Origin: Loktanella sp. PT4BL
GTDB taxonomy: Bacteria > Pseudomonadota > Alphaproteobacteria > Rhodobacterales > Rhodobacteraceae
DNA length: 64,000 nt
Direction: 5' to 3'
NCBI RefSeq assembly: GCF_003201935.1
Contig: NZ_QJJL01000001.1
Location: 310,001-374,000 of the forward strand
The notes under the pieces were generated by a model that ran no database searches, was not told the DNA's origin, and saw only the letters and a program-made list of their open reading frames with translations. The translations under genes and the position numbers were made by a program. This document shows positions 1-64,000 of the stretch, piece after piece. Every line of letters starts with the position of its first letter. Position 1 is the first letter of the stretch.

Positions 1-93
1 GCTGTCTTTGTGAACCGTCTCCGCAAGAAACTGGGGAGCAACCTGATCGAGACTGTGCGCGGTAGGGGCTACGTTATCAAAGCAACCGCATGA
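1..93 (+). CDS. Response regulator, C-terminal end only (OmpR/PhoB winged helix)
   Basis: Only the last 30 codons are in the window; the gene begins upstream of base 1. The peptide has the recognition-helix/wing signature of OmpR-family regulators (VNRLRKKLG followed by IETVRGRGYVI), so it is the DNA-binding end of a two-component response regulator. Its stop overlaps the start of the histidine kinase gene by four bases (ATGA at 90-93), which means the two are co-translated and are almost certainly cognate partners. The receiver domain cannot be seen, so the target genes and signal are unknown. Confidence 0.9.
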   Translation, partial: AVFVNRLRKKLGSNLIETVRGRGYVIKATA

Positions 94-1442
94 CATCCTT
101 ACGCGCCCGCGCAGTGACAGGCGGCATCCTTTGGGCGGTCGCGATCATCGTTTTGGGTTTGGCGGGCCTGTCATCCTATATGGCATCACAGGCCCAAGCC
201 CGTTTTCTTGATGTGCTGGAAACACGCCATTCGCAGGCTGTCGTTGCGGTTACAAACAATAGCGACACCACCGATGGTCTGGACCGCGCGATCGGTGATC
301 TGGTGTATCAGGTCCCGCTGTCGGGTCAGTACTGGCAGGTCGAGACCGAGGATGGCAGGATTTATGCGTCGCCATCGTTGGGAGAGGCGCGTTTGCCCGC
401 CGCAGTCGGGCGCTCGGAGGTTGCCCAGCGGCGTGAGTTTCTGGGCCCCAATAACGAAGCCCTGTTTGGTATAGGTCAATGGATCCCCGTTCGTGATGGC
501 GCGCTTTGGCATGTTCAGGTGGCCTCGTCGCTGCGGAGTTTTGATGAAGAGCAGATGGACCTGCGGCGCACGCTTTTGACGGCTTTTGCTTTTGTTGCCT
601 TCATGGGCGTCTTGGGTGCGTTGACACAGGTTGCACTAGTCTTGCGGCCTCTCAACAAGCTGCGGCAGGACGTTTCCGGCAAATGGGAACAGGACGGCGG
701 GATGAAAGTCGCCGACTATCCGGTCGAGGTTGCCCCGTTGGTGAATGACATCAACACCCTGATGGAGCGCAACCGCGATATCATGCGCCGCTCACGCAGG
801 CAGGCTGCAGACCTCGCCCATGCCATCAAGACCCCGTCGGCCATTATGCGCAACGAGTTGGATATGCTCATTATGAACGGCCATGATGTGCATGAAGCCG
901 TGGATGCGTTGGATCGGCTGGATGCGCAGCTCAAACGGTCCTTTGCGCGGATGCGCGCGGATGGCACTGACAGCACGATGGCTGTTGCGACGCCGCTGGA
1001 TGTCGCCCTGGGCCGCATGCAGCGTGCCTTTAATGCGCTTGCACAAAACGAAGGCAAGACATTCACCGCCAGTTTTGATCCCGGAATGCGCGTGCGTATG
1101 GACCAGAGCGATTTTGAAGAGGTGATGGGCAACCTTCTGGACAATGCGCTGAAGTGGGCCGCCTCTGAGGTGCGGCTAAAAGCGGACCTGACGAAAGACG
1201 GCCAGATCATGATCACCATTGCGGATGACGGCCCTGGTATTCCCAAGGAAGAGATCGCCAAGGCCACCCAGAGCGGGCAGCGGCTTGATACATCCAAGCC
1301 CGGTACCGGTCTCGGGCTCGCGATTGCGCATGACTTGATCCATGCCTACGGCGGCAAGATCCTGCTGTCCAAGGATGAAACACTCGGCGGGCTGGCCGTG
1401 CATCTGCGTTTGCCTGTCGCGGCCTCTAAGCGCCCCGATTAA
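90..1442 (+). CDS. Sensor histidine kinase, FeuQ/PhoQ-like
   Basis: This 450-residue inner-membrane sensor kinase has a first membrane helix at about residues 9-31, a periplasmic sensor region to about 165 and a second helix at about 166-188. A HAMP-like linker follows. The H-box LAHAIKTP, with the phospho-accepting His near residue 243, has the HxxKTP form seen in FeuQ and PhoQ kinases. The ATPase domain shows an N-box (NLLDNALKW, near 347), a G1 box (DDGPGIP, near 380) and a G2 box (GTGLGLAIAHDL). It sits directly behind its response regulator with an ATGA overlap. The last 17 bases overlap the end of the convergent gene at 1426. The FeuQ/PhoQ comparison is a family resemblance; the sensed ligand cannot be told from sequence. 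Confidence 0.92.
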   Translation: MTSLRARAVTGGILWAVAIIVLGLAGLSSYMASQAQARFLDVLETRHSQAVVAVTNNSDTTDGLDRAIGDLVYQVPLSGQYWQVETEDGRIYASPSLGEARLPAAVGRSEVAQRREFLGPNNEALFGIGQWIPVRDGALWHVQVASSLRSFDEEQMDLRRTLLTAFAFVAFMGVLGALTQVALVLRPLNKLRQDVSGKWEQDGGMKVADYPVEVAPLVNDINTLMERNRDIMRRSRRQAADLAHAIKTPSAIMRNELDMLIMNGHDVHEAVDALDRLDAQLKRSFARMRADGTDSTMAVATPLDVALGRMQRAFNALAQNEGKTFTASFDPGMRVRMDQSDFEEVMGNLLDNALKWAASEVRLKADLTKDGQIMITIADDGPGIPKEEIAKATQSGQRLDTSKPGTGLGLAIAHDLIHAYGGKILLSKDETLGGLAVHLRLPVAASKRPD

Positions 1443-2409
1443 AGAGTCCGCTCATGGCACGGCTGACAAGGCCGCTGACCGAAGGTTTCCTGGCGGCATG
1501 GAATGGCAGGGGGCGGCAAACTTCAATCGCAGCAACGCCAACGCGAGCGGTGAGTGCGCCGTTGATAACGCCCTCGCCAAAGCGCCGAGAGACCTTTGAC
1601 AGCACCCCGCCGCCGGCAACCGAGCTGATCAGATCATCACCCACAGCGACGGCACCGGTTGCGACCAGATGGGTCAGCACGGTGCGCGTCAGCCGCCAGC
1701 TGCCCAAGGTCCCTGCGCGGCCGCCATAGATTTCTGCGATCCGCCGGATCATGCGCAGATTTGCGGTGAGGGCCGTGAAAAGATCGGCCAAGGCGATGGG
1801 GACGATTGCGGTGACAGTCGCGACCTGCCTTGCGGCGGCCTCGACTTCGCGCTGGGCGCGGGCGTCAAGCGGGGTGAGAAGTGTGGTCTCAGCCAGGCCA
1901 AGCAAGCCGTCGGCATCAAGCACTTCATCGCGGCGGGACGTCAGTTCGGCGCGTCCCCAAGCGGTGTCCTCGCGGTTGCCATAGAGCTTTTCCAGTGAAG
2001 CGATGACGCCGCGTGCCTGTTTCAGATCGTGTGACAGCAAGGCCGCTTGTGCCTGATGCTGGATCTGGTCGAGTTTGCGCAAGCGACCGAAGGCGGCCAG
2101 TTCGCGCAGGGCGATGATGGCGAGGACGGCGAGGAGGAGTGCGACGAGTGCGGTGGCGATGCCGCCCAGAATGGGCGAGCGCGCGAGGAGCGCGTTGATG
2201 TAATCCCATGCGGCCAGTGACACCACAAAGCCCGTCAGGGCGATTGTGACAGACCAGAACCACCTTGCGAGACGCGAGGGGCGGCGCGCCGCGATCGCCG
2301 CGACCTGTTGCATTGCGGCACCTTGCGGCTCATCGGGTACGGCAGGGGCCATGTCGGGTTGTGCGGCTTCAGTGCCTTCGAGGTCGATCAGTACTGGGCC
2401 ACGGGTCAT
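1426..2409 (-). CDS. TIGR01620/YcjF-like membrane protein (DUF697)
   Basis: This 327-residue protein has a variable N-terminus, two adjacent membrane helices (about residues 52-72 and 82-102) and a C-terminal helical domain of the DUF697 type. It matches the layout of YcjF/TIGR01620 proteins, whose function is not settled. The start overlaps the stop of the upstream YcjX-like GTPase gene by four bases. The same ycjX-ycjF pairing occurs in many proteobacteria, where the two are thought to work together in envelope stress. The product is therefore expected in the inner membrane beside the YcjX-like protein. A direct role is not known. Confidence 0.85.
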   Translation of the reverse strand: MTRGPVLIDLEGTEAAQPDMAPAVPDEPQGAAMQQVAAIAARRPSRLARWFWSVTIALTGFVVSLAAWDYINALLARSPILGGIATALVALLLAVLAIIALRELAAFGRLRKLDQIQHQAQAALLSHDLKQARGVIASLEKLYGNREDTAWGRAELTSRRDEVLDADGLLGLAETTLLTPLDARAQREVEAAARQVATVTAIVPIALADLFTALTANLRMIRRIAEIYGGRAGTLGSWRLTRTVLTHLVATGAVAVGDDLISSVAGGGVLSKVSRRFGEGVINGALTARVGVAAIEVCRPLPFHAARKPSVSGLVSRAMSGLFNRGA

Positions 2410-3818
2410 AGCCGGTCTCCGAATAGGAACTGCGCGGCTTTGTCCAGCCGGATATGGGGTGGTCCGTCGCCGGGTTTACGGGTCAGGGGCGCGGGGGCAA
2501 AGTTCATGATGCTGTAATCCGCGTCCAGCCATTTGTCCGACCCTTGCTGTGCGGGGGTCAGCAGATGCGCGGGATCATCGGGCAGCTTGCCGGGATAGAA
2601 GGCGGCTTGTTTATTGGTGTCGCGCAGGCGGCCGCGCACTACGTCAAGCGGGCCGTCCTTGTGATCAACCGTTTCTTCCACGGTCGTACGCAGGGCGGCA
2701 ATCGACATCGCGGCGGTCTGCGCGCCTGCGAAATCGGCGCGGTCTTTGGCCTCGCGCAGGAGCGCTTGGGTGATCGCGGTCAGTTGCGGGTGTTGGCTGT
2801 GGTGCAGGTGGTCGGCTTTGGTGGCGGCGAAAAGGATCTTTTCGACGCGACGGCCTTGGAAAATGCGGGTCAGGAAGGCGTTGCGCCCGGGGCGGAAGGC
2901 CCCGAGGATGCGCGCCATGGCATTGCGCAGGTCGTCAAGGGCGGCGGGCCCTGCATGGATTGCGCCCAGCACATCGACCAGCACGATCTGGCGGTCGATT
3001 TTGGCGAAATGGTCCTGAAAGAACGGGCGCACGATATTGCGTTTGTAGCTTTCAAAGCGCCGCTCGAATTCGCGGCCCAGTGATCCGCGCGGATAGCGCG
3101 CGTCGGGCAGGGGGGCGAAGGTCAGGACAGGCGATCCGGCAAGATCACCGGGAAGCAGGAAACGACCGGGTGAGCAATCGGAAAAGCCTGCTTCGCGGGC
3201 CTCTTTGAGGTGGGCGGTAAAGCGTTCGGCCAGCACCTGCGCTTCGGGTTCATCAAGCGGGACTGTGGGGTCTACACCTGCAACCAAAGCAACATAATCG
3301 TCACCCCCGGGCCGACCCCTGGCGCGGTCGAGCGCTGCTTGTGACCACTCCGCGTAGGATTGATCAAGCAGGCCAAGATCCAGCAGCCATTCGCCGGGAT
3401 AATCGACGATGTCGATATGCACAGTGTGCGGGCCGGAAAGGCCCGATAACAGACCGCTGGGCTGGACGCGCAGGGAAAGCCGCAGTTCGCTGATCTGGCG
3501 GGTGCCTTGCGGCCAGCTGGGGTCGGGTGCGGTTAGTTGGGCCAGATAGGTTTCATAGGCAAAGCGCGGCACGGTATCGTCAGGCTGGGGTTGCAGATAG
3601 GCGGTGCGGATGGCGCCGGATGCGGCGGCCTCAAGCTGGGGCATGCGGCCACGGTCCATCAGGTTGGCGACCAGCGAGGTGATGAAAACCGTTTTGCCCG
3701 CGCGCGACAGGCCTGTGACGCCAAGGCGGATCACCGGATCGCTGAAAGGGGCGGTCAGTGTATGGCTCACGCCCTCGATGGTACGAGTGATCTGATCTGC
3801 GATTGTTGCGATAACCAA
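2406..3818 (-). CDS. YcjX-family P-loop GTPase (DUF463)
   Basis: This 470-residue protein has a clear P-loop (GLSRAGKTVFITSL, about residues 35-48), followed by DIVDYPGEWLLDL, which carries the Walker B/G3-like DxxG element, and later AATKADHLH, which resembles the G4 NKxD element. These are hallmarks of the YcjX/DUF463 family of stress-linked GTPases. It is the first gene of a two-gene minus-strand operon with the YcjF-like gene (ATGA overlap at 2406-2409). It is divergent from truA, with a 94-base shared upstream region. Family membership is firm. The cellular role of the family is poorly defined. Confidence 0.88.
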   Translation of the reverse strand: MVIATIADQITRTIEGVSHTLTAPFSDPVIRLGVTGLSRAGKTVFITSLVANLMDRGRMPQLEAAASGAIRTAYLQPQPDDTVPRFAYETYLAQLTAPDPSWPQGTRQISELRLSLRVQPSGLLSGLSGPHTVHIDIVDYPGEWLLDLGLLDQSYAEWSQAALDRARGRPGGDDYVALVAGVDPTVPLDEPEAQVLAERFTAHLKEAREAGFSDCSPGRFLLPGDLAGSPVLTFAPLPDARYPRGSLGREFERRFESYKRNIVRPFFQDHFAKIDRQIVLVDVLGAIHAGPAALDDLRNAMARILGAFRPGRNAFLTRIFQGRRVEKILFAATKADHLHHSQHPQLTAITQALLREAKDRADFAGAQTAAMSIAALRTTVEETVDHKDGPLDVVRGRLRDTNKQAAFYPGKLPDDPAHLLTPAQQGSDKWLDADYSIMNFAPAPLTRKPGDGPPHIRLDKAAQFLFGDRL

Positions 3819-3912
3819 AATCGGCCCTTTCCGTGCTTTGATTGAAGATAGGGACGCTGTGACAGGATGTGTAGGGATTGATTTTGCCCGATGCTCCCCC
3901 TAATCCGGTCCA

Positions 3913-4680
3913 ATGCCCCGTTATGCCCTTCTTGTTGAATATCATGGCGCACCCTTTGCAGGGTGGCAGCGGCAGAGTGATCAGCCTTCCGTTCAGGGCG
4001 CTATTGAAGCGGCTTTGGCCAAGCTGGAGCCGCGCGACCACACCATTGCCGCCGCCGGGCGCACCGATGCCGGGGTCAATGCCACAGGGCAGGTGGCGCA
4101 TTGTGATCTGGAAAAGGATTGGGATCCGTTCCGCCTCTCCGAAGCGTTGAATTTCCATCTGAAGCCCGCGCCAGTGGCGATCGTCGCCTGTGCGCAGGTA
4201 GCCGACGATTGGCACGCGCGGTTTGATGCACTGGAACGGCGGTATCTCTTTCGCCTGATGTCGCGGCGCGCGCCGCTGACGTTTGAGGCGGGGCAGATGT
4301 GGCGGGTCAACCATCCGCTGGATGCAGCCGCGATGCAGGCGGGGGCGGATCAATTGCTGGGCCAACATGACTTTACGACCTTCCGCTCCTCGATCTGTCA
4401 GGCGAAAAGTCCGGTGAAGACATTGGATGAACTGCGGATCGAGGTGGTGCCGCATGATCATGGCACCGAATACCGGTTCCATGTGCGGGCACGGTCGTTC
4501 CTGCACAATCAGGTGCGCAGCTTTGTGGGCACGCTTGAACGCGTTGGTGCAGGCGCCTGGACGCCCGACGATGTTGGGGCGGCATTGGCGGCAAAAGACC
4601 GTGCAGCCTGCGGTCCTGTTTGCCCGCCACAGGGGCTCTATCTGGCGGGGGTGACCTACCCTGAAAACCCCTTTGCGTAA
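3913..4680 (+). CDS. truA: tRNA pseudouridine(38-40) synthase TruA
   Basis: At 255 residues this has the usual TruA length. It begins with the family N-terminus [19 protein letters not shown] and carries the catalytic motif [11 protein letters not shown], whose Asp near residue 52 is the nucleophile of all pseudouridine synthases in this class. Later conserved elements include [16 protein letters not shown] and a [10 protein letters not shown] end. The enzyme converts uridines 38-40 in the tRNA anticodon arm to pseudouridine in the cytoplasm. It stands alone between divergent ycjX-like and co-directional tamA genes. Many alphaproteobacteria keep truA beside fmt or def, which are not seen here. 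Confidence 0.97.
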
Positions 4681-4824
4681 GGTCTGTCTTGCCAGAAGTC
4701 GCTCGACGCGGATGGAAAACATCCTATCATCCCGATGTGATTGGTAAATTGAGCCTGACACCTTTAGGCCACCCAAGACGACTGGAAAGAAGAGCCGATC
4801 CGACGTTGGAGGCGCGGTAGAAAC

Positions 4825-6594
4825 ATGTTGAAACGTTCCTGTGCGATTGTGCTTTTTTGTGCCAGTTCCGCTTCTGCGCAAGACGTGCGGCTGGTGACGG
4901 ATGCCGCCGAAACCGCATTGAACGACGCTTCGCTGTTGGTTGCACTGGAAGCAGGGTCAGCGCCGCAAGACTATATCGCCGCCGCCCGTGCAGACTACCG
5001 CCGCCTGCTGACGGCGCTTTATGGATCGGGGTATTACGGTGGGACAATCTCGATCACTGTTGACGGACGCGAGGCTGCGAATATCGCACCGCTGGATGCG
5101 CCTGATGCAATCAGTCAGGTTGTTATCACGGTTGATCCCGGTGACCGGTTTACCTTTGGTGATGTGCAGATTGCCCCGCTCCCGCCCGCGACCACGCTGC
5201 TTGATGATCTTGGGCCGCGTCGCACCGCGGAATCGGCTGTGATCGGGGATGTGGTGCGGGACGGGATCAACAGTTGGCGTGATCTGGGATATGCCAAGGC
5301 GCGTGTCGTGGACCAGCGCATTGTCGCGCGCCATGCGGATGCGAAGCTGGATGTCGATGTTGTCCTTGATACCGGTCCGCGTTTGCGGTTCGGGCCGCTT
5401 TCGGTTTCGGGCAATCGCAACGTCGATGATGACCGTGTCCGTGAAATAGCGGGATTACCGGAAGGTGAAGTGTTCTCGCCGCAAGAAATGGACGCGGCCG
5501 AGCGGCGTCTGCGCCGAACCGGTAGTTTTGCAAGTGTCGCGCTTTCCGAGGCGGACCAGATCGGCCCGAACGATACTTTGCCGATCAATGCGCGAGTGTC
5601 CGAAGCCAATCCGCGCAGGATCGGTTTCGGGATCGAGCTTTCGTCGATTGAAGGTGTCACGCTGTCCTCGTTCTGGCTGCACCGGAATTTGCTGGGTGGG
5701 GCGGAACGTATCCGCGTGGATGCAGAGGTGTCCGGGATCACTGGTGAGACGGGCGGCATTGATTACCGTTTGGGCGGCACGTTCACGCGTCCGGCAACCT
5801 TTGGCCCTGACACCGACTATTATCTGAGTGGCGAAATTTCGCGGCAGGATGAACCGGAATTCCTGATTGACAAGATCAGCGTTGAAGCCGGCTTTTCACG
5901 GATCCTGAGCGATGATCTGACTGTGCGCGCGGGTGTCGGGATATTGCGGGCACGTGAAGAAACCGCACTGGAGACCCGCGAATATACGTTGTTCACGCTG
6001 CCCTTGGACGCGACACTGGATCGTCGCGATGAACCCTCGAATGCGTCAAACGGCTACTATCTTGATGTCAGCGCCACGCCTTTTATCAGCACTGACGGTG
6101 AAATCAGCGGTGCGCGGCTTTATGGTGATGCACGGGGTTATGTGACCTTGGGCGAAGAAGAAAGGCTGACACTGGCCGGGCGCGTGCAACTGGGGAGCGT
6201 TCTGGGTGCCGACCTGACCGAAGCGCCTGCAGATTTTCTGTTCTACTCGGGCGGTGGTGGTACGGTCCGCGGACAGGCCTATCAATCACTGGGCGTTGAA
6301 ACAGTGGAAGGTCTTGAGACTGTGACGACGGGGGGGGCATCCTTCCTCGGGACGCAGCTTGAAGCGCGTTATGCGATCCGCGAGAATATTTCCCTTGTCG
6401 GGTTTTATGATTTTGGTCAGGTGGGTGCTGCGGCCTCGCCCTTCGAAGATGCAGAATGGCATGCGGGCGCAGGGGTTGGCCTGCGCTATAATACAGGGAT
6501 CGGGCCGATCCGTCTGGATCTGGGCACACAGGCCAGCGGCGACAACGCAGGCGAGGATTTGCAGGTTTACATCGGTATCGGACAAGCGTTTTGA
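4825..6594 (+). CDS. tamA: TamA-like outer-membrane assembly protein (BamA/Omp85 family)
   Basis: This 589-residue protein has a signal peptide (MLKRSCAIVLFCASSASAQ). POTRA-like repeats follow over about residues 20-260 (the GPRLRFGPLSVSGNRNVDDD stretch is a clear POTRA start), then a 16-strand barrel domain. The barrel ends in a terminal phenylalanine (IGIGQAF), the usual outer-membrane insertion signal. The next gene overlaps its stop by four bases and encodes a TamB-like protein, which fixes the identity as TamA rather than BamA. The pair forms the translocation and assembly module that spans the periplasm and assists autotransporters and, probably, lipid transport. The RBS is GGAGG about 13-17 bases upstream, so spacing is long but there is no better start. 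Confidence 0.93.
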   Translation: MLKRSCAIVLFCASSASAQDVRLVTDAAETALNDASLLVALEAGSAPQDYIAAARADYRRLLTALYGSGYYGGTISITVDGREAANIAPLDAPDAISQVVITVDPGDRFTFGDVQIAPLPPATTLLDDLGPRRTAESAVIGDVVRDGINSWRDLGYAKARVVDQRIVARHADAKLDVDVVLDTGPRLRFGPLSVSGNRNVDDDRVREIAGLPEGEVFSPQEMDAAERRLRRTGSFASVALSEADQIGPNDTLPINARVSEANPRRIGFGIELSSIEGVTLSSFWLHRNLLGGAERIRVDAEVSGITGETGGIDYRLGGTFTRPATFGPDTDYYLSGEISRQDEPEFLIDKISVEAGFSRILSDDLTVRAGVGILRAREETALETREYTLFTLPLDATLDRRDEPSNASNGYYLDVSATPFISTDGEISGARLYGDARGYVTLGEEERLTLAGRVQLGSVLGADLTEAPADFLFYSGGGGTVRGQAYQSLGVETVEGLETVTTGGASFLGTQLEARYAIRENISLVGFYDFGQVGAAASPFEDAEWHAGAGVGLRYNTGIGPIRLDLGTQASGDNAGEDLQVYIGIGQAF

Positions 6595-9500
6595 AACGGT
6601 TCTTAAGCATATGTGCGCTCTGCGCTGCCCCTTTCACGGCCTCCGCACAAGAGGATGACGGCGAGGGCTATCTGGCGGGTTTGATCGAGGAAAACCTGTC
6701 CGGTGTCAGCCGTCAGGTGAATATTCAGGGCTTCGAGGGCGCGCTGAGTTCCGAGGCAACCATTGACGTGCTGACGATTGCGGATGCCGATGGTGTTTGG
6801 CTGACGCTGGAAGACATCGTGCTGAACTGGAGACGAACAGCCCTGCTGCGCGGTGTCATCGATGTCAGCGAGTTGAGCGCCGCGCGGATTATCGTATCAC
6901 GCCCGCCCCTGTCAGAAAACACGGGCCCCGCGCCCGAAGCGCAGCCGTTTTCCTTGCCGGAATTGCCGGTCAGCGTGTCCCTTGATCAGCTGCGTATCGA
7001 CAGCGTCGAGTTGGGCGAGGCGTTTCTGGGCGAGCCAATCACGGTGTCGCTGAACGGATCTGCGCAGCTGGCTGATGGCGAAGGGACTGTGACGCTCAAC
7101 GCCGAGCGCTTGGGCGATAAATCCGGTATTTTCGAGATCAACGGCAGTTTTGTGAACGAAACCCGCCTGCTCGATCTGTTCCTGAACCTTGACGAGGGAC
7201 CAGACGGCATTGTGGCGCGGTTGATTGATCTGCCCGGCAGACCCGCCGTCAAACTGGAGGTCGCGGGTGCGGCCCCGCTGGATGACTACGCGGCGACACT
7301 GGCGATTGCGACGGATGGACAGGACCGCCTTACGGGCAACTTCGCGCTGACCAGCGCCGGGGACGCGCGGCGGATTTCGCTCGATATTGGTGGTGATATC
7401 AGCCCGCTGTTTTTACCCGAATACCAGGGGTTCTTTGGCAATGACGCCAGCCTCTCTGCGCAGGTGTTCCAGGCGGCAGACGGGCGCATTGATGTGCAGC
7501 AACTTGCGCTGGATGCGGGACGTGTGGCGTTGAATGGTTCGGTGCAGATCGGCAGCGGGGGCTGGCCCGCGGTGATTGATCTGAACGGGGGCATCACCGC
7601 TTTGGGGAATGATCCGGTTCTTTTGCCTCTCAGTGGCCCGCGTACCTTTGTGAATGGCATGGATTTGGCGATCAGCTACGACGCTGGGGTCGCGGACACT
7701 TGGCGCGCAGATATCACAGTGCAGGGGCTGGACCGTCCCGGGCTGTCGATTGACACGCTGCGCCTGCAGGGCGGGGGTTTGTTACGCTCTGGTGAAGGGA
7801 CGCAACAGGGGCTTTTCACCGCTGATCTTGCCTATGGCGCGACAGGCCTGCAATTGGATGATGCCGGTGCCGCGCGGGCCTTTGGTGACGAGATAGGTGG
7901 CGAATTCAACGCGTCGCGCGTAGAAGGCGCGCCGATTGAGATCACGCGGCTCACCCTGAGCGGTGCTGGGCTGGACGCACAGGCGCAGGCGACGATCGAG
8001 GGGCCTGATGCCGGTTTCCGTACCAATGCCACAATGAATGTCGGTATCGCGGGGTTGGGGCGGTTCTCCACGCTTGCGGGGCGCGATATCGGGGGCGGGG
8101 CCGAACTGGCTGTGCTGGCGAATATGACGCCGCTGGATGGTCTGTTCAATTTCGTGGTGTCTGGGGAAACCAGTGATCTGTCGATCGGTATTCCCGAGGC
8201 TGACCGGATTTTGGCCGGCACGGGGACATTCGCGGCGACGGCGGTGCGGGATACCGCAGGCACGCGGCTTGAGGACTTGCGCGTGAATACCGATGCGGCC
8301 AGCATCCGGGCCAATGCCGCATTGACCAGCGAGGGTGCGGATGCACGTATCAATGCCAGCCTGCGCGACGTGGCCCTCGTTCTGCCTGACCTGTCAGGAC
8401 CCGCTGCCGTGGCGGGTGACGTCACACAGCGTGCGGATGGTACAATCGAATTTGCACTCAACGGCACGGGCCCTGCGGCGACATTTGACACCAGCGGGAC
8501 TGTTAATCCAGCCGAAACAGGGCAGACACTAAATGCTGCGATTGAGGCCGAGATCAGCGATCTGACACGCTATGCCGGATTGGCCGGGCGGCCCTTGGCC
8601 GGTGCTTTGTCAGTTGAGGGAAGCGGTGTCCTTCTTGCAGATGGACAGCGGTTTGACGTTGATCTGCGCGCACAGACACGCGATCTGGTGACGGGTGTGG
8701 CCCGCATTGACCCCCTGCTGGCGGGTGAAGGCAGTTTTACAGCCGCGCTTTCGCACGTAGGTGACGGACGGTTCGGGATCGGCGATCTGCTGGTCCGGAC
8801 GCCGGCGATGTCGCTGCGCGGTGATGCAGATGTGTCGCTGACGGGCGCCAACACGGCGGACCTTGCGTTCCGGATCAATGATGCCGACTTGCTTGATCCC
8901 AGCCTGAGCGGGCCGGTGACCGTGGACCTGACCGCTGTGCCTGCGCCGATGGATGCAACCGATGTGACGCTGCGCGCTTTGGGGCCGGGGACAGATGTGG
9001 GGCTGACCGCAACAGTGGCTTCGCCAGAGAATGGACGCGAAGTCTCCGGTGATCTGGACCTGCAGGTCGAGAGCCTTACAGCATTTGCCACGCTGATCGG
9101 TCAACCGGTGGCAGGCAGCGTTGATCTGACAGCATCAGGAAGCCTGCTGCCTGATCTCAGCCGCTTTGATACCCAAGTGAACCTGCGCAGTGAAGACCTG
9201 CGCATTGGCAACCCGACGGTTGACGCGCTTTTGGCGGGGACGGGCCGGATTAATGCGACTGTGTCATTCGCGGATGAGGTTCTGGCGGTGCGGACATTAG
9301 AGGTGTCCACCCGCGAACTGTCGGTTGTGGGCGCGCTGAACGGGGCGGCAGGTTTTGGTCAGGGCCGGTTCAACGCCAGTTTGCGCGACGTGGGCATTCT
9401 GACTGATCAGATCAGCGGACCGATCCGTGCACGCGGATCAGCCTCTCTGGATGAAAACGGCACATGGGGCATTGATGCCACAGGCACCGGCCCGGGCGGG

Positions 9501-10844
9501 TTGAATGCGCAGATTGTGGGGGATGTGAGTCAGAATGGCACGCTCGCGATTGAAGTCGATGGCAGCGCGCCTTTGGCCTTGGCAAATACAGCGATTGATC
9601 CGCGGCGTCTCAGCGGGCTTGCGAATTTCGATCTGAGTGTGAACGGACCACCCGCCCTGTCGTCTTTGGGAGGGCAGATTACATTTTCGGACGGGCGTTT
9701 GGCCGCCCCGAACCTGGGTGAGGCGCTGACGGATATTGCGGGTGGTATAAACATGGCGAATGGCAGCGCGCAGATTGACTTGCGGACCCGTGTGGAAAGT
9801 GGCGGCAGTATTACGATTAGCGGGCCTGTTGCGCTGACGGGGCCCAATCAGGCCGACATTACGGTCGCGTTGAACGATGTGGTTTTGCAGGACCCCGAGC
9901 TTTATTCGTCGCGTGTCGCGGGTGCGATAAACCTCAACGGCCCGCTACGCGGCGGCGCAAGGATTTCGGGGCGATTGCAGCTTGGCGAGACAAATGTGCA
10001 GGTGCCGTCGTCGTCGATCAGTTCACTGGGCGATTTGCCCGATGTCCGGCATGTCGATGCCTCTGCCGCAGTCCGACGCACGTTGCAGCGGGCGGGTGTG
10101 GTCAATGGCAATGGTTCACAGAATACCGGTTCGGGCAGCAGTGGGCCGGCGTTTCCGCTGGATATCGTCATCAATGCCCCATCGCGTATCTTTATCCGCG
10201 GCCGTGGTCTTGATGCGGAATTGGGCGGGAGCCTGACAATTGGCGGCACCAGCAATGATGTGATCCCAGTGGGGCGGTTCGAACTGATCCGCGGGCGGAT
10301 CGATATCCTGCAGCAGCGCTTTGAACTTGATGAGGGGACGGCGACGCTCCAGGGCGACTTTGCCCCGTTCCTGCGCCTTGTGGCGACCACGGAAACGGAT
10401 ACCGGCACAGTGATCAGTATCGTTGTCGAGGGCCCGGCCGATGCGCCCGAGGTCAGTTTCCTGTCGGTGCCGGAATTGCCGCAGGACGAGGTGCTATCGC
10501 AGCTGATTTTCGGACGCGATCTGGAAAGTATCAGCCCGTTGCAGGCTGTGCAACTTGCCTCGGCCATCAGTACTTTGGCAGGGCGCGGGGGTGGTGCGCT
10601 TGACAGTTTCCGCCAACGGGTCGGGCTTGATGATTTTGATGTGACCACCGACGATGAGGGCAATGCCGCCGTGCGGGCGGGGGCCTATGTGTCGGAAAAC
10701 GTCTATACCGATGTGACGGTCACAAGTACCGGTGAAACAGAGATTAACCTGAACCTTGATGTCACCTCGGAGGTGACGGCCAAAGGCAGCGTGAATCAGG
10801 CGGGTGATACCAGCATCGGGCTGTTTTACGAGCGCGACTACTAG
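6591..10844 (+). CDS. tamB: TamB-like translocation and assembly module protein (AsmA-like/DUF490)
   Basis: This 1417-residue protein has a short hydrophobic N-terminus (LSICALCAAPFTASAQ). A very long beta-rich, Asp/Gly-rich body follows, and a C-terminal DUF490 domain covers about residues 1170-1417 (RGLDAELGGSLTIGG, RGRIDILQQRFELDEG, SQLIFGRDLESISPLQ). It is anchored in the inner membrane and reaches across the periplasm to TamA. The four-base overlap with tamA supports co-translation. The middle contains three diverged repeats of about 170 residues, starting near residues 489, 658 and 829, each opening with an L-x-x-[YF]-x-x-L-x-G-[RQ] pattern. The gene ends just before a pair of perfect palindromes that likely terminate transcription. 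Confidence 0.93.
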   Translation: MKRFLSICALCAAPFTASAQEDDGEGYLAGLIEENLSGVSRQVNIQGFEGALSSEATIDVLTIADADGVWLTLEDIVLNWRRTALLRGVIDVSELSAARIIVSRPPLSENTGPAPEAQPFSLPELPVSVSLDQLRIDSVELGEAFLGEPITVSLNGSAQLADGEGTVTLNAERLGDKSGIFEINGSFVNETRLLDLFLNLDEGPDGIVARLIDLPGRPAVKLEVAGAAPLDDYAATLAIATDGQDRLTGNFALTSAGDARRISLDIGGDISPLFLPEYQGFFGNDASLSAQVFQAADGRIDVQQLALDAGRVALNGSVQIGSGGWPAVIDLNGGITALGNDPVLLPLSGPRTFVNGMDLAISYDAGVADTWRADITVQGLDRPGLSIDTLRLQGGGLLRSGEGTQQGLFTADLAYGATGLQLDDAGAARAFGDEIGGEFNASRVEGAPIEITRLTLSGAGLDAQAQATIEGPDAGFRTNATMNVGIAGLGRFSTLAGRDIGGGAELAVLANMTPLDGLFNFVVSGETSDLSIGIPEADRILAGTGTFAATAVRDTAGTRLEDLRVNTDAASIRANAALTSEGADARINASLRDVALVLPDLSGPAAVAGDVTQRADGTIEFALNGTGPAATFDTSGTVNPAETGQTLNAAIEAEISDLTRYAGLAGRPLAGALSVEGSGVLLADGQRFDVDLRAQTRDLVTGVARIDPLLAGEGSFTAALSHVGDGRFGIGDLLVRTPAMSLRGDADVSLTGANTADLAFRINDADLLDPSLSGPVTVDLTAVPAPMDATDVTLRALGPGTDVGLTATVASPENGREVSGDLDLQVESLTAFATLIGQPVAGSVDLTASGSLLPDLSRFDTQVNLRSEDLRIGNPTVDALLAGTGRINATVSFADEVLAVRTLEVSTRELSVVGALNGAAGFGQGRFNASLRDVGILTDQISGPIRARGSASLDENGTWGIDATGTGPGGLNAQIVGDVSQNGTLAIEVDGSAPLALANTAIDPRRLSGLANFDLSVNGPPALSSLGGQITFSDGRLAAPNLGEALTDIAGGINMANGSAQIDLRTRVESGGSITISGPVALTGPNQADITVALNDVVLQDPELYSSRVAGAINLNGPLRGGARISGRLQLGETNVQVPSSSISSLGDLPDVRHVDASAAVRRTLQRAGVVNGNGSQNTGSGSSGPAFPLDIVINAPSRIFIRGRGLDAELGGSLTIGGTSNDVIPVGRFELIRGRIDILQQRFELDEGTATLQGDFAPFLRLVATTETDTGTVISIVVEGPADAPEVSFLSVPELPQDEVLSQLIFGRDLESISPLQAVQLASAISTLAGRGGGALDSFRQRVGLDDFDVTTDDEGNAAVRAGAYVSENVYTDVTVTSTGETEINLNLDVTSEVTAKGSVNQAGDTSIGLFYERDY
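8055..9590 (+). repeat. Three tandem ~170-residue repeats inside tamB
   Basis: Aligning the TamB protein to itself by eye gives three units that begin near 8055 (LGRFSTLAGR), 8562 (LTRYAGLAGR) and 9075 (LTAFATLIGQ). Each unit then repeats in order: an LLAG/ILAG-G element, a V-x-T hinge, a RD/ND-x-x-LL-x-P-x-[LI]SGP element and a GTGP or GPGT element. The period is 169-171 residues. The repeats are diverged at the DNA level, so this is old modular growth of the periplasmic groove and not a recent duplication. Confidence 0.75.
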
Positions 10845-10854
10845 GGGCAGGAGC

Positions 10855-10879
10855 GAACAATTTTCTGCGAAAATTGTTC
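10855..10879. terminator. Perfect palindromic hairpin, likely bidirectional terminator (1 of 2)
   Basis: An 11-base arm (GAACAATTTTC) is followed by TGC and its exact reverse complement. It begins 11 bases after the tamB stop. With AT-rich arms it can act as a terminator on both strands between the convergent tamB and oppF-like genes. Confidence 0.7.
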
Positions 10880-10884
10880 TGACA

Positions 10885-10908
10885 AAAGATTTTTAGCTAA
10901 AAATCTTT
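10885..10908. terminator. Perfect 24-base palindrome, likely bidirectional terminator (2 of 2)
   Basis: The twelve bases AAAGATTTTTAG are followed directly by their exact reverse complement. The site ends two bases before the oppF-like stop codon and lies five bases from the first hairpin. Runs of T/A in both arms suit termination in either direction. Similar AT-rich palindrome pairs could recur elsewhere in the genome, but that cannot be tested here. Confidence 0.65.
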
Positions 10909-10909
10909 G

Positions 10910-11916
10910 CTATGCCTCTGCGGCAAGGACCTGTTCTGCGGCATGAAACGGGCAGGCCACGAAATGGTTGTCACCGATGTCTTCAAGCATGGGTCGCGTG
11001 CCCGCGCAGGAGGCTTGCGCCTTGGGGCAGCGGGTGCGGAAAACGCAGCCCGAAGGTGGTGACAGCGGCGATGGCAATTCGCCCTCAAGGACAGGGCGCG
11101 GGCGTGCGCGCTCCAGCACAGGGTCGGGGATCGGTACGGACGCGATCAGCGCCTGACTGTAGGGATGTTCCGGCAAGGTCGTGAGTTTGCGACTCTCTGC
11201 CATCTCCATCACGCGGCCTAGATAGAGCACCAGCGTGCGGTCACTGATGTGTTTTACCACGCTCAGGTCGTGCGCGATGAAGATCATCGACAACCCCATG
11301 TCGCGTTGCAATTCCATCAACAGGTTGATGACCTGCGCCTGCACCGACACATCAAGCGCCGAGACGGGTTCGTCGCAGATGATCAGTTTCGGTTTCAGGA
11401 TCAGCGCGCGGGCGATCCCGATGCGCTGGCATTGCCCGCCCGAGAATTCATGGGGATAACGGTTGATCAGATTGGGCAGAAGCCCCACACGTTCCATCAA
11501 TTCGCCAACGCGTTTTTTGACCTCGGCGCGCGGTGTGTTGGGTTCGTGCGTGATCAGTGGCTCAGCAATGATTTCACCCACGGTCATGCGCGGGTTCAGC
11601 GCGGCAAGCGGGTCCTGAAAGATCATCTGCACATCGCGGCGGTGCACGCGGCGTTCGCGCGTGTCCATATTGGCAAGGTCCGCACCTTCGAAAAAGATGT
11701 TCCCGTCAGATGACGGGATCGTGCCGACGATGGCGCGCGCCAGTGTGGATTTGCCCGAGCCGCTTTCGCCGACGATGCCAAGGCATTCGCCCGGTTTCAG
11801 GTCGAACGATACTTCGGAAACCGCGCGCAGTTTGCGCGGTGGTGTCCATGGCCATGCACCGGGCTTTGCGACATCGAAAGTGACCGAGAGGTTACGGACT
11901 GACAGAAGGGGGGCCA

Positions 11917-11917
<1 letters not shown>
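10910..11917 (-). CDS. oppF: Oligopeptide ABC transporter ATP-binding protein OppF-like
   Basis: This 335-residue ATPase has Walker A GESGSGKS, signature EFSGGQCQRIGIARAL, Walker B LIICDEP and the H-loop IAHDLSVV. The C-terminal oligopeptide-transporter extension carries the Cys cluster GCVFRTRCPKAQASC, as in OppD/OppF/DppD proteins. It energises import of peptides together with the OppD-like subunit. It is the last gene of the five-gene minus-strand operon, and its start overlaps the oppD stop by one base (TAATG) with GAGG upstream. A dipeptide or other solute specificity is possible because the ATPases do not determine substrate. Confidence 0.93.
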
Positions 11918-12882
<965 letters not shown>

Positions 12883-12884
12883 AT

Positions 12885-13811
12885 CTAGCGGTCCTTGGGG
12901 TCAAGCGCGTCGCGCAGGCCGTCGCCGACAAAGAAGAAGGCGAAGATGGTCACGATGAAAAAGAAAAGCGGGAAGGCGATCTGCCAGTAATAGCCGAACT
13001 GCATGGTGCGCGAGCCTTCGTTGATCAAAGCACCCAGCGAGGTGGCAGGTTCCTGGACGCCGAGGCCCAGAAAGCTGATGAAGCTTTCGAAGATGATCAT
13101 ATTGGGCACCAGCAGGGTGGCGTAGACGATCACGATGCCCAAGAGGTTCGGCACAATGTGGCGCAGGATGATCTTGAGCGGGCGCACACCGGTGGCGACA
13201 GCGACTTCCACGAATTCCTTGTTCTTGATGGTGAGTGTCTGGCCGCGTGCGATCCGCGCCATATCAAGCCAGGAGATCAGGCCGATCCCCAGGAAAAGCA
13301 TAAAGATCGAGCGGCCGAAGATCACCAGCATCAGGATCAGCACAAACATGAAAGGGATCGACATCAGCACATCAACGATCCGCATCATGATCCCGTCAAT
13401 GCGCCCGCCATAGTAGCCTGCGGTCGCCCCATAAAGCGTCCCGACGATGACGGCGACCAAGGCCCCCACGACACCGACCATCAGTGAAATACCGGTCCCC
13501 TGCACGGTGCGTGCGAACAGGTCGCGCCCGTTGCTGTCGGTACCGAAATAGTGCCCTGTTTCAAGGGACGGGACGCCAAGGTATGCGTTGCTGCCGATCA
13601 GGCTGAAGTTGACGAAATCACCCTTGTATTGGGCGATAAGCCCCCCGAAGAGCGCAAAGCCTGCCACCGCACACAGCATGATCAGCGATATGACAGCGGC
13701 GCGGTTGCGTAAGAACCGTGTGCGCGCATCGGCCCAGAGGGACCGGCCTTTGACTTCGGCAAGATGCATGTTTTCGGCGATGCCTTCGACGGCTGCTCTG
13801 TTGGGTAACAT
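12885..13811 (-). CDS. oppC: Oligopeptide ABC transporter permease OppC-like
   Basis: This inner-membrane permease of about 308 residues has an N-terminal cytoplasmic stretch, a first membrane helix near residues 40-60, and the OppC-type extracellular GTDSNGRDLFAR motif. The EAA loop (FVEVAVATGVRPLKIILRHIVPN) contacts the ATPases. Six transmembrane helices are visible. A GTG sits directly before the chosen ATG; AGGGGG is five bases from the GTG and eight from the ATG, so the ATG at 13811 is slightly favoured. The protein forms the channel with OppB. Confidence 0.92.
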   Translation of the reverse strand: MLPNRAAVEGIAENMHLAEVKGRSLWADARTRFLRNRAAVISLIMLCAVAGFALFGGLIAQYKGDFVNFSLIGSNAYLGVPSLETGHYFGTDSNGRDLFARTVQGTGISLMVGVVGALVAVIVGTLYGATAGYYGGRIDGIMMRIVDVLMSIPFMFVLILMLVIFGRSIFMLFLGIGLISWLDMARIARGQTLTIKNKEFVEVAVATGVRPLKIILRHIVPNLLGIVIVYATLLVPNMIIFESFISFLGLGVQEPATSLGALINEGSRTMQFGYYWQIAFPLFFFIVTIFAFFFVGDGLRDALDPKDR

Positions 13812-13823
13812 CACGCAGCCCCC

Positions 13824-14747
13824 TTAGTAGCGGATCTTGGGGTCGATCCACGCGTAGAGGATGTCGACCAGAAGATTGAACAGGATTGTCAGGGTGCCCA
13901 CCAGAATGGTGATCCCCATGATGACAGAATAGTCACGGTTGAAGGCAGAGTTCACGAAAAACTGGCCAATGCCGCCGGTGGAGAAGAACACATCAATGAT
14001 GACCGAGCCGGTGATCATGCCGACGAAGGCTGGCCCCAGATAGGACAGCACCGGCAGCATTGTGGGCTTCATCGCGTGTTTCCAGATGACGCGGCGCATC
14101 GGCAGGCCCTTGGCGCGGGCGGTGCGGATGAAATTGGTATTCAGCACCTCAAGCATCGAGGACCGTGTGATCCGCGCAATCGAGGCCATATAAGAGGTGG
14201 AGAGTGCGATCACGGGCATGATCAGGAATTGCCACTGGCCGCCGTTCCAGCCACCGCCGGGCAACCATCCCAGCCAGAGTGTGAAGACGAGCAGCAAAAG
14301 CGGGGCCATCACGAAATTCGGCAGGACCTGCGCGCCGATGGAGACGCCAACGGCGAAGTAATCGACCCAGGAGTTCTGTTTGATTGCGGCGGCAACCCCC
14401 AGTGACACGCCCACGGTGACAGCCACGACAAAGGACCAGAACCCGTAGGTCAGCGTGACCGGGAAGCCTTGTGCGATCACGTCGTTCACGCTGCGGTCCT
14501 TGTATTGGAAAGAGGGCCCGAAATCGAATTGCGTGACCACGCTGACCACGTAATTGACGATCTGCTTCCAGAACGGCTGATCCAGCCCGTATTTCGCCTC
14601 GATATTGGCAAGCACCTCGGGTGGTAGCGGCCGTTCGGAGTTGAACGGGCCACCGGGCGCTGCGTACATCAGGACAAAAGACAGGACGACCAAGATCAAC
14701 AGGGTCGGCACTGCCACAGCAAGGCGGCGGAAGACGAAGCTCAGCAT
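13824..14747 (-). CDS. oppB: Oligopeptide ABC transporter permease OppB-like
   Basis: This permease of about 307 residues begins MLSFVFRRLAVAVPTLL, the usual OppB/DppB N-terminus. It carries a large periplasmic segment (GLDQPFWKQIVNYV, DFGPSFQYKDRSV) and an EAA-like loop (FIRTARAKGLPMRRVIWKHA). Six membrane helices are visible. A GTG five codons upstream is also possible, but the ATG at 14747 has GAGG nine bases before it and matches family starts. A strong stem-loop lies between oppA and this gene, which would lower permease expression relative to the binding protein. Confidence 0.92.
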   Translation of the reverse strand: MLSFVFRRLAVAVPTLLILVVLSFVLMYAAPGGPFNSERPLPPEVLANIEAKYGLDQPFWKQIVNYVVSVVTQFDFGPSFQYKDRSVNDVIAQGFPVTLTYGFWSFVVAVTVGVSLGVAAAIKQNSWVDYFAVGVSIGAQVLPNFVMAPLLLLVFTLWLGWLPGGGWNGGQWQFLIMPVIALSTSYMASIARITRSSMLEVLNTNFIRTARAKGLPMRRVIWKHAMKPTMLPVLSYLGPAFVGMITGSVIIDVFFSTGGIGQFFVNSAFNRDYSVIMGITILVGTLTILFNLLVDILYAWIDPKIRY

Positions 14748-14774
14748 GTCAGGGGTCCTCACAGAATGGGAAAA

Positions 14775-14800
14775 CCGCGCCCCGTAAGGGTGGGGCGCGG
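14775..14800 (-). terminator. Intra-operon stem-loop between oppA and oppB
   Basis: A nine-base GC-only stem (CCGCGCCCC with GGGGCGCGG) and an eight-base loop are followed on the minus strand by TTTT. It lies in the oppA-oppB gap and fits a partial terminator or mRNA 3'-end stabiliser that raises the level of the binding protein over the membrane subunits. Confidence 0.7.
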
Positions 14801-14817
14801 TCCATCACGTCAAGTGA

Positions 14818-16455
14818 TTACTCGGCGATCTTGTAGAGATCCTTGGAGTACCATGTCTGTTCAAAATTCTCGTAGGGCCAGCCTTCGAGGTTCTCCGCAA
14901 ACATATCGACTGCGGCATAGTGGTAGATAGGAATGATCGGCGTATCCTGCGCGATGAATTCCTCGACACGGTCATAGTTGGCCTGAGGGTTCGCGGATGT
15001 CTTTGCCTCGGCCAGCAGCGCGTCAACCTCGGGGTTCACGTATTTGCTGTCATTATAGCCCGATTCCGACTGCATCAGGTCAAGGAAGGTCGAGGCCTCG
15101 TTATAGTCTGCACACCAACCGCCGCGCGCGACTTCGAAATCACCGTTCGAGCGGGCTTCGAGGAAAGTCTGCCATTCCTGATTGGCCAGCGTGGTGTCGA
15201 CACCCAGTGTCTGCTTCCACATCTGGCTGATCGCGATTGCAACAGAACGGTGGGAATCGTTGGTGTTGTACACCAGATCAATGCTGAGCGGATTGTCAGA
15301 GCCGTAGCCTGCCTCGGTTAAGAGTTCGACCGCCATGGCGTTCCGCTCGGCTTGGGTCATTGTCGCCATCGGGATGTCGGGTGTCTCGAAGCCGGCAGTC
15401 GCCCAGTGTGTGAAGGTGTAGGCGGCTTTCTGACCACCGGCGAGTACATTGTTCACGATGATATCGCGGTCGATGGCGAGGCTCAGGGCCTTGCGTACGT
15501 TGGGGTCCTGAATTTCAGGCGATGCACCGTCGCGCAGGTTGAACATGTAATAGTAGGAACATGCCATTGGCACGGAAACGGCCTGATCCGGGTATTGCTC
15601 CGAAAGGCGCGGGAACTGGCCAGCGGGCACGTCGGTCAAGTCCAACTCACCAGCGAGATAGCGTGTCAAAGCGACGTTTTCATCGGGCACAACCAGTTTG
15701 ACCACACGTTCGATGATGGTGTTGTCGTTGTCCCAATACATCGGGTTACGCTCGCGGACGAGGCGCTCTTGCGGGACAAATTCGGTCAGGACATAGGCCC
15801 CGTTGGATACCATGTTTTCCGGCAGAACCCAGTCGTTGCCGAATTCTTCGACGGTCGCCTGGTGGACGGGGAAGGTCGTACCATGTGTCAGCATTTGCGG
15901 GAAATATGGCAGAGGTTGGGACAGGCGGACTTCGAGCGTTGTGTCGTCAATGGCTGTGACGCCAAGTGCGGATGGCTCCATGTCACCTGCAATCACGGCG
16001 GCACCGTTCTCGATCGACATCAGCTCGATGTACCAGCTGTAGGGCGATGCCAGTGCGGGCGATGCGGCGCGCTGCCATGCGTAGACGAAATCACCGGCCG
16101 TGACTGTGTCGCCGTTCGACCACATTGCATTATCGCGCAGCGTGAATGTGTAGACGAGGCCATCGTCGCTGACCTCGTGGCTGAGTGCGACACCGGGGAC
16201 CAGATTGCCTGCGGCATCCTGATTGTAGAGACCTTCAAAAAGGTCGCGCACCACTGCGGCCCCATCCACGTCCTCGACGAGACCGGGATCAATCGACGGG
16301 CTTTCATCACCCACGCGGTACGTGAATGTCTGGTCAGAGGCGAGCGCTTCGCCGGTCACGGGGTGTGTGGCGTGCGCATCTGCAAAGACTACGCCTGAGG
16401 TCGCAAACAGCACCGCGGCTGTTGTTACGAAAAGTCTGGATTTCAGTGTCATCAT
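14818..16455 (-). CDS. oppA: Oligopeptide-binding periplasmic protein OppA-like
   Basis: This 545-residue solute-binding protein of family 5 has a signal peptide ending FADAHA near residue 29. Conserved SBP_bac_5 stretches follow: FTLRDNAMWSNGDTVTAGDFVYAWQR and, later, RKALSLAIDRDIIVNNVLAGG. The GYNDSKY and GGWCADYNEASTF segments are typical of the OppA peptide-binding branch rather than nickel or glutathione binders. It is the first gene of the opp operon. Two adjacent ATGs (16455 and 16452) precede the signal peptide; GGAG spacing favours the second. The protein captures peptides in the periplasm and delivers them to OppBC. Confidence 0.93.
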   Translation of the reverse strand: MMTLKSRLFVTTAAVLFATSGVVFADAHATHPVTGEALASDQTFTYRVGDESPSIDPGLVEDVDGAAVVRDLFEGLYNQDAAGNLVPGVALSHEVSDDGLVYTFTLRDNAMWSNGDTVTAGDFVYAWQRAASPALASPYSWYIELMSIENGAAVIAGDMEPSALGVTAIDDTTLEVRLSQPLPYFPQMLTHGTTFPVHQATVEEFGNDWVLPENMVSNGAYVLTEFVPQERLVRERNPMYWDNDNTIIERVVKLVVPDENVALTRYLAGELDLTDVPAGQFPRLSEQYPDQAVSVPMACSYYYMFNLRDGASPEIQDPNVRKALSLAIDRDIIVNNVLAGGQKAAYTFTHWATAGFETPDIPMATMTQAERNAMAVELLTEAGYGSDNPLSIDLVYNTNDSHRSVAIAISQMWKQTLGVDTTLANQEWQTFLEARSNGDFEVARGGWCADYNEASTFLDLMQSESGYNDSKYVNPEVDALLAEAKTSANPQANYDRVEEFIAQDTPIIPIYHYAAVDMFAENLEGWPYENFEQTWYSKDLYKIAE

Positions 16456-16759
16456 TTTCTCCCTGAAGTTGCATCTTGGCGACGCAATCGTTGAAGTGTG
16501 AGCGTATCAGCTACGCCTCTGACACCATCTTTTGACTCCAAACGGCAAATGGCAAGGTTAATCGGCAGTTGACCCAGCGACAGCGGGTTCTACTTGGGGA
16601 CAAACAGGAAACGCGCACAATTGTGACTTGAGGCATGATCTAACACGTAATTTTCTAAGGCGGACCGATGATTCTCTTGATGGACGTTCGGGGCGCTTGT
16701 GTTGGTATTACCCGGCAGTTTATGCCCAAAGGTGACCTGATGGTTGGAAAGGCCTCTTT
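16456..16759. promoter_or_regulatory. Divergent upstream region of oppA and the hemerythrin-like gene
   Basis: This 304-base gap between divergent genes must hold the oppA promoter on the minus strand and the promoter of the plus-strand hemerythrin gene. I see no convincing sigma-70 boxes. The only structured element is a short plus-strand open frame at 16668-16763, listed separately. Confidence 0.5.
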
Positions 16760-16763
16760 ATGA
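16668..16763 (+). CDS. Possible 31-residue leader peptide ahead of the hemerythrin-like gene
   Basis: An ATG at 16668 with AAGGCGGA just upstream opens a frame of 31 codons. Its stop overlaps the hemerythrin-like start as ATGA (16760-16763). The peptide starts MILLMDVRGACVGITRQF and is not recognised. The overlap geometry suggests translational coupling, but a frame this short can arise by chance. I see no ribosome-stalling motif. Codon use alone cannot decide it. Confidence 0.3.
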   Translation: MILLMDVRGACVGITRQFMPKGDLMVGKASL

Positions 16764-17329
16764 AGAAACTTGCACTTGCCGAACGTGATGCCTTGCCGGA
16801 TGCCTTGCGCGTCCTTCTGGCCGAATATCCGCGTGACGGTTGGGAACTGGACCCCGGTTTTGACGGGTTGATCCGGTTCTGGCTGGACCGCCATTTGATG
16901 TTTCGCAAGCTCTTGGGCGAGTTGCGTAGCGGGACAGAGGCGCTTTTGGATCGCAAGATCGAGGCGGGTCGTTTCGCGGGGCTGACATCGCGCTATGGCG
17001 GTATGCTGGTGAACGGGCTGCATGAACACCACACGATTGAGGACAAATATTATTTCCCGAAGCTGGTGAAGAAAGACGCGCGGATCGCGAAGGGATTTGC
17101 CATTCTTGATAAGGACCACCACGATCTGGACGAATTTCTGGCCGATTTTGTGGGACGCGCGAATGAGGTGCTAGGCCTGACAGCAAACCGCAACAAGCTG
17201 CAAACCGCGGCAGGGCATTTCCAGACCGAACTGGCCAAGCTGGAGGGCCTGCTTGACCGCCATTTGATTGATGAGGAAGAGCTGATCGTGCCCGTGATCC
17301 TGCGCTATGGATCACGTGATCTGGGCTAG
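16760..17329 (+). CDS. Hemerythrin-like HHE-domain protein
   Basis: This 189-residue all-alpha protein carries the histidine and acid ligands of a four-helix hemerythrin/HHE fold: FWLDRHLMFRKLL, GLHEHHTIEDKYYFP, LDKDHHDLDEFL and LLDRHLIDEEELIVP. HHE proteins bind a non-haem di-iron site and are implicated in oxygen, nitric oxide or iron-stress handling. No DNA-binding or signalling domain is attached, so it is a stand-alone cytoplasmic protein. GGAAAGG precedes the ATG. It may be translationally coupled to a 31-codon leader frame. It stops one base before the end of the convergent gene at 17331. Confidence 0.88.
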   Translation: MKKLALAERDALPDALRVLLAEYPRDGWELDPGFDGLIRFWLDRHLMFRKLLGELRSGTEALLDRKIEAGRFAGLTSRYGGMLVNGLHEHHTIEDKYYFPKLVKKDARIAKGFAILDKDHHDLDEFLADFVGRANEVLGLTANRNKLQTAAGHFQTELAKLEGLLDRHLIDEEELIVPVILRYGSRDLG

Positions 17330-17330
17330 A

Positions 17331-17693
17331 TTACCGCAAGCGGAATGAAGCACTGTCGCCCGCGCCCTGATCGACCGTAAAGCGCAACCGGTCATCGCCG
17401 CGTGCTTCGACCAATTGGCAGTTGTAGGGGATCGGATCGCCGCCCCAGCTCAGCTCACGGCAGAAATAGCCGTCTTCCCACGTCCAGTTGCCGACGATGT
17501 CCCATCCGATGGCCGAGCCCGCAATGCTTCCGTCCGGTGACACGCTCAGGCTGACACCGTAGAAAAAATTGCTGAGTTCACGGCCCTCAACGAGCGATAC
17601 GAACGTCGCCTGGTCCTTGATGGGCACATAACTGTCCGCAACAGCTGGCGCCGCAGCGGTGGCGAGTACCAATGTCAAAATCGCATGTTTCAC
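17331..17693 (-). CDS. Small secreted protein of unknown function
   Basis: I chose the GTG at 17693 because GGAGGA lies just upstream and the product then begins with a signal peptide (MKHAILTLVLATAAAPAVADS, cleavage after the VAD region). An upstream start at 17810 would place an implausible stretch before the signal peptide. The 120-residue product has a mature region of about 100 residues with two Cys (YFCRELSWGG and PYNCQLVE) that could form a disulfide, plus the stretch GSAIGWDIVGNWTWEDGYF. It is predicted to be periplasmic. I do not recognise a characterised family. It lies downstream of rpiB on the same strand, about 100 bases away. Confidence 0.75.
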   Translation of the reverse strand: MKHAILTLVLATAAAPAVADSYVPIKDQATFVSLVEGRELSNFFYGVSLSVSPDGSIAGSAIGWDIVGNWTWEDGYFCRELSWGGDPIPYNCQLVEARGDDRLRFTVDQGAGDSASFRLR

Positions 17694-17796
17694 CGGATCC
17701 TCCGCTTTGTGGAATATCCTTGATACGTAGCGCGCGGATGACTGGTTCACTTGCGCTGCCTGAAGGCTGCAGAGATGCGCGAAATTCTGCCTGTTC

Positions 17797-18246
17797 CTAG
17801 CCGTCCTCAAGTGCCTTGATCATGTCCACGCGGGTTGCGTGGCGGCCACCTTCGAAATCGGCATTCAGGAAGGCATCGACGATATCAAGCGCAAGGGCGT
17901 CGCCGATCACGCGCGCCCCGAGCGAGAGCATGTTGGCATCGTTGTGCTGCCGGATCATGCGCGCGGAAAACGCATCGGAACACACCCCGCAGCGCACGCC
18001 TTTGACCTTGTTGGCGGCCATCATGATGCCTTGGCCGGTGCCGCACAGAATAATCCCCAGCGCGCAATCACCAGAGGCGACATGCCGCGCGGCGGCTTCG
18101 CCATGTTGCGGGTAGGGCGTGCTTTCAGGGGTGGTCGGGCCGATATCGACGGCTTCGTACCCCAGCGCCGTGATATGGTCGGCGATGGTTTGGCGCATGC
18201 CGATGGCAGCGTGATCAGAGGAAAGCACAATGCGTTTGTTGGTCAT
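17797..18246 (-). CDS. rpiB: Ribose-5-phosphate isomerase B
   Basis: This 149-residue LacA/RpiB-family protein begins with KRIVLSSDHAAIGMRQ and carries the active-site stretch GIILCGTGQGIMMAANK. The Cys is the catalytic base, and GTGQG binds the phosphate side. The later RCGVCSDAFSARMIRQHNDAN segment supplies the conserved Arg and His. It interconverts ribose 5-phosphate and ribulose 5-phosphate in the cytoplasm. It follows dapB on the minus strand by 24 bases, so the two are likely co-transcribed. No allose or galactose genes are nearby, so a housekeeping role is more likely than rare-sugar use. Confidence 0.95.
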   Translation of the reverse strand: MTNKRIVLSSDHAAIGMRQTIADHITALGYEAVDIGPTTPESTPYPQHGEAAARHVASGDCALGIILCGTGQGIMMAANKVKGVRCGVCSDAFSARMIRQHNDANMLSLGARVIGDALALDIVDAFLNADFEGGRHATRVDMIKALEDG

Positions 18247-18270
18247 GGAAGGTTTGCCCTTTGTTGTCGG

Positions 18271-19080
18271 TTAGATGCCCAGAACATCCATCATATCGTA
18301 TTCACCGGGGTCTTTGTCCTGGCCCCAGAGTGCGGCTTTCAGCGCGCCGCGTGCGAAGATCGCGCGGTCCGTTGCGATGTGGCGGAGTACGATCCGTTCA
18401 CCGGCAGCGGCAAAGAGCACATCATGTTCGCCCACGATATCGCCGCCGCGAATGGCGCTAAAGCCGATGTCGCCGCGTTTACGTGCGCCGGTGATCCCGT
18501 CGCGTCCGCTGTCGCTGACGTCTTTCAGCGCGACGCCACGCCCATGGGCTGCGGCCTCGCCCAGCATCAGGGCCGTGCCGGAGGGGGCGTCGACCTTCTG
18601 GTTGTGGTGGGCTTCGATGATTTCGATGTCAAAGTCTTCGTCCAGTGCGGCAGCGACCTTTTTGGTCAGCTGCACCAAGAGGTTCACACCCAATGACATA
18701 TTCCCCGCCCGCACGATGACGGCATGGCGCGCGGCGGCGTTGATGGCTTTGAGATCATCATCGGACAGCCCTGTTGTACCGATCACATGCACCGCGCGCG
18801 CCTGTGCGGCCAGACCTGCAAAGCCGACGGTGGCGGCGGGGGCGGTAAAGTCGATCACGGCTTGTGCCTTGGCAAACACCTCGACCGCGTCGTCGGTGAC
18901 CGCAACGCCGACTGGCTGACCGCCTGTGGCGGTCCCGATATCCTGACCGATCCAGTCATGCCCTGTCCGTTCCAGCACACCCACAAGGCGGCATTTGTCC
19001 GAGGCCAGCACGGTTTTGATGAGCATCTGGCCCATGCGGCCCGATGCGCCTGTGATCACGATGCCTGGTGTGTCTGTCAT
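18271..19080 (-). CDS. dapB: 4-hydroxy-tetrahydrodipicolinate reductase
   Basis: This 269-residue enzyme starts with the Rossmann signature [15 protein letters not shown] for NAD(P)H binding. It carries the catalytic [16 protein letters not shown] segment, whose His-His and Lys handle the substrate, as well as [13 protein letters not shown] and [10 protein letters not shown]. It reduces 4-hydroxy-tetrahydrodipicolinate in the lysine and diaminopimelate pathway and is normally essential for peptidoglycan. It heads a two-gene unit with rpiB and is divergent from rbfA. Confidence 0.97.
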
Positions 19081-19169
19081 GGTGCGTTTTCCTTTATCTG
19101 TGCCTTCTCTTAGCGGCGGATTGCCGTGGACGCAAAGGCTTGCTTGGCAAGGGACCGATCAGGGATTAA

Positions 19170-19574
19170 GTGAGGGCTATGGCAAACAATGCAAACAGAG
19201 ACGGCAAGGCCCCCACCCAGCGCATGTTGCGCGTGGGCGAGGTGATCCGCCGCACCCTATCCGAGGTCCTGCAACGTGGTGACGTGCATGACGAAGAACT
19301 GGCGCGCATGTCCATTACCGTGGGCGAGGTGCGCATGACATCCGATCTGCGGATTGCGACGGCCTTTGTGTTGCCCCTTGGTGGGCAGGGCAAAGAAGAG
19401 GCGCTGGCGGCGCTGCGGCGCAACAAGCATGAGATCCGCCATCTGGTCGTCAAAGGGGGCACGATGAAATTCGCGCCTGAACTGCGGTTCGAGATCGACG
19501 GCACGTTTGACCAGATCGATGCGACCCGCGCTTTGCTGGCCAAAGATCACGTGCGGCAGGATCTGGACGACTGA
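19170..19574 (+). CDS. rbfA: 30S ribosome-binding factor RbfA
   Basis: This 134-residue protein has the RbfA core: RMLRVGEVIRRTLSEVLQ, an ELARMSITVGEVRMTSDLR segment, then GTMKFAPELRFEIDGTFDQ near the end. It is a KH-like fold protein that binds the 30S subunit and helps late 16S rRNA 5'-end maturation. Start choice is unclear: the GTG at 19170 has AGGGA four bases upstream, while the ATG at 19179 gives MANNANRD. Its stop overlaps the next gene by one base (TGATG). In related bacteria truB usually follows rbfA; truB is not found in this window. Confidence 0.95.
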   Translation: MRAMANNANRDGKAPTQRMLRVGEVIRRTLSEVLQRGDVHDEELARMSITVGEVRMTSDLRIATAFVLPLGGQGKEEALAALRRNKHEIRHLVVKGGTMKFAPELRFEIDGTFDQIDATRALLAKDHVRQDLDD

Positions 19575-20290
19575 TGCGCTGGCTCGCTGTGGCATTGCTC
19601 TTTTGGGCGCTGCCGGCAGCGGCTGTGAGTTGCGAGGACGTCGATTATCTGGGGAACAGCTATACGGTCTGCACGGTGGATGCGACGCAAGAGGATTTGC
19701 GTCTCTTCTACAAGGATGCGGAGGGTGGCGTGATCGGTAGCTTTGGCGCGCTGGAGGATCTGCCGTCGGTCGGCAGCCTTGCCTTTGCGATGAACGCGGG
19801 GATGTACCATGATGACCGCTCGCCTGTGGGTCATTACGTCGAAGGCGGTATCGAGACGATGCGCGTGATTCCGAATGCGGGGCCGGGCAATTTTGGTTTG
19901 CTGCCCAACGGGGTGTTTTGCATCACGGATACTTCGGCGCAGGTCTATGAAACGCTCGCCTATGTCGCAAATGCGCCGGCCTGTCGGGATGCCACCCAAT
20001 CAGGGCCGATGCTCGTGATTGACGGTGTGCTACATCCGCGGTTCCTGCCCGACAGCACATCACGGTTTGTGCGTAACGGGGTTGGCACAAGTGCCGATGG
20101 GGCGACGGCAGTATTTGCGATTTCCAACAATAGTGTCACCTTTTACGAGTTCGGGTCTTTCTTCAAAGACTATCTGGCTATGCCGAACGCGCTCTATTTC
20201 GACGGCAAGGTATCGCGGCTTTATTCGCGCGCCCAAGGGCGCAGTGATTTCGGGTTCCAGCTTGGACCGATGGTTGGTGTTGTTGAATAG
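19574..20290 (+). CDS. Phosphodiester glycosidase (NAGPA/DUF2233) family secreted protein
   Basis: This 238-residue protein has a signal peptide (MRWLAVALLFWALPAAAVS) and the DUF2233/NAGPA core: FAMNAGMYHDDRSPVGHYVEGG, LLPNGVFCI, ATQSGPMLVIDG, VGTSADGATAVFAIS and an NALYFDGKVSRLY end. The fold is related to the enzyme that uncovers mannose 6-phosphate, and bacterial members act on glycosyl phosphodiesters in the envelope. It overlaps rbfA by one base, which gives tight co-expression with an otherwise unrelated cytoplasmic gene. A hairpin follows its stop at once. The actual substrate is unknown. Confidence 0.85.
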   Translation: MRWLAVALLFWALPAAAVSCEDVDYLGNSYTVCTVDATQEDLRLFYKDAEGGVIGSFGALEDLPSVGSLAFAMNAGMYHDDRSPVGHYVEGGIETMRVIPNAGPGNFGLLPNGVFCITDTSAQVYETLAYVANAPACRDATQSGPMLVIDGVLHPRFLPDSTSRFVRNGVGTSADGATAVFAISNNSVTFYEFGSFFKDYLAMPNALYFDGKVSRLYSRAQGRSDFGFQLGPMVGVVE

Positions 20291-20308
20291 GGTGGGTTGA
20301 AACCCACC
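20291..20308. terminator. Bidirectional hairpin between convergent genes
   Basis: GGTGGGTT, a two-base gap, then AACCCACC gives a perfect stem. The element fills exactly the space between the stop of the phosphodiester glycosidase gene (20290) and the stop of the NUDIX gene (20309). It can act on both strands. Confidence 0.65.
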
Positions 20309-20713
20309 TTACCTGCAGCACAGGTCTATCACGTATTGCAGGTTCGGGCTTTGTGGAAGTGCCTTCGCCTGATCCGCTGTAAACCAGCCTGCATCAAGCG
20401 CATCATCGGCGGCGATGGGCGTCCCGTAGTCATACGAACAGACAACCACCGCCAGGAGGTAATGGAACAGCACCGCACCGTCCGCATCGCGTGTGATGAC
20501 ATCGAGGTTGGTCAGGTAACCCTGCGCGGTCGCGACGACGCCGGTTTCTTCGGCCAGTTCACGGATAGCGGCGTCACGCGCTGTTTCGCCCAGCTCCACA
20601 TGACCGCCCGGAAAACCCCATGTATTGGCGTTGGGTTCCTTTTTGCGTTGCACCAGAAGGAACCGGCCTTCGTGCTGCACAACGGCAATGGCGCCAAGTT
20701 TCGGATGCGTCAC
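20309..20713 (-). CDS. NUDIX hydrolase
   Basis: This 134-residue protein contains a complete Nudix box, GGHVELGETARDAAIRELAEETGVV, with the metal-binding REUxEE core intact. It begins with LGAIAVVQHEGRFLLVQRK, typical of the ADP-ribose/NTP-type group. It hydrolyses a nucleoside diphosphate linked to another moiety; the substrate cannot be told. It overlaps the upstream SGNH hydrolase gene by four bases (ATGA), so the two form a minus-strand operon. Confidence 0.93.
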   Translation of the reverse strand: MTHPKLGAIAVVQHEGRFLLVQRKKEPNANTWGFPGGHVELGETARDAAIRELAEETGVVATAQGYLTNLDVITRDADGAVLFHYLLAVVVCSYDYGTPIAADDALDAGWFTADQAKALPQSPNLQYVIDLCCR

Positions 20714-21348
20714 AGGCTTGCGACTTTCGCGGCTATCGCACGCCCCAGCGTGATGTGGTCCTGTGCTTCGAAATGCAGCCCGTCAATTGGACTGGGCCTG
20801 ATATGCATGCCCGCATCCAGAAACGGCAGACCCCAGTGATCGGCCAGTTGCGCAATTGCAAAGGGCAGATCGCGGGATTTCGTCTGCGCACCCAAGAGCC
20901 CGTCACGATATGTTCCTTGTTCGAGTACGACCGCCGGGGCGATCAGCAGAATGTCAAAGCCGTTATGTCGCGTCTGGTATGGCTCGGAGCGGGCGATGCC
21001 AACCAGCCCTGCGAGCCCCGCGACCACCTGATCCACGCTTGCGCCGTGATGAGTTTTAAGGTCATTCGTACCCAGCATGATGGTCAACAGATCAATCGGT
21101 CCCTGGCTTTCCAATGCGATCCGCAGCCCCAGCTGCCCATCCATATGCGCGCCCATCACAGGGTCTGCGCGGCTGGTCGTGCGTCCGGGCAGGCCGTCTT
21201 CGATCAGCGCCCAGCCTTCCCCGAGCTCGGAGAGCATCACCGTGGGCCAGCGGGTTTCGGGCCCGAAGCGCCGGTTCTCACCCCGCGCATGCGCGGGAGG
21301 CGTGCCGTAGGTGTTGCTATCGCCGAACGTAAGGATGGTTTTTGTCAT
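20710..21348 (-). CDS. SGNH/GDSL arylesterase-type hydrolase
   Basis: This 212-residue SGNH hydrolase shows block I GDSNTYG with the nucleophile Ser, a block III GTNDLKTHH element and the C-terminal DGLHFEAQDH block with the catalytic Asp/His. No signal peptide is evident, so it is probably cytoplasmic. Close family members are annotated as arylesterases or acyl-CoA thioesterase-like enzymes. It is the first gene of the pair with the NUDIX hydrolase. It is not similar in detail to the two SGNH-like exported proteins at 48503 and 62989. Confidence 0.9.
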   Translation of the reverse strand: MTKTILTFGDSNTYGTPPAHARGENRRFGPETRWPTVMLSELGEGWALIEDGLPGRTTSRADPVMGAHMDGQLGLRIALESQGPIDLLTIMLGTNDLKTHHGASVDQVVAGLAGLVGIARSEPYQTRHNGFDILLIAPAVVLEQGTYRDGLLGAQTKSRDLPFAIAQLADHWGLPFLDAGMHIRPSPIDGLHFEAQDHITLGRAIAAKVASL

Positions 21349-21396
21349 ATCGCCAAGCTAAGCGCAGTGCTTGGTTTGGTAAAGCGGCATTGCCCC

Positions 21397-21425
21397 TTGG
21401 ACTTATGGCCCCGAGCGCACATATA
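21397..21425 (+). promoter_or_regulatory. Possible sigma-70 promoter for the thioredoxin-like gene
   Basis: TTGGAC (21397-21402), a 17-base spacer and CATATA (21420-21425) lie about 30 bases before the start codon of the thioredoxin-like gene. The match to the -35 box is partial. The position and spacing are right, and nothing better is seen in the gap. Confidence 0.3.
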
Positions 21426-21456
21426 GGGGCTAACAGAAAGTTGAAGGAGACAGGCC

Positions 21457-22374
21457 ATGCTGGAATTGGACGCAAATGCAAATGCAGGTGCCCCCGCTGA
21501 TCTGATCAAGGACGGAACCGACGCAAGCTTTGCCAAGGACGTGATCGAAGCATCGCAGACCGTGCCGGTGATTGTGGACTTCTGGGCGCCATGGTGCGGC
21601 CCGTGCAAGACGCTGGGCCCCGCGATTGAAGCGGCGGTGACCAATGCCAAAGGGCGGGTCAAGCTTGTGAAAATCGACGTGGACGCGCATCAGGCCTATG
21701 CGGGCCAGTTGCAGGTGCAGTCGATCCCGACGGTTTATGCCTTCTATCAGGGCCGTCCTGTCGACGGGTTTCAAGGCGCTTTGCCGCCCTCCGAGATCAA
21801 CGCCTTTGTCGACAAGATCGCAGCCCTTGCCGGTGATCCCGAGGCGGAGGGCCTGAGTGCGGCCATTGAGGCGGCAGAGCAGATGCTGGCGGAAGGTGCG
21901 GTAACGGATGCGGCCGAGACTTTTGCCGCAATCCTGCAGGAAGAGCCGAACAATGCGCCCGCCTATGCGGGGCTTGTGCGGGCGCATCTGGCATTGGACG
22001 ATATTGATCAGGCCGAGGCGATCCTGAATGGCGCACCTGCCGAAATCTCTACCGATCCGCTGCTTGAGGCCGTTCATGCGCAGATCACGCTCGCGCGTGA
22101 GGCCGCGAATGCGGGGCCTGTGGCGGAATTGCAGGCGGCGGTTGAGGCGGATCCCGACAACCATCAGGCACGTTTCGATCTGGCGACTGCGCTGCATGCC
22201 AGCGGTCAGGTGGAAGAGTCTGTGAATACGCTGCTGGAACTCTTTCGCCGTGATCGGGAATGGAATGACGGGGCGGCCAAGGCCCAGCTATTCAAGATTT
22301 TCGATGCACGAGATGCCAAGGATCCGATTGTATTGAACGGGCGGCGAAAACTTTCTTCGATGATATTTGCCTGA
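21457..22374 (+). CDS. cnoX: CnoX-like thioredoxin with TPR tail (YbbN family)
   Basis: This 305-residue protein has a thioredoxin domain (about residues 20-125) with an intact WCGPC active site in VDFWAPWCGPCKTLGP. A C-terminal alpha-helical tetratricopeptide region follows (about 140-300, including AAEAILQEEPNNAPAYAGL-like repeats). This is the layout of CnoX/YbbN chaperedoxins, which protect proteins from over-oxidation and hand them to DnaK or GroEL. E. coli CnoX lacks the redox-active pair (SxxC), whereas this one has both Cys and may also be a reductase, as in Caulobacter. GAAGGAGA lies upstream of the ATG. Confidence 0.88.
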   Translation: MLELDANANAGAPADLIKDGTDASFAKDVIEASQTVPVIVDFWAPWCGPCKTLGPAIEAAVTNAKGRVKLVKIDVDAHQAYAGQLQVQSIPTVYAFYQGRPVDGFQGALPPSEINAFVDKIAALAGDPEAEGLSAAIEAAEQMLAEGAVTDAAETFAAILQEEPNNAPAYAGLVRAHLALDDIDQAEAILNGAPAEISTDPLLEAVHAQITLAREAANAGPVAELQAAVEADPDNHQARFDLATALHASGQVEESVNTLLELFRRDREWNDGAAKAQLFKIFDARDAKDPIVLNGRRKLSSMIFA

Positions 22375-22395
22375 CCACGGCTTCGGCCTAGTTTA

Positions 22396-23043
22396 ATGGT
22401 CATGACATCATCATATGATCTGCCTGACACAATTCCGGTCTTTCCTTTGCCGGGGGCATTGCTGTTGCCGCGCGCGCGTCTGCCGTTGCATTTGTTTGAA
22501 CCCCGTTATCTGGCGATGCTGGATGATGTGCTGAAAACACCCTCGCGGTTGATAGGGATGGTGCAGCCTTATGATGCGCCCGGCAAAGGCGGGAAGCTGC
22601 ACAGTATTGGCTGCGCTGGCCGTGTGACGGCGTTCTCCGAGACCGAGGACGGTCGCTATATGATTACCCTCGCGGGCATTTCGCGGTTCCGGATTACGCA
22701 GGAAGTCGAAGGGTTCACGCCCTACCGCCGCTGCAACGTCAGCTGGCAGGGATTTGAACGCGATCTCGGGCCGGTTGAACGCGATGACAGTTTCGACCGC
22801 GAGGCCTTTATGGAGGCTCTGGGGCGTTATCTTGTGGATCAGGGGCTATCGACCGATTGGGAAAGCCTTGGCGAGGCCGAGGACGAGTTGTTGATCAATT
22901 CACTTTCGATGCTTTGCCCATTTGCGCCCGAGGATAAACAAGCCCTGCTTGAAGCGCCGTCCTTGACCACACGGCGCGAAACGCTCATGACTTTGATCGA
23001 ATTCGCATTGCGTGGTGGATCAGGTGAAGAGGTGATGCAATGA
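22396..23043 (+). CDS. Lon N-domain (LON substrate-binding) protein
   Basis: This 215-residue protein is made of a LON substrate-binding domain only. It shows the family start [30 protein letters not shown], then an IGMVQP-like strand and [29 protein letters not shown]. No AAA or protease domain is present. Stand-alone LonN proteins are common in alphaproteobacteria and of unclear function, perhaps substrate adaptors. The ATG at 22396 and another at 22402 are both possible; neither has a clear RBS. It overlaps the Trm112 gene by four bases. Confidence 0.9.
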
Positions 23044-23222
23044 GTGGAACAGCATTCGACCCCAAGATGCTCGAGGCGCTGGTATGCCCGTTGACTCAAG
23101 GGACGTTGCGCTATGATGCGGACAAGCAGGAGCTTGTCAGCGAGGCTGGCAAGGTCGCATTCCCGATCCGCAACGGGATACCTGTCATGCTGGTCGATGA
23201 GGCGCGTCCGCTGGAGGACTAG
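23040..23222 (+). CDS. Trm112-family small protein
   Basis: This 60-residue protein has the Trm112/UPF0434 core [17 protein letters not shown] and the end [17 protein letters not shown]. In eukaryotes Trm112 activates methyltransferases; bacterial members are small stand-alone proteins that probably act as methyltransferase partners. The usual zinc-binding Cys set is reduced here to a single Cys in the CPL element. It is co-translated with the LonN-domain gene (ATGA), a frequent alphaproteobacterial pairing. Confidence 0.92.
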
Positions 23223-23334
23223 CAGATGTTGCCGTCGCGTGCAGAAAGCCAGCGATACATCATCTGCAGTCATAGCCATACCGACCAACGATAAAGCAAG
23301 CCTTGTTCAGTAGGTTGTCAGGATAGAAAGCGCG

Positions 23335-23535
23335 TTAGCTACGTTGTGCGGCTGCGTGCTTTTCGGAGCGTTCTTGCTGGGGGGTGTTGACCCAGACCAG
23401 ACCTGCAACAAAGCCGATCATTCCACCAACAATATACGCGAGAATTGCCAGAAAGATGCCGGCACCCGAGAGCAATGCAACGGTCGTTGCCAGCATTCCA
23501 GAGGCTATTCCGAGTATGATATACAAGATGAACAT
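23335..23535 (-). CDS. Small two-helix membrane protein, function unknown
   Basis: This 66-residue product begins MFILYIILGIASGMLATTV. It has two glycine-rich hydrophobic segments (about residues 2-22 and 26-48) and a charged tail (TPQQERSEKHAAAQRS). It is predicted to lie in the inner membrane with a cytoplasmic tail. I do not recognise a family. The AT-rich upstream region and sensible topology make it more likely real than chance. It stands alone, with no neighbour within 100 bases on the same strand. Confidence 0.6.
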   Translation of the reverse strand: MFILYIILGIASGMLATTVALLSGAGIFLAILAYIVGGMIGFVAGLVWVNTPQQERSEKHAAAQRS

Positions 23536-23658
23536 CAGTGGCTCTTTTCTGCTTGGCGGTATTTTCGCCCTACGATCCCATCAGCCTAGGCTGGCTTCGT
23601 GTCAAAACTTTGTTCGAATTCTGACCAGTCTGTAGGGTAAATACTAATATTCCATTAA

Positions 23659-23701
23659 CTTCACGCGGCCCAACTGCTGGGCAGCCTTGGTTCGCGTGAA
23701 G
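23659..23701. other. Nested inverted repeat (possible structured RNA or operator)
   Basis: A nine-base arm CTTCACGCG (23659-23667) is matched by CGCGTGAAG (23693-23701). Inside lies a second hairpin, GCCCA-ACTGC-TGGGC. AGGAGG follows at 23707-23712, but no credible open frame continues from it. The element sits between the small membrane protein gene and the 3' end of the barrel gene. Confidence 0.35.
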
Positions 23702-23779
23702 CTATAGGAGGTAAAACGAGGTTGCCAAGCGCACTGCGCCAGTTGTCCCCGAAAGGGCAGGAATCAGCCGATGAGGGCC

Positions 23780-25012
23780 TTACGGCCGGAAGGAAAACTG
23801 CCGATCGAGCGCCAAGAAGATTGACGTACTGTCTGTGCGGACTCCGTCATCCTCGCGGAAATCAAAGCTTGCACCGACGTTGAGCTGCCAGAATTCGTTG
23901 ATGCTGTAGCCATAGCTTGCCGAAAGGCTGCCGGTTGCAAGGACATCGCCTCCGTCAGGATCGCTTGTCTGGCCAAAGTCAAAACCAACCTGCATGCTGG
24001 TGACGGGGCTGAGTTCTTGAAGATAGTTGGCGCTGAACGTCGTTGTGGCGCGGTCATCGCCCGGGTCGAGGCTGTGGTCCGCGCTGAGGGTGATTTCGGC
24101 TGCGGGAAGCGGATAGCTAAAGGCAATTCCACCGGTCACACGTATATCACCAAATTCATCTTCTACCACGCCCAGTTCGCCCCGTAGGCTGCCATTGGGC
24201 AATGCATAATCGCGGGCGACTGTGGCAGCCCAGAAGGTCTCATCCTCTTCATCACGTGAAACGCTGATACCTGTTGTCAGCGCCCCGAGCGGGCGTGCAA
24301 AGGTCAGCGCGCCGGACAGCGTTGTGGTCTCTGTCGCTGGTTCGCCGATGTCTTCCGACTGTGTATAGGAAAGCCCGATATTGCTGGTGACGACTTCATT
24401 GATGTTCAGTCGCAGGCCAAGTGCAATCGTGCTGCTGTCATTATCCAACAGCGTGGCGCTTGCATCTTCGTAGCGCAGTCTTGTCTGACTGCCGCTCAGG
24501 CTATAGCCCACCGGCGCGGTATCGCCCCAAGTAAACCCAACTGATACCGTTGTTTCATTGCGGAAACCGGTCCCGGTCAGATCATCAAAATCATCCGGCA
24601 GGACGATCACGCCTTCATCATTGATGAAATCTGAGGCGTCGCGCAGGAACGCGATGTCTTCGCGACGTCCTTCCAGCGCGAAATCGAATGAGGCGTCCGC
24701 GCTGTTCCGGGTGTAGGCCAAACGTGCAACAAGCCCTTCATCTGCGAATTCATCCTCGGTGAGGCTGAATGTCGTGTCCAGATCGAACGACAGGCGCTGT
24801 GTCCGTGTTTCGGTGACCGCACCGAAACTCAGGTCGGTGACGCTCTCGAACCCGTCTTCGGCCTCGGTCGTTTCCAGGTCACGGTCGGTCGAACCGATAA
24901 AGGTCTGACCCCAGTCGAATGTGAAGAACACACCGCCAGGTTCGGCCTCTTGCGTGGACGCCGCAAGAGGACAAAGGCAGGTCAGGAGAGCAAGGCTTAT
25001 TACACGTTTCAT
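23780..25012 (-). CDS. Outer-membrane beta-barrel protein of the exopolysaccharide locus
   Basis: This 410-residue protein has a signal peptide (MKRVISLALLTCLCPLAASTQ). Repeated amphipathic beta-strands follow, rich in Thr, Ser, Asp and aromatic residues at alternate positions (for example GLVARLAYTRNSADASFDFALEG, LTFARPLGALTTGISVSR). The end is aromatic (ALDRQFSFRP). PEP-CTERM/exosortase exopolysaccharide loci often contain an outer-membrane barrel gene next to the polysaccharide export gene, and this gene lies 39 bases behind the Wza-like gene on the same strand. I infer a role in export or anchoring of the polysaccharide, or both. The barrel is shorter than the roughly 450-500 residues I expect for that group. 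Confidence 0.7.
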   Translation of the reverse strand: MKRVISLALLTCLCPLAASTQEAEPGGVFFTFDWGQTFIGSTDRDLETTEAEDGFESVTDLSFGAVTETRTQRLSFDLDTTFSLTEDEFADEGLVARLAYTRNSADASFDFALEGRREDIAFLRDASDFINDEGVIVLPDDFDDLTGTGFRNETTVSVGFTWGDTAPVGYSLSGSQTRLRYEDASATLLDNDSSTIALGLRLNINEVVTSNIGLSYTQSEDIGEPATETTTLSGALTFARPLGALTTGISVSRDEEDETFWAATVARDYALPNGSLRGELGVVEDEFGDIRVTGGIAFSYPLPAAEITLSADHSLDPGDDRATTTFSANYLQELSPVTSMQVGFDFGQTSDPDGGDVLATGSLSASYGYSINEFWQLNVGASFDFREDDGVRTDSTSIFLALDRQFSFRP

Positions 25013-25051
25013 ATTTATCCGCCCCCGAGCGGAAGCTTGGGGTCTGGGTAC

Positions 25052-25630
25052 TTATTCGAACAGCTTGCGCTGTGGAATGACGATGACATCACCATCGCGC
25101 ATCCGCACGGCGCCGTTTTCGCTGCTACCGTCGAGGATGCTGTTGTAGTTGATGGTGTAAACGTCGCTGCCGCGGCGCAACTGGATGCGCTTGACCGCAG
25201 CGAAGTTTGTAAAGCCGCCGAACTGTGCGATTGCCTGCATCAGGTTTGTGCCTGGCTCAATCTCGATCCGGCCAACAGTCACGCCTTCGCCGACAACAAA
25301 GATACCGATGGTCCGCGGCTCACGTTCGGGTGCGAGCCCCTCAATGCCCACAAAGACGTTTGGAGGGCTGACAAAACTTGCGGCCAAACGGCTGGTCAAA
25401 GCAGATTGGATTTGTGTTGTGGTAAGCCCGCTTGCGCGAATGTTTCCGGTGCCGGGCAGTGCGATACGTCCGTCAGGCGCCACCAGCACCACACGGTTCA
25501 AGCTGGCATCTTCGGCCACTTCGATCCGCAGAGAATCACCGGGCTGAACCCTGTATTCCTGCGCAAGTGTGATCGTGGAAAATAGGACCAGGGCCAGGAG
25601 CGACCCAAGAAGGGTAACAATACGGGACAT
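25052..25630 (-). CDS. Wza-like polysaccharide export protein
   Basis: The chosen ATG at 25630 gives a 192-residue protein with a signal peptide (MSRIVTLLGSLLALVLFSTITLAQ). A Poly_export domain follows (YRVQPGDSLRIEVAEDASLN to ALTSRLAASF), then an SLBB domain (VGRIEIEPGTNLMQAIAQFGGF to RMRDGDVIVIPQ). It is the periplasmic/outer-membrane exporter of capsule-type polysaccharide. No lipobox Cys is present, and it is much shorter than E. coli Wza, as is usual for exosortase-linked loci. It lies downstream of the TPR lipoprotein gene and upstream of the barrel gene. Confidence 0.9.
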   Translation of the reverse strand: MSRIVTLLGSLLALVLFSTITLAQEYRVQPGDSLRIEVAEDASLNRVVLVAPDGRIALPGTGNIRASGLTTTQIQSALTSRLAASFVSPPNVFVGIEGLAPEREPRTIGIFVVGEGVTVGRIEIEPGTNLMQAIAQFGGFTNFAAVKRIQLRRGSDVYTINYNSILDGSSENGAVRMRDGDVIVIPQRKLFE

Positions 25631-25760
25631 AACGCGACCTCTTTTTACAGTACAACAATGCGGGCAACACCCTCCCGCTACGAAGAAAATGTTAACCCAA
25701 GTATTCCAATTCCCCAACGTAAAAACGCGGCAAAACATGGCTAAAACTGCGATTTTTACG

Positions 25761-28187
25761 CTATTGACCCAATTCGGTCAGTTTTGCGCGTGCAATGTCG
25801 AACTGGGGAAGGGATTGATCACCAGCAAGCATCAATGCGCGCGTCAAATAGGTCGTCGCGTTCTCGGCTTGGCCAAGCTCTGCGTAGGTCATACCAAGGT
25901 GGTACTGGACAAGCGGATCATCAGGTAAACCGGCTGCGGCGGGTGCCAGATAGGTCAGGGCCTCTTCCAGATTGCCCTGACGATAGGCGATCCAGCCATA
26001 AGTGTCCTGAAAAGCCGGTACCTCAAGATCACGCAAGCGTTTCGCGATCGCTGCAGCGCGGGCAAGGCTGGATTCGTCGTTCTTATGGGTTGCGATCAGG
26101 GATGCGAGATTGTTGGCGATCACCACCGCATCTGAATTTGCCGCATACATCTCTTCATAGATCGCGATGGCGGCATCAATGTCTCCACGTTCCTCATACC
26201 GCGTGGCGCTGAGCCAGCGAAGATTGACCGAGTTTGGAAGCGCATCAAGACCGGCCTCCAACACAGCATCTGCTTTCGCGGGTTGGTCCGTGGCGACAAG
26301 AAGGTTGTAGAGGCGCAGGAATGGGGCCTCGGATTGCGGCGAGGCGGCGATTATCCGGCGGAATGCTGCCTCGGAGGTTTCGAAATCGCCGTCCATGGCA
26401 AAAAGGCTGGCGCTGAGCATTTGCAGGCTGTTTTCTTCGGGAAAACGGGTCAGAGCCTCATTGAGTGTGCTGCGTGCTGTGGCAAGGTTCCCCGCCAGAA
26501 GATGGATCTGGACCAGTTGTGTGACGGCTTCAACATCCCCGTTCCCCTGCTCTATCTCGGCTTGGAGAAAGGCAAGGCTGTCTTCAATTCTGTTCTGGCC
26601 CAGCAAAAGCGCAGCTTGCAGCGATGTGGCGGCTTTCTGCGCTTCCGCGTTTTCAATCGCCCTGAGCGTATTGGCAACGCCTTGGGCTTCGATCCAGGCG
26701 CCTTCGCGGAGGAGGATACCGGCCAGGCTGGTCATGACAGCAACGTCGTTCGGATTTGCGGCGCGTGCATCCGTCAGGACCGAACGCGCGGCGGCTGTCC
26801 GTCCGTCTTCAAGCAGGAAGTTGGCATAACGGATCGCTTCAGCCGGCGCGCTGTTCGTGACATCGACCGCGAGGGCAAGTCGTTCGCCGGCAAGAGCGCG
26901 ATTGCCCTCACGCTGGTGGGCCTGCGCCATCAACGTCAGTGTTTCCGCGTCGCGCGGTTGCTGGCTCAGGGCCTGACGCAAGGCAAGCACCGCTTCACCG
27001 GCGCGATCATCTGCGATCAACCATATGGCACGCAGCTTCAGCGCATCGACGTTCGTTTCATCTTCCGAAAGGATCATGTCCACCTGCGCGCGCGCAGCGC
27101 CTTCATCTCCGGTGGCGATCAGAAGCCGGGCATATGTATTGCGGATCTGCCGCGTCTGATCCGACGGTTCTGCCCTTGCGAGTACCTCTTCAAAAGTGGC
27201 GATTGCAGCATCCCTTTCGCCCGCTTCAAAACGTATCGCCGCGGAGAGGGTGATATAAACATCCGCATTCAGGGTGCCTGCATTGGCGGTTGCAAGGCGG
27301 TCAAGCTCTTGCTGCGCAACGTCCGGCCCTTGCGTGTTTTGCAGGAACTGGACGACAGCGATATGGCCTTCAATCGGGGCCGTATCCGCGCCTGCGAGTT
27401 CACGCAGGTATTGTTCCGCGCCTGCCACATCATCCTGCACGATATACCAGCCGATCAGGGCCTGTGTCAGATTGGCGTCATCCGGAAACAGCGCAACCAT
27501 CTGTCGGAGTTGCAGGCCGATATCCGGCATATCATTCACTTGCGTTAAAACCTGCAAGCGGGCCGTATGATAGGCATAGTTTTCGGGATCTCTGGCAAGG
27601 GCGCGGTCGATTTCCGGCAAGGCGTCGCCTGGTGTGTCGCTCCGCATCAGATTGTCGATGACCACACGCCGCGCAACTTCATCTTCGGGATTTGCATCCA
27701 GAAGTGTCCGCGCGCGGGTCGCGGCCTGTGCAAGCGCTGCGGTGTCGTTGATTTGCGAGGCGTCGCGATAGGCCAGTGCCACCGCAATAGCCTGCGCCTG
27801 TGGGTCCTCCGGTGCAAGTGCGACAGCAGCTTGACCATGGCGTCGCGCCTCGTCCCAGTTGCTGGCATCAATGGCAATTCTGGCCAGAAGAATACGGACG
27901 TCAGGGGTATCGGGGTATTGCTCTATCAGACGGAGATACTGGCTGTAAGCCGCGCCGATATCTCCTTGTTCGAGCCGTATTTCCGCGAGCTTGCGCCGCG
28001 CGTCCTCGTGGAAACCGTCATGTTGAAAAACGTTGAGGAACTGGATCGCCGCGCGCTCTAGGTCGCCGGCGTCAAGCAGCGCAAGACCCGACTGGTAAAA
28101 TGCGTTGGCTTTTTCTTCGTTTGTCTTGCAGGCAGAGAGCGCAGATATACTGAGGCAAATCAGACAAACGCGCAGAAAATGTTGCAT
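25761..28187 (-). CDS. PrsT-like TPR-repeat lipoprotein of exosortase/EPS system
   Basis: This 808-residue protein starts with a lipoprotein signal whose lipobox is LSAC (residues 16-19 region of MQHFLRVCLICLSISALSACK). About twenty TPR or TPR-like helices follow: AERGDLERAAIQFLNVFQHD-type at the N-end and GWIAYRQGNLEEALTYLAP and VQYHLGMTYAELGQAENATTYL near the C-end. It matches the long TPR protein (PrsT type) found in PEP-CTERM exopolysaccharide loci. It is expected in the periplasm, tethered to a membrane, where it may scaffold the polymerisation and export machinery. It sits between the sugar transferase and export genes on one strand. Confidence 0.85.
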   Translation of the reverse strand: MQHFLRVCLICLSISALSACKTNEEKANAFYQSGLALLDAGDLERAAIQFLNVFQHDGFHEDARRKLAEIRLEQGDIGAAYSQYLRLIEQYPDTPDVRILLARIAIDASNWDEARRHGQAAVALAPEDPQAQAIAVALAYRDASQINDTAALAQAATRARTLLDANPEDEVARRVVIDNLMRSDTPGDALPEIDRALARDPENYAYHTARLQVLTQVNDMPDIGLQLRQMVALFPDDANLTQALIGWYIVQDDVAGAEQYLRELAGADTAPIEGHIAVVQFLQNTQGPDVAQQELDRLATANAGTLNADVYITLSAAIRFEAGERDAAIATFEEVLARAEPSDQTRQIRNTYARLLIATGDEGAARAQVDMILSEDETNVDALKLRAIWLIADDRAGEAVLALRQALSQQPRDAETLTLMAQAHQREGNRALAGERLALAVDVTNSAPAEAIRYANFLLEDGRTAAARSVLTDARAANPNDVAVMTSLAGILLREGAWIEAQGVANTLRAIENAEAQKAATSLQAALLLGQNRIEDSLAFLQAEIEQGNGDVEAVTQLVQIHLLAGNLATARSTLNEALTRFPEENSLQMLSASLFAMDGDFETSEAAFRRIIAASPQSEAPFLRLYNLLVATDQPAKADAVLEAGLDALPNSVNLRWLSATRYEERGDIDAAIAIYEEMYAANSDAVVIANNLASLIATHKNDESSLARAAAIAKRLRDLEVPAFQDTYGWIAYRQGNLEEALTYLAPAAAGLPDDPLVQYHLGMTYAELGQAENATTYLTRALMLAGDQSLPQFDIARAKLTELGQ

Positions 28188-28227
28188 TGGCTACCTAGTG
28201 TGTCGCCTCGGCTTGAGAGACTTTGGA

Positions 28228-28905
28228 TTAATATCCAGTCCCTCTTACCACAACACGGACCGTCGCCAACAGCAGCTTCATGTCGTTCGCAAACGACATA
28301 TTGGCGATATAGTCAGTATCAAAGCGGGCGCGGTCGGCAAACGTACACTCGTTGCGATCGGATACCTGCCAACTGCCAGTAATGCCCGGGCGCTGGGAAT
28401 AATAGGCAAGCCCGGGATACATTGTCTGTTGCTCCGGTAGCATCGGACGTGGGCCGACAAGGCTCATGTCGCCGATCAGGACGTTCCACAACTGTGGAAG
28501 TTCATCAACAGAGCTCTTGCGCAAAAGCGCCCCGATTTTCGTGATCCGAGGATCGCGCTTGAGTTTCTGCGTCAGCGTCCATTCCGCCGCCGCTTCAGGG
28601 TGCTTGGACAGATGATCTTGCAGCTTGGATTCCGCGTCTACCACCATCGTGCGCAATTTCCAGATACGGTAGATGCGGCCATTCATTCCGACGCGATCCT
28701 GGCAATAGAACGCGGGGCCTCCGTCGCGCTTAACCATCAGCGCGAGAACACCAATAAGTGGTAAAATGAAAGGGATTGAAGCGACAACGCACATCACGTC
28801 AAACAAGCGCTTCAGCCCGAGCTCGTAAGGGCCCTTGATCGGAAGCGATGGCCCGATCGGACGTGATTTCGCATGTTTTCTTACGTCAGAATAGTCTGTC
28901 GACAT
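28228..28905 (-). CDS. Priming bacterial sugar transferase (undecaprenyl-phosphate glycosyl-1-P transferase)
   Basis: The catalytic sugar-transferase domain shows LGLKRLFDVMCVVASIPFIL (membrane re-entrant helix), CQDRVGMNGRIYRIWKLRTM, a DPRITKIGALLRKSSVDELPQLWNV stretch and GDMSLVGPRPMLP. It loads the first sugar phosphate onto undecaprenyl phosphate, starting exopolysaccharide repeat-unit assembly at the inner membrane. The open frame extends to a GTG at 29109, but no RBS precedes it and the extra 68 residues are unlike the family, so I start at 28905 (225 residues). A longer form remains possible. It is divergent from the ATPase gene. Confidence 0.9.
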   Translation of the reverse strand: MSTDYSDVRKHAKSRPIGPSLPIKGPYELGLKRLFDVMCVVASIPFILPLIGVLALMVKRDGGPAFYCQDRVGMNGRIYRIWKLRTMVVDAESKLQDHLSKHPEAAAEWTLTQKLKRDPRITKIGALLRKSSVDELPQLWNVLIGDMSLVGPRPMLPEQQTMYPGLAYYSQRPGITGSWQVSDRNECTFADRARFDTDYIANMSFANDMKLLLATVRVVVRGTGY

Positions 28906-29317
28906 GTAATTGCTCACTCGTTCACCAAATTCACTCGCCAGAAAATACAACACATTCTGCAGCACCGGATTACCGAAAATTCTACTGGTAGCCCTCAGGT
29001 GCGCTGGCTCGATTAACGTAGCATTAAACAAAGATCGCGTGAACCTGTCCTTTATATTTTGACCCCAAAAAAGAACGTTTTTCGCCTTAGTTCTCAGTAT
29101 TGTGTTCACAAATTGATCGCTGTTCTGGCAAAAGTTTTACCATTGTTTCGAGGTGCGAACCAATGGGTTGCTAGAATCGCGTTACCCTAGGACAGTTTGC
29201 CAGAGTCTGAGGGTTCTGGTGGTTTGAAAACAGCTTTTCCTTTAGACATCATCAAGTTCCGAATCGTGTTTGTTTCGGATGTAGTTGAAACGAGAGTGAC
29301 TTTGTTTCGGGGTCTGA
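28906..29317. promoter_or_regulatory. Divergent upstream region of the EPS locus
   Basis: This 412-base AT-rich gap separates the minus-strand unit (sugar transferase to barrel) from the plus-strand unit (ATPase to CpsD-like). Its 3' part carries repeated GTTTC/GAAAC elements listed separately. The first 204 bases may instead encode an N-terminal extension of the sugar transferase. Confidence 0.5.
29269..29310. promoter_or_regulatory. Repeated GTTTC/GAAAC elements upstream of the ATPase gene
   Basis: TTTGTTTCGG occurs at 29269-29278 and again, identically, at 29301-29310, 32 bases apart (about three helical turns). An inverted copy, TTGAAACGA (29286-29293 region), lies between them, and a related ATTGTTTCG lies at 29142-29150. 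The layout is that of a multi-site operator next to the start at 29318. Confidence 0.4.
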
Positions 29318-30163
29318 ATGAACCAAGCCATAAGTATCTACCTTAACCATTTTGGGTTGAGCGAACGCCCCTTTAGCTTGGTGCCGGACCCTGACTTCAT
29401 TTATTGGTCCCCGGTACATGAACGGGCCTATGCAATGTTCGAGTTTGGTTTGGTCACGCGGTCACCGATCACGCTGATCACAGGCGAGGTTGGTGCCGGC
29501 AAGACCACGCTTTTGCACCACTTGCTGAAATCACTTGGTGATGAGCTTGTGGTTGGTCTGATCTCGAACGCCCATGGCACGCGAGACGAGCTTTTGCGCT
29601 GGGTGCTGCAATCGCTTGATCAGCCCGTACCGCCAGGTGCAGACTATGTCGCGCTTTTCGGGCAGTTCGAAGAATTCCTGATTGAGACCTATGCCAAAGG
29701 TCATCGCGTTGCCTTGATTTTTGACGAGGCGCAGAACCTCAACCGAGAGTCACTTGAAGAACTGCGGATGTTCACGAATATCAACGCCAACAAGGACGAG
29801 CTTTTGCAGCTGGTTCTCGTTGGTCAGCCTGAGTTGCGCGACAATGTCCGCCACCCCAATCTGACACAATTTGCACAGCGGGTTGCCTCAAGCTTCCATC
29901 TGCCCACCCTCGACGCCGAGACAGTGGCGGAATACATACATCACCGCCTGAAAGTAGCCGGCGCCAAGGAACAGATCTTTAGCCCGGGCGCTTGCAAGCG
30001 GATCTACACAGAGACGCGTGGCGTGCCCCGTTTGATCAACCAGCTTTGTGACTTTTCGCTGCTCTATGCGTATACGGAAGACAAATATAAGGTGAATGAG
30101 GTGACGGTGAAACAAGTGCTGAACGATGGTGTCTTTTTCGGCGGTGGGGTGTCCGCGGGGTAG
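29318..30163 (+). CDS. ExeA/GspA-type AAA ATPase of exosortase/EPS system
   Basis: This 281-residue ATPase begins with the family signature YLNHFGLSERPFSLVPDPDFIYWS. It contains Walker A GEVGAGKTTLLHHLL (about residues 58-72), Walker B VALIFDEAQNL and the sensor region TRGVPRLINQLCDF. This is the XrtA-associated, ExeA-like ATPase that sits in PEP-CTERM exopolysaccharide loci, here ahead of the chain-length and CpsD-like genes. It is thought to be cytoplasmic, at the inner-membrane assembly complex. The product ends with a glycine-rich GVFFGGGVSAG. Confidence 0.9.
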   Translation: MNQAISIYLNHFGLSERPFSLVPDPDFIYWSPVHERAYAMFEFGLVTRSPITLITGEVGAGKTTLLHHLLKSLGDELVVGLISNAHGTRDELLRWVLQSLDQPVPPGADYVALFGQFEEFLIETYAKGHRVALIFDEAQNLNRESLEELRMFTNINANKDELLQLVLVGQPELRDNVRHPNLTQFAQRVASSFHLPTLDAETVAEYIHHRLKVAGAKEQIFSPGACKRIYTETRGVPRLINQLCDFSLLYAYTEDKYKVNEVTVKQVLNDGVFFGGGVSAG

Positions 30164-30202
30164 CGGCTTTTGTAATCTGGCCTCGAATGTGAATGGTAAA
30201 CG

Positions 30203-31753
30203 ATGGATCTTAAATTTTATCTGGCAATCTTTTGGAGACGCTTTCCGTATGTCCTGATCCTGCTGGCTCTCGGGACAGCAGCGGGGCTGACGGTGGCGCT
30301 GACCCAGAAACCGATTTACGTGGCCGAAGCCCGTTTGGTTGTCGAGTCACAACAGATCCCGGATGAACTTGCCGCATCCACTGTGCGCACTGATGCCGCC
30401 GAACAGTTGCAAATCATCCAACAGCGTATTTTCACGCGGGATAACCTGCTCGACATGGCGAACCGCCTTGGTGTCTACACCGAAACCGATGGTACCGAAG
30501 ACCGTTTGCGTCCTGATGAAAAAGTGGAGGACATGAGCGCGCGGATCAACGTTGATCTTGGTGGCAGATCGGCGGCGATTATCGTGACGGTCAGCTTCGA
30601 CGATCCGCTTCCAGACCGCGCGGCTGCGGTTGTAAACGAAATCGTCACCTTGATTCTGCAAGAGAACATCGAGATGCGCACGACGGTTTCGGGCCAGACA
30701 CTCGACTTCTTTGCGCAAGAGACAGAGCAGTTGGAGCAGGAACTGTCCCAGATGCGTGGCCAGATTCTTGCTTTCCAAGAGGCCAATCTGGAAGCGTTGC
30801 CGGACAGCCTCGAGTTCCGCAGATCACAGCAAGCAGCGGCGCAGGAGCGTATTCTGGAGCTTGACCGAGAGCGGATACAACTGCGTGAACGTCGCGACCG
30901 CCTGGTGCAGCTCTTTGAACAGACCGGAGAAGTCGGCCTGCTCGGCGTTGCCGCGCGCACCCCTGAGGAAGCGGAACTACAGGAGTTGCTGGATGAACTG
31001 ACGCGCGCTTCGGCACTGCTTTCGCCTGACAATCCGCGCATCGGAATTTTGCAGGCGCAAGTCGCTGCATTGGAAAGAATTGTCGCAGCCCAACAGGCTG
31101 CCGCGGGCAACGGGACACTTGATACTGAAGGCGCGCCTTTGACCCCTTTCGCATTGCAGCTTGCGGATCTTGAGGGTCAGATCGCCTTTATTGATGAGCA
31201 AAAGGCGCTCATTGAACAGAATCTTGAGGAGTTGTCGGCGTCTATCGCAGCGACACCCGGTAATGCGCTGACGCTGGCAACGCTTGAACGGAATTTTGAA
31301 AACCTGCGGACGCAATATGACCGTGCCGTGCAAAACCGTGCGATCGCGGAAGTGGGTGATACAATCGAGGCTTTGTCCAAAGGGCAGCGCATCACGGTCA
31401 TTGAGCAAGCTATTGCGCCAACAAGTCCGTCACGACCAAACAGACGGTTGATTGCGGCGACTGGCGTCGCGGCAGGCCTTGGAATGGGATTCGGGTTGAT
31501 CGTGTTGCTCGAGCTTCTGAATACTGCGGTCCGGCGCCCTGCTGATATTGTGAATGGTCTGCAGATTACGCCTTTCATGACGATGCCGTATATCCGCACA
31601 CGTGGTCAGATCTGGCGGCGCCGGCTTCTTATTCTTGCTGCTCTGGCCGTCGTTTTCCTCGGGGTTCCTGCCGCGATCTGGTACATTGACGAGAATGTCC
31701 AGCCACTGCAGCCAATCTTTGACGAAGTGCTGCGTCGCGTCGGTTTGGACTAG
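30203..31753 (+). CDS. Wzz-like polysaccharide chain-length determinant
   Basis: This 516-residue inner-membrane protein has an N-terminal Wzz helix (about residues 12-34, VLILLALGTAAGLTVALTQ), a large periplasmic domain with long coiled-coil stretches rich in Glu/Gln/Leu (about 170-350), and the second Wzz helix (AATGVAAGLGMGFGLIVLLEL). It then has an extra hydrophobic segment near the C-terminus (LILAALAVVFLGVPAAIWYI). No kinase domain is fused, because the CpsD-like gene follows separately. It regulates polymer length together with the Wzy-like polymerase and recruits the kinase. Confidence 0.9.
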   Translation: MDLKFYLAIFWRRFPYVLILLALGTAAGLTVALTQKPIYVAEARLVVESQQIPDELAASTVRTDAAEQLQIIQQRIFTRDNLLDMANRLGVYTETDGTEDRLRPDEKVEDMSARINVDLGGRSAAIIVTVSFDDPLPDRAAAVVNEIVTLILQENIEMRTTVSGQTLDFFAQETEQLEQELSQMRGQILAFQEANLEALPDSLEFRRSQQAAAQERILELDRERIQLRERRDRLVQLFEQTGEVGLLGVAARTPEEAELQELLDELTRASALLSPDNPRIGILQAQVAALERIVAAQQAAAGNGTLDTEGAPLTPFALQLADLEGQIAFIDEQKALIEQNLEELSASIAATPGNALTLATLERNFENLRTQYDRAVQNRAIAEVGDTIEALSKGQRITVIEQAIAPTSPSRPNRRLIAATGVAAGLGMGFGLIVLLELLNTAVRRPADIVNGLQITPFMTMPYIRTRGQIWRRRLLILAALAVVFLGVPAAIWYIDENVQPLQPIFDEVLRRVGLD

Positions 31754-31769
31754 GGTAGGGCGAGAAAAG

Positions 31770-32642
31770 ATGGACAAGATACAAGCCGCAATCGCAAAAG
31801 CACGTGCTGCCCGCGAGGAAATTACAGGCGACGCAAAGGCGAGCCAACGGCATTCCTACATCGCCAGCAGGCGCCGGGCGCTGAACAAAGAACATGATGT
31901 CGCGATGGCTGACCGTGCTGCAATCTGGCAACCGCTTGCCACCTTTGCACCGCCGGCCAAGCAAATGGCAAAACATCGCGTCGTGACGTTCGAGACAGGG
32001 CCGCAATCGGATCAGGGCGTCATGGCTTTTGATAAACTCCGTACCAAGGTGTTGCAGGAGATGCGGATCAACGGATGGCGTCGTCTTGCGATTACGTCGC
32101 CAAGCGCGGATTGCGGGAAGACGACAGTCTCGATGAACCTTGCCTTCTCTTTGGCGAAACAGCCGGAGATTTTCACAGTCGTTGCGGAAATGGACATGCG
32201 GCGTCCGTCGATGGCTTCTATCTTTGGCCTGTCCGGCGAGACCGGTTTTTCAGCCGTGCTGGGCGGAGAGGCAGCGTTTGCCGACATCGCGAAACGTCCG
32301 CGCCCAAACGTGGCCTTCGGTCTGAATTATACACGCACGCGCAATCCTGCAGAGCTTTTGCAGAGTTCGTCCGTGGGCCGTGCTCTGGCTGATATTGAAG
32401 AGCAGTTCGCACCGGATCTGACAATCTTTGATATGCCGCCGATGTTAAGCAGTGACGATACGATGGCCTTTATGGGTCAGGTGGATTGCGTCCTGTTGGT
32501 TGCCGCCGCTGAAGCCACCTCGATCGGGGAAATCGACGTCTGTGAACGCGATCTGGCGTCACAGACAAATGTCATGGGTGTGCTGCTGAACAAGTGCCGG
32601 TACATGGACAAGGAGTCAGGTAACGTCGATGCCTATTACTGA
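31770..32642 (+). CDS. CpsD/CapB-like tyrosine-kinase-type ATPase (EPS biosynthesis)
   Basis: The ATG at 31770 follows AGGG-containing sequence and starts the product MDKIQAAIAKARAAR, 290 residues long; starts further upstream overlap the Wzz-like gene. A deviant Walker A, SPSADCGKTTVSMNLA, is followed by the Walker A' stretch VVAEMDMRRPSMASIFGL and Walker B LTIFDMPPML, as in BY-kinases. The C-terminus has only three Tyr (CRYMDK and DAYY), a much smaller cluster than usual. No cognate low-molecular-weight phosphatase is in the window. It should act at the inner membrane with the Wzz-like partner 16 bases upstream. Confidence 0.88.
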   Translation: MDKIQAAIAKARAAREEITGDAKASQRHSYIASRRRALNKEHDVAMADRAAIWQPLATFAPPAKQMAKHRVVTFETGPQSDQGVMAFDKLRTKVLQEMRINGWRRLAITSPSADCGKTTVSMNLAFSLAKQPEIFTVVAEMDMRRPSMASIFGLSGETGFSAVLGGEAAFADIAKRPRPNVAFGLNYTRTRNPAELLQSSSVGRALADIEEQFAPDLTIFDMPPMLSSDDTMAFMGQVDCVLLVAAAEATSIGEIDVCERDLASQTNVMGVLLNKCRYMDKESGNVDAYY

Positions 32643-32670
32643 TCCCGCGGCTGGTGGATCAGTATAATAA

Positions 32671-32695
32671 AAAAGCCGGCTGAGAGCCGGCTTTT
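32671..32695. terminator. Strong bidirectional terminator
   Basis: AAAAGCCGGC, a five-base loop (TGAGA) and GCCGGCTTTT form a perfect ten-base stem flanked by A-rich and T-rich tracts. It lies between the convergent CpsD-like gene and VPLPA-CTERM gene and can terminate both. Confidence 0.92.
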
Positions 32696-32719
32696 TCTTT
32701 TCCAATGGTATGCCTGTGC

Positions 32720-33370
32720 CTAGGCGGCGACGGCCTTGCGACGGCGTAGCACCAATGCGCCACCAAGTGCCGACAGCAAGAGCAAGCTACCTGCAGGCAA
32801 CGGGACCGCTGCGACATCAATGCGCACTGCGATATCGTCAAAGTCACGGTCACCACGTGCGATATCGTCGAAAAGCACATAGAAGGCATTCGCGCTGATC
32901 GCCACAAAGCCCATTGCATAGTGGCGCGTTGCCTCATCGGCGACGCCATCGTTGTTGAACAGACCCGTCGCCCAGCTCGGGGCATAGGTTCCGAATGCAA
33001 AGTCGAGGAAACCGCTGACGGCCTGCGTGACGGTCACGGTTGCATTTGTCGCGGTGTAAGTGGGGCCGCGGTTGTCGAATACCTCTGTCCCCATGACGGC
33101 GGCATAATTGCTGTTGCCAGCTTCGGCGCCGAGATAAGTGTATGTGATTTGCGCCACACCACTCACAATATCGAGGAAAAGACCGTTTGATGCGTCCTTT
33201 TCGTAACCATCAATCATGTCGATTGTTGTGTTGTTCAAAGAGCCCAAGACGTCGTTGTTCGTGACAACATGTGTCTGACCTGTACCGTGCAAGCTCAGCG
33301 TCGCGGCACTTGCGGCCGTTGCTGTGAGCGCAACTGCTGTAATAACGCCAGCTAGAAAATTCTTGATCAT
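32720..33370 (-). CDS. VPLPA-CTERM sorting-domain exported protein (XrtD substrate)
   Basis: This 216-residue product (ATG at 33370, RBS GTGGA) has a signal peptide (MIKNFLAGVITAVALTATAASA). A beta-rich body includes SLHGTGQTHVVTNN and, before the tail, RGDRDFDDIAVRID, an acidic motif common in this class. It ends in a textbook exosortase signal: VPLPA, a hydrophobic helix (GSLLLLSALGGALVL) and a basic tail RRRKAVAA. It is therefore exported by Sec, cut and processed at VPLPA by exosortase XrtD, and displayed or released with the exopolysaccharide. The exosortase gene is about 1.5 kb away. The function of the body is unknown. Confidence 0.9.
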   Translation of the reverse strand: MIKNFLAGVITAVALTATAASAATLSLHGTGQTHVVTNNDVLGSLNNTTIDMIDGYEKDASNGLFLDIVSGVAQITYTYLGAEAGNSNYAAVMGTEVFDNRGPTYTATNATVTVTQAVSGFLDFAFGTYAPSWATGLFNNDGVADEATRHYAMGFVAISANAFYVLFDDIARGDRDFDDIAVRIDVAAVPLPAGSLLLLSALGGALVLRRRKAVAA

Positions 33371-33591
33371 CTGATCCACCATTCACCGTCAAAAACGCGT
33401 GACGATACCTATTAACATATCATTCACACTATAGCGCTTTTGGCGCGGGTGAGTGCAAGCGGAAAGTAAGGAAATATGGCGATTTCGCCTCGCTTTTTAT
33501 GGATTGAGAGGTTTTTCCATGCGAAGGCGAACACATTCCCTCATGTCCGGCCTGATTGTGGTGTATTTCGAAACAAGGTTGCTTGCGACCG

Positions 33592-34842
33592 TTATTCTTG
33601 TTGTCGACTCAAGAACCGCTTTATCACCTCGGAACGGTGCGCAAATACGGTTTCATCGTCAAAAGGTTTGCCGTCTTCGCGTGCCCGTTTATTCAGCTCT
33701 ACGAGTTGGTCACGATCGTTCGCCAGTTGAACTAGACGCTTTCCAAGTCCTTCAATGTCCCCAATCGGAACCAGATGTCCGCCACCAGCGTTATTGATGA
33801 GATCCGCTGCATAGGATCCGTCATATCCGATGATTGGCGTGCCTGCGATCAAGCTCTCGATCAGACAGCGCGGTGATTCCGGTGTCGTGTGGCAAAACAG
33901 GAAAATATGCGCGGCCTGCAGTCTCGCAGTGACTTGCGCCGGATCATCGACAAATCCATGCAAGGTAACCCGATCCATAAGGCTGTCGGCTTCCAACTGT
34001 GCTCTCAAGTCTGCAAGCATCGGTCCGTCGCCCAACCAGTGTGCTTTAAAATCAATACCTGCAACTGACAACTCTTTTAAGGCGGATGCCCAATGCAGGG
34101 GGCCCTTCATAGCAGTTGCCCTCCCAACATAGACTATGTTGAGTGGATCGGACCGCGCGCTGGCAATTTTGGCGTTGAAAGCATCATCTGTGATATGCGC
34201 ATCCCGATTGACGTGGATATCATGCACAATGACGGGTTTTTTGCTGAAAGGTGCATAGGCGTCATAGGTTTGCTGACCATGGAATAGTCCAATGGTCGCG
34301 CGTTTGATCACGTACCGCTCCAGCATTGCCATGGGCCGATGAATGACCCGCTTCTTGATACGGCTTTTGAAGGAGCCAGCCCGAGAGAGCGATTCAACCC
34401 TCACGACTTCAGACTCGACGCGGTCTGTCCACACGGCGAACCGGCGGCCCATGGCATGAGCCTGAAGGCACGCCACCGCGCCCCAGTCGCCGACAAGGCC
34501 GCCAATGGCGAAGGACAGATAATCGGCGCCCTGGATTTCCTGGCGGATGGTATCGCGCGTGCTGTAGTAGACCTTGGCAAATCTGGAAAGCACCCATGCT
34601 GTCGGCAAGGGTACAATGTTCACGCGTGCCAGGTTTGGTCCGATATTCGCGGCCGGGATCCAGCCAACCGGCGCAGGCCCGTCTTGATGGGGCATCATCA
34701 CTGTGACTTGGTCAAAGTTCTCTGCCCAAAGCCTTAGACCATTCGCCGCCTGTTTCTCGATAAACCAGCCCTCGGTCGTTCCATAGACTGACACAGGAGC
34801 GTAGATGAGCAAGCGGCCATTGTTCTGGGGTGTCTCGGTCAT
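33592..34842 (-). CDS. GT4-family glycosyltransferase (EPS)
   Basis: This 416-residue GT-B fold glycosyltransferase has the nucleotide-sugar binding element YVGRATAMKGPLHW and the EX7E motif in CHTTPESPRCLIESLIAGTP. The C-terminal GGGHLVPIGDIEGLGKRLVQL region is typical of GT4. The start overlaps the stop of the exosortase gene by four bases (ATGA), so the two are co-translated. It should add a sugar to the lipid-linked repeat unit in the cytoplasm. Acceptor and donor sugars are not evident. A gap of about 220 bases separates its end from the start of the VPLPA-CTERM gene on the same strand. Confidence 0.88.
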   Translation of the reverse strand: MTETPQNNGRLLIYAPVSVYGTTEGWFIEKQAANGLRLWAENFDQVTVMMPHQDGPAPVGWIPAANIGPNLARVNIVPLPTAWVLSRFAKVYYSTRDTIRQEIQGADYLSFAIGGLVGDWGAVACLQAHAMGRRFAVWTDRVESEVVRVESLSRAGSFKSRIKKRVIHRPMAMLERYVIKRATIGLFHGQQTYDAYAPFSKKPVIVHDIHVNRDAHITDDAFNAKIASARSDPLNIVYVGRATAMKGPLHWASALKELSVAGIDFKAHWLGDGPMLADLRAQLEADSLMDRVTLHGFVDDPAQVTARLQAAHIFLFCHTTPESPRCLIESLIAGTPIIGYDGSYAADLINNAGGGHLVPIGDIEGLGKRLVQLANDRDQLVELNKRAREDGKPFDDETVFAHRSEVIKRFLSRQQE

Positions 34843-36443
34843 GTCTCTAATCCAGGCACAAATCGCGGCAGAACATTTACCGTTTCGCGGAACATGTCTT
34901 GCAAGCGGGCTTCTGCGTCGGCCTCGGTCTCACCCGACATGATCGGGGTTGTCAGGCGCACGAGCGCGCCATCCGTGCGGCCGATCATGATGCTGTCCCA
35001 CAGCAGGTACATTTTCGCGGCAAAGTCCCAGGCGGTGTGCCGCCCGTGTTGTTCGAACCAGTAATAGACCAGCATCCGCGTCTGGTCTCTTTGAATGATG
35101 GCGCGGTTCAGATTGTAGGGCGCGGCAAAGCCCATTTGCGGCGCGATGTCGACACGATCCAGTTTTGCGATCTCCCAACCAGCGCCGGGCAAGCATATTT
35201 CGGGCGAATGGATGCCGCCTTGGGTTTGGTCTTCATACCATGCGATGAAGAGTTGCACCGGTGCAATCTGGGCGCCGCTGGTGAAATGGACCGACAGGTA
35301 ATCATCCGCCGCCAGGTTCTCGGCGACATCGGGCGCAAGCACTTCCGGGATATCGCCGTCCCATGCGCCCAAACGCGCGGGGAAGACAGTAAAGGGTTCA
35401 CGATCAACGGTGGTCGTTGCGGTTTGTGGTCGTGCCTCCCACGCGATTGCCCCCGCGCCAAGCAAGAGAGCCGAGAAGACCAGAGCGCGTGAGGGTGCGA
35501 TGAAACGGATACGGGCGGCCTGTGCTGTCCAGCCAGAGGTGTCGAGGTCGAGCGCGTTGACAAGGCTCATGCGCGAGCCCGAAAAGCGCAACATCAACCA
35601 GGCGAGAAGAAACAGCAGGACCACGCAGATCATGAAGATGATCCAGCCTTCGAAGAAATGCGTGAAGCCTTCAAGGTATTCGAGGCCAACGTAGTTCACC
35701 AACCATCCCGCAAACGCAATTCTGACCGAGTTCATCACAATTGTTATGGGTACCGCCGCCAGCAACAGGACCGCCTTGTGCCAGAGGGACCCTTTGAACA
35801 GCACCGCAAAAACATAGGAAAACGACATGATTGGGAACAGGTAGCGCAGGCCGGAACAGGCCTCGGCGACGTGAAGTTTATAGACCGCCAGATCAATAAT
35901 GTTGCCTTCCAGAAAGACAGGAACGCTGAGAAGTCGCAGCATCCAGACGCCCAACTCTGAAGAGAAGACCTGAAGCGACGTCGATACCTTGTAATAAATG
36001 ACACCCGGCAGCGGCAGCATATAGACCAGATGCAACACAGGCGGCCAGAAATGCCTGCCTTGCTGCCACCCCCAGGAAATCAGCAGAAGCGCGCCAACCC
36101 AAAGGATGATCGCATAGGCGACGACTTCATTGATCTGGCTCAGCTTGCCGAGCACGCCAAGCGTGATCGCAAGGAGCATGAGCGCAATTCCGGGCCCACG
36201 GTCGGCAACCGGGGCAAGGTTGACAGGGATGCCCTTAAGCTGCCGCAGGAAGAGCAAGAGCGACAAGACCGGGATGAGTGGACCGTGGCTATATTCCGGA
36301 AGTCGCCAGGCGGTCAGCAAGGCATTGAAACCTTCATGAAAGAAGATCAGTCCAGCGATGAAGGTGAAAACCAGCCAGAAGACGCCTGTGTTCAGATAGG
36401 CTCCGAAAGTCGATGTGGGGATCTGGTCACGCACTAAAGCCAT
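34839..36443 (-). CDS. xrtD: VPLPA-CTERM-specific exosortase XrtD (exosortase plus EpsI-like domain)
   Basis: This 534-residue protein has about eight membrane helices and the exosortase catalytic triad: Cys in EACSGLRYLFP (near residue 198), Arg in NSVRIAFAGW (near 240) and His in FTHFFEGW (near 261). After about residue 320 it carries an EpsI-type (DUF3485) domain with GGIHSPEICLPGAGWEI. This fused exosortase-EpsI layout, together with a VPLPA-CTERM substrate next door, identifies the XrtD type. It should cleave VPLPA-CTERM proteins at the periplasmic side of the inner membrane. It is co-translated with the GT4 gene. No Shine-Dalgarno is clear at its ATG. Confidence 0.93.
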   Translation of the reverse strand: MALVRDQIPTSTFGAYLNTGVFWLVFTFIAGLIFFHEGFNALLTAWRLPEYSHGPLIPVLSLLLFLRQLKGIPVNLAPVADRGPGIALMLLAITLGVLGKLSQINEVVAYAIILWVGALLLISWGWQQGRHFWPPVLHLVYMLPLPGVIYYKVSTSLQVFSSELGVWMLRLLSVPVFLEGNIIDLAVYKLHVAEACSGLRYLFPIMSFSYVFAVLFKGSLWHKAVLLLAAVPITIVMNSVRIAFAGWLVNYVGLEYLEGFTHFFEGWIIFMICVVLLFLLAWLMLRFSGSRMSLVNALDLDTSGWTAQAARIRFIAPSRALVFSALLLGAGAIAWEARPQTATTTVDREPFTVFPARLGAWDGDIPEVLAPDVAENLAADDYLSVHFTSGAQIAPVQLFIAWYEDQTQGGIHSPEICLPGAGWEIAKLDRVDIAPQMGFAAPYNLNRAIIQRDQTRMLVYYWFEQHGRHTAWDFAAKMYLLWDSIMIGRTDGALVRLTTPIMSGETEADAEARLQDMFRETVNVLPRFVPGLET

Positions 36444-36834
36444 CGAGGTTACTTGTTACACTTTCTTTCGCTGACGGATCATCATCAGTTTACGCGGGTT
36501 TACTGCCGTATGATCCTAAGCGTACGCGAATAGTAATTTGAGTTCGAATCAAATATCCTCGGAAGGACGTGGTCACGATGCGATGCATGGTCTGACATAT
36601 GTTCGCCATCCATCAAAGTCGCGACATTCAAAGACGCGAAAGCACCATAAAAAGCCCACATTTCCTTGGCATAAGCATGACTTGTAAAGCGCGCTCAGGG
36701 GCTGGATATATCATTATTCCTGAATTAGCGTTTGCGTATGTATGAGAGCTAGTACACCGAAAAACAGTGACGCACATTTTCAAAACGCGTGCTTTGATTT
36801 GTCCGGTGGCATTTAAGATAACAGGGAATAAGAC
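36444..36834. promoter_or_regulatory. AT-rich divergent region between xrtD and the 2OG-oxygenase gene
   Basis: These 391 bases carry no credible gene and must hold both promoters. GTTCGAATC occurs here but has no flanking stems, so it is not a tRNA T-arm. The sequence is clearly richer in A/T than the genes on either side of the EPS locus. Confidence 0.5.
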
Positions 36835-37674
36835 ATGTCGGTCTACAATCTTGATCCAGAAACGCTTAGCATAGAAGTGGATGCTGCACGGGCCGCCGCT
36901 GCGCCTCTTGCGAAAGAATACCAAAGCGGAAAACCCTACAACCACATCTGCATCGATAACTTTTTTCCGGAACAAGTGCTGCGGAGGGTTCAAGGGGATT
37001 TGCAGTCTTTGGAAGAAAACAAAGATAGCAGCACCTTTGAGCGGGCGCAGGAAAACCTGAAAACCCAGTATAACCCTGACCGGTTGCCCGCGTTCTCACG
37101 AGAGCTGTTCCATGCCCTTAATTCACGCCCCTTCTTGCTTTTTTTGGAGGAAATGACAGGGATCAAGGGCCTGATACCAGACCCGTATTTCATTGGTGCT
37201 GGTATTCACCGGGTGAGCAATGGCGGACATCTAGACATCCATGCGGACTTTAATCTGCACAAACAGATGTCCGTCGAACGACGGTTGAATGTCCTCATTT
37301 ATCTAAACGACGACTGGCGCGAAGAGTGGGGTGGTTCTTTTGAGATTTGGGAGAACGACATGAGCGCCAAGGTGAAAAGTTTTGTCCCGATCTTTAACCG
37401 GATGTGCTGCTTTTCAACGGGTTCCAACACATTTCACGGTAACCCAGAAAAAGTGAACCATCCCGATGGTGAACCCCGACAGTCAATCGCCCTGTATTAT
37501 TATACTGCGACTTGGGATCCGACACGAAAATCGCACTCCACAATTTTCAAACCGCGGCCAGGGTCGGAAGATCAAGAAGACCGTAGATCTCGGCGCCACG
37601 CCATCCTCGAGGATTGGTTGCCGCCGGCAGTGTATCGTAAGGTGATCTACCGGCTTACGCGATTCGGGTTCTGA
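36835..37674 (+). CDS. 2-oxoglutarate/Fe(II) oxygenase (prolyl 4-hydroxylase-like) in the EPS locus
   Basis: This 279-residue protein has a double-stranded beta-helix region with the iron-binding HxD in HLDIHADFN (about residues 134-139). A distal His lies in TFHGNPEKV (near 200), followed by RQSIALYYYT with the Arg that holds 2-oxoglutarate (near 215). The N-terminal half has KPYNHICIDNFFPEQVL, a typical P4H-like start. Such enzymes hydroxylate proteins or small molecules; the substrate here is unknown, and a sugar or matrix-protein modification is possible. The RBS AGGGA is seven bases before the ATG. The gene is convergent with the ligase-like gene. Confidence 0.85.
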   Translation: MSVYNLDPETLSIEVDAARAAAAPLAKEYQSGKPYNHICIDNFFPEQVLRRVQGDLQSLEENKDSSTFERAQENLKTQYNPDRLPAFSRELFHALNSRPFLLFLEEMTGIKGLIPDPYFIGAGIHRVSNGGHLDIHADFNLHKQMSVERRLNVLIYLNDDWREEWGGSFEIWENDMSAKVKSFVPIFNRMCCFSTGSNTFHGNPEKVNHPDGEPRQSIALYYYTATWDPTRKSHSTIFKPRPGSEDQEDRRSRRHAILEDWLPPAVYRKVIYRLTRFGF

Positions 37675-37702
37675 TCCTTTTGTACCGTTGCCGCTGTGCG
37701 GC

Positions 37703-39202
37703 CTATCGTCGGAGACGGTCCGTTTCAGGCCGCACTCTTTCTACTTGCTTGAGCGTATGCCTGTTGTACGGCCGTTGCTCGGGGGCGCGCCGCGTATATT
37801 TTGGTCGATTGTTCCGTGCCTCGTTGCTGCTTTCCGTCGCAGGCGCTTCATTTTCGGCATGATTGGTCTGAAGTGAACTGGCCAAGAGTAGTCCAGTCAG
37901 CAACCAAGTCATTGTTGTGATGGATGAGTTCGGCAGCAATTCGAGCAGGTTGACTGCCAGCAACAAAGATGTGCCGTATATGACGGTTTGTTCGTCGGAA
38001 GCCAGTTGTCGGCGGTGCCACCACAACCGGAATAGTGGCAGTGTAAGCAAGCCGAAGACGGCAATGTAACCAGCCCATCCCATTATGCCTATAACAATAA
38101 TCCATTCGCCGTCGGTAATTGTGATAGCGCGGCCAGTAAAGGCGTCGTATATGAGGTTCCGCCCCCAAGACCCCCAACCAAAGACAGCGCGATCTGCCGC
38201 ATGATCCAAGAGGACCGTTTCGTTATCAAAGCGGAACTGAAGTGATTGTGCACGATCTTCATGGACCAAAGCTGCCAAGCTGACCATTGTATCGGTCGGA
38301 ACGTAGTCTGCTGAACGCAGTATTGGATAGCTCAACACAAAGATCGTGCAAGCCAAGATAGCCCAGCTTTGCATTGTGCGGCTCGCAAATAGAATGACGG
38401 GAAGAAACAAGGCGGCGAGAACCATCACGCCGACTGTTTTACAAAGGAGCAGAATAACAAGCAGATATACGATCGCTATGGCATAGAGCGTTCGGGTTTT
38501 GGAGGATGATACCCGCCATAGTACAGCGGTTGATAAGAGTGCTATCAGGGCAAAAAATGCGGTTAAAAGGCCATGCCCCATGAAGACTACAGGGCGGAAG
38601 CCTCCAAAACGCATTTGTTGGCTAAATCTCTCTTCACCAAACCCGTAAAAACCGTAAATCCAATTACTAAGCTGTGGCGACAATCTGACTTCCAGCAGCA
38701 TAGGTATCGAGTAGACCAGCGCACCAATAAGGTAAGCGCTCAAGAAATTGATTCTAGCCGGATGTGTCGACAACAAATTGAATGCAAGAATAAAGGGGAT
38801 CAGCGTGATCGCATTGCCAATCGAAGTCGAGACTGCGTCGCGTATTGACATGCCGGGAATAAAAACTTCCCCGAAGATGATCGGTTCGCGGTTACTGATC
38901 AAGGTCGCGAACGGGCTAAAGACAAATAAGATCATGAGAATGGATGCGACTGCAGAGGACGGCAGTAGTCGTATGCGCTGCTTTACCATCGTCATACAAA
39001 GCAACAGACCGACAAGGCTTGGAATCGAAAACTTGTCCAGACTAGGGATGACCGGGAGGTCGATGTATGCACCTGTTGGTAACAACATGAACGCGCCCAA
39101 GAACGACCAGATCAGCGCACGATCGGGTGTCAGTTTCTTAAACAGCCCGATCATAACCAATGGCCACATTAAGAGCACTGCGTAGGCAAGAATATTGGGC
39201 AT
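37703..39202 (-). CDS. O-antigen ligase/Wzy-like polymerase membrane protein
   Basis: This 499-residue polytopic protein has about eleven or twelve membrane helices and a large periplasmic loop near the middle and C-terminal third. That loop contains DHAADRAVFGWGSWGRNLI, a position and Arg/Gly/Trp pattern shared by Wzy/WaaL-type proteins (compare the H/R-rich loop of O-antigen ligases). In the EPS locus a repeat-unit polymerase is the most likely role, but polymerases and ligases are hard to tell apart by sequence. The ATG lacks a clear RBS. The codon use and base content are more AT-rich than in flanking regions. Confidence 0.75.
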   Translation of the reverse strand: MPNILAYAVLLMWPLVMIGLFKKLTPDRALIWSFLGAFMLLPTGAYIDLPVIPSLDKFSIPSLVGLLLCMTMVKQRIRLLPSSAVASILMILFVFSPFATLISNREPIIFGEVFIPGMSIRDAVSTSIGNAITLIPFILAFNLLSTHPARINFLSAYLIGALVYSIPMLLEVRLSPQLSNWIYGFYGFGEERFSQQMRFGGFRPVVFMGHGLLTAFFALIALLSTAVLWRVSSSKTRTLYAIAIVYLLVILLLCKTVGVMVLAALFLPVILFASRTMQSWAILACTIFVLSYPILRSADYVPTDTMVSLAALVHEDRAQSLQFRFDNETVLLDHAADRAVFGWGSWGRNLIYDAFTGRAITITDGEWIIVIGIMGWAGYIAVFGLLTLPLFRLWWHRRQLASDEQTVIYGTSLLLAVNLLELLPNSSITTMTWLLTGLLLASSLQTNHAENEAPATESSNEARNNRPKYTRRAPEQRPYNRHTLKQVERVRPETDRLRR

Positions 39203-39612
39203 ATTATCAATCGGTGAGGACAGTTGAGCGTCGTCAGCCTACCATGCCTTCTACGGAAATGTCCCTCTTGAAGTTGCTTCATTGCTTATTTGTGCAAATG
39301 GAAAGGACTCAGAGGGAGCGCTCCTCGCTTTCGCTTTTTTCGCAGGTATTCTCGCTTCTTGCATATTTTTTTGTTGCACATCTCTGGGATCGACGAGGTC
39401 AAACGCGCGCAATATCATGATACACACCCTGTTGTGTTTGCAGGTGGTTTTCGGTTTTCGGCTCTTAAAGGTTATGCCGTCAAAATAAGTTTGAATGAGT
39501 TTTCAGTAGGGATGACAGTCTTGGCAAAAGGTAACAGCGATATTTCCCACAAGACATATCGTTCGGCAACTGCCGGAGTGAGAATTGAGCGGGTGTTCGC
39601 ATTGGCAGTGCA
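39203..39612. promoter_or_regulatory. AT-rich divergent region between ligase-like and flippase genes
   Basis: This 410-base gap must hold two divergent promoters. An open frame at 39290-39625 on the plus strand runs into the flippase start but shows no family features, no RBS and no signal peptide. I see no terminator or repeat. Confidence 0.4.
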
Positions 39613-41016
39613 ATGTCTAGGCTGAGCCGGTTCTTGTCACGCCGGCTGTCCGATTGCGATGAGCTGACACGCAAGATATTTGCATCGGCTGCCCTATCAA
39701 CGATGGTCTTTTCCGTGCAGGTCATTAGTAGAATACTCTCTACGATTGTTCTGACGCGGATTTTGTCTCCAGAGATTTTCGGTGTATTCGCGGTTGTTTT
39801 GATGTTCATCTTCATCCTCGAACAATTCACGGATATTGGCGTGCGTTCGCTTATTCTGACCAAGGAAGACGACCTGGATGATGGTTTCCTGCGGTCTTGC
39901 TGGACCGCCCAAATCCTTCGTGGAATACTTATCTTTCTCGTCTGCGGTTTGCTTGCGATTGGACTGAGCTTGATGCAGGAGGCAGGGTATTTTCCGCCGA
40001 ACTCAAGCTATGCTGATAAGGCACTGCCTTATGCTGTTGCGGCGATTGGCGGGGCCGGAATAATTGCAGGTTTCGCATCTCCGGCAAAATTTATCTACGA
40101 GCGAGAGATGAAGTTTCGCCAGATCAGCTTTGAGACGTTGTTCATCACGGCCTTTACTGTTGTGGTGACAATTGTTTTTGCGCTCTGGTTGCATAATGTC
40201 TGGGCGCTGGTTTTGGGTAATCTTGCGAGTTCGGTCGTTGTTGTCATCCTAAGCTATACCATGTTCACAGGTCCGAAGATGCGTCTGAATTGGAGCTTGT
40301 CAGATTTTCAGTTGATTATGGTCCGCGGGAAATGGATCATCAGCCACTCTGCTTTGGGCGCTGTCGTGTCCGTTGCTGATCGCTTAATCCTTGGTTTTGC
40401 GATGTCGGCAAGTTCCTTTGGCTTTTACTATATTGCTCGCCAGATCGTAGATCTGGTTGGGTTGTTTCTTAACGCTGTTCATGGGCAGATGGGTTTACAG
40501 GTCTTCACTGCGCTTCAAAAGGACGGTGATGCCGCGCAACTGCAGACGCGCTATTATAGCTACCGTTTGTTGTTCGATGGACTTGCGATGTTCGCAGCCG
40601 GGGCGTTCCTGACTTTCGCGCCTACCTTGGTCGAAATCGTCTATGATGATCGCTATGCAAATGTTGCAGGGATGATCCAGATTTTGGCGCTGGGCCTGAT
40701 TCTGATCGGTCCGGGTCTGCTTCGAGAGGCATTTAGCGCGGAACGCCGTTTTCGGGAAATGACCATGTTGAGTCTAATTCGTGCGGCTTCAATCTGGGTC
40801 GGTCTCGCTGTTGCGATATTTGTGTTCGGGTCGACGACAGGAGCTTTGTTTGTTGTTGCTTTGCACCGGATTCCAGAGACCTTCGTACTCTTGGTGAAGG
40901 GGCGGACCGAGCGTTGGGTGTCTTGGTGGTCTGAAATCAGACTGATGCCCCTTGTCGCAGTTGGTGCCGCTGTCGGTTGGGGGCTGGCTGAATTGTGGCA
41001 AGTCGTTGCGTCGTGA
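39613..41016 (+). CDS. Wzx-like polysaccharide flippase
   Basis: This 467-residue MOP-superfamily protein has about fourteen membrane helices. It starts with the Wzx-type helix 1 (STMVFSVQVISRILSTIVLTRILSPEIFGVFAV) and has typical tandem hydrophobic helices rich in Leu/Ile/Val to the end (LVAVGAAVGWGLAEL). It moves the lipid-linked repeat unit across the inner membrane for polymerisation by the Wzy-like protein. No other flippase is seen in the window. No Shine-Dalgarno is clear at the ATG. Confidence 0.85.
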   Translation: MSRLSRFLSRRLSDCDELTRKIFASAALSTMVFSVQVISRILSTIVLTRILSPEIFGVFAVVLMFIFILEQFTDIGVRSLILTKEDDLDDGFLRSCWTAQILRGILIFLVCGLLAIGLSLMQEAGYFPPNSSYADKALPYAVAAIGGAGIIAGFASPAKFIYEREMKFRQISFETLFITAFTVVVTIVFALWLHNVWALVLGNLASSVVVVILSYTMFTGPKMRLNWSLSDFQLIMVRGKWIISHSALGAVVSVADRLILGFAMSASSFGFYYIARQIVDLVGLFLNAVHGQMGLQVFTALQKDGDAAQLQTRYYSYRLLFDGLAMFAAGAFLTFAPTLVEIVYDDRYANVAGMIQILALGLILIGPGLLREAFSAERRFREMTMLSLIRAASIWVGLAVAIFVFGSTTGALFVVALHRIPETFVLLVKGRTERWVSWWSEIRLMPLVAVGAAVGWGLAELWQVVAS

Positions 41017-41310
41017 GGCGAGCGCAGACTGAATCGTCGCAAGGCCTCTCTTGTCCTTTGAATAAAAGGAATGTCGCTCATATGTGTCTTTTCTGATTAC
41101 CTGCCAAGAAACGTTCCATTACTTGTCCGCCAAGATCCACCTTGGAACACGACTTCTCGAGGCCTCGTTAATATAATCCCAAACATGCAGCGAGCGAAAC
41201 TGGCAGGGCCCACCAGACCATGCTAGTCTTCTCAAATGGGTGTTCTGGACGAAGTCGAACGGGAACCAGCAACTTTTTAAGTATTTTGACTTAGGTTCAG
41301 AAAGAGGAAA

Positions 41311-42585
41311 ATGGGCAAGATACCGTTTGTTGAGGCATTGGATACGGATATAGAACCAGATCATCCGTTGAAGATCGCGATCTACGTCTCATCATGGCCA
41401 CCCGGGCGTGTAGCATCTGGTATCGTGACATACACGGAGCAACTCGTTTCAATGCTGCGGGCATCTGGCCATGAAGTGTATATCCTGAGCCCAGGAGTGC
41501 ATGAGCCGGACCCGTTTACTATCGACCTCGAACAGATTCAGCCCTCTTTGCTTTTGCGGATTTGGCTCAAGTTGAAGATTAGGTTTACTTCTATACCGGC
41601 AGGGGGCGTATGGCATGCCGCCCGAATTAGCGCGGCGTTGAGTCAACTGGTCAGGGAAAAAGGTGTTGAGGTTCTCGAGATTGAAGAGTCCTTTGGAATG
41701 AGCCTTCAAATCTCACAGAGGAACATAGTGCCTGTAATTGTCCGTTTGCACGGACCGTTCTTCTTAACGGGAGTTTTTGATGACCCCGACACTGCGATGG
41801 CTTTTAACAACGGCCGCGTCACGCGTGAAGGATTGGCGATCCAGGCGGCCACTTACATAACTGCGCCAAGTGCTGCCACACTACAGGCCGTCATGCAGCA
41901 CTATGATCTTTCGTTAGAAAATAGTGTGGCTATTCCAAACCCAATCATAGCGGCAAATGAAGACGAGATTTGGCAGATCGACCAATGCGACCGGAACAAG
42001 ATGCTTTTCGTTGGACGGTTCGATAGCCTCAAGGGCGGGGATTTGGCGTTGGAGACCTTTGCCAGATTGGCCGAGCTAAACCCTGATCTGACCCTGACAT
42101 TCATTGGACCGGATCACGGCGTTCAATCCGGGAGTGGAACTTTGCACTTTGAAGAGTTCTTTAGGCAAAAGTTCCCAGAGGAACTCCGAAAACGCGTCGA
42201 TTACCGCGGTCAAATGAGCCATTCAGATCTTATGGCGGTACGGACAAGTCATTACCTGACGCTCATTGCCACGCAGTTTGAGACTATGGGCTATATGTTG
42301 CTTGAGGCGATGTCTTTGGGTTGCCCAACAGTCGCAACAGCTGTGGGGGGTATTGGTGAGGTTATCCAGACCGAACGCAACGGGCTCCTGGTCCCTAGTC
42401 AGGATGTTGATGCGATGGTCGCGGCCTGCCAGCGCTTGCTTGAGGATCCGGAACTTGCCGCCCGCCTTGGTCGTCAAGCCTGGATGGATTGTACCGAACG
42501 CTACAGCCCAGAAGCTGTGGCGACTCAGACCGTCGATAGCTACAAGGCGGCCATTGAGTTGTTTCAAGCGAAACGCATCTATTGA
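41311..42585 (+). CDS. GT4-family glycosyltransferase (EPS variable region)
   Basis: This 424-residue GT-B protein has an N-terminal Rossmann start IAIYVSSWPPGRVASGIVTYTEQLV (GGxxxx-like glycine loop replaced by SGIVTY). It also has LFVGRFDSLKGGDLALE and the EX7E region ETMGYMLLEAMSLGCPTVATAVGGIGEVI. AGAGGAAA lies just before the ATG. It lies after a 294-base gap downstream of the flippase, in the AT-rich block, and likely adds one sugar of the repeat unit. Donor and linkage are unknown. Confidence 0.88.
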   Translation: MGKIPFVEALDTDIEPDHPLKIAIYVSSWPPGRVASGIVTYTEQLVSMLRASGHEVYILSPGVHEPDPFTIDLEQIQPSLLLRIWLKLKIRFTSIPAGGVWHAARISAALSQLVREKGVEVLEIEESFGMSLQISQRNIVPVIVRLHGPFFLTGVFDDPDTAMAFNNGRVTREGLAIQAATYITAPSAATLQAVMQHYDLSLENSVAIPNPIIAANEDEIWQIDQCDRNKMLFVGRFDSLKGGDLALETFARLAELNPDLTLTFIGPDHGVQSGSGTLHFEEFFRQKFPEELRKRVDYRGQMSHSDLMAVRTSHYLTLIATQFETMGYMLLEAMSLGCPTVATAVGGIGEVIQTERNGLLVPSQDVDAMVAACQRLLEDPELAARLGRQAWMDCTERYSPEAVATQTVDSYKAAIELFQAKRIY

Positions 42586-42684
42586 CCACGTTGTTCTCGC
42601 TGCGGGCTATGGAGCATTGCCGTGCGCTCTCGATACCAGAAGCACGCATTCAGTGACTTGCTGCATGCCAGAAAAGGAAATCCA

Positions 42685-42921
42685 GTGTTTGCTAAGCAGA
42701 GAATCTTCGGAATTTTGTCTGGATTAGCTGGCGCCTTGGCGGTGTGGGCACCTTCAGGTGTTGAGGCAGCTCATTGCTTTGGACGTTCGCGTTTCGCGCT
42801 CCTATACTCTGGAGTACAGCGTAGTATGGTGCGGATCATTGTTGTAAACGTGCCTGCCGACAAAGACGTCTTTTGCAAAGTGCACAGTATGAGTTTTGGA
42901 AATCTGCTACATGTTAAATGA
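42685..42921 (+). CDS. Possible 78-residue secreted protein ahead of rfbC
   Basis: A GTG at 42685 has AAGGAAA five bases upstream. The product starts MFAKQRIFGILSGLAGALAV and continues WAPSGVEAAHC, which has the basic, hydrophobic and A-x-A-like regions of a signal peptide. The remaining 49 residues include two Cys and a strand-like RIIVVNVPADKDVFC. It overlaps the rfbC start by 11 bases. No family is recognised. The RBS and signal-peptide agreement is what makes it more than a chance frame. Confidence 0.35.
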   Translation: MFAKQRIFGILSGLAGALAVWAPSGVEAAHCFGRSRFALLYSGVQRSMVRIIVVNVPADKDVFCKVHSMSFGNLLHVK

Positions 42922-43477
42922 AACCAATCTACCTACCGTCATGGAGATCACCCCACGCCGCTTTGTCGACAGCCGTGGCCATTTTAGCGAAACCTATAAC
43001 GCAGACACGCTGGCCCAGCACGGGATCACCACCCAGTTTGTGCAGGATAACCAGTCCTATAGCCGCGATATCGGCACCGTTCGCGGCTTGCATTTTCAAG
43101 CGCCACCTTCTGCGCAAGCGAAACTTATCCGCGTTTTGCAAGGCGCGATCTGGGACGTAGCTGTCGATATCCGCAAGGGTTCTCCCACCTATGGCCAGTG
43201 GGTCGGGTGCGCATTGTCCGCTGAGAAAGGTAATCAGTTGTTCATTCCCGAAGGCTTCCTGCACGGTTTTGTCACCCGCACAGCCGATTGTATTGTCGCC
43301 TATAAGTGCTCGGCGACCTATGCGCCCGCTACAGAAGGGTCTGTCCGCTTTGACGATCCCGATCTCGCGATTGATTGGGGGATAGATGTGCAAGACGCCG
43401 TGCTCTCCGACAAAGATGCAGCGGCGCCCAGCTTTGCCGGCTTTACATCACCCTTCACCTATAAGGATGCGACATGA
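42911..43477 (+). CDS. rfbC: dTDP-4-dehydrorhamnose 3,5-epimerase
   Basis: This 188-residue cupin-fold enzyme has [35 protein letters not shown] (catalytic His region), [19 protein letters not shown] and [11 protein letters not shown]. It epimerises dTDP-4-keto-6-deoxyglucose at C3 and C5 in dTDP-L-rhamnose synthesis. The ATG at 42911 is preferred to one at 42896 because of GGAAA spacing and family length. It is the first of the rfbCBDA set; the junction to rfbB overlaps by four bases. Confidence 0.96.
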
Positions 43478-44511
43478 AAATTCTTGTCACCGGTGGCGCA
43501 GGTTTTATCGGGTCGGCCGTCGTGCGGCAGGCGGTGGCGGAGGGGCATAGCGTTGTCAATCTGGATGCGCTGACCTATGCCGCTTGTCTGGCCAATGTCG
43601 CCAGTGTCGCGGACAGCCCGCTTTATGCGTTCGAACAGGCCGATATCTGTGACCGTGCGGCGGTGGACAATATTCTGGCCCGGCACCGCCCCGACGCGAT
43701 CATGCATCTTGCCGCGGAATCCCATGTAGACCGTTCAATCGACGGGCCAGGTGCATTTATCCAGACCAATATCACCGGCACCTACACACTGCTCGAGGCC
43801 GCGCGCAGCTATTGGGACGCAGAAGGCAGACCCGATACATTCCGCTTTCACCACATCTCTACGGATGAGGTTTACGGCTCGCTTGGTGCCGACGGGCAAT
43901 TCACCGAAGACACACCCTATGATCCGCGCAGCCCCTATTCCGCTTCCAAAGCCGCCAGCGACCATCTGGTGCGCGCTTGGGCGGAAACCTATGGCCTGCC
44001 TGTTGTCCTGACCAATTGTTCCAACAATTACGGCCCCTATCATTTCCCCGAAAAGCTCATCCCTGTCGTGATCCTGAACGCGCTGCACGGCAAACCGATC
44101 CCGGTGTATGGCAAAGGCGAAAACGTGCGCGACTGGCTTTATGTCGAAGATCATGCCGATGCTTTGCTGACGGTGCTGACGCGCGGACAAGTGGGCCGCA
44201 GCTATAACATCGGCGGCGAGAACGAGGCGCGGAATATTGATCTTGTGACGATGATTTGCGCCCTGCTCGACCAACACCGCCCCGAGGCCGTCCCTCATGC
44301 CGATCTGATCACTTATGTCACCGACCGTCCGGGCCATGACCTGCGCTATGCGATTGACCCCACACGCATCCGCACGGAACTTGGCTGGCGGCCATCCGTC
44401 ACGCTCGAAGAAGGTCTGGCCAGAACTGTCGCATGGTATCTTGATAATCCTGACTGGTGGCAGCCACTTCTGGACCGTGAAGGTGTTGGCGCGCGATTGG
44501 GCAAGGCATGA
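43474..44511 (+). CDS. rfbB: dTDP-glucose 4,6-dehydratase
   Basis: This 345-residue extended SDR begins [17 protein letters not shown] (NAD binding). It carries [28 protein letters not shown] with the Thr-Asp-Glu active-site trio, and the [12 protein letters not shown] motif with catalytic Tyr and Lys. [18 protein letters not shown] is the usual RmlB substrate loop. It converts dTDP-glucose to dTDP-4-keto-6-deoxyglucose. It is co-translated with rfbC and rfbD by ATGA overlaps. Confidence 0.97.
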
Positions 44512-45386
44512 AGGTATTGGTTTTCGGCAGAACCGGCCAAGTCGCCCGCGCGCTGATCGCCGAGGGCCCTGCTGCGGAGGTCGAGATCACCGCGCTCGGG
44601 CGCGATGCCGCCGACCTGACGAACCCTGCCGCCTGTGCCGCGATGATTGCTGCCAGTGACGCCGATGCTGTCATCAACGCGGCCGCCTATACCGCCGTAG
44701 ATGCCGCCGAGGCCGACGAAGCGACAGCCCGGATCGTTAACGCTGATGCCCCCACCGCAATGGCGCAGGCCTGTGCCGCCAAGAATATCCCCTTCGTGCA
44801 TATCTCGACCGACTATGTCTTTGACGGCAGCGCAGGTGCTGCGTGGCGACCCACCGACCCGACCGGCCCGCTTGGTGCTTACGGGCGGACCAAGCTGACG
44901 GGCGAGAAAGGTGTTGCCGCCGCTGGTGGTACCTTTGCCATCCTCCGCACGGCATGGGTCTTTGATGCGGACGGCAAAAATTTCGTCACCACCATGTTGC
45001 GGCTCTCAGAGACACGCGATGCGCTGACAGTCGTGGCCGACCAGATCGGCGGCCCGACACCCGCCGATGCCATCGCCGCTGCCTGCTTGACCATCGCCAA
45101 GACCTTGGCCGCAGGACAGAGGGCCAGCGGCATCTATCATTTCAGCGGCGCACCCGATGTGTCATGGGCCGACTTCGCGCGCGCGATCTTTGACATCGCA
45201 GACCGCGATGTGACTGTCACCGATATCACAACCGCAGACTATCCGACCCCCGCCAAACGCCCCGCCAATTCACGGCTGGATTGCACCGGCACCCTCGACA
45301 CATTTGGCATCGCACGCCCTGATTGGCGCAGCGCACTGGCAAGAATGCTGACGCAACAGACCTTATCGCGTAGGACAAAGTTATGA
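44508..45386 (+). CDS. rfbD: dTDP-4-dehydrorhamnose reductase
   Basis: This 292-residue SDR begins [17 protein letters not shown]. It holds [14 protein letters not shown], the [11 protein letters not shown] segment and [13 protein letters not shown] with Tyr and Lys of the active site. It performs the last NAD(P)H-dependent reduction to dTDP-L-rhamnose. The stop overlaps rfbA by four bases. The gene is about the family's usual length, and its codon use matches the high-GC flank, unlike the AT-rich block just upstream. Confidence 0.96.
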
Positions 45387-46252
45387 GCACACGAAAAGGA
45401 CTAATCCTCGCAGGCGGCACCGGTTCGCGGCTTTGGCCGATCACGCAAGGTCTGTCCAAGCAACTGATGCCGATCTACGACAAGCCGATGATCTATTACC
45501 CGCTTTCAGTGCTGATGCTGACCGGTATCCGCGAGATCGGGATCATCACGACACCGCAGGATCAGGCGCAGTTCCAGCACCTGCTTGGCGATGGCACGCA
45601 ATGGGGCGTAGAGATCACATGGCTGGTCCAGCAAAGCCCCGACGGTCTGGCACAGGCCTATCTGATTGCCGAGGGTTTTCTCGACGGATGCCCCTCGGCC
45701 ATGGTTCTGGGGGACAACATCTTTTTCGGCCACGGCCTGCCGGAACTGCTCGCCAGCGCGGATGCGCAGACGGATGGTGGCACGGTCTTTGGCTACCGCG
45801 TGGCTGATCCCCAGCGATATGGCGTGGTTGGGATGGATGAAACCGGGCGTGTGACCCGGATCATCGAAAAGCCGGATGTGCCGCCTTCCAACTACGCGGT
45901 GACAGGGCTTTATTTCCTCGATGGCACCGCCCCTGAACGCGCACGCACCATCAAGCCCAGCGCGCGTGGAGAGCTGGAAATCGTGAGCTTGCTGGAAAGC
46001 TATCTGGCCGAGGGCACGCTGAAGGTCGAGACCATGGGGCGCGGCTATGCGTGGCTTGATACCGGCACCCACGGCAGCCTGCTTGATGCCGCCAATTTCG
46101 TGCGCACCCTGCAAAGCCGGCAAGGGATGCAAACCGGATGCCCTGAAGAGATCGCCTATGGCGCTGGCTGGATCACTGATGCGGAACTGATTGCGCTGGC
46201 AGATCGCTATGCCAAGACAGAATATGGTGCCTATCTGCGCGGGCTGCTCTGA
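45383..46252 (+). CDS. rfbA: Glucose-1-phosphate thymidylyltransferase
   Basis: This 289-residue nucleotidyltransferase starts with KGLILAGGTGSRLWPIT, the pyrophosphorylase signature. It has SKQLMPIYDKPMIYYPLSVLMLTGIREIGII, VLGDNIFFGHGL and the Mg-site and sugar-binding residues of RmlA. It makes dTDP-glucose, the entry reaction to dTDP-rhamnose. As the last of the rfbCBDA set, it is followed after one base by a GT4 gene, which suggests that the rhamnose supply and transfer steps are co-expressed. Confidence 0.97.
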   Translation: MSTRKGLILAGGTGSRLWPITQGLSKQLMPIYDKPMIYYPLSVLMLTGIREIGIITTPQDQAQFQHLLGDGTQWGVEITWLVQQSPDGLAQAYLIAEGFLDGCPSAMVLGDNIFFGHGLPELLASADAQTDGGTVFGYRVADPQRYGVVGMDETGRVTRIIEKPDVPPSNYAVTGLYFLDGTAPERARTIKPSARGELEIVSLLESYLAEGTLKVETMGRGYAWLDTGTHGSLLDAANFVRTLQSRQGMQTGCPEEIAYGAGWITDAELIALADRYAKTEYGAYLRGLL

Positions 46253-46253
46253 T

Positions 46254-47444
46254 ATGGGCATTGCCTATCTGATGAACACCTATCCCATCACGTCGACCAC
46301 CTTTGTCCGGCGCGAGATTCACGCGCATGAGGCGGCTGGCGTGCCAGTTGCCCGCTTTGCGATCCGCGACTGGGCCGAAGTACCCGTCGATCCGCGTGAC
46401 CGTGACGAGGTTGGCAAGACGACCTACATCCTCAAACAGGGCGCCTTGGCGCTGGCGGGGCGGACCGTGACCGAGATCGTCACCAACCCGATCGGTTTTG
46501 TCCGCGCGGCAAAGACAATGCTGCATCTGGCCACACGTCCAGGCAGCACGGGGCTCCGGAACGTGGCCTATCTGGTCGAGGCCGTTTTTTTCAAGCAGGC
46601 CGCCAAAGCAAAAAATATCCATCACGTGCATGCGCATTTCTCGACCAATTCGGCGGCGGTGGCATTGCTTGCGCGCCGGATGGGCGGACCCAGCTACAGT
46701 TTCACAGCCCATGGTCCAGATGAATTCGACGATCCGGCTGCCAATGGCCTGCCGATGAAAGTGGCACATGCCGCCTTTGTGGCCGCGATCACCGATTATG
46801 CGCGTGATGTGATCCTGACAGCGACGGGCGGAACCGGTGCGGACAAAGTGCATGTGGTGCGCTGCGGGATTGATCTCGACGAATTCGAACTGACCCCGCC
46901 ACCGGAAAACGCGCGCATTGTCTGTGTCGGCCGCCTGTGTCCGGCAAAAGCGCAGGCCCTGCTGGTCGAGGCGGTGGCGCCTCTGGTCAAAGACTTTCCG
47001 ACCCTCGAACTGGTCTTTATCGGCGATGGTGAAGACCGCACATCCATCGAAAAGCGTGTTGCAGAATTGGGCCTCGAGAACCATGTGACACTGGCCGGTT
47101 GGGGCACCGGTGATGAAGTCCGCGCCGCAATTCAGGGCGCGCGCATTTTTGCCTTGCCCAGTTTCGCCGAAGGCCTGCCCATCGTCTTGATGGAAAGCCT
47201 CGCAATGGGGCGTGCGGTGGTCACCACGCGGATCACGGGAATACCCGAACTGGTGGATGAAGAAGTCGGCTGGATCGTCAAAGCAGGCGATGTGCAAGCC
47301 CTGCAAGCCGCGGTGGCACAGGCGCTCTCGGCGGATACGGCAACACTGGCAGCAATGGGCGCGACAGGCCGTGCGCGCGTTGCAAAAGCCCATGATCAGA
47401 CACAGAATGCAGCAAAGCTGCGCAGGTTTTTCCCTGACGGCTAA
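46254..47444 (+). CDS. GT4-family glycosyltransferase downstream of the dTDP-rhamnose genes
   Basis: This 396-residue protein begins IAYLMNTYPITSTTFVRREIHAHE, a common start for colanic-acid-type GT4 enzymes. The nucleotide-binding core contains VCVGRLCPAKAQALLVEAV, GDGEDRTSIEKRV and PSFAEGLPIVLMESLAMGRAVVTT (EX7E). I start at 46254, just after the rfbA stop; an upstream ATG at 46191 would overlap rfbA by 60 bases. Position suggests a rhamnosyltransferase for the EPS, though the donor is not proved by sequence. Confidence 0.9.
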   Translation: MGIAYLMNTYPITSTTFVRREIHAHEAAGVPVARFAIRDWAEVPVDPRDRDEVGKTTYILKQGALALAGRTVTEIVTNPIGFVRAAKTMLHLATRPGSTGLRNVAYLVEAVFFKQAAKAKNIHHVHAHFSTNSAAVALLARRMGGPSYSFTAHGPDEFDDPAANGLPMKVAHAAFVAAITDYARDVILTATGGTGADKVHVVRCGIDLDEFELTPPPENARIVCVGRLCPAKAQALLVEAVAPLVKDFPTLELVFIGDGEDRTSIEKRVAELGLENHVTLAGWGTGDEVRAAIQGARIFALPSFAEGLPIVLMESLAMGRAVVTTRITGIPELVDEEVGWIVKAGDVQALQAAVAQALSADTATLAAMGATGRARVAKAHDQTQNAAKLRRFFPDG

Positions 47445-47524
47445 GGTGCCCTACTATCGCCAGATTGCGCGGGCATGGAGACACCGATGACACCACTTTC
47501 GCAAACCACCGGAACGCACAGCGC

Positions 47525-48496
47525 ATGACAGACACAGCCGACATTGCCGTGGTCGTGATTGGGCGCAACGAGGGTGCGCGCCTGGTGGCCAGCCTTGCAT
47601 CGCTGCAGGGGGTCGTGCCGCGCATCGTTTATGTGGATAGCGGGTCAACCGATAACAGCCTGCAGGCCGCACGCGATGCCGGCGCACAGGTGGTCGAACT
47701 GGACCTCAGCGTGCCTTTCACCGCCGCAAGGGCGCGCAACGCGGGTTTTGCGGCCCTCGATCCCGTGCCGGAATTTGTCCAGTTCATTGACGGTGATTGC
47801 ATGGTTGAACCGGGCTGGATCGAGCGCGGACTTGCAGCACTTGCCGCACATGATGACATGGGCATCGTCACCGGTTGGCGTTCAGAGTTATACCCCGATG
47901 CCAGCGTCTACAACGGACTGGCCGATTTCGAATGGCACAGACCTGCGGGTGATATTGACGTTTGCGGTGGTGATATGCTCGTCCGTTCGGCCGTCTTTCT
48001 TGAGGTCAACGGTTTCAACCCCGGAATCATTGCCGGAGAGGATGAAGAGTTCTGCATCCGTGTCGGTAAAGCAGGATGGCGGTTGCATCGTCTGCCTGAG
48101 AAGATGACGAAACACGATGCGGATATGATGCGCTTTGGACAGTGGTGGCAGAGGGCGGTGCGCGCGGGGCACGCCTTTACCCAAGTGAGCAGGTTGCACC
48201 CTGAATATGCACGGCGCACCCGCATCCGCATTTTGGTTTTCGGCGCAATCCTTCCGCTTGTTGCCTGTGTGGGTTTCATCTTTGCACCGTGGCTGCTGGT
48301 GCCGGTCGCCTTGCTCTATCTTTTGTCCTACGTCCGCACCGTCCGCGGTTTGCAAGCCGAAGGGTTGGCTGCGGACAAGGCCCGCCATCAGGCTGTTTTC
48401 CTCAGCCTGTCCAAAGTGCCCAATGTCATCGGCATGCTGACTTATTTCTGGCGACGGTTTCGCAACAAGGACATGGTGCTGATCGAATATAAATAG
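47525..48496 (+). CDS. GT2-family glycosyltransferase with C-terminal membrane helices
   Basis: This 323-residue GT-A protein has the start IAVVVIGRNEGARL, then YVDSGSTDNSLQAA, and the metal-binding FIDGDCMVEPGW (DxD). GGDMLVRSAVFLEVNGF and GEDEEFCIRVG are also conserved GT2 elements. Two or three hydrophobic helices near the end (ILVFGAILPLVACVGFIFAPW) tether it to the membrane. An upstream ATG at 47465 is possible, but 47525 fits the family N-terminus. It ends six bases from the convergent SGNH-like gene. Confidence 0.9.
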   Translation: MTDTADIAVVVIGRNEGARLVASLASLQGVVPRIVYVDSGSTDNSLQAARDAGAQVVELDLSVPFTAARARNAGFAALDPVPEFVQFIDGDCMVEPGWIERGLAALAAHDDMGIVTGWRSELYPDASVYNGLADFEWHRPAGDIDVCGGDMLVRSAVFLEVNGFNPGIIAGEDEEFCIRVGKAGWRLHRLPEKMTKHDADMMRFGQWWQRAVRAGHAFTQVSRLHPEYARRTRIRILVFGAILPLVACVGFIFAPWLLVPVALLYLLSYVRTVRGLQAEGLAADKARHQAVFLSLSKVPNVIGMLTYFWRRFRNKDMVLIEYK

Positions 48497-48502
48497 ATCA
48501 GG

Positions 48503-49429
48503 TCAGCTTCGCACCCCCGTGCGGGGCAGGGATGTCACGACATCCCAGACGACGTTTTGCATCAGACGCGCGGCCTCTGCGCCCGGATCATCCGCAGCTG
48601 TGCCATCTGCGCGCAATAGCTGGTGCGGCAGCCCGACAGGGCTTTGCTGATAGAGCACCGCATAATGCGTCAGCGCCATCAGATAGGCGCCATAGTCGTT
48701 GAAGTGGATGTCATCGCTGAACAGATCTTCATGGCTGGCCAAAGGCCCCACCGGTCCCTGTGCTTCCAAGGCGCGCGCGAAAGCGGCCATGACCTGACCA
48801 CCGGGGATAAGGTACACCGGTTGCGGGGTCTCGGCCCGTGCAAGTGCCGGTCGCAGAATGGCATCTTCCCAGTATAGACCCAAATCCTGATCAAGACGTG
48901 TCAGCCAACCGGTCTCATCATTCAACTGGTGCCATGTCTCATAGAGATAGACTGGCAGACCGCGGGCCTGGGCCATGTCGGTCCAGCGATAAACATAGGT
49001 TGGGCTGTCAAAATACCTGATCGCATCCTTGATCTCGACCATCTCGGTCAAAACAAGCGCATCATAATCGCCGGACTCCACCGCTTCGTGTGCATCACGG
49101 TATTTTTCATGCGCGTTTTCCTCGGCGAAACCGTTGATCGCAACATCCGGTTCCCAGTGCGATTTCAGCGTCGCGCCCCATCCCAACTGGCTAGTATAGT
49201 CATGCCCCTCACCCGCCAATTGGGCGAGCATCGCAGGCATATCACGGCCCACAAGACTATGGCCGATGTGGAAGACCTGCCGCAGGCCATCAGGCTTTGG
49301 GGCGGGTTCTGCGTAAAGCGCTTCAAAGGTGTCTTTATCAAGTGGCGCAGGATCGCGCGCATAGAGGCCAAGTGCGGCCAAGACAGCGAGGGCGGGTGCA
49401 ATAACAAATAACGCGATACGTTTAAACAT
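48503..49429 (-). CDS. SGNH-like exported protein, paralogue A (downstream end of the PKS operon)
   Basis: This 308-residue protein has a membrane anchor or signal peptide (MFKRIALFVIAPALAVLAALG). It then shows FHIGHSLVGRD with the nucleophile-type Ser, ALVLTEMVEI, VYLYETWHQL and SDDIHFNDYGAYLMALTHYAVLY with the Asp/His end. It is similar along its length to the product of 62989-63837. I start at 49429, since 49435 would be TTG. It overlaps the PPTase gene and is therefore the last gene of the PKS-GT-NRPS-PPTase operon. An esterase or deacylase acting on the product outside the cytoplasm is an inference. Confidence 0.78.
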   Translation of the reverse strand: MFKRIALFVIAPALAVLAALGLYARDPAPLDKDTFEALYAEPAPKPDGLRQVFHIGHSLVGRDMPAMLAQLAGEGHDYTSQLGWGATLKSHWEPDVAINGFAEENAHEKYRDAHEAVESGDYDALVLTEMVEIKDAIRYFDSPTYVYRWTDMAQARGLPVYLYETWHQLNDETGWLTRLDQDLGLYWEDAILRPALARAETPQPVYLIPGGQVMAAFARALEAQGPVGPLASHEDLFSDDIHFNDYGAYLMALTHYAVLYQQSPVGLPHQLLRADGTAADDPGAEAARLMQNVVWDVVTSLPRTGVRS

Positions 49430-50048
49430 AGGCAACAGATAGGATCAGACCGCCTTCGATCAAGATCGCACCTTTCATGTTTGCAAGGGTGGGATCACCA
49501 ACAACACGAAATGCGCCGTCGGTCATATCAAGCGTCACCGCGTCAAACCCGATGACCTTGCCGGTCAGCGGGTATTGGGCCTTATAAACAGCTTCTTTGG
49601 CACTGAAGATCATCTTTGCGGCAAGGCCCGGATCAGGTTCACCCGCAAGCCACGCGCGCTCTGCCGTGGTGCAGATGACCGCGAACAGATCGGGGGCGAG
49701 TGGCGTAGCCGGTTCAATATCGACGCCAAGCGTTTGATGGTCTTCCTTCAAGGCGACAACGGATACGCAGCAGGCGTCGCAATGGGCGATCGATCCTGAC
49801 ACCCCAGATGGCCAGATGGGTGCGCGATCAGGACCCTGCGGGATCGCGGCGGGCGCAAACCCGATCTCGGCCATTGCAGCACGCGCGGCACAGCGCCCTG
49901 CGGCAAATTCGGTGCGGCGTTTCGGGACGGCGCGGGCGACTGCGGCGGCCTCTTCATCCCAAAGCGCGGCGTCTTGGGCCGGATCAGTTACACCGATCCC
50001 GGCATGGGGGCCAAGCATTTGCCGCAGAGCCGCCCTTACGCCTTCCAT
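49422..50048 (-). CDS. Sfp-type 4'-phosphopantetheinyl transferase
   Basis: This 208-residue enzyme has the Sfp-family signatures GVDIEPATPL (near residue 109) and FSAKEAVYKAQYP (near 147). The start region RRTEFAAGRCAARAAMAEIG is typical of EntD/Sfp enzymes. It transfers the phosphopantetheine arm from CoA to the carrier-protein Ser. Its ATG overlaps the NRPS stop by one base. The two carrier domains encoded in this operon, NRPS PCP and PKS ACP, are its obvious targets. Confidence 0.94.
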   Translation of the reverse strand: MEGVRAALRQMLGPHAGIGVTDPAQDAALWDEEAAAVARAVPKRRTEFAAGRCAARAAMAEIGFAPAAIPQGPDRAPIWPSGVSGSIAHCDACCVSVVALKEDHQTLGVDIEPATPLAPDLFAVICTTAERAWLAGEPDPGLAAKMIFSAKEAVYKAQYPLTGKVIGFDAVTLDMTDGAFRVVGDPTLANMKGAILIEGGLILSVAYV

Positions 50049-53000
50049 CAGCGATTGCGCCTGCGCTCACGCATTTCACGGCGGCGGGCCATCGCGTCTT
50101 GGAGGGGGTCGCCGGTGGGTTGTGCAGCCGCAGGTGCCACCGCTGGCGGCGGCGTTTCGGCAGCGGGTTGCGGTGGTGCGGGCTTTGCGCCGACCTTTTG
50201 TGCCACGATCTTTGCCAACGCACCCAAGGTGGGCGCGCGGAAAATATCGGTGATCGACAGTTTCTGCACACCCATCGACGCGCGAATTTCACGGTGAACC
50301 TGCACTGCCAGCAGGGAATGCCCGCCAAGATCAAAGAAGCTGTCTTTCGCCCCGATTTGCGGCACACCAAGTGTCGCAGACCAGATCGCGGCGATCCTGT
50401 CGCTGATCTCGGCCTCTGATCCCAAATCAACGGGGGCCGGAGACACCGCAGGTGCCGCGACCGGCGCAGGTGCAGCGGGGGCCTGCCCAAGGGTGGGCGC
50501 CGGCAACGCCTTGCGGTCGATCTTCTTGTTGGGCGTCAAGGGAAAGGCATCCAGCGTCATGAAATGGCGCGGCACCATGTAGTCCGGCAGGGATTGCAGC
50601 ATCTCTTTGCGCAACGCGGCCTCGTCCACCTTGCCATCGGCCAACAGATAGCCAACCAGTTGCACCACCCCAGGCGTGTCTTCGCGCGCCACGACCACGG
50701 ATTGCTGAACCGCCTCATGCCGATCGATCACGCTTTCGATTTCGCCCAGTTCCACGCGGTACCCTCGCAGTTTGACCTGAAAATCAGCGCGCCCCAGAAA
50801 ATCAAGCCGCCCATCAGGCCGCCAGCGCGCCAGATCACCGGTGCGATACATCCGCCCTTCGGCAAAGGGGTTGGGCAGGAAGCGTTCGGCAGTCAGTTCA
50901 TCACGCTGGAAATAGCCACGCGTCACACCTGCGCCGCCGATATAGAGCTCGCCCGGCACACCAATCGGCACAGGCTGCATGGCATCATCCAGCACATAAA
51001 CCTGCGTATTTGCGATAGGTGTTCCGATGGGCACCGCACCCTGTCCCGCTTGCGCGGTCTGGGTGGTTGACCAGATCGTCGTTTCTGTCGGCCCATACAT
51101 GTTTTCGACATGCCCGCCTGTGATCTGGCGCAGCTCATCGGCCAGCGCACTCGGCAGGGCCTCGCCCCCGACCATCATGTGTTTGATCCCCGACAGGGCT
51201 GCGCGCGCCTCGTCGTTCATCGTCAGCATTTGCGCCATGGAGGGGGTGCATTGCAGATGGGTGACTTTATGGCGGGCAATCTGGGCCGCGATGGAATAAT
51301 CGCCCTGTGCGACCTCCTGATTGCTGGCCGCCACAACCTTTGCCAGCGGCTTCAACCCCTCCAGCACAAGGTCCACGTCAATGCCGTAATCAATCAGGCA
51401 GGCCACCTCGGTGACGCCAATGGCCTTGACCTCTTTGACGCGTTCAATCGCATCCTCGACCGTGCCGAACAGCCCGCTGTCGTTGAAATAGCGCTCGAAG
51501 GCGAATTCCAGAATGCCGTCCATCTCGTCTTCGTCGAGCGAGCCGAGATCAATCTGCATCGGGTTTTCGACACCCTTGGGTTTCTTGAACGCGGGAAAGG
51601 CCCACGCATATTGCTTGATCAGACCAGCAGCCGCACGCAGGTAGTCCTTCATCGGCTCACGCGCGATTTCGCGGGCGTGGTCGCGGGTGTCGGACAGGAA
51701 GCTGTGCAGCATCAAGGTGACGGTGAAATCGTCGGGGTTGTGGCCCGCCGCGCGCAATGCATCATGATAGATCACGATCTTTTCGGCCACTTCGCCCACG
51801 CTCTGCCCCAAGAGATGGGTCAGCACGTTGCAACCGTTGGTCCCCGCCTCTTTCCACGTTTCGGGGTTGCCAGCGGTCGTGACCCAAACATTGAGTTTCT
51901 TTGAAACAGGGCGCGGCTGCGTGACGACACCGTGCATTTCGCCGTTCGCACGCGGGAATTCCACGGTTTCACCGGCCCAAAGTTTGCGCAAATCGCGGAT
52001 CGCATCAAACATCGCGGGTTTGTTCTTGGGCGGCGTGTTTTCGGGCCGCAGCACAAAATCATCGGGCTGCCAGCCAGAGGCAATGGCAAGCCCGGTGCGC
52101 CCGTTTGTCAGGTTATCAATCACCGCCCATTCTTCGGCGATCCGTGCCGTGTGATGCAGAGGTGCCACGCAAGACCCCGCCCGCACCGCGAGATTTTGGG
52201 TCACGGCAGCAACGGCGGCACCCGTCACAGACGGGTTCGGGTAAGGCCCACCAAAAGCGTGGAAATGGCGTTCAGGCGTCCAGACCGCACAGAATCCGTT
52301 TTTGTCGGCGAATTGCGCGCCTTCCAGAAGCGACCTGTACTTGTCGCGCCCGATCCCGTCATCATTGCCCCAGTAAAACAGACTGAAATCCATGCCGACA
52401 CCCGGCGCGCTGCCTTCCCCTGCGACCAGTGCACGGCTTTCGTCGCCCGAGATTACAAGCTTGAACCCCCGCGCGAGGGTCCAGAACAGCTCCAGCACCG
52501 AAATATCAAACGACAGCGATGTGACCGCCATCCATACACCGGGCGGATCATGCGCAATGCGGTCGTCCATGCCGGTAAAGAAATTCGCAACATTGCGGTG
52601 TTCGACCATCACGCCTTTCGGCTTACCGGTCGAGCCTGAGGTATAGATCATATAGGCCAGATGCGCGCCGGTGACGCCGCTGTCAGGATTGCCCGTCTCG
52701 GTACCTGCGGGCAAGGCATCAACCAGCACGGTTTCGGCATCGGATGGTGGCAGATCGGCGGCAAGGGCGCTGTCGGTCACGATCACCTTCGTGCCGCTGT
52801 CTGCGATAAAATGGGCTGTCCGGTCGGCGGGATAGGCAGGGTCCATCGGCAGATAGGCACCGCCCGCTTTCATGATAGCCAAGGCCCCGATCAAAAGCGC
52901 GGAGGAACGCCGCAGGTGTAGACCAACAATCGCGTCAGGGCCAACGCCTTTGGCGCGCAGCACATGAGCCAGCGCATTGGCGCGGGTGTTCAGTTCCGCA

Positions 53001-54598
53001 TAGGTCAGGCTTTCGCCCTCAAAGGCCAGTGCCTCGGCATCGGGGGTGCGGGCGACCTGCGCCTCGAAGGCCTGATGGATGCACAGGTCGGCAGGGTAGT
53101 CCGTGGCGGTCGCGTTCCAGTCATAAAGAACGGTCTGCCGCTCTGCCTCGGACAGGATCGTGGGGGCCTCGCCCTTGGCGATCTGTGCTGCCATATGATC
53201 AAGGCGCGCGGCCATCAGTCGGGCGGTTGCCGCGCTCATCTTGCCCGTATCGGCGTAGAGCGTGTTCCCCGCCACTGTCAGGGCGGTCCCGTTGATGTGG
53301 CCTTGTGACGACAGCCCCAAGGCAGGCATCGCCACGCCACCGGGAATTCGGGCACAAAGATCGGCGGCAAATGGGCCACGGGCGGCGGCTGAATCAAAAT
53401 CATCGTCCGCGCCAACGGGCACCCAGTCATTCAGATAGCCGGGGTAGTCATGTACGACACCGAGCGCCAGCGTGACAGGATCATCTGACAACGCGGCCCC
53501 AAACGCCCCAAGCGCGCGAGCCAAATCAGCGGCATCGCCCGTCAACGGCAGGCTGATAACCTCGCCTTCACCCGCGCCCATGTCGATCAGCGGCAGGTTG
53601 GCAGGGGTCATCGCCGCAAGCGCTTTGCGCCATGTCCCCTCGTGTTTCAGTGTGGCTTTGAGCGCTGCGGTCAGCGCCGCGCCTTCTTCGGGTGTCAGCT
53701 TTGGCAGCACATCGCCAACTTGCGCAACATCTGCGACAGCGACAGCGCGCCCCACCGCATCGCGCAACCCCCGCAGGGTGACAGGCGCGGTGCCAGTTGC
53801 AACGGTGAGACTGTCATCGCCCACGGCCATCACCGTGCCGGGTGCCGCATCAGACGTGGTTTTTTCGGCAACTGCCTTGGCAACAAGAAACACACCTGCA
53901 TCCGTCGCGATCTTGGGGCAGGTCAGCGGGTTCCAATAGTCACCGTGGTCCAGCGCATGCACCAGCGTCGTGATCTTGCGCGCAGTTTGGGTGAAATCCA
54001 GACGTGCGGCGTTGGCTGGCCTGTCATTCTTGGCGAAATAGGTGCGCTGCGTCAGGTCTTGTGCTGTCACGACGGGGGCGTCACTGGCCAGCTTGTCGAT
54101 CACCGTGGCGAAACTGTCGATCGCGGCGGCATAGCATTTTGCATTCAGCGTCAGAACGTTTTCATCGGGGGCCACATCAAAAAAGCTTTGCGCCAGCAGC
54201 CTGCCTTCATCCACGCCGCCTTCGATCAAATGCCAGCTGATGCCGTACTCGGCCTCACCCGCCAAGAGCGCCCAAACCGGTGCATTCAAACCCGCATAGC
54301 GTGGCAATGGGCCATCATGGAAATTTGCCACCCCGCGCGCGGGCAGGGCCAGCACGGCATCGGGGATCATATCAAGGTTGGCGATGGATAAGAGCCAGTC
54401 AAAAGATAGGTCCGACAGGGCCGGCACCAGATCATCGTCAGAGGACACAACCGGCAGGCCCGCATCCCGCGCCCATGCGGCCACATCCGTGTTACGCGTC
54501 ACAACGGCAACAAGCGTATGGCCCGCATCACGCAGCATCTCGCCGCATTGAATGGCAAGGGATTCGTTTCCGATGATGACCGCGCGAAATGTGGACAT
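50048..54598 (-). CDS. Single-module NRPS: formyltransferase-like, A domain interrupted by luciferase-like monooxygenase, PCP
   Basis: This 1516-residue protein starts at the ATG at 54598 behind GGAGAAGAG. Residues 1-300 are formyltransferase-like (NFHDGPLPRYAGLNAPVWAL, GGVDEGRLLAQSF). About 300-500 is a weakly conserved region too short for a full condensation domain. The A domain opens near 500 and shows A2 KAGGAYLPMDP, A3 YTSGSTGKPKGVMVEH and A4 SLSFDISVLELF. It is broken at about 735-1090 by an FMN-type luciferase-like monooxygenase (WTPERHFHAFGGPYPNPSV), then resumes with YGPTETTIW, YRTGDLARW and KIDRKAL. The PCP (DSFFDLGGHSLLAV) is near 1426. The code residues D-I-L-Q-M-G-M-I-W-K resemble the glycine code. 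The tail is very basic (MARRREMRERRRNR). It follows the GT2 gene by one base. Confidence 0.93.
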   Translation of the reverse strand: MSTFRAVIIGNESLAIQCGEMLRDAGHTLVAVVTRNTDVAAWARDAGLPVVSSDDDLVPALSDLSFDWLLSIANLDMIPDAVLALPARGVANFHDGPLPRYAGLNAPVWALLAGEAEYGISWHLIEGGVDEGRLLAQSFFDVAPDENVLTLNAKCYAAAIDSFATVIDKLASDAPVVTAQDLTQRTYFAKNDRPANAARLDFTQTARKITTLVHALDHGDYWNPLTCPKIATDAGVFLVAKAVAEKTTSDAAPGTVMAVGDDSLTVATGTAPVTLRGLRDAVGRAVAVADVAQVGDVLPKLTPEEGAALTAALKATLKHEGTWRKALAAMTPANLPLIDMGAGEGEVISLPLTGDAADLARALGAFGAALSDDPVTLALGVVHDYPGYLNDWVPVGADDDFDSAAARGPFAADLCARIPGGVAMPALGLSSQGHINGTALTVAGNTLYADTGKMSAATARLMAARLDHMAAQIAKGEAPTILSEAERQTVLYDWNATATDYPADLCIHQAFEAQVARTPDAEALAFEGESLTYAELNTRANALAHVLRAKGVGPDAIVGLHLRRSSALLIGALAIMKAGGAYLPMDPAYPADRTAHFIADSGTKVIVTDSALAADLPPSDAETVLVDALPAGTETGNPDSGVTGAHLAYMIYTSGSTGKPKGVMVEHRNVANFFTGMDDRIAHDPPGVWMAVTSLSFDISVLELFWTLARGFKLVISGDESRALVAGEGSAPGVGMDFSLFYWGNDDGIGRDKYRSLLEGAQFADKNGFCAVWTPERHFHAFGGPYPNPSVTGAAVAAVTQNLAVRAGSCVAPLHHTARIAEEWAVIDNLTNGRTGLAIASGWQPDDFVLRPENTPPKNKPAMFDAIRDLRKLWAGETVEFPRANGEMHGVVTQPRPVSKKLNVWVTTAGNPETWKEAGTNGCNVLTHLLGQSVGEVAEKIVIYHDALRAAGHNPDDFTVTLMLHSFLSDTRDHAREIAREPMKDYLRAAAGLIKQYAWAFPAFKKPKGVENPMQIDLGSLDEDEMDGILEFAFERYFNDSGLFGTVEDAIERVKEVKAIGVTEVACLIDYGIDVDLVLEGLKPLAKVVAASNQEVAQGDYSIAAQIARHKVTHLQCTPSMAQMLTMNDEARAALSGIKHMMVGGEALPSALADELRQITGGHVENMYGPTETTIWSTTQTAQAGQGAVPIGTPIANTQVYVLDDAMQPVPIGVPGELYIGGAGVTRGYFQRDELTAERFLPNPFAEGRMYRTGDLARWRPDGRLDFLGRADFQVKLRGYRVELGEIESVIDRHEAVQQSVVVAREDTPGVVQLVGYLLADGKVDEAALRKEMLQSLPDYMVPRHFMTLDAFPLTPNKKIDRKALPAPTLGQAPAAPAPVAAPAVSPAPVDLGSEAEISDRIAAIWSATLGVPQIGAKDSFFDLGGHSLLAVQVHREIRASMGVQKLSITDIFRAPTLGALAKIVAQKVGAKPAPPQPAAETPPPAVAPAAAQPTGDPLQDAMARRREMRERRRNR

Positions 54599-54599
54599 G

Positions 54600-55592
54600 T
54601 CACTCTTCTCCGGTTTGCAGACGCCCCTGAAGGGGCTGTCCGCGCATGGGTTTGAATATTGCGGCAAAGTCATGCGCAGCCATTGTCCGCAGGAAATGCG
54701 GGGCCGCGCCATGTCCTTTTCCAGTCAATTTACAGCGCAGCCAGTGCAGGCCGCCGCCCGTCAAATGCATGATCGTGGCACAGGTGGCATAAGCACGCCC
54801 GTGATTCTTGGCGAAGTAATACCAGCGCGAATCGAACCAGTAGTCCGGCACGCGCTTCCATTCCTTCATTCCGGTTGAAACCGATCCCAGATGTGTGACC
54901 ACGCTATCGGCAAGGAACATGCCCTGATGCCCCGCCTTTTGCACACGGCGGCACAGATCGGTTTCCTCGAAATACAAAAAGAATGTCTCGTCAAACAACC
55001 CGATTTCATCCAGCACGTCCTGCCGGATCATCATGCTGGCACCGGCCAGCCAATCGACAGGGGCTGTCTCGGTCAACTCTCTGGGCACCCGATAGGATTT
55101 CAACACCTTGCTGACAGGGCCGAAATGGATGGACCCTTCCAATTCGCTCCAGACCGAAGGGAAACGAAAGGTCGTGGTGTGCTGCACACCGTCTTCACCG
55201 GCGATAAAGCTACCGGCGAAACCGGTACTCGGGGTTGTGTTCAGATGGTCATACAGCACACGGATCGCATCGGGCTTGGGAAAGGCGTCCGAGTTCAGGA
55301 TATAGACGTAATCCGGCCTGCCGCCATCCGACAGCCCCGCACGAATACCAACGTTATTGCCCGCGCCAAAGCCGCCGTTGCGGCCCGACTGGATCACACG
55401 GGTCCTGTCCCAGCCCGCAGAGACGACATGCGCCGCCATCGTCTCGAATGATCCGTCCTGACTGTCATTATCGACGATCACAATCTCGCCCGGCAAACCC
55501 TGCATCGCCACCCGCGCGGCGTCTGCCGCTTCCAGCGTCATCTGTGCTGTCTTATAATTCAGCACGATTGTCAGGATGCTTGGATCAGACAT
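54600..55592 (-). CDS. GT2 glycosyltransferase inside the PKS-NRPS operon (rhamnosyltransferase-like)
   Basis: This 330-residue GT-A enzyme starts ILTIVLNYKTAQMTLEAA and shows IVIVDNDSQDGS and GRNGGFGAGNNVGIRAGL. The last stretch is typical of WbbL/RfbN-type rhamnosyltransferases. The DXD-like site is YVYILNSDAFP, followed by ASMMIRQDVLDEIGLFDETFFLYFEETDLCRR. It lies between the PKS stop (no gap: TAGATG) and the NRPS start (one base gap), so it is inseparable from the natural-product operon. The probable donor is dTDP-rhamnose, made by rfbCBDA nearby. An alternative is a role in the EPS, but the operon placement argues for the polyketide. Confidence 0.88.
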   Translation of the reverse strand: MSDPSILTIVLNYKTAQMTLEAADAARVAMQGLPGEIVIVDNDSQDGSFETMAAHVVSAGWDRTRVIQSGRNGGFGAGNNVGIRAGLSDGGRPDYVYILNSDAFPKPDAIRVLYDHLNTTPSTGFAGSFIAGEDGVQHTTTFRFPSVWSELEGSIHFGPVSKVLKSYRVPRELTETAPVDWLAGASMMIRQDVLDEIGLFDETFFLYFEETDLCRRVQKAGHQGMFLADSVVTHLGSVSTGMKEWKRVPDYWFDSRWYYFAKNHGRAYATCATIMHLTGGGLHWLRCKLTGKGHGAAPHFLRTMAAHDFAAIFKPMRGQPLQGRLQTGEE

Positions 55593-58500
55593 CTATTCAG
55601 CGGCTTCCCTATAAGTGTTTGCAACTCCCGCCGGCCTTTCAAGATAGCGGCGGATGCGGGCAGCCAGCACGCGCACATTGGGTTCAAGCACCATGCTGTC
55701 ATGGTCACCAGGGACTTCGAACACTTCCAGACCCGGAACAAACCTGGTCCAGTCATTGTCAGGATAAAGATAGGTGCGTTCCGAACTAATGAGCCGGTTG
55801 CCAACAGTCCATTTCGGCACCAAGGGCGGGCGGAACAGTGCCATCGTCCCATCCCAGGGTTTGACCTGATAGGCGCCGACGCTTTCCAGGAACGCATCCT
55901 GAATCGCCAGATTATGAAATTGCTGACCTTCCTCGGCGGTCTCTTCGCGGCCTTTTCGTTTCGCGATCTCCCATGCGACCCGCGACTTGAACCAGTTCAC
56001 CAGATACATCGGACCGCCGCGCTGGATATCCTGCAATTTCGTGCGTAAACGATCGCCGCGATCCATGATTGGGCGGACCGGTAGCGGCGTATCCAGTAAC
56101 ACAAGTGCAGCAACCTCTTCACCCTGCGCGCGCAGCTGGTGGGCAATTTCAAAGGCCGTAATGCCGCCACCGGAAAAACCGCCCAAGTGATAGGGACCAT
56201 GCGGCTGCACCTGCCGCATCTCGGCAATGTAATCAGTGGCAGCGGCCTCAATCGTGCGGTGCGGTTCTTCGTCACCCAATAGGCCGCGCGCCTGCAAACC
56301 GTAGAACGGACGGTCGCTGCCGATCAGATGGGCCAGATGGCGCAGGTTCAAAACGTTACCGAACATCCCCGCCACAAGAAAGAACGGCGGCTTCCGCCCG
56401 CCTTCGCCCTGATGCATCGGCACCAGATGGGTAAAGCGCCGCGTATGCGTTTTGGGGGCGTCGGCTGGCGCATCTCCGCCCTCAACCGTCACACCGCGTG
56501 CGGCAATCAGCGCCGCACATTTGCGGATTGTCGGGGCCTCGAACAGCACGGAAATCGGGAAATCAACGGAAAACGCCTTGCGGATTTGCGCAAAGAGCCG
56601 GACCGCAATCAGGGAATGGCCACCAAGATCAAAGAAACTGTCCTCGGCGCCGATCTGATCGACACCCAGAAGGTCCTGCCAGAAACCGGCCAGCCGCTCT
56701 TCGATCGGACCTTCGGGGGCGACATAGTCACTATCGAGTTGCGGACGCGAGAATTTCTGCCCGTCTTCGGCATCATCGTCATCACTTTGGCCCGCCTGCG
56801 CAATCAGCGCCTCCAGATCAAGCGACGACAGGATCACCTGTTGATGCGGGCTGATGAGCGCACGCAAGAACAGGTCCGCCCCTTCCTCTGCACGGATACC
56901 TTGCGACAGGTTATGGCGCAGCCGTTCTTCGGCAGGTGACAAGGGTCGTACCACATCATCCTGCCCCGCCGTTGCAGGGGCAGGATCTTGCGCGCCAAAG
57001 CCTGTCATCTCGGCCATCTGGCGGATCGTAAATCCGGTGATGTCCACACAGACCGTCCCGTCCGGAGCGGCAAGCGTGATGTCAAAGCTGGCGATGTCGC
57101 TGTCTGACGTGTTGTCGCGCGCGTTGCGCACCCAGCTGACCACCTGTGCAGGCAGCGGGGCATAGACCTTGACCGACCGATAGGACACCGGCACCCAAAG
57201 GTGCTGCGCGGTATAGCCCTTGATCAGCTTCATAGCCCAGCCCGTGGCCAGATCCAACATGCCGGGATGCAGCAAATAACCTGCCTCTGCATCCCCCGCC
57301 GCGGCTTGCGGCAGCGCGAGCGTGGCAAGCCCCTCATCATCGCCAAGGGCCGTGGATTGCAGGACCCGCCAGCGCGGACCGAATTTCAGATGCGCCTCTT
57401 GCGGTGACGCAATCCAGCCCAGTTCACCCGCTTCAATCGGCGGCGCACAGCGCGCGGCGATGGCGGCAATATCCAGCGGCGCAGGCGCGCCCATGGGCAG
57501 GATTTGCAGACTGGCCTGTGCGTTCTGGGCAAAGGCACCATCCGTGCCGCTTTCGACCAAAAACTCATAGCCTGCTTCACTGCGCGGCAAGGTCAGGCGC
57601 AGGTTCACAGATCCGCTATCACCCACCGCAAAGGGGCGCAGGAAATAGAGGTCACGGATTTCAAAGGCGGCCGTTTCACCCATGCTTTGCAGGGCCTCGG
57701 CGGCCATTTCCAGATATCCGGTACCCGGCACGAGCGCGTCACCTGCCTTGGTGCGGTGCTCATCCAGAAACCAGCGGTCCGCCACTGTGTAGGACGCGGT
57801 AAAGACACGCGCGCCCGCACGATCAAATGTCGCCTGATCCAGCATGGGCGCGCTGACATCCGTCACCTCGGCAGGGGCTGCGGCACCGGTGCGTTCTTCC
57901 ATCGCATCGGCCGCCATACCCACATCGGCCCAGATGCCCCAGTTGATCGCGCGCACCATCGTCGTACCGCCGCTGCGCGATTTGGCATAGGCGTTCAGGT
58001 ATTCGTTCGCCGCCACATAATCGACCTGCCCGATGGGTGCCGTAGCAGTTGAACTTGAGGCGAAAAGCACAAGCCAGTCCAGATCGCCGTCAGGGAACAC
58101 CTCGTCCAGCACTTGGGTGCCGTGGATTTTCGGGGCAAAGACATCTTCGATGCTGGTCACATCCTTGGCCATAATCGGCGCGTCGTCGATGTGGCCAGCG
58201 GCATGGATCACCCCGTTGATCGGCCCGAACGCCGCCTCAACCTGCGCGCGGGCGTCGCGGATATCCTCGACGTTGCTCACATCCGCCGCGACCGACAGGA
58301 TCTCACCGCCCAACGCCTCAAGCGCCTGCACCGCCTTGATGCGCCGTGCAAGTGACGCGGTTGGCGGGGTATTTCTCAGCGTCGTCTCCCACGCGTCACG
58401 CGGCGGCAAAGCACTCCGCGACAGAAGCGCAATCCGCGCACCACAGCGTTTGATCAGTGCCTCGGCCAGCGTCAGGCCGATGCCACCAAAACCACCGGTG

Positions 58501-61500
58501 ATCAGATAGACACCTTTGTCTTTCAACACAGGCAATGGGCCGTCATCAGGCAAATCGGTCAGCGCCGCAGGTTTATAGGTGAGCGCGAACCGCTTTCCCC
58601 CGCGCACCAATGCGGTGCCATTGCCCGGATCGGCCAGCGCGTCCTCAAGGATATGGCCCACCAAACGGTCGGTATCGGCTTTGGCCATCCGGCGCTTCTT
58701 GCGTCCCTCGGCCTGCGGCAATTCCAGATCAAGCGTCGCCACCGTCAGATGTGGGAACTCACGCGGGATGACACGCGCAGGGCCAGCAAGCGTGGCTTTT
58801 TCCGGGTGCGGCAGGGCCTCGCCCTTGTGCTGGGCGGCCCCGTTTGACAGCACGATCATATGAATATCGCCTGCCAAATCCTCGCCACCAATCGCTTGGG
58901 CAAGGAAGAACAGGCTATAGAACCCCTGTTCCTGCACGCGGTGGAAGAAGCTTGAACCGGGGCGGAAACTTTCATCCGCCGTAATCATCCAGCCGTGCAG
59001 AATACGGGTCGGGATCAGATCGCGGGTGTTGAGATCGGCAATCAGTAGATCATAGCCTTCGCGCCCACGTTCAGGGGCAAGGAAATATCCCCCCGCGCCA
59101 TCACGCGCAAAAGTATCACCGGGGCGTACTGTGACCACATCATGCCCAGCGTCGCGCAACCTTTCAGCGGCGGCGGCGCACAGGCCCGCATCATCGGCAA
59201 AGACCAGCCATATCTGTTCTTCGGCCTCGGACAGATCACCGGTGACGTCCACGTCGCAGGCCGCATAGCGCGGCAGCCATGCAGGGCGATAACCCCATTC
59301 ATCGGGCGGCGTGTTGCGGGTCAGCCACTCGCTGGCCTCATCTGTCGTCGCTGTGCCGGGTTCGATGAAATAGGCGGCATGCTGGAACGCATAGGTTGGG
59401 AGCGGGACGCGCAAACGCCGCGCATCGCCCCAGATCTGGCCCCAGTCAAATGTGCCGCCAACGGCCCAGACACGGCCCAGCATCGCCATGAAATAAGCAT
59501 CATCCGCGATATCGTCCTTGGGGTGGCGCAGGCTCGAAATCACCTGATTTGCAGTCACCTTGCCATGCTGGCCCGCCAGCGACGACATCGCCTTGCCGGG
59601 GCCGACTTCGATAAAGACGCGGTCGTCTTTTTCGGCCAGCGTGGTCAGGCAATCGGCAAAGCGCACCGTGCCGCGCAGATGGCCGACCCAGTATTCGGGG
59701 TCCTGCGCCTGTTCATCGGTGATGAATGCACCCGTGCGATTGGACGTGAACGGGATCTTCGGGGCATGCAGCTCAATTGACCGCAGGTAATCGCCGAAAT
59801 CCTTCAGGATCGGGTCAAGCATCCGCGAATGTGCAGCGATATCAATCGGAATGCGCTGGCAGTCGATATCCTTGGCCTTCAGCCGCGCCTCAAGATCATC
59901 GAGCGCTGATTGCGGACCAGTGGCGACGCTGAGTGAAGGGGCGTTCACAGCGCCCAAATCCAGATCATCGCCCAGGAAGGGTTCCAACTGATCCGCAGGC
60001 AGTGCAATCGACAACATGCCGCCCGCAGGAACGGTATCAAATAGCTTGCCGCGCAAATGCACCAGTCCGATGCAGTCCTCGAAAGACATGACACCGGCGA
60101 CACAGGCGGCGGTGTTCTCACCCATCGAATGACCTGTCAGGGCGGCAGGCTGCACACCCCAGCTCATCCAGAGTTGCGCCAGCGCATATTCCACGATCAT
60201 GATCAGCGGCAATTGCACGGAAGGTTGGGTCAGCTTGGCATCAGCGGCGGCTTCCTGCCCGGGCTCGGGCAGCCAAAGCGCGCGGATATCGTAATCCAGC
60301 TTGGGTTGCAGGATGGCCAGACCCTGATCCATCCATTCCGCAAAGACAGGCTCGGTCTCGTAAAGGTCCCGCGCCATGCCCGCATATTGCGCGCCACCAC
60401 CGGGGAACATGAAAACATAATCGGGGTCTTCACCCACGACCGTATGGCTGAACGCGCGGCGGGGGTCGTTTGCTTCCAGCTGGGCTGCGGCGTCTTCATG
60501 GGTCTCGGCCACAATCACGCGGCGGCGCTCAAACGCGCGACGCCCCTTTTGCAGGGTCCATGCCACGTCAGCAAGCGGCTGGTCAGGGTTTGCGCGCAGG
60601 TGCGCGGCTAGCGCGGCGCAATTGGCATCAAGTGCGGCCTTGTTACGCCCCGAGACCGTGAGAATCTGAAACGGCCAATCCGACGCATCCGACGGCGGCA
60701 ATTCCGGCGCTTCCTGCAACACGACATGGGCGTTGGTCCCGCCCACACCCAGCGAATTCACACCGGCGCGCCTTGGCCCTTTATGGCTGACCCAATCGGT
60801 CAGCCTGTCATTCACGCGAAAAGGCGAGGTTTCGAAATCAATCGCAGGATTGGGCTTTTCATAACCCAGCGATGCAGGAATCAGTTTGTGATGCAGCGCG
60901 AGCGAGGTCTTGATCAGACTGGCCACGCCCGCCGCCGTATCCAGATGGCCGATGTTGGTTTTCACCGAACCGATCCGGCAGAACCCCACCTCGTCCGTGG
61001 TTTCCTGAAAGGCCTGCGTGAGTGCGGCAACCTCGATCGGGTCACCCAGATAGGTGCCGGTGCCGTGGCATTCGATATAGTCGATGGTGTCGGCGGGCGT
61101 CTCGGCAATCATCTGCGCCTCTGCAATCGCCTCGGCCTGTCCGTCTACAGAGGGGGCAAGATAGCCGGCCTTGGCCGCGCCATCGTTGTTGATCGCCGAA
61201 CCCTTGATGACAGCCCAGATATGATCACCGTCGGCAATCGCATCTTTCAGACGGCGCAGGACCACTACACCCGCGCCCGACCCGAAAACCGTGCCTTGCG
61301 CGCGATGGTCAAAAGCGTGGCAATGGCCGTCAGGCGACAGCACCTCGCCCTCTTTGTAGATATACCCGCGGTCCTGTGGCAGTTCGATCGTGACACCGCC
61401 CGCCAGCGCCATGTCACATTCACCCGACAGCAGGGCCTGCGTGGCGTAATGGGTCGCAACCAGAGAGGTGGAGCAAGCGGTCTGCACGTTCACACTCGGG

Positions 61501-62042
61501 CCTTTGAGGTCGAAAATATGGCTCAGCCGTGTAGTCAGGAAATCCTTGTCGTTGCCGGTGTGACGCAGCAGGAACATCCCCACATTGTCGACCAGTTTGG
61601 GGTTCGAGCAGATGTTGAAATAGAAATAGCTGCCCATGCCGCAGCCCGCAAAAACACCAATCGGGCCTTTCGCGTTTTCCGGCATATGGCCTGCGTTTTC
61701 CATGGCCTCCCACGCCACCTCAAGGAAACGGCGGTGCTGCGGGTCCATGATGGCGGCTTCTTTGGCGGAGAGGCCGAAGAACTCGGTGTCAAAATTCTGG
61801 TAACCGGAAAGCGGTGCCGCAGCAGGCACGTAATCGGGCCTGTTCAGACGATGCGCGGCCTCGCCCGCCGCCAGCAATTCTTCCTTGCTGTAATGGCGGA
61901 TCGATTCGATGCCGTTTTTCAGATTGTCCCAATAGGCCGCAACCGTATCTGCACCAGGTAAATGCGCAGCCATTCCGACAATGGCGATGTCAGTTTCGGC
62001 GAAATCGATATCATCTCGTGATAGGGGCAACAGAACTACCAA
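55593..62042 (-). CDS. Type I polyketide synthase KS-AT-KR-DH-ACP-TE
   Basis: This 2149-residue single-module PKS has a KS (residues 15-440) with TACSTS (Cys near 190), ECHGTGTYLGDP and KTNIGHLDTAAG. Its AT has GHSMGE (near 637) and IAAHS at the selectivity site, neither HAFH nor YASH. KR has TGGFGGIG (near 1184) and the YVAANEY active site. DH has DEHRTKAGDALVPG (near 1434), one residue longer than the usual HxxxGxxxxP, and an LDLATG element. ACP (DSFFDLGGHSLIAV) is near 1800 and TE (GGFSGGG) near 1954. KR before DH is unusual for cis-AT modules. The start is TTG at 62042 with GAGG four bases upstream; a later start would remove conserved KS residues. It heads the operon. Confidence 0.94.
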   Translation of the reverse strand: MVVLLPLSRDDIDFAETDIAIVGMAAHLPGADTVAAYWDNLKNGIESIRHYSKEELLAAGEAAHRLNRPDYVPAAAPLSGYQNFDTEFFGLSAKEAAIMDPQHRRFLEVAWEAMENAGHMPENAKGPIGVFAGCGMGSYFYFNICSNPKLVDNVGMFLLRHTGNDKDFLTTRLSHIFDLKGPSVNVQTACSTSLVATHYATQALLSGECDMALAGGVTIELPQDRGYIYKEGEVLSPDGHCHAFDHRAQGTVFGSGAGVVVLRRLKDAIADGDHIWAVIKGSAINNDGAAKAGYLAPSVDGQAEAIAEAQMIAETPADTIDYIECHGTGTYLGDPIEVAALTQAFQETTDEVGFCRIGSVKTNIGHLDTAAGVASLIKTSLALHHKLIPASLGYEKPNPAIDFETSPFRVNDRLTDWVSHKGPRRAGVNSLGVGGTNAHVVLQEAPELPPSDASDWPFQILTVSGRNKAALDANCAALAAHLRANPDQPLADVAWTLQKGRRAFERRRVIVAETHEDAAAQLEANDPRRAFSHTVVGEDPDYVFMFPGGGAQYAGMARDLYETEPVFAEWMDQGLAILQPKLDYDIRALWLPEPGQEAAADAKLTQPSVQLPLIMIVEYALAQLWMSWGVQPAALTGHSMGENTAACVAGVMSFEDCIGLVHLRGKLFDTVPAGGMLSIALPADQLEPFLGDDLDLGAVNAPSLSVATGPQSALDDLEARLKAKDIDCQRIPIDIAAHSRMLDPILKDFGDYLRSIELHAPKIPFTSNRTGAFITDEQAQDPEYWVGHLRGTVRFADCLTTLAEKDDRVFIEVGPGKAMSSLAGQHGKVTANQVISSLRHPKDDIADDAYFMAMLGRVWAVGGTFDWGQIWGDARRLRVPLPTYAFQHAAYFIEPGTATTDEASEWLTRNTPPDEWGYRPAWLPRYAACDVDVTGDLSEAEEQIWLVFADDAGLCAAAAERLRDAGHDVVTVRPGDTFARDGAGGYFLAPERGREGYDLLIADLNTRDLIPTRILHGWMITADESFRPGSSFFHRVQEQGFYSLFFLAQAIGGEDLAGDIHMIVLSNGAAQHKGEALPHPEKATLAGPARVIPREFPHLTVATLDLELPQAEGRKKRRMAKADTDRLVGHILEDALADPGNGTALVRGGKRFALTYKPAALTDLPDDGPLPVLKDKGVYLITGGFGGIGLTLAEALIKRCGARIALLSRSALPPRDAWETTLRNTPPTASLARRIKAVQALEALGGEILSVAADVSNVEDIRDARAQVEAAFGPINGVIHAAGHIDDAPIMAKDVTSIEDVFAPKIHGTQVLDEVFPDGDLDWLVLFASSSTATAPIGQVDYVAANEYLNAYAKSRSGGTTMVRAINWGIWADVGMAADAMEERTGAAAPAEVTDVSAPMLDQATFDRAGARVFTASYTVADRWFLDEHRTKAGDALVPGTGYLEMAAEALQSMGETAAFEIRDLYFLRPFAVGDSGSVNLRLTLPRSEAGYEFLVESGTDGAFAQNAQASLQILPMGAPAPLDIAAIAARCAPPIEAGELGWIASPQEAHLKFGPRWRVLQSTALGDDEGLATLALPQAAAGDAEAGYLLHPGMLDLATGWAMKLIKGYTAQHLWVPVSYRSVKVYAPLPAQVVSWVRNARDNTSDSDIASFDITLAAPDGTVCVDITGFTIRQMAEMTGFGAQDPAPATAGQDDVVRPLSPAEERLRHNLSQGIRAEEGADLFLRALISPHQQVILSSLDLEALIAQAGQSDDDDAEDGQKFSRPQLDSDYVAPEGPIEERLAGFWQDLLGVDQIGAEDSFFDLGGHSLIAVRLFAQIRKAFSVDFPISVLFEAPTIRKCAALIAARGVTVEGGDAPADAPKTHTRRFTHLVPMHQGEGGRKPPFFLVAGMFGNVLNLRHLAHLIGSDRPFYGLQARGLLGDEEPHRTIEAAATDYIAEMRQVQPHGPYHLGGFSGGGITAFEIAHQLRAQGEEVAALVLLDTPLPVRPIMDRGDRLRTKLQDIQRGGPMYLVNWFKSRVAWEIAKRKGREETAEEGQQFHNLAIQDAFLESVGAYQVKPWDGTMALFRPPLVPKWTVGNRLISSERTYLYPDNDWTRFVPGLEVFEVPGDHDSMVLEPNVRVLAARIRRYLERPAGVANTYREAAE

Positions 62043-62988
62043 ACAGCCTCGGGAACAGAAGCATTACAAATACCAGCAACAATAGGCAAAATTATGTCAG
62101 TTTTCTTGATGTCACAAGCAGGTTTACTCCCTGCATGTGACCATTTCGAGCTAACCACTTGGCCGCCCACATGCAGCGTTAGTGCAAAAGGCAGATTAAT
62201 TGTAGCATCAGTGGCCTAATTTGGTGGGCTGGGTCACATCTCATGGCAGATGTTCGTTTTCTGGCCTCACGCCGCAATCAAGCCTGCCAACATAGCTCGT
62301 TGGGTGTTTAGGCCTCGTGTTGTGCCGTCCGAGCGTGACTTTCGGCCTCCAAGATTGGATCGATAGAGTATTCCCCAGATTGGGGATCGATTGGACGGTC
62401 GAGACGAGTTGTCTTCGCTTAGCGTTCCTTGGCCTTGCGGTAATATTGAAGCTGGCTGTGCATGCAGCCGTTGAATGGCCGCGATGATATGGCTGAACAA
62501 TTGACCAGTGATAGCCGCCTGCGCGTTGCACAGTCATTGCGTAGGGCATAGCGGACAATCCGTGCCGCAAGAGGCCAAAAACGCACCATCTAGCTTGGCA
62601 CTATGGGCAGGTGAGTGACTATGAAGCCCACACGCGGAAAGAACTCGCTGGGATACAATTTGACCTAGGCGGCAGCGCCTAGGCGCGTATCCAATTCCTA
62701 AAATAACAGCAATCTGGTGTCTGAGCGGTTTTTTGAACCATGAAATTCCAGACACCCTGATGGTCGAAACCTAGGTATAAGGAAGCCGCGTCGGTTGCAC
62801 CGTCATAGGCACGCGCGAAATCTCGCTCCAGGCGACATCAACCTGTTGAAATATGGCACTTTACTGGCAGTCAGGGCTCAGATTCGTCGGTCTGCTCAAC
62901 GAATACGGACTCTTAGAGAACACAACATTTGGGAACCCTGCTGCGTCGCTTCAAGTTCAAAACCCTGTTGCAGGGCAGTGGCAGAGAA
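62043..62988. other. 946-base gap upstream of the PKS; no credible gene
   Basis: Several short frames exist here, but none has a family signature, RBS or signal peptide. The first 120 bases should hold the PKS promoter. A hairpin with an eight-base stem (CCTAGGCG, four-base loop) lies at 62664-62683 without a T tract. The rest resembles eroded sequence, perhaps old mobile-element remains, but I cannot name a transposase family. Confidence 0.5.
62664..62683. other. Eight-base-stem hairpin in the gene-free gap
   Basis: CCTAGGCG, loop GCAG and the exact reverse complement form a hairpin. No U-run follows on either strand, so it is not a standard terminator. It may be a remnant of a mobile-element end or a protein-binding site. 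Confidence 0.4.
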
Positions 62989-63837
62989 TTATTCAGAAAG
63001 CACCTTCCAAACGAGATCTTGCATAAACCTTGCTTGTTCGGGGGTTGCGCCCCCCATGTTCTGCATTCCGCGCGGGTCGCGGCCATAGATCACCGCAAAA
63101 TGGGCCAGCGCAATATAGTAGTTTCCGAGCGCATTGAGATGAATCATGTCTTCAAAAAGATCAGAAAAATCATCCAAGCCGGGGGCATTGCCTGCCTCAA
63201 TCTCGTCATATATCGCAGCCATTAAGAGCGGACCGGGGATCATTCGCATTTCTGGCGAACCGGCTGGCCGATTCTCGTTTGTATAGTCCAACATGCTTTG
63301 CCAGCGGACCATCTCTAGATCTAGACGTTCGCGAAATGGTGTGAACTTTTCAGGATCATTCCAAGGAAACTGAGTGTTTGGGCCGCTATCAATGTCCACC
63401 CATGTTGCGTAGAGGATCGTCTCAGCACCCTTTCCTTGGTTGCCGTTTTCCCATGAATTTTCGAACCACAAAAGCGATTGCTCGATTGAATTATGCCATG
63501 GGAGTGTACTCGAGAGCGGGACGCGTTCGGTCAGCACAAGGGTGTCGTAATTTGCGATATCACTTTTTGCATCAGGTTGGCCGTAGCCTGGAGCCTGTTC
63601 CCAACGCATTTCCATGGGGCTTCCTGGAATTGTGGATTTATCAATGACAACTGTCGGACTACCTGCATACCGCACCATCGCCCGCAGAGGTTCGAAAATC
63701 CCGTCAGTGAGGCTGTGCCCTGATTGTATCACGCGCTGGTTCAAAGGCCTTTCTTGGGCATGACTTTCTGCTGGCCACGAGAATAACAGCGCCAAACCAG
63801 CAGAAAGTACGAAACTGGCGAAACTTTTTCTTACCAT
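62989..63837 (-). CDS. SGNH-like exported protein, paralogue B (upstream of the PKS)
   Basis: This 282-residue protein has a signal peptide (MVRKSFASFVLSAGLALLFSWPAESHA) and then VIQSGHSLTDGIF, TLVLTERVPL, YATWVDIDSG and DMIHLNALGNYYIALAHFAVIYG. These match, in order, the blocks of the product of 48503-49429, including the ARFMQDLVWKVLS end against ARLMQNVVWDVVTS. It is on the same strand as the PKS operon but separated from it by 946 bases, and is somewhat more AT-rich. It probably acts in the periplasm. A hydrolase role rests on the GHS and D-x-x-H motifs only. Confidence 0.8.
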   Translation of the reverse strand: MVRKSFASFVLSAGLALLFSWPAESHAQERPLNQRVIQSGHSLTDGIFEPLRAMVRYAGSPTVVIDKSTIPGSPMEMRWEQAPGYGQPDAKSDIANYDTLVLTERVPLSSTLPWHNSIEQSLLWFENSWENGNQGKGAETILYATWVDIDSGPNTQFPWNDPEKFTPFRERLDLEMVRWQSMLDYTNENRPAGSPEMRMIPGPLLMAAIYDEIEAGNAPGLDDFSDLFEDMIHLNALGNYYIALAHFAVIYGRDPRGMQNMGGATPEQARFMQDLVWKVLSE

Positions 63838-64000
63838 AACTAAGAACCTCTAACTAAAGCGTGAACTAGTCTCACCATGTATCTAAAGCGCAGCGCCATA
63901 AGCAAGCTTTTAGACATCAACATTCAATGATGTTGGACAGGTGCAGAAGTCAGATCGTCTCAACGCCAAGTTTATCAATTTTCTTTCTTAAGCATATAGA
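63838..64000. other. Upstream region of the last gene, running off the window
   Basis: These 163 AT-rich bases precede the start of the SGNH-like paralogue B and should contain its promoter. No gene begins before the window ends. A short inverted repeat (CAACAT, six bases, ATGTTG) lies near 63920, too weak to call. Confidence 0.4.

Follow-up and report, generated by a model that had tools for sequence, protein, structure and literature searches.

Introduction

NRPS-like/T1PKS hybrid biosynthetic gene clusters (BGCs) are recorded from Roseibaca and its relatives as unknown and of low similarity to MIBiG entries; in the portion of that study considered here, 18 of its 37 species were found to have the hybrid type, the potential that its authors consider is antibiotic or antitumour, and the main text has 0 occurrences of the word 'exopolysaccharide' (PMC10584327). 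The relevant portion of a second study deals with the myxothiazol and melithiazol systems, in which a monooxygenase lodged between the A4 and A5 motifs hydroxylates a glycyl residue (PMC10204066), and the part of PMC4219810 that treats the oxygenase of the puwainaphycin protein PuwE proposes a fatty acyl chain, and not glycine, as its substrate. The passages of PMC3908369 concerned with capsules place the PKS genes wcbR and rkpA in capsule clusters.

We analyzed an operon of Loktanella sp. PT4BL within a 64,000-nucleotide stretch of DNA, which at its full length we call the window. The reading that we favor, at a probability of roughly 0.62, is that the operon is an optional accessory cassette of an exopolysaccharide (EPS) locus and supplies the polymer with a short acyl group derived from glycine. 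It draws on gene order, domain content, catalytic motifs, purifying selection, and conserved EPS linkage, all read from sequence, and the chemical steps given below are inferred from these.

Organization of the operon and the adjacent EPS locus

Five minus-strand genes, running from 62042 to 48503 and coding in turn for a PKS, a GT2, an NRPS, a PPTase, and an SGNH protein, abut or overlap one another (Table 1). There is zero gap between the end of the PKS gene and the start of the GT2 gene; one base separates the latter from the NRPS gene, read from the ATG at 54598; base 50048 both closes the NRPS gene and opens the PPTase gene; and the PPTase gene, which extends to 49422, overlaps by 14 bases the SGNH gene, which begins with a TTG at 49435. 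The NRPS start at 54598, chosen in the initial annotation, is likelier than the 54712 of the mechanical ORF list, and the ORF coordinates bear out the operon as delimited and spaced there. That annotation had carried the locus on to 63837; the operon itself stands, and the additional SGNH-like gene at 62989-63837 is excluded from it by its distance (946 bp) and its presence in 3 of the best 80 loci of our genome scan. The two SGNH-like proteins of the window are 31% identical in alignment. The ORF at 62241-62570 has no family match at E 0.01, and no exporter, resistance, or regulator gene is found among the five operon genes by family matches. Across 15 gene comparisons, dN/dS values of 0.026-0.195 place the cassette genes, by this sequence measure, under purifying selection.

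Table 1. Coordinates, strand, and basis of assignment of the operon, its neighbors, and the EPS locus in the window
Feature	Coordinates	Strand	Basis
Type I PKS, 2149 aa, KS-AT-KR-DH-ACP-TE (KR precedes DH)	55593..62042	-	Pfam/NCBIfam domains and catalytic motifs; TTG start uncertain
GT2 glycosyltransferase, constant cassette member	54600..55592	-	Glycos_transf_2 match and neighborhood counts
NRPS: formyltransferase / C-domain remnant / A (glycine code) with luciferase-like monooxygenase between A4 and A5 / PCP	50048..54598	-	Pfam/NCBIfam, motif alignment
4'-Phosphopantetheinyl transferase (PPTase)	49422..50048	-	Pfam 4PPT_N and ACPS
SGNH hydrolase/acyltransferase-like protein, N-terminal helix	48503..49435	-	Alignment and AlphaFold model
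Second SGNH-like protein, separate gene outside the operon	62989..63837	-	Distance, locus scan, alignment
GT2 of EPS locus, convergent with cassette	47465..48496	+	
GT4 of EPS locus, adjoins rfbA; retained in cassette-free congener G485	46191..47444	+	
rfbC, rfbB, rfbD, rfbA: dTDP-rhamnose synthesis	42896..46252	+	
GT4 of EPS locus	41311..42585	+	
Wzx-like flippase	39613..41016	+	
Multi-pass membrane protein, possible Wzy-type polymerase	37703..39202	-	Hydrophobic pattern judged by eye
Exosortase XrtD (VPLPA-CTERM-specific)	34839..36443	-	TIGR04152, 638.4 bits (cut-off 400)
XrtA-type ATPase, Wzz-type chain-length protein, CpsD-like kinase	29318..32642	+	
Initiating sugar transferase (Bac_transf)	28228..29109	-	
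Polysaccharide export protein and PrsT-like TPR protein	25052..28187	-	

Domain architecture and predicted activities of the operon products

The NRPS matches Formyl_trans_N and C, AMP-binding in two pieces, and PP-binding (Pfam/NCBIfam), and inside AMP-binding lies a luciferase-like monooxygenase (LLM; TIGR04020, 469.6 bits against a cut-off of 244.45) that occupies residues 738-1088 and is thus inserted between A4 (at 696) and A5 (at 1165). As the initial annotation had it, a full condensation domain is not recognizable: the NRPS has no Pfam match to Condensation, and HHxxxDG is absent from 26/26 aligned NRPSs, so that the protein lacks what defines a complete elongation module, namely a condensation domain with HHxxxDG. 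Its features are those of an LgrA-type F-A-PCP initiation module, with an N-terminal formyltransferase bearing the N, H, and D residues (N92, H94, and D130 in the window protein; motifs aligned in 26 sequences) followed by A and PCP. LgrA, the linear gramicidin synthetase, is also its best PDB sequence match, and residues 735-1085 match the PuwE oxygenase domain (PDB 6ket). The adenylation code reads DILQMGMIWK, with 9 of the 10 positions identical in all 26 NRPSs, and in an alignment with DhbF (5u89), whose module 1 takes glycine, two of six visible positions differ, each by M to L. With the code mapped by hand and compared with reference codes, glycine appears the most likely substrate, which would name an amino acid that the earlier reading had left unnamed.

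The PKS is a single module ending in a TE, as previously proposed, and retains the catalytic motifs of each domain (KS Cys/His/His, GHSMG, KR YxxxN, DH His/Asp, GGHSL, and TE GFSGG). An ER domain, a feature of the RkpA/WcbR capsule PKSs, has no match in it by Pfam/NCBIfam. The C-terminal tail of the NRPS carries a net positive charge in 26/26 sequences, and the net charge at the N-terminus of the PKS is negative in 22/26 (zero in two, positive in two), which is suggestive only of docking by charge, because start codons were taken mechanically. The catalytic motifs and purifying selection support the order of events first put forward, with the NRPS preceding the PKS, a formylated and oxidized aminoacyl starter, one extension, and TE release. 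One variant, G085, is without the monooxygenase and also without the DH.

Among the smaller products, the PPTase has 4PPT_N and ACPS matches. The GT2 matches Glycos_transf_2, and to that extent its original description holds; the rhamnosyltransferase label attached to it is weak and was dropped, because its TIGR01556 score of 39.5 falls short of the 200.55 cut-off. The operon SGNH protein has no Pfam match, though its AlphaFold model (mean pLDDT 94.7) matches SGNH structures; the nearest belongs to DUF4886, esterases (acetylxylan esterases among them) follow, and PatB ranks lower. With Ser60, Asp241, and His244 invariant across 25 aligned sequences, the modeled fold and the Ser/Asp/His triad assign it to the SGNH hydrolase superfamily, and its N-terminal helix (residues 3-26) is a probable membrane anchor.

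Phyletic spread and linkage to EPS genes

NRPS matches at E<=1e-100 occur in 57 of the 149 sampled genera of Rhodobacteraceae, a count that also covers a few fragments and members that are distant or lack the monooxygenase. PKS, GT2, and NRPS genes are contiguous on the same strand in 23/25 regions, and their order is kept in 80/80 best loci of the genome scan, four of which belong to the betaproteobacterial Hydrogenophaga; they form a conserved cassette, and this constancy together with the dN/dS range shows an arrangement beyond chance. The LLM was matched in all 80 loci, which is uninformative because the scan patterns lay within it; the other cassette domains have few misses, all in 10-20 kb loci ending close to the operon.

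At least one EPS marker is present in 77 of the best 80 loci, two in 70, and three in 59, against 0 in 20 stretches of 20 kb taken at random from carrier genomes, the tested loci measuring 10-40 kb and the markers having been drawn, not blindly, from the window and loci L009, L011, and L012. The three loci with no marker comprise two that span about 10 kb (L167 and L214) and one true miss of 24.7 kb (L145). The non-EPS control query DppF was found in 7/25 regions versus 6/20 controls, and Omp85 and TamB in 3/25 versus 0/20. In G144, a distant NRPS/PKS (about 45%), both the GT2 and the EPS markers are missing. In a tree built by a quick method from the window, 78 of the best 80 loci (a length filter on the NRPS frame removed two), and five others, the four Hydrogenophaga loci form one clade (support 100) nested within the rhodobacterial tree, in which several deep forks are open and XL011, XL012, and XG144 are long branches. 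Both Hydrogenophaga loci scanned against NCBIfam have WcaJ, and one, L163, has EpsE above and an XrtA-type ATPase below the cut-off. The linkage of the cassette to EPS genes thus persists where the layout of the EPS locus differs and extends to another class; linkage by itself does not prove that the genes act together.

This persistence bears on the product envisaged in the initial annotation, a free, diffusible glycosylated peptide-polyketide, for which the EPS genes would be mere neighbors in a surface-polysaccharide island. The operon has the whole of an NRPS-PKS-TE line, a PPTase of its own, and a GT2, which would suit such a compound, and release of a free acid or lactone is the usual task of TE domains; yet the kept EPS linkage and the want of exporter, resistance, or regulator genes among the five, as judged by family matches, make it unlikely, and we no longer consider it the best view. 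Because the assembly line, of a type that usually yields antibiotics, sits inside slime-building genes in many marine bacteria, its probable product is a small group decorating the slime and not a free, drug-like compound.

The cassette within the genus

The rfbCBDA genes beside the operon are real, and the initial annotation had them supply its sugar. The rhamnose-cassette link does hold inside the genus, as expected of one EPS locus, with rfbD in 12/12 cassette carriers versus 10/28 non-carriers. Rhamnose as an obligatory sugar family-wide is rejected: rfb genes are near the cassette in 2/25 regions outside the genus, and rfbD was not found in 3/20 carrier genomes. Among the best 80 loci, those of the genus included, rfbA, rfbB, and rfbD each occur in 8 and rfbC in 3.

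One congener (G485) has a syntenic XrtD-Wzz-CpsD-rfb-GT4 locus from which the cassette is missing. Since the cassette can be missing while the remaining EPS locus stays, it appears to modify the polymer and not to be needed to build it. That congener also counts against a PKS acting like RkpA/WcbR, with a lipid or primer, perhaps made by iterative chain growth, used to build or anchor the polymer. Such a role has the precedent of type I PKS genes in capsule clusters (PMC3908369, in the passages noted above) and is very unlikely here, as the PKS has no ER match and does have a TE and an NRPS partner.

Of 40 congeners, 12 have the cassette, 14 XrtD, and 10 both (Fisher p 6e-5, a value that overstates independence because the genomes are related); 4/14 XrtD genomes are without the cassette. 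That the product modifies an exosortase-sorted protein, such as the VPLPA-CTERM candidate at 32720-33382 (score 25.0 versus a cut-off of 25.35), and not EPS is highly improbable: XrtD lies <=25 kb from the cassette in all 10 congeners with both, but it is matched in 1/25 regions and 1/80 best loci (these loci spanning at most 10 kb each side), where general EPS markers are far commoner, and 2/12 cassette carriers of the genus are without it.

Proposed biochemistry and comparison with known systems

For the favored EPS-decorating cassette, we propose that the PPTase primes both carrier domains, whereupon the A domain would load glycine onto the PCP, the formyltransferase would N-formylate the PCP-bound glycine, and the luciferase-like domain would hydroxylate its alpha carbon. 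The PKS would then take over this starter unit and add one malonate, with reduction and dehydration following, and the TE would either release an approximately C4 acyl unit or transfer it to a sugar within the lipid-linked repeat unit of the EPS. The cassette GT2 may add, or act on, the acyl-accepting sugar, and the SGNH protein, probably membrane-anchored, may edit or move the acyl group outside.

A decidedly unlikely variant of this chemistry has the formylation as sacrificial: glycyl-S-PCP would become an N-formyl amide, and alpha-hydroxylation would yield a carbinolamide that splits into formamide and glyoxylyl-S-PCP. Extension of the glyoxylyl aldehyde starter by the PKS would place a 4-oxo-butenoyl group on EPS, a reactive aldehyde/enoyl C4 decoration by which the slime might become cross-linked or tanned; from the G085 variant, an unreactive 4-formamido-3-hydroxybutanoyl form would result.

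If the EPS reading is true, an NRPS-PKS line makes an EPS decoration, with an NRPS of such kind in the 57 of 149 sampled genera counted above, and a widespread hybrid cluster of marine Rhodobacteraceae would be a surface-polysaccharide modifier, no antibiotic pathway. Genome mining would be redirected, the conservation of the BGC would be explained, and NRPS-PKS logic would be seen to serve coat decoration in surface-living bacteria.

The cassette seems to be in print only as an unknown antiSMASH hybrid. The Roseibaca BGC, in the part of PMC10584327 that gives gene sizes, has an NRPS of 4,527 nt, a PKS of 6,333 nt, and a gap of ~990 nt, the size of the cassette GT2 gene; from these sizes only, it looks like the present cassette, so that the initial label 'undescribed' was nearly right. 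No cassette-EPS link was found in the literature searched, which took in few subscription papers.

By features and not by clade, the cassette PKS is like RkpA/WcbR in being a type I PKS encoded inside a surface-polysaccharide cluster, and unlike them in its TE, its NRPS partner, and its want of an ER. The inserted oxygenase belongs to the luciferase-like family in common with that of PuwE. Like the start module of LgrA, the cassette NRPS has a formyltransferase before the A domain with the N/H/D residues kept; LgrA differs in having no inserted oxygenase and a long peptide as its product. The glycine modules of myxothiazol and melithiazol, with an FMO between a4 and a5, are alike in insertion site and predicted substrate, and in them the hydroxylated residue bears a peptide, which is released as its amide. 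Sacrificial formylation in the cassette would resemble that splitting, with formyl in the peptide's place; unlike those modules, the present one has a formyltransferase before the A domain, a C domain remnant, and a PKS that follows.

Association of the cassette with exopolysaccharide loci

The window's exopolysaccharide (EPS) locus encodes an export protein, a TPR protein, an initiating sugar transferase, an ATPase, Wzz, CpsD, the exosortase XrtD, a flippase, rfbCBDA and several glycosyltransferases. Among 40 congeners, XrtD is found in 14 and the cassette in 12, with both present in 10 (p=6e-5, genome kinship ignored) and then always no more than 25 kb apart; two of the 12 carriers (G508, G516) have no XrtD match, and four XrtD-bearing congeners lack the cassette. 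In one congener (G485) the syntenic locus (PolyExp-TPR-SugTr-ATPase-Wzz-CpsD-XrtD ... GT4c-rfbADBC) is retained, but the cassette is missing from the spot next to GT4c that it fills in G484 and other congeners; hence, we regard the cassette as a probable accessory plug-in of the EPS locus.

Across genera, we compared 25 regions, taken from 20 of the 57 NRPS-bearing family genomes and from five plasmid records, with 20 random 20-kb stretches from carrier genomes. The regions contain PKS and NRPS (25 each), GT2 (23), PPTase (20) and SGNH1 (10), along with genes for GT2b (22), GT4c (21), CpsD (20), WecB (20), Wzx (19) and Wzz (17), each of the latter six being matched in 0/20 controls. The queries that did match controls were DppF (6 of 20), galE (4), rfbB (3), and PKS, SDR and histidine kinase (1 each). 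PKS-GT2-NRPS forms an uninterrupted same-strand block in all but two of the regions (23/25), the exceptions being G144 and L011. The initial annotation had called for a search for the same five-gene order: in the best 80 of at least 531 loci, the PKS-GT2-NRPS part is kept throughout (80/80), with PPTase matched in 71 and SGNH1 in 27. Of 14 EPS markers, which were not chosen blind, one or more occur in 77 of these 80 loci, two in 70 and three in 59, as against 0/20 control stretches; the three loci with no marker are L167 and L214 (~10 kb of sequence each) and L145. By visual inspection, the cassette is embedded in no fewer than three EPS layouts, and both Hydrogenophaga loci scanned have WcaJ above the cut-off, one of them (L163) with EpsE also above it and an XrtA-type ATPase below. 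Thus, the cassette accompanies EPS machinery even where that machinery differs.

The nearby rfbCBDA genes had been proposed as the source of the product's sugar. Within the genus the link holds, with rfbD in 12/12 carriers versus 10/28 non-carriers (p=1.2e-4, genome kinship ignored) and rfb genes inside the 40 kb in all 10 regions examined. Outside it, rfbC, rfbD and rfbA occur in 2/25 regions, and rfbD was not found at E<=1e-40 in 3 of 20 carriers (97-99% complete genomes). Rhamnose therefore probably belongs to the EPS of this genus and is no fixed part of the cassette product.

Features in and around cassette-bearing loci
Sequence	Position	Feature	Context
Window	~23.8 to 48.5 kb	EPS locus	XrtD/VPLPA-CTERM type
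Window	19574-20290	NAGPA phosphodiester glycosidase family protein	Just beyond the EPS locus
Window	37703-39202	Multi-pass membrane protein, candidate Wzy polymerase	No family match; relatives near cassette in 14/25 regions
Window	62043-62988	No recognisable gene	946 bp between PKS and second SGNH-like gene
Window	62989-63837	Second SGNH-like gene	Upstream of PKS
G085 (L223)	8197-17830	PKS-GT2-NRPS-PPT, order kept	Adjoining Wzx- and EpsE-like genes
Hydrogenophaga pseudoflava L170	17516-25693	GT4, 2001-aa NRPS, SGNH orthologue	After the cassette
Paracoccus marcusii plasmid L012	1-1937	Second adenylation-domain gene	~8 kb from cassette, same EPS region

Phyletic distribution

The NRPS is detected at E<=1e-100 in 57 of 149 family genomes (one per genus, own included), a count that takes in a few fragments, G144 (45% identity) and two versions lacking the monooxygenase (G085, G097). 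A class-wide draw recovered it at E<=1e-150 in 6/337 genomes, five of the six, own included, within Rhodobacteraceae. A full-length PKS is present in 12/40 genomes of the window's genus (own included), two further matches being partial (43-45%). The closest named relatives among the matches listed are Loktanella sp. 5RATIMAR09 (94%) and Yoonia sp. F2084L. Relatives also occur on plasmid records of Ruegeria, Parasedimentitalea, Paracoccus and Aminobacter, and in four genomes of the betaproteobacterium Hydrogenophaga (L163, L164, L167, L170). In a quick tree the latter form one clade (support 100) nested in rhodobacterial sequences (forks 94 and 89), which suggests a likely transfer between classes.

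Domain conservation and predicted chemistry

Comparison of the five genes with three relatives gave dN/dS of 0.026 to 0.195, dS being saturated for GT2 versus L139. The ten A-domain code positions, located by motif mapping, read DILQxGMIWK, presumably a glycine code, in 26/26 aligned NRPSs, the variable position x being occupied by M in 15, L in 6, F in 2, Y in 2 and A in 1; the DhbF (5u89) alignment has Q, L, G, L, I and W at six of the ten. The formyltransferase N, H and D and the PCP serine are conserved in the window NRPS and its alignment, as are the PKS residues (KS Cys/His/His, KR Tyr/Asn, DH His/Asp, ACP serine, TE serine), with a few rows deviating in motifs around catalytic residues, one of these rows at the GHS motif of the AT. 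The nature of the acyl product and of its acceptor is predicted, as are the functions of GT2 and SGNH.

G085 retains KS, AT, KR, ACP, TE, the formyltransferase N-domain, A and PCP, with no monooxygenase match in its NRPS and no DH match in its PKS; that both are missing together, as seen in this one case, hints at oxidation and dehydration being steps of a single series. The cassette of G097 (L227), likewise in an EPS locus, looks decayed: its PKS lies in two frames, with a KS lacking a C-terminal match, and its NRPS has neither monooxygenase nor PCP match.

More than one assembly line may make use of the SGNH gene, since its L170 orthologue sits behind the additional NRPS (Pfam: AMP-ligase, carrier, C, A, carrier, TE). 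In G498, a relative of the second SGNH-like gene is found among EPS genes, flanking the cassette at its other end.

Comparison with known systems

The monooxygenase is inserted in the window A domain at the site (A4-A5) described for myxothiazol/melithiazol glycine modules, where it hydroxylates a glycyl residue (PMC10204066). According to PMC10584327, an NRPS-like/T1PKS hybrid with low MIBiG similarity occurs throughout Roseibaca, and its type in 18/37 species; its gene sizes and ~990 nt gap fit the window cassette, a likeness by sizes only, and the word "exopolysaccharide" is absent from that main text as available. PKS genes in capsule clusters have been reported (wcbR/rkpA; PMC3908369), and a Sphingomonas EPS has been proposed to depend on the acylation of a lipid-linked intermediate (PMC11340318). 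Given these reports of the Roseibaca hybrid, capsule PKS genes and Sphingomonas EPS acylation, we rate the parts as known; their combination and setting are undescribed in the literature searched.
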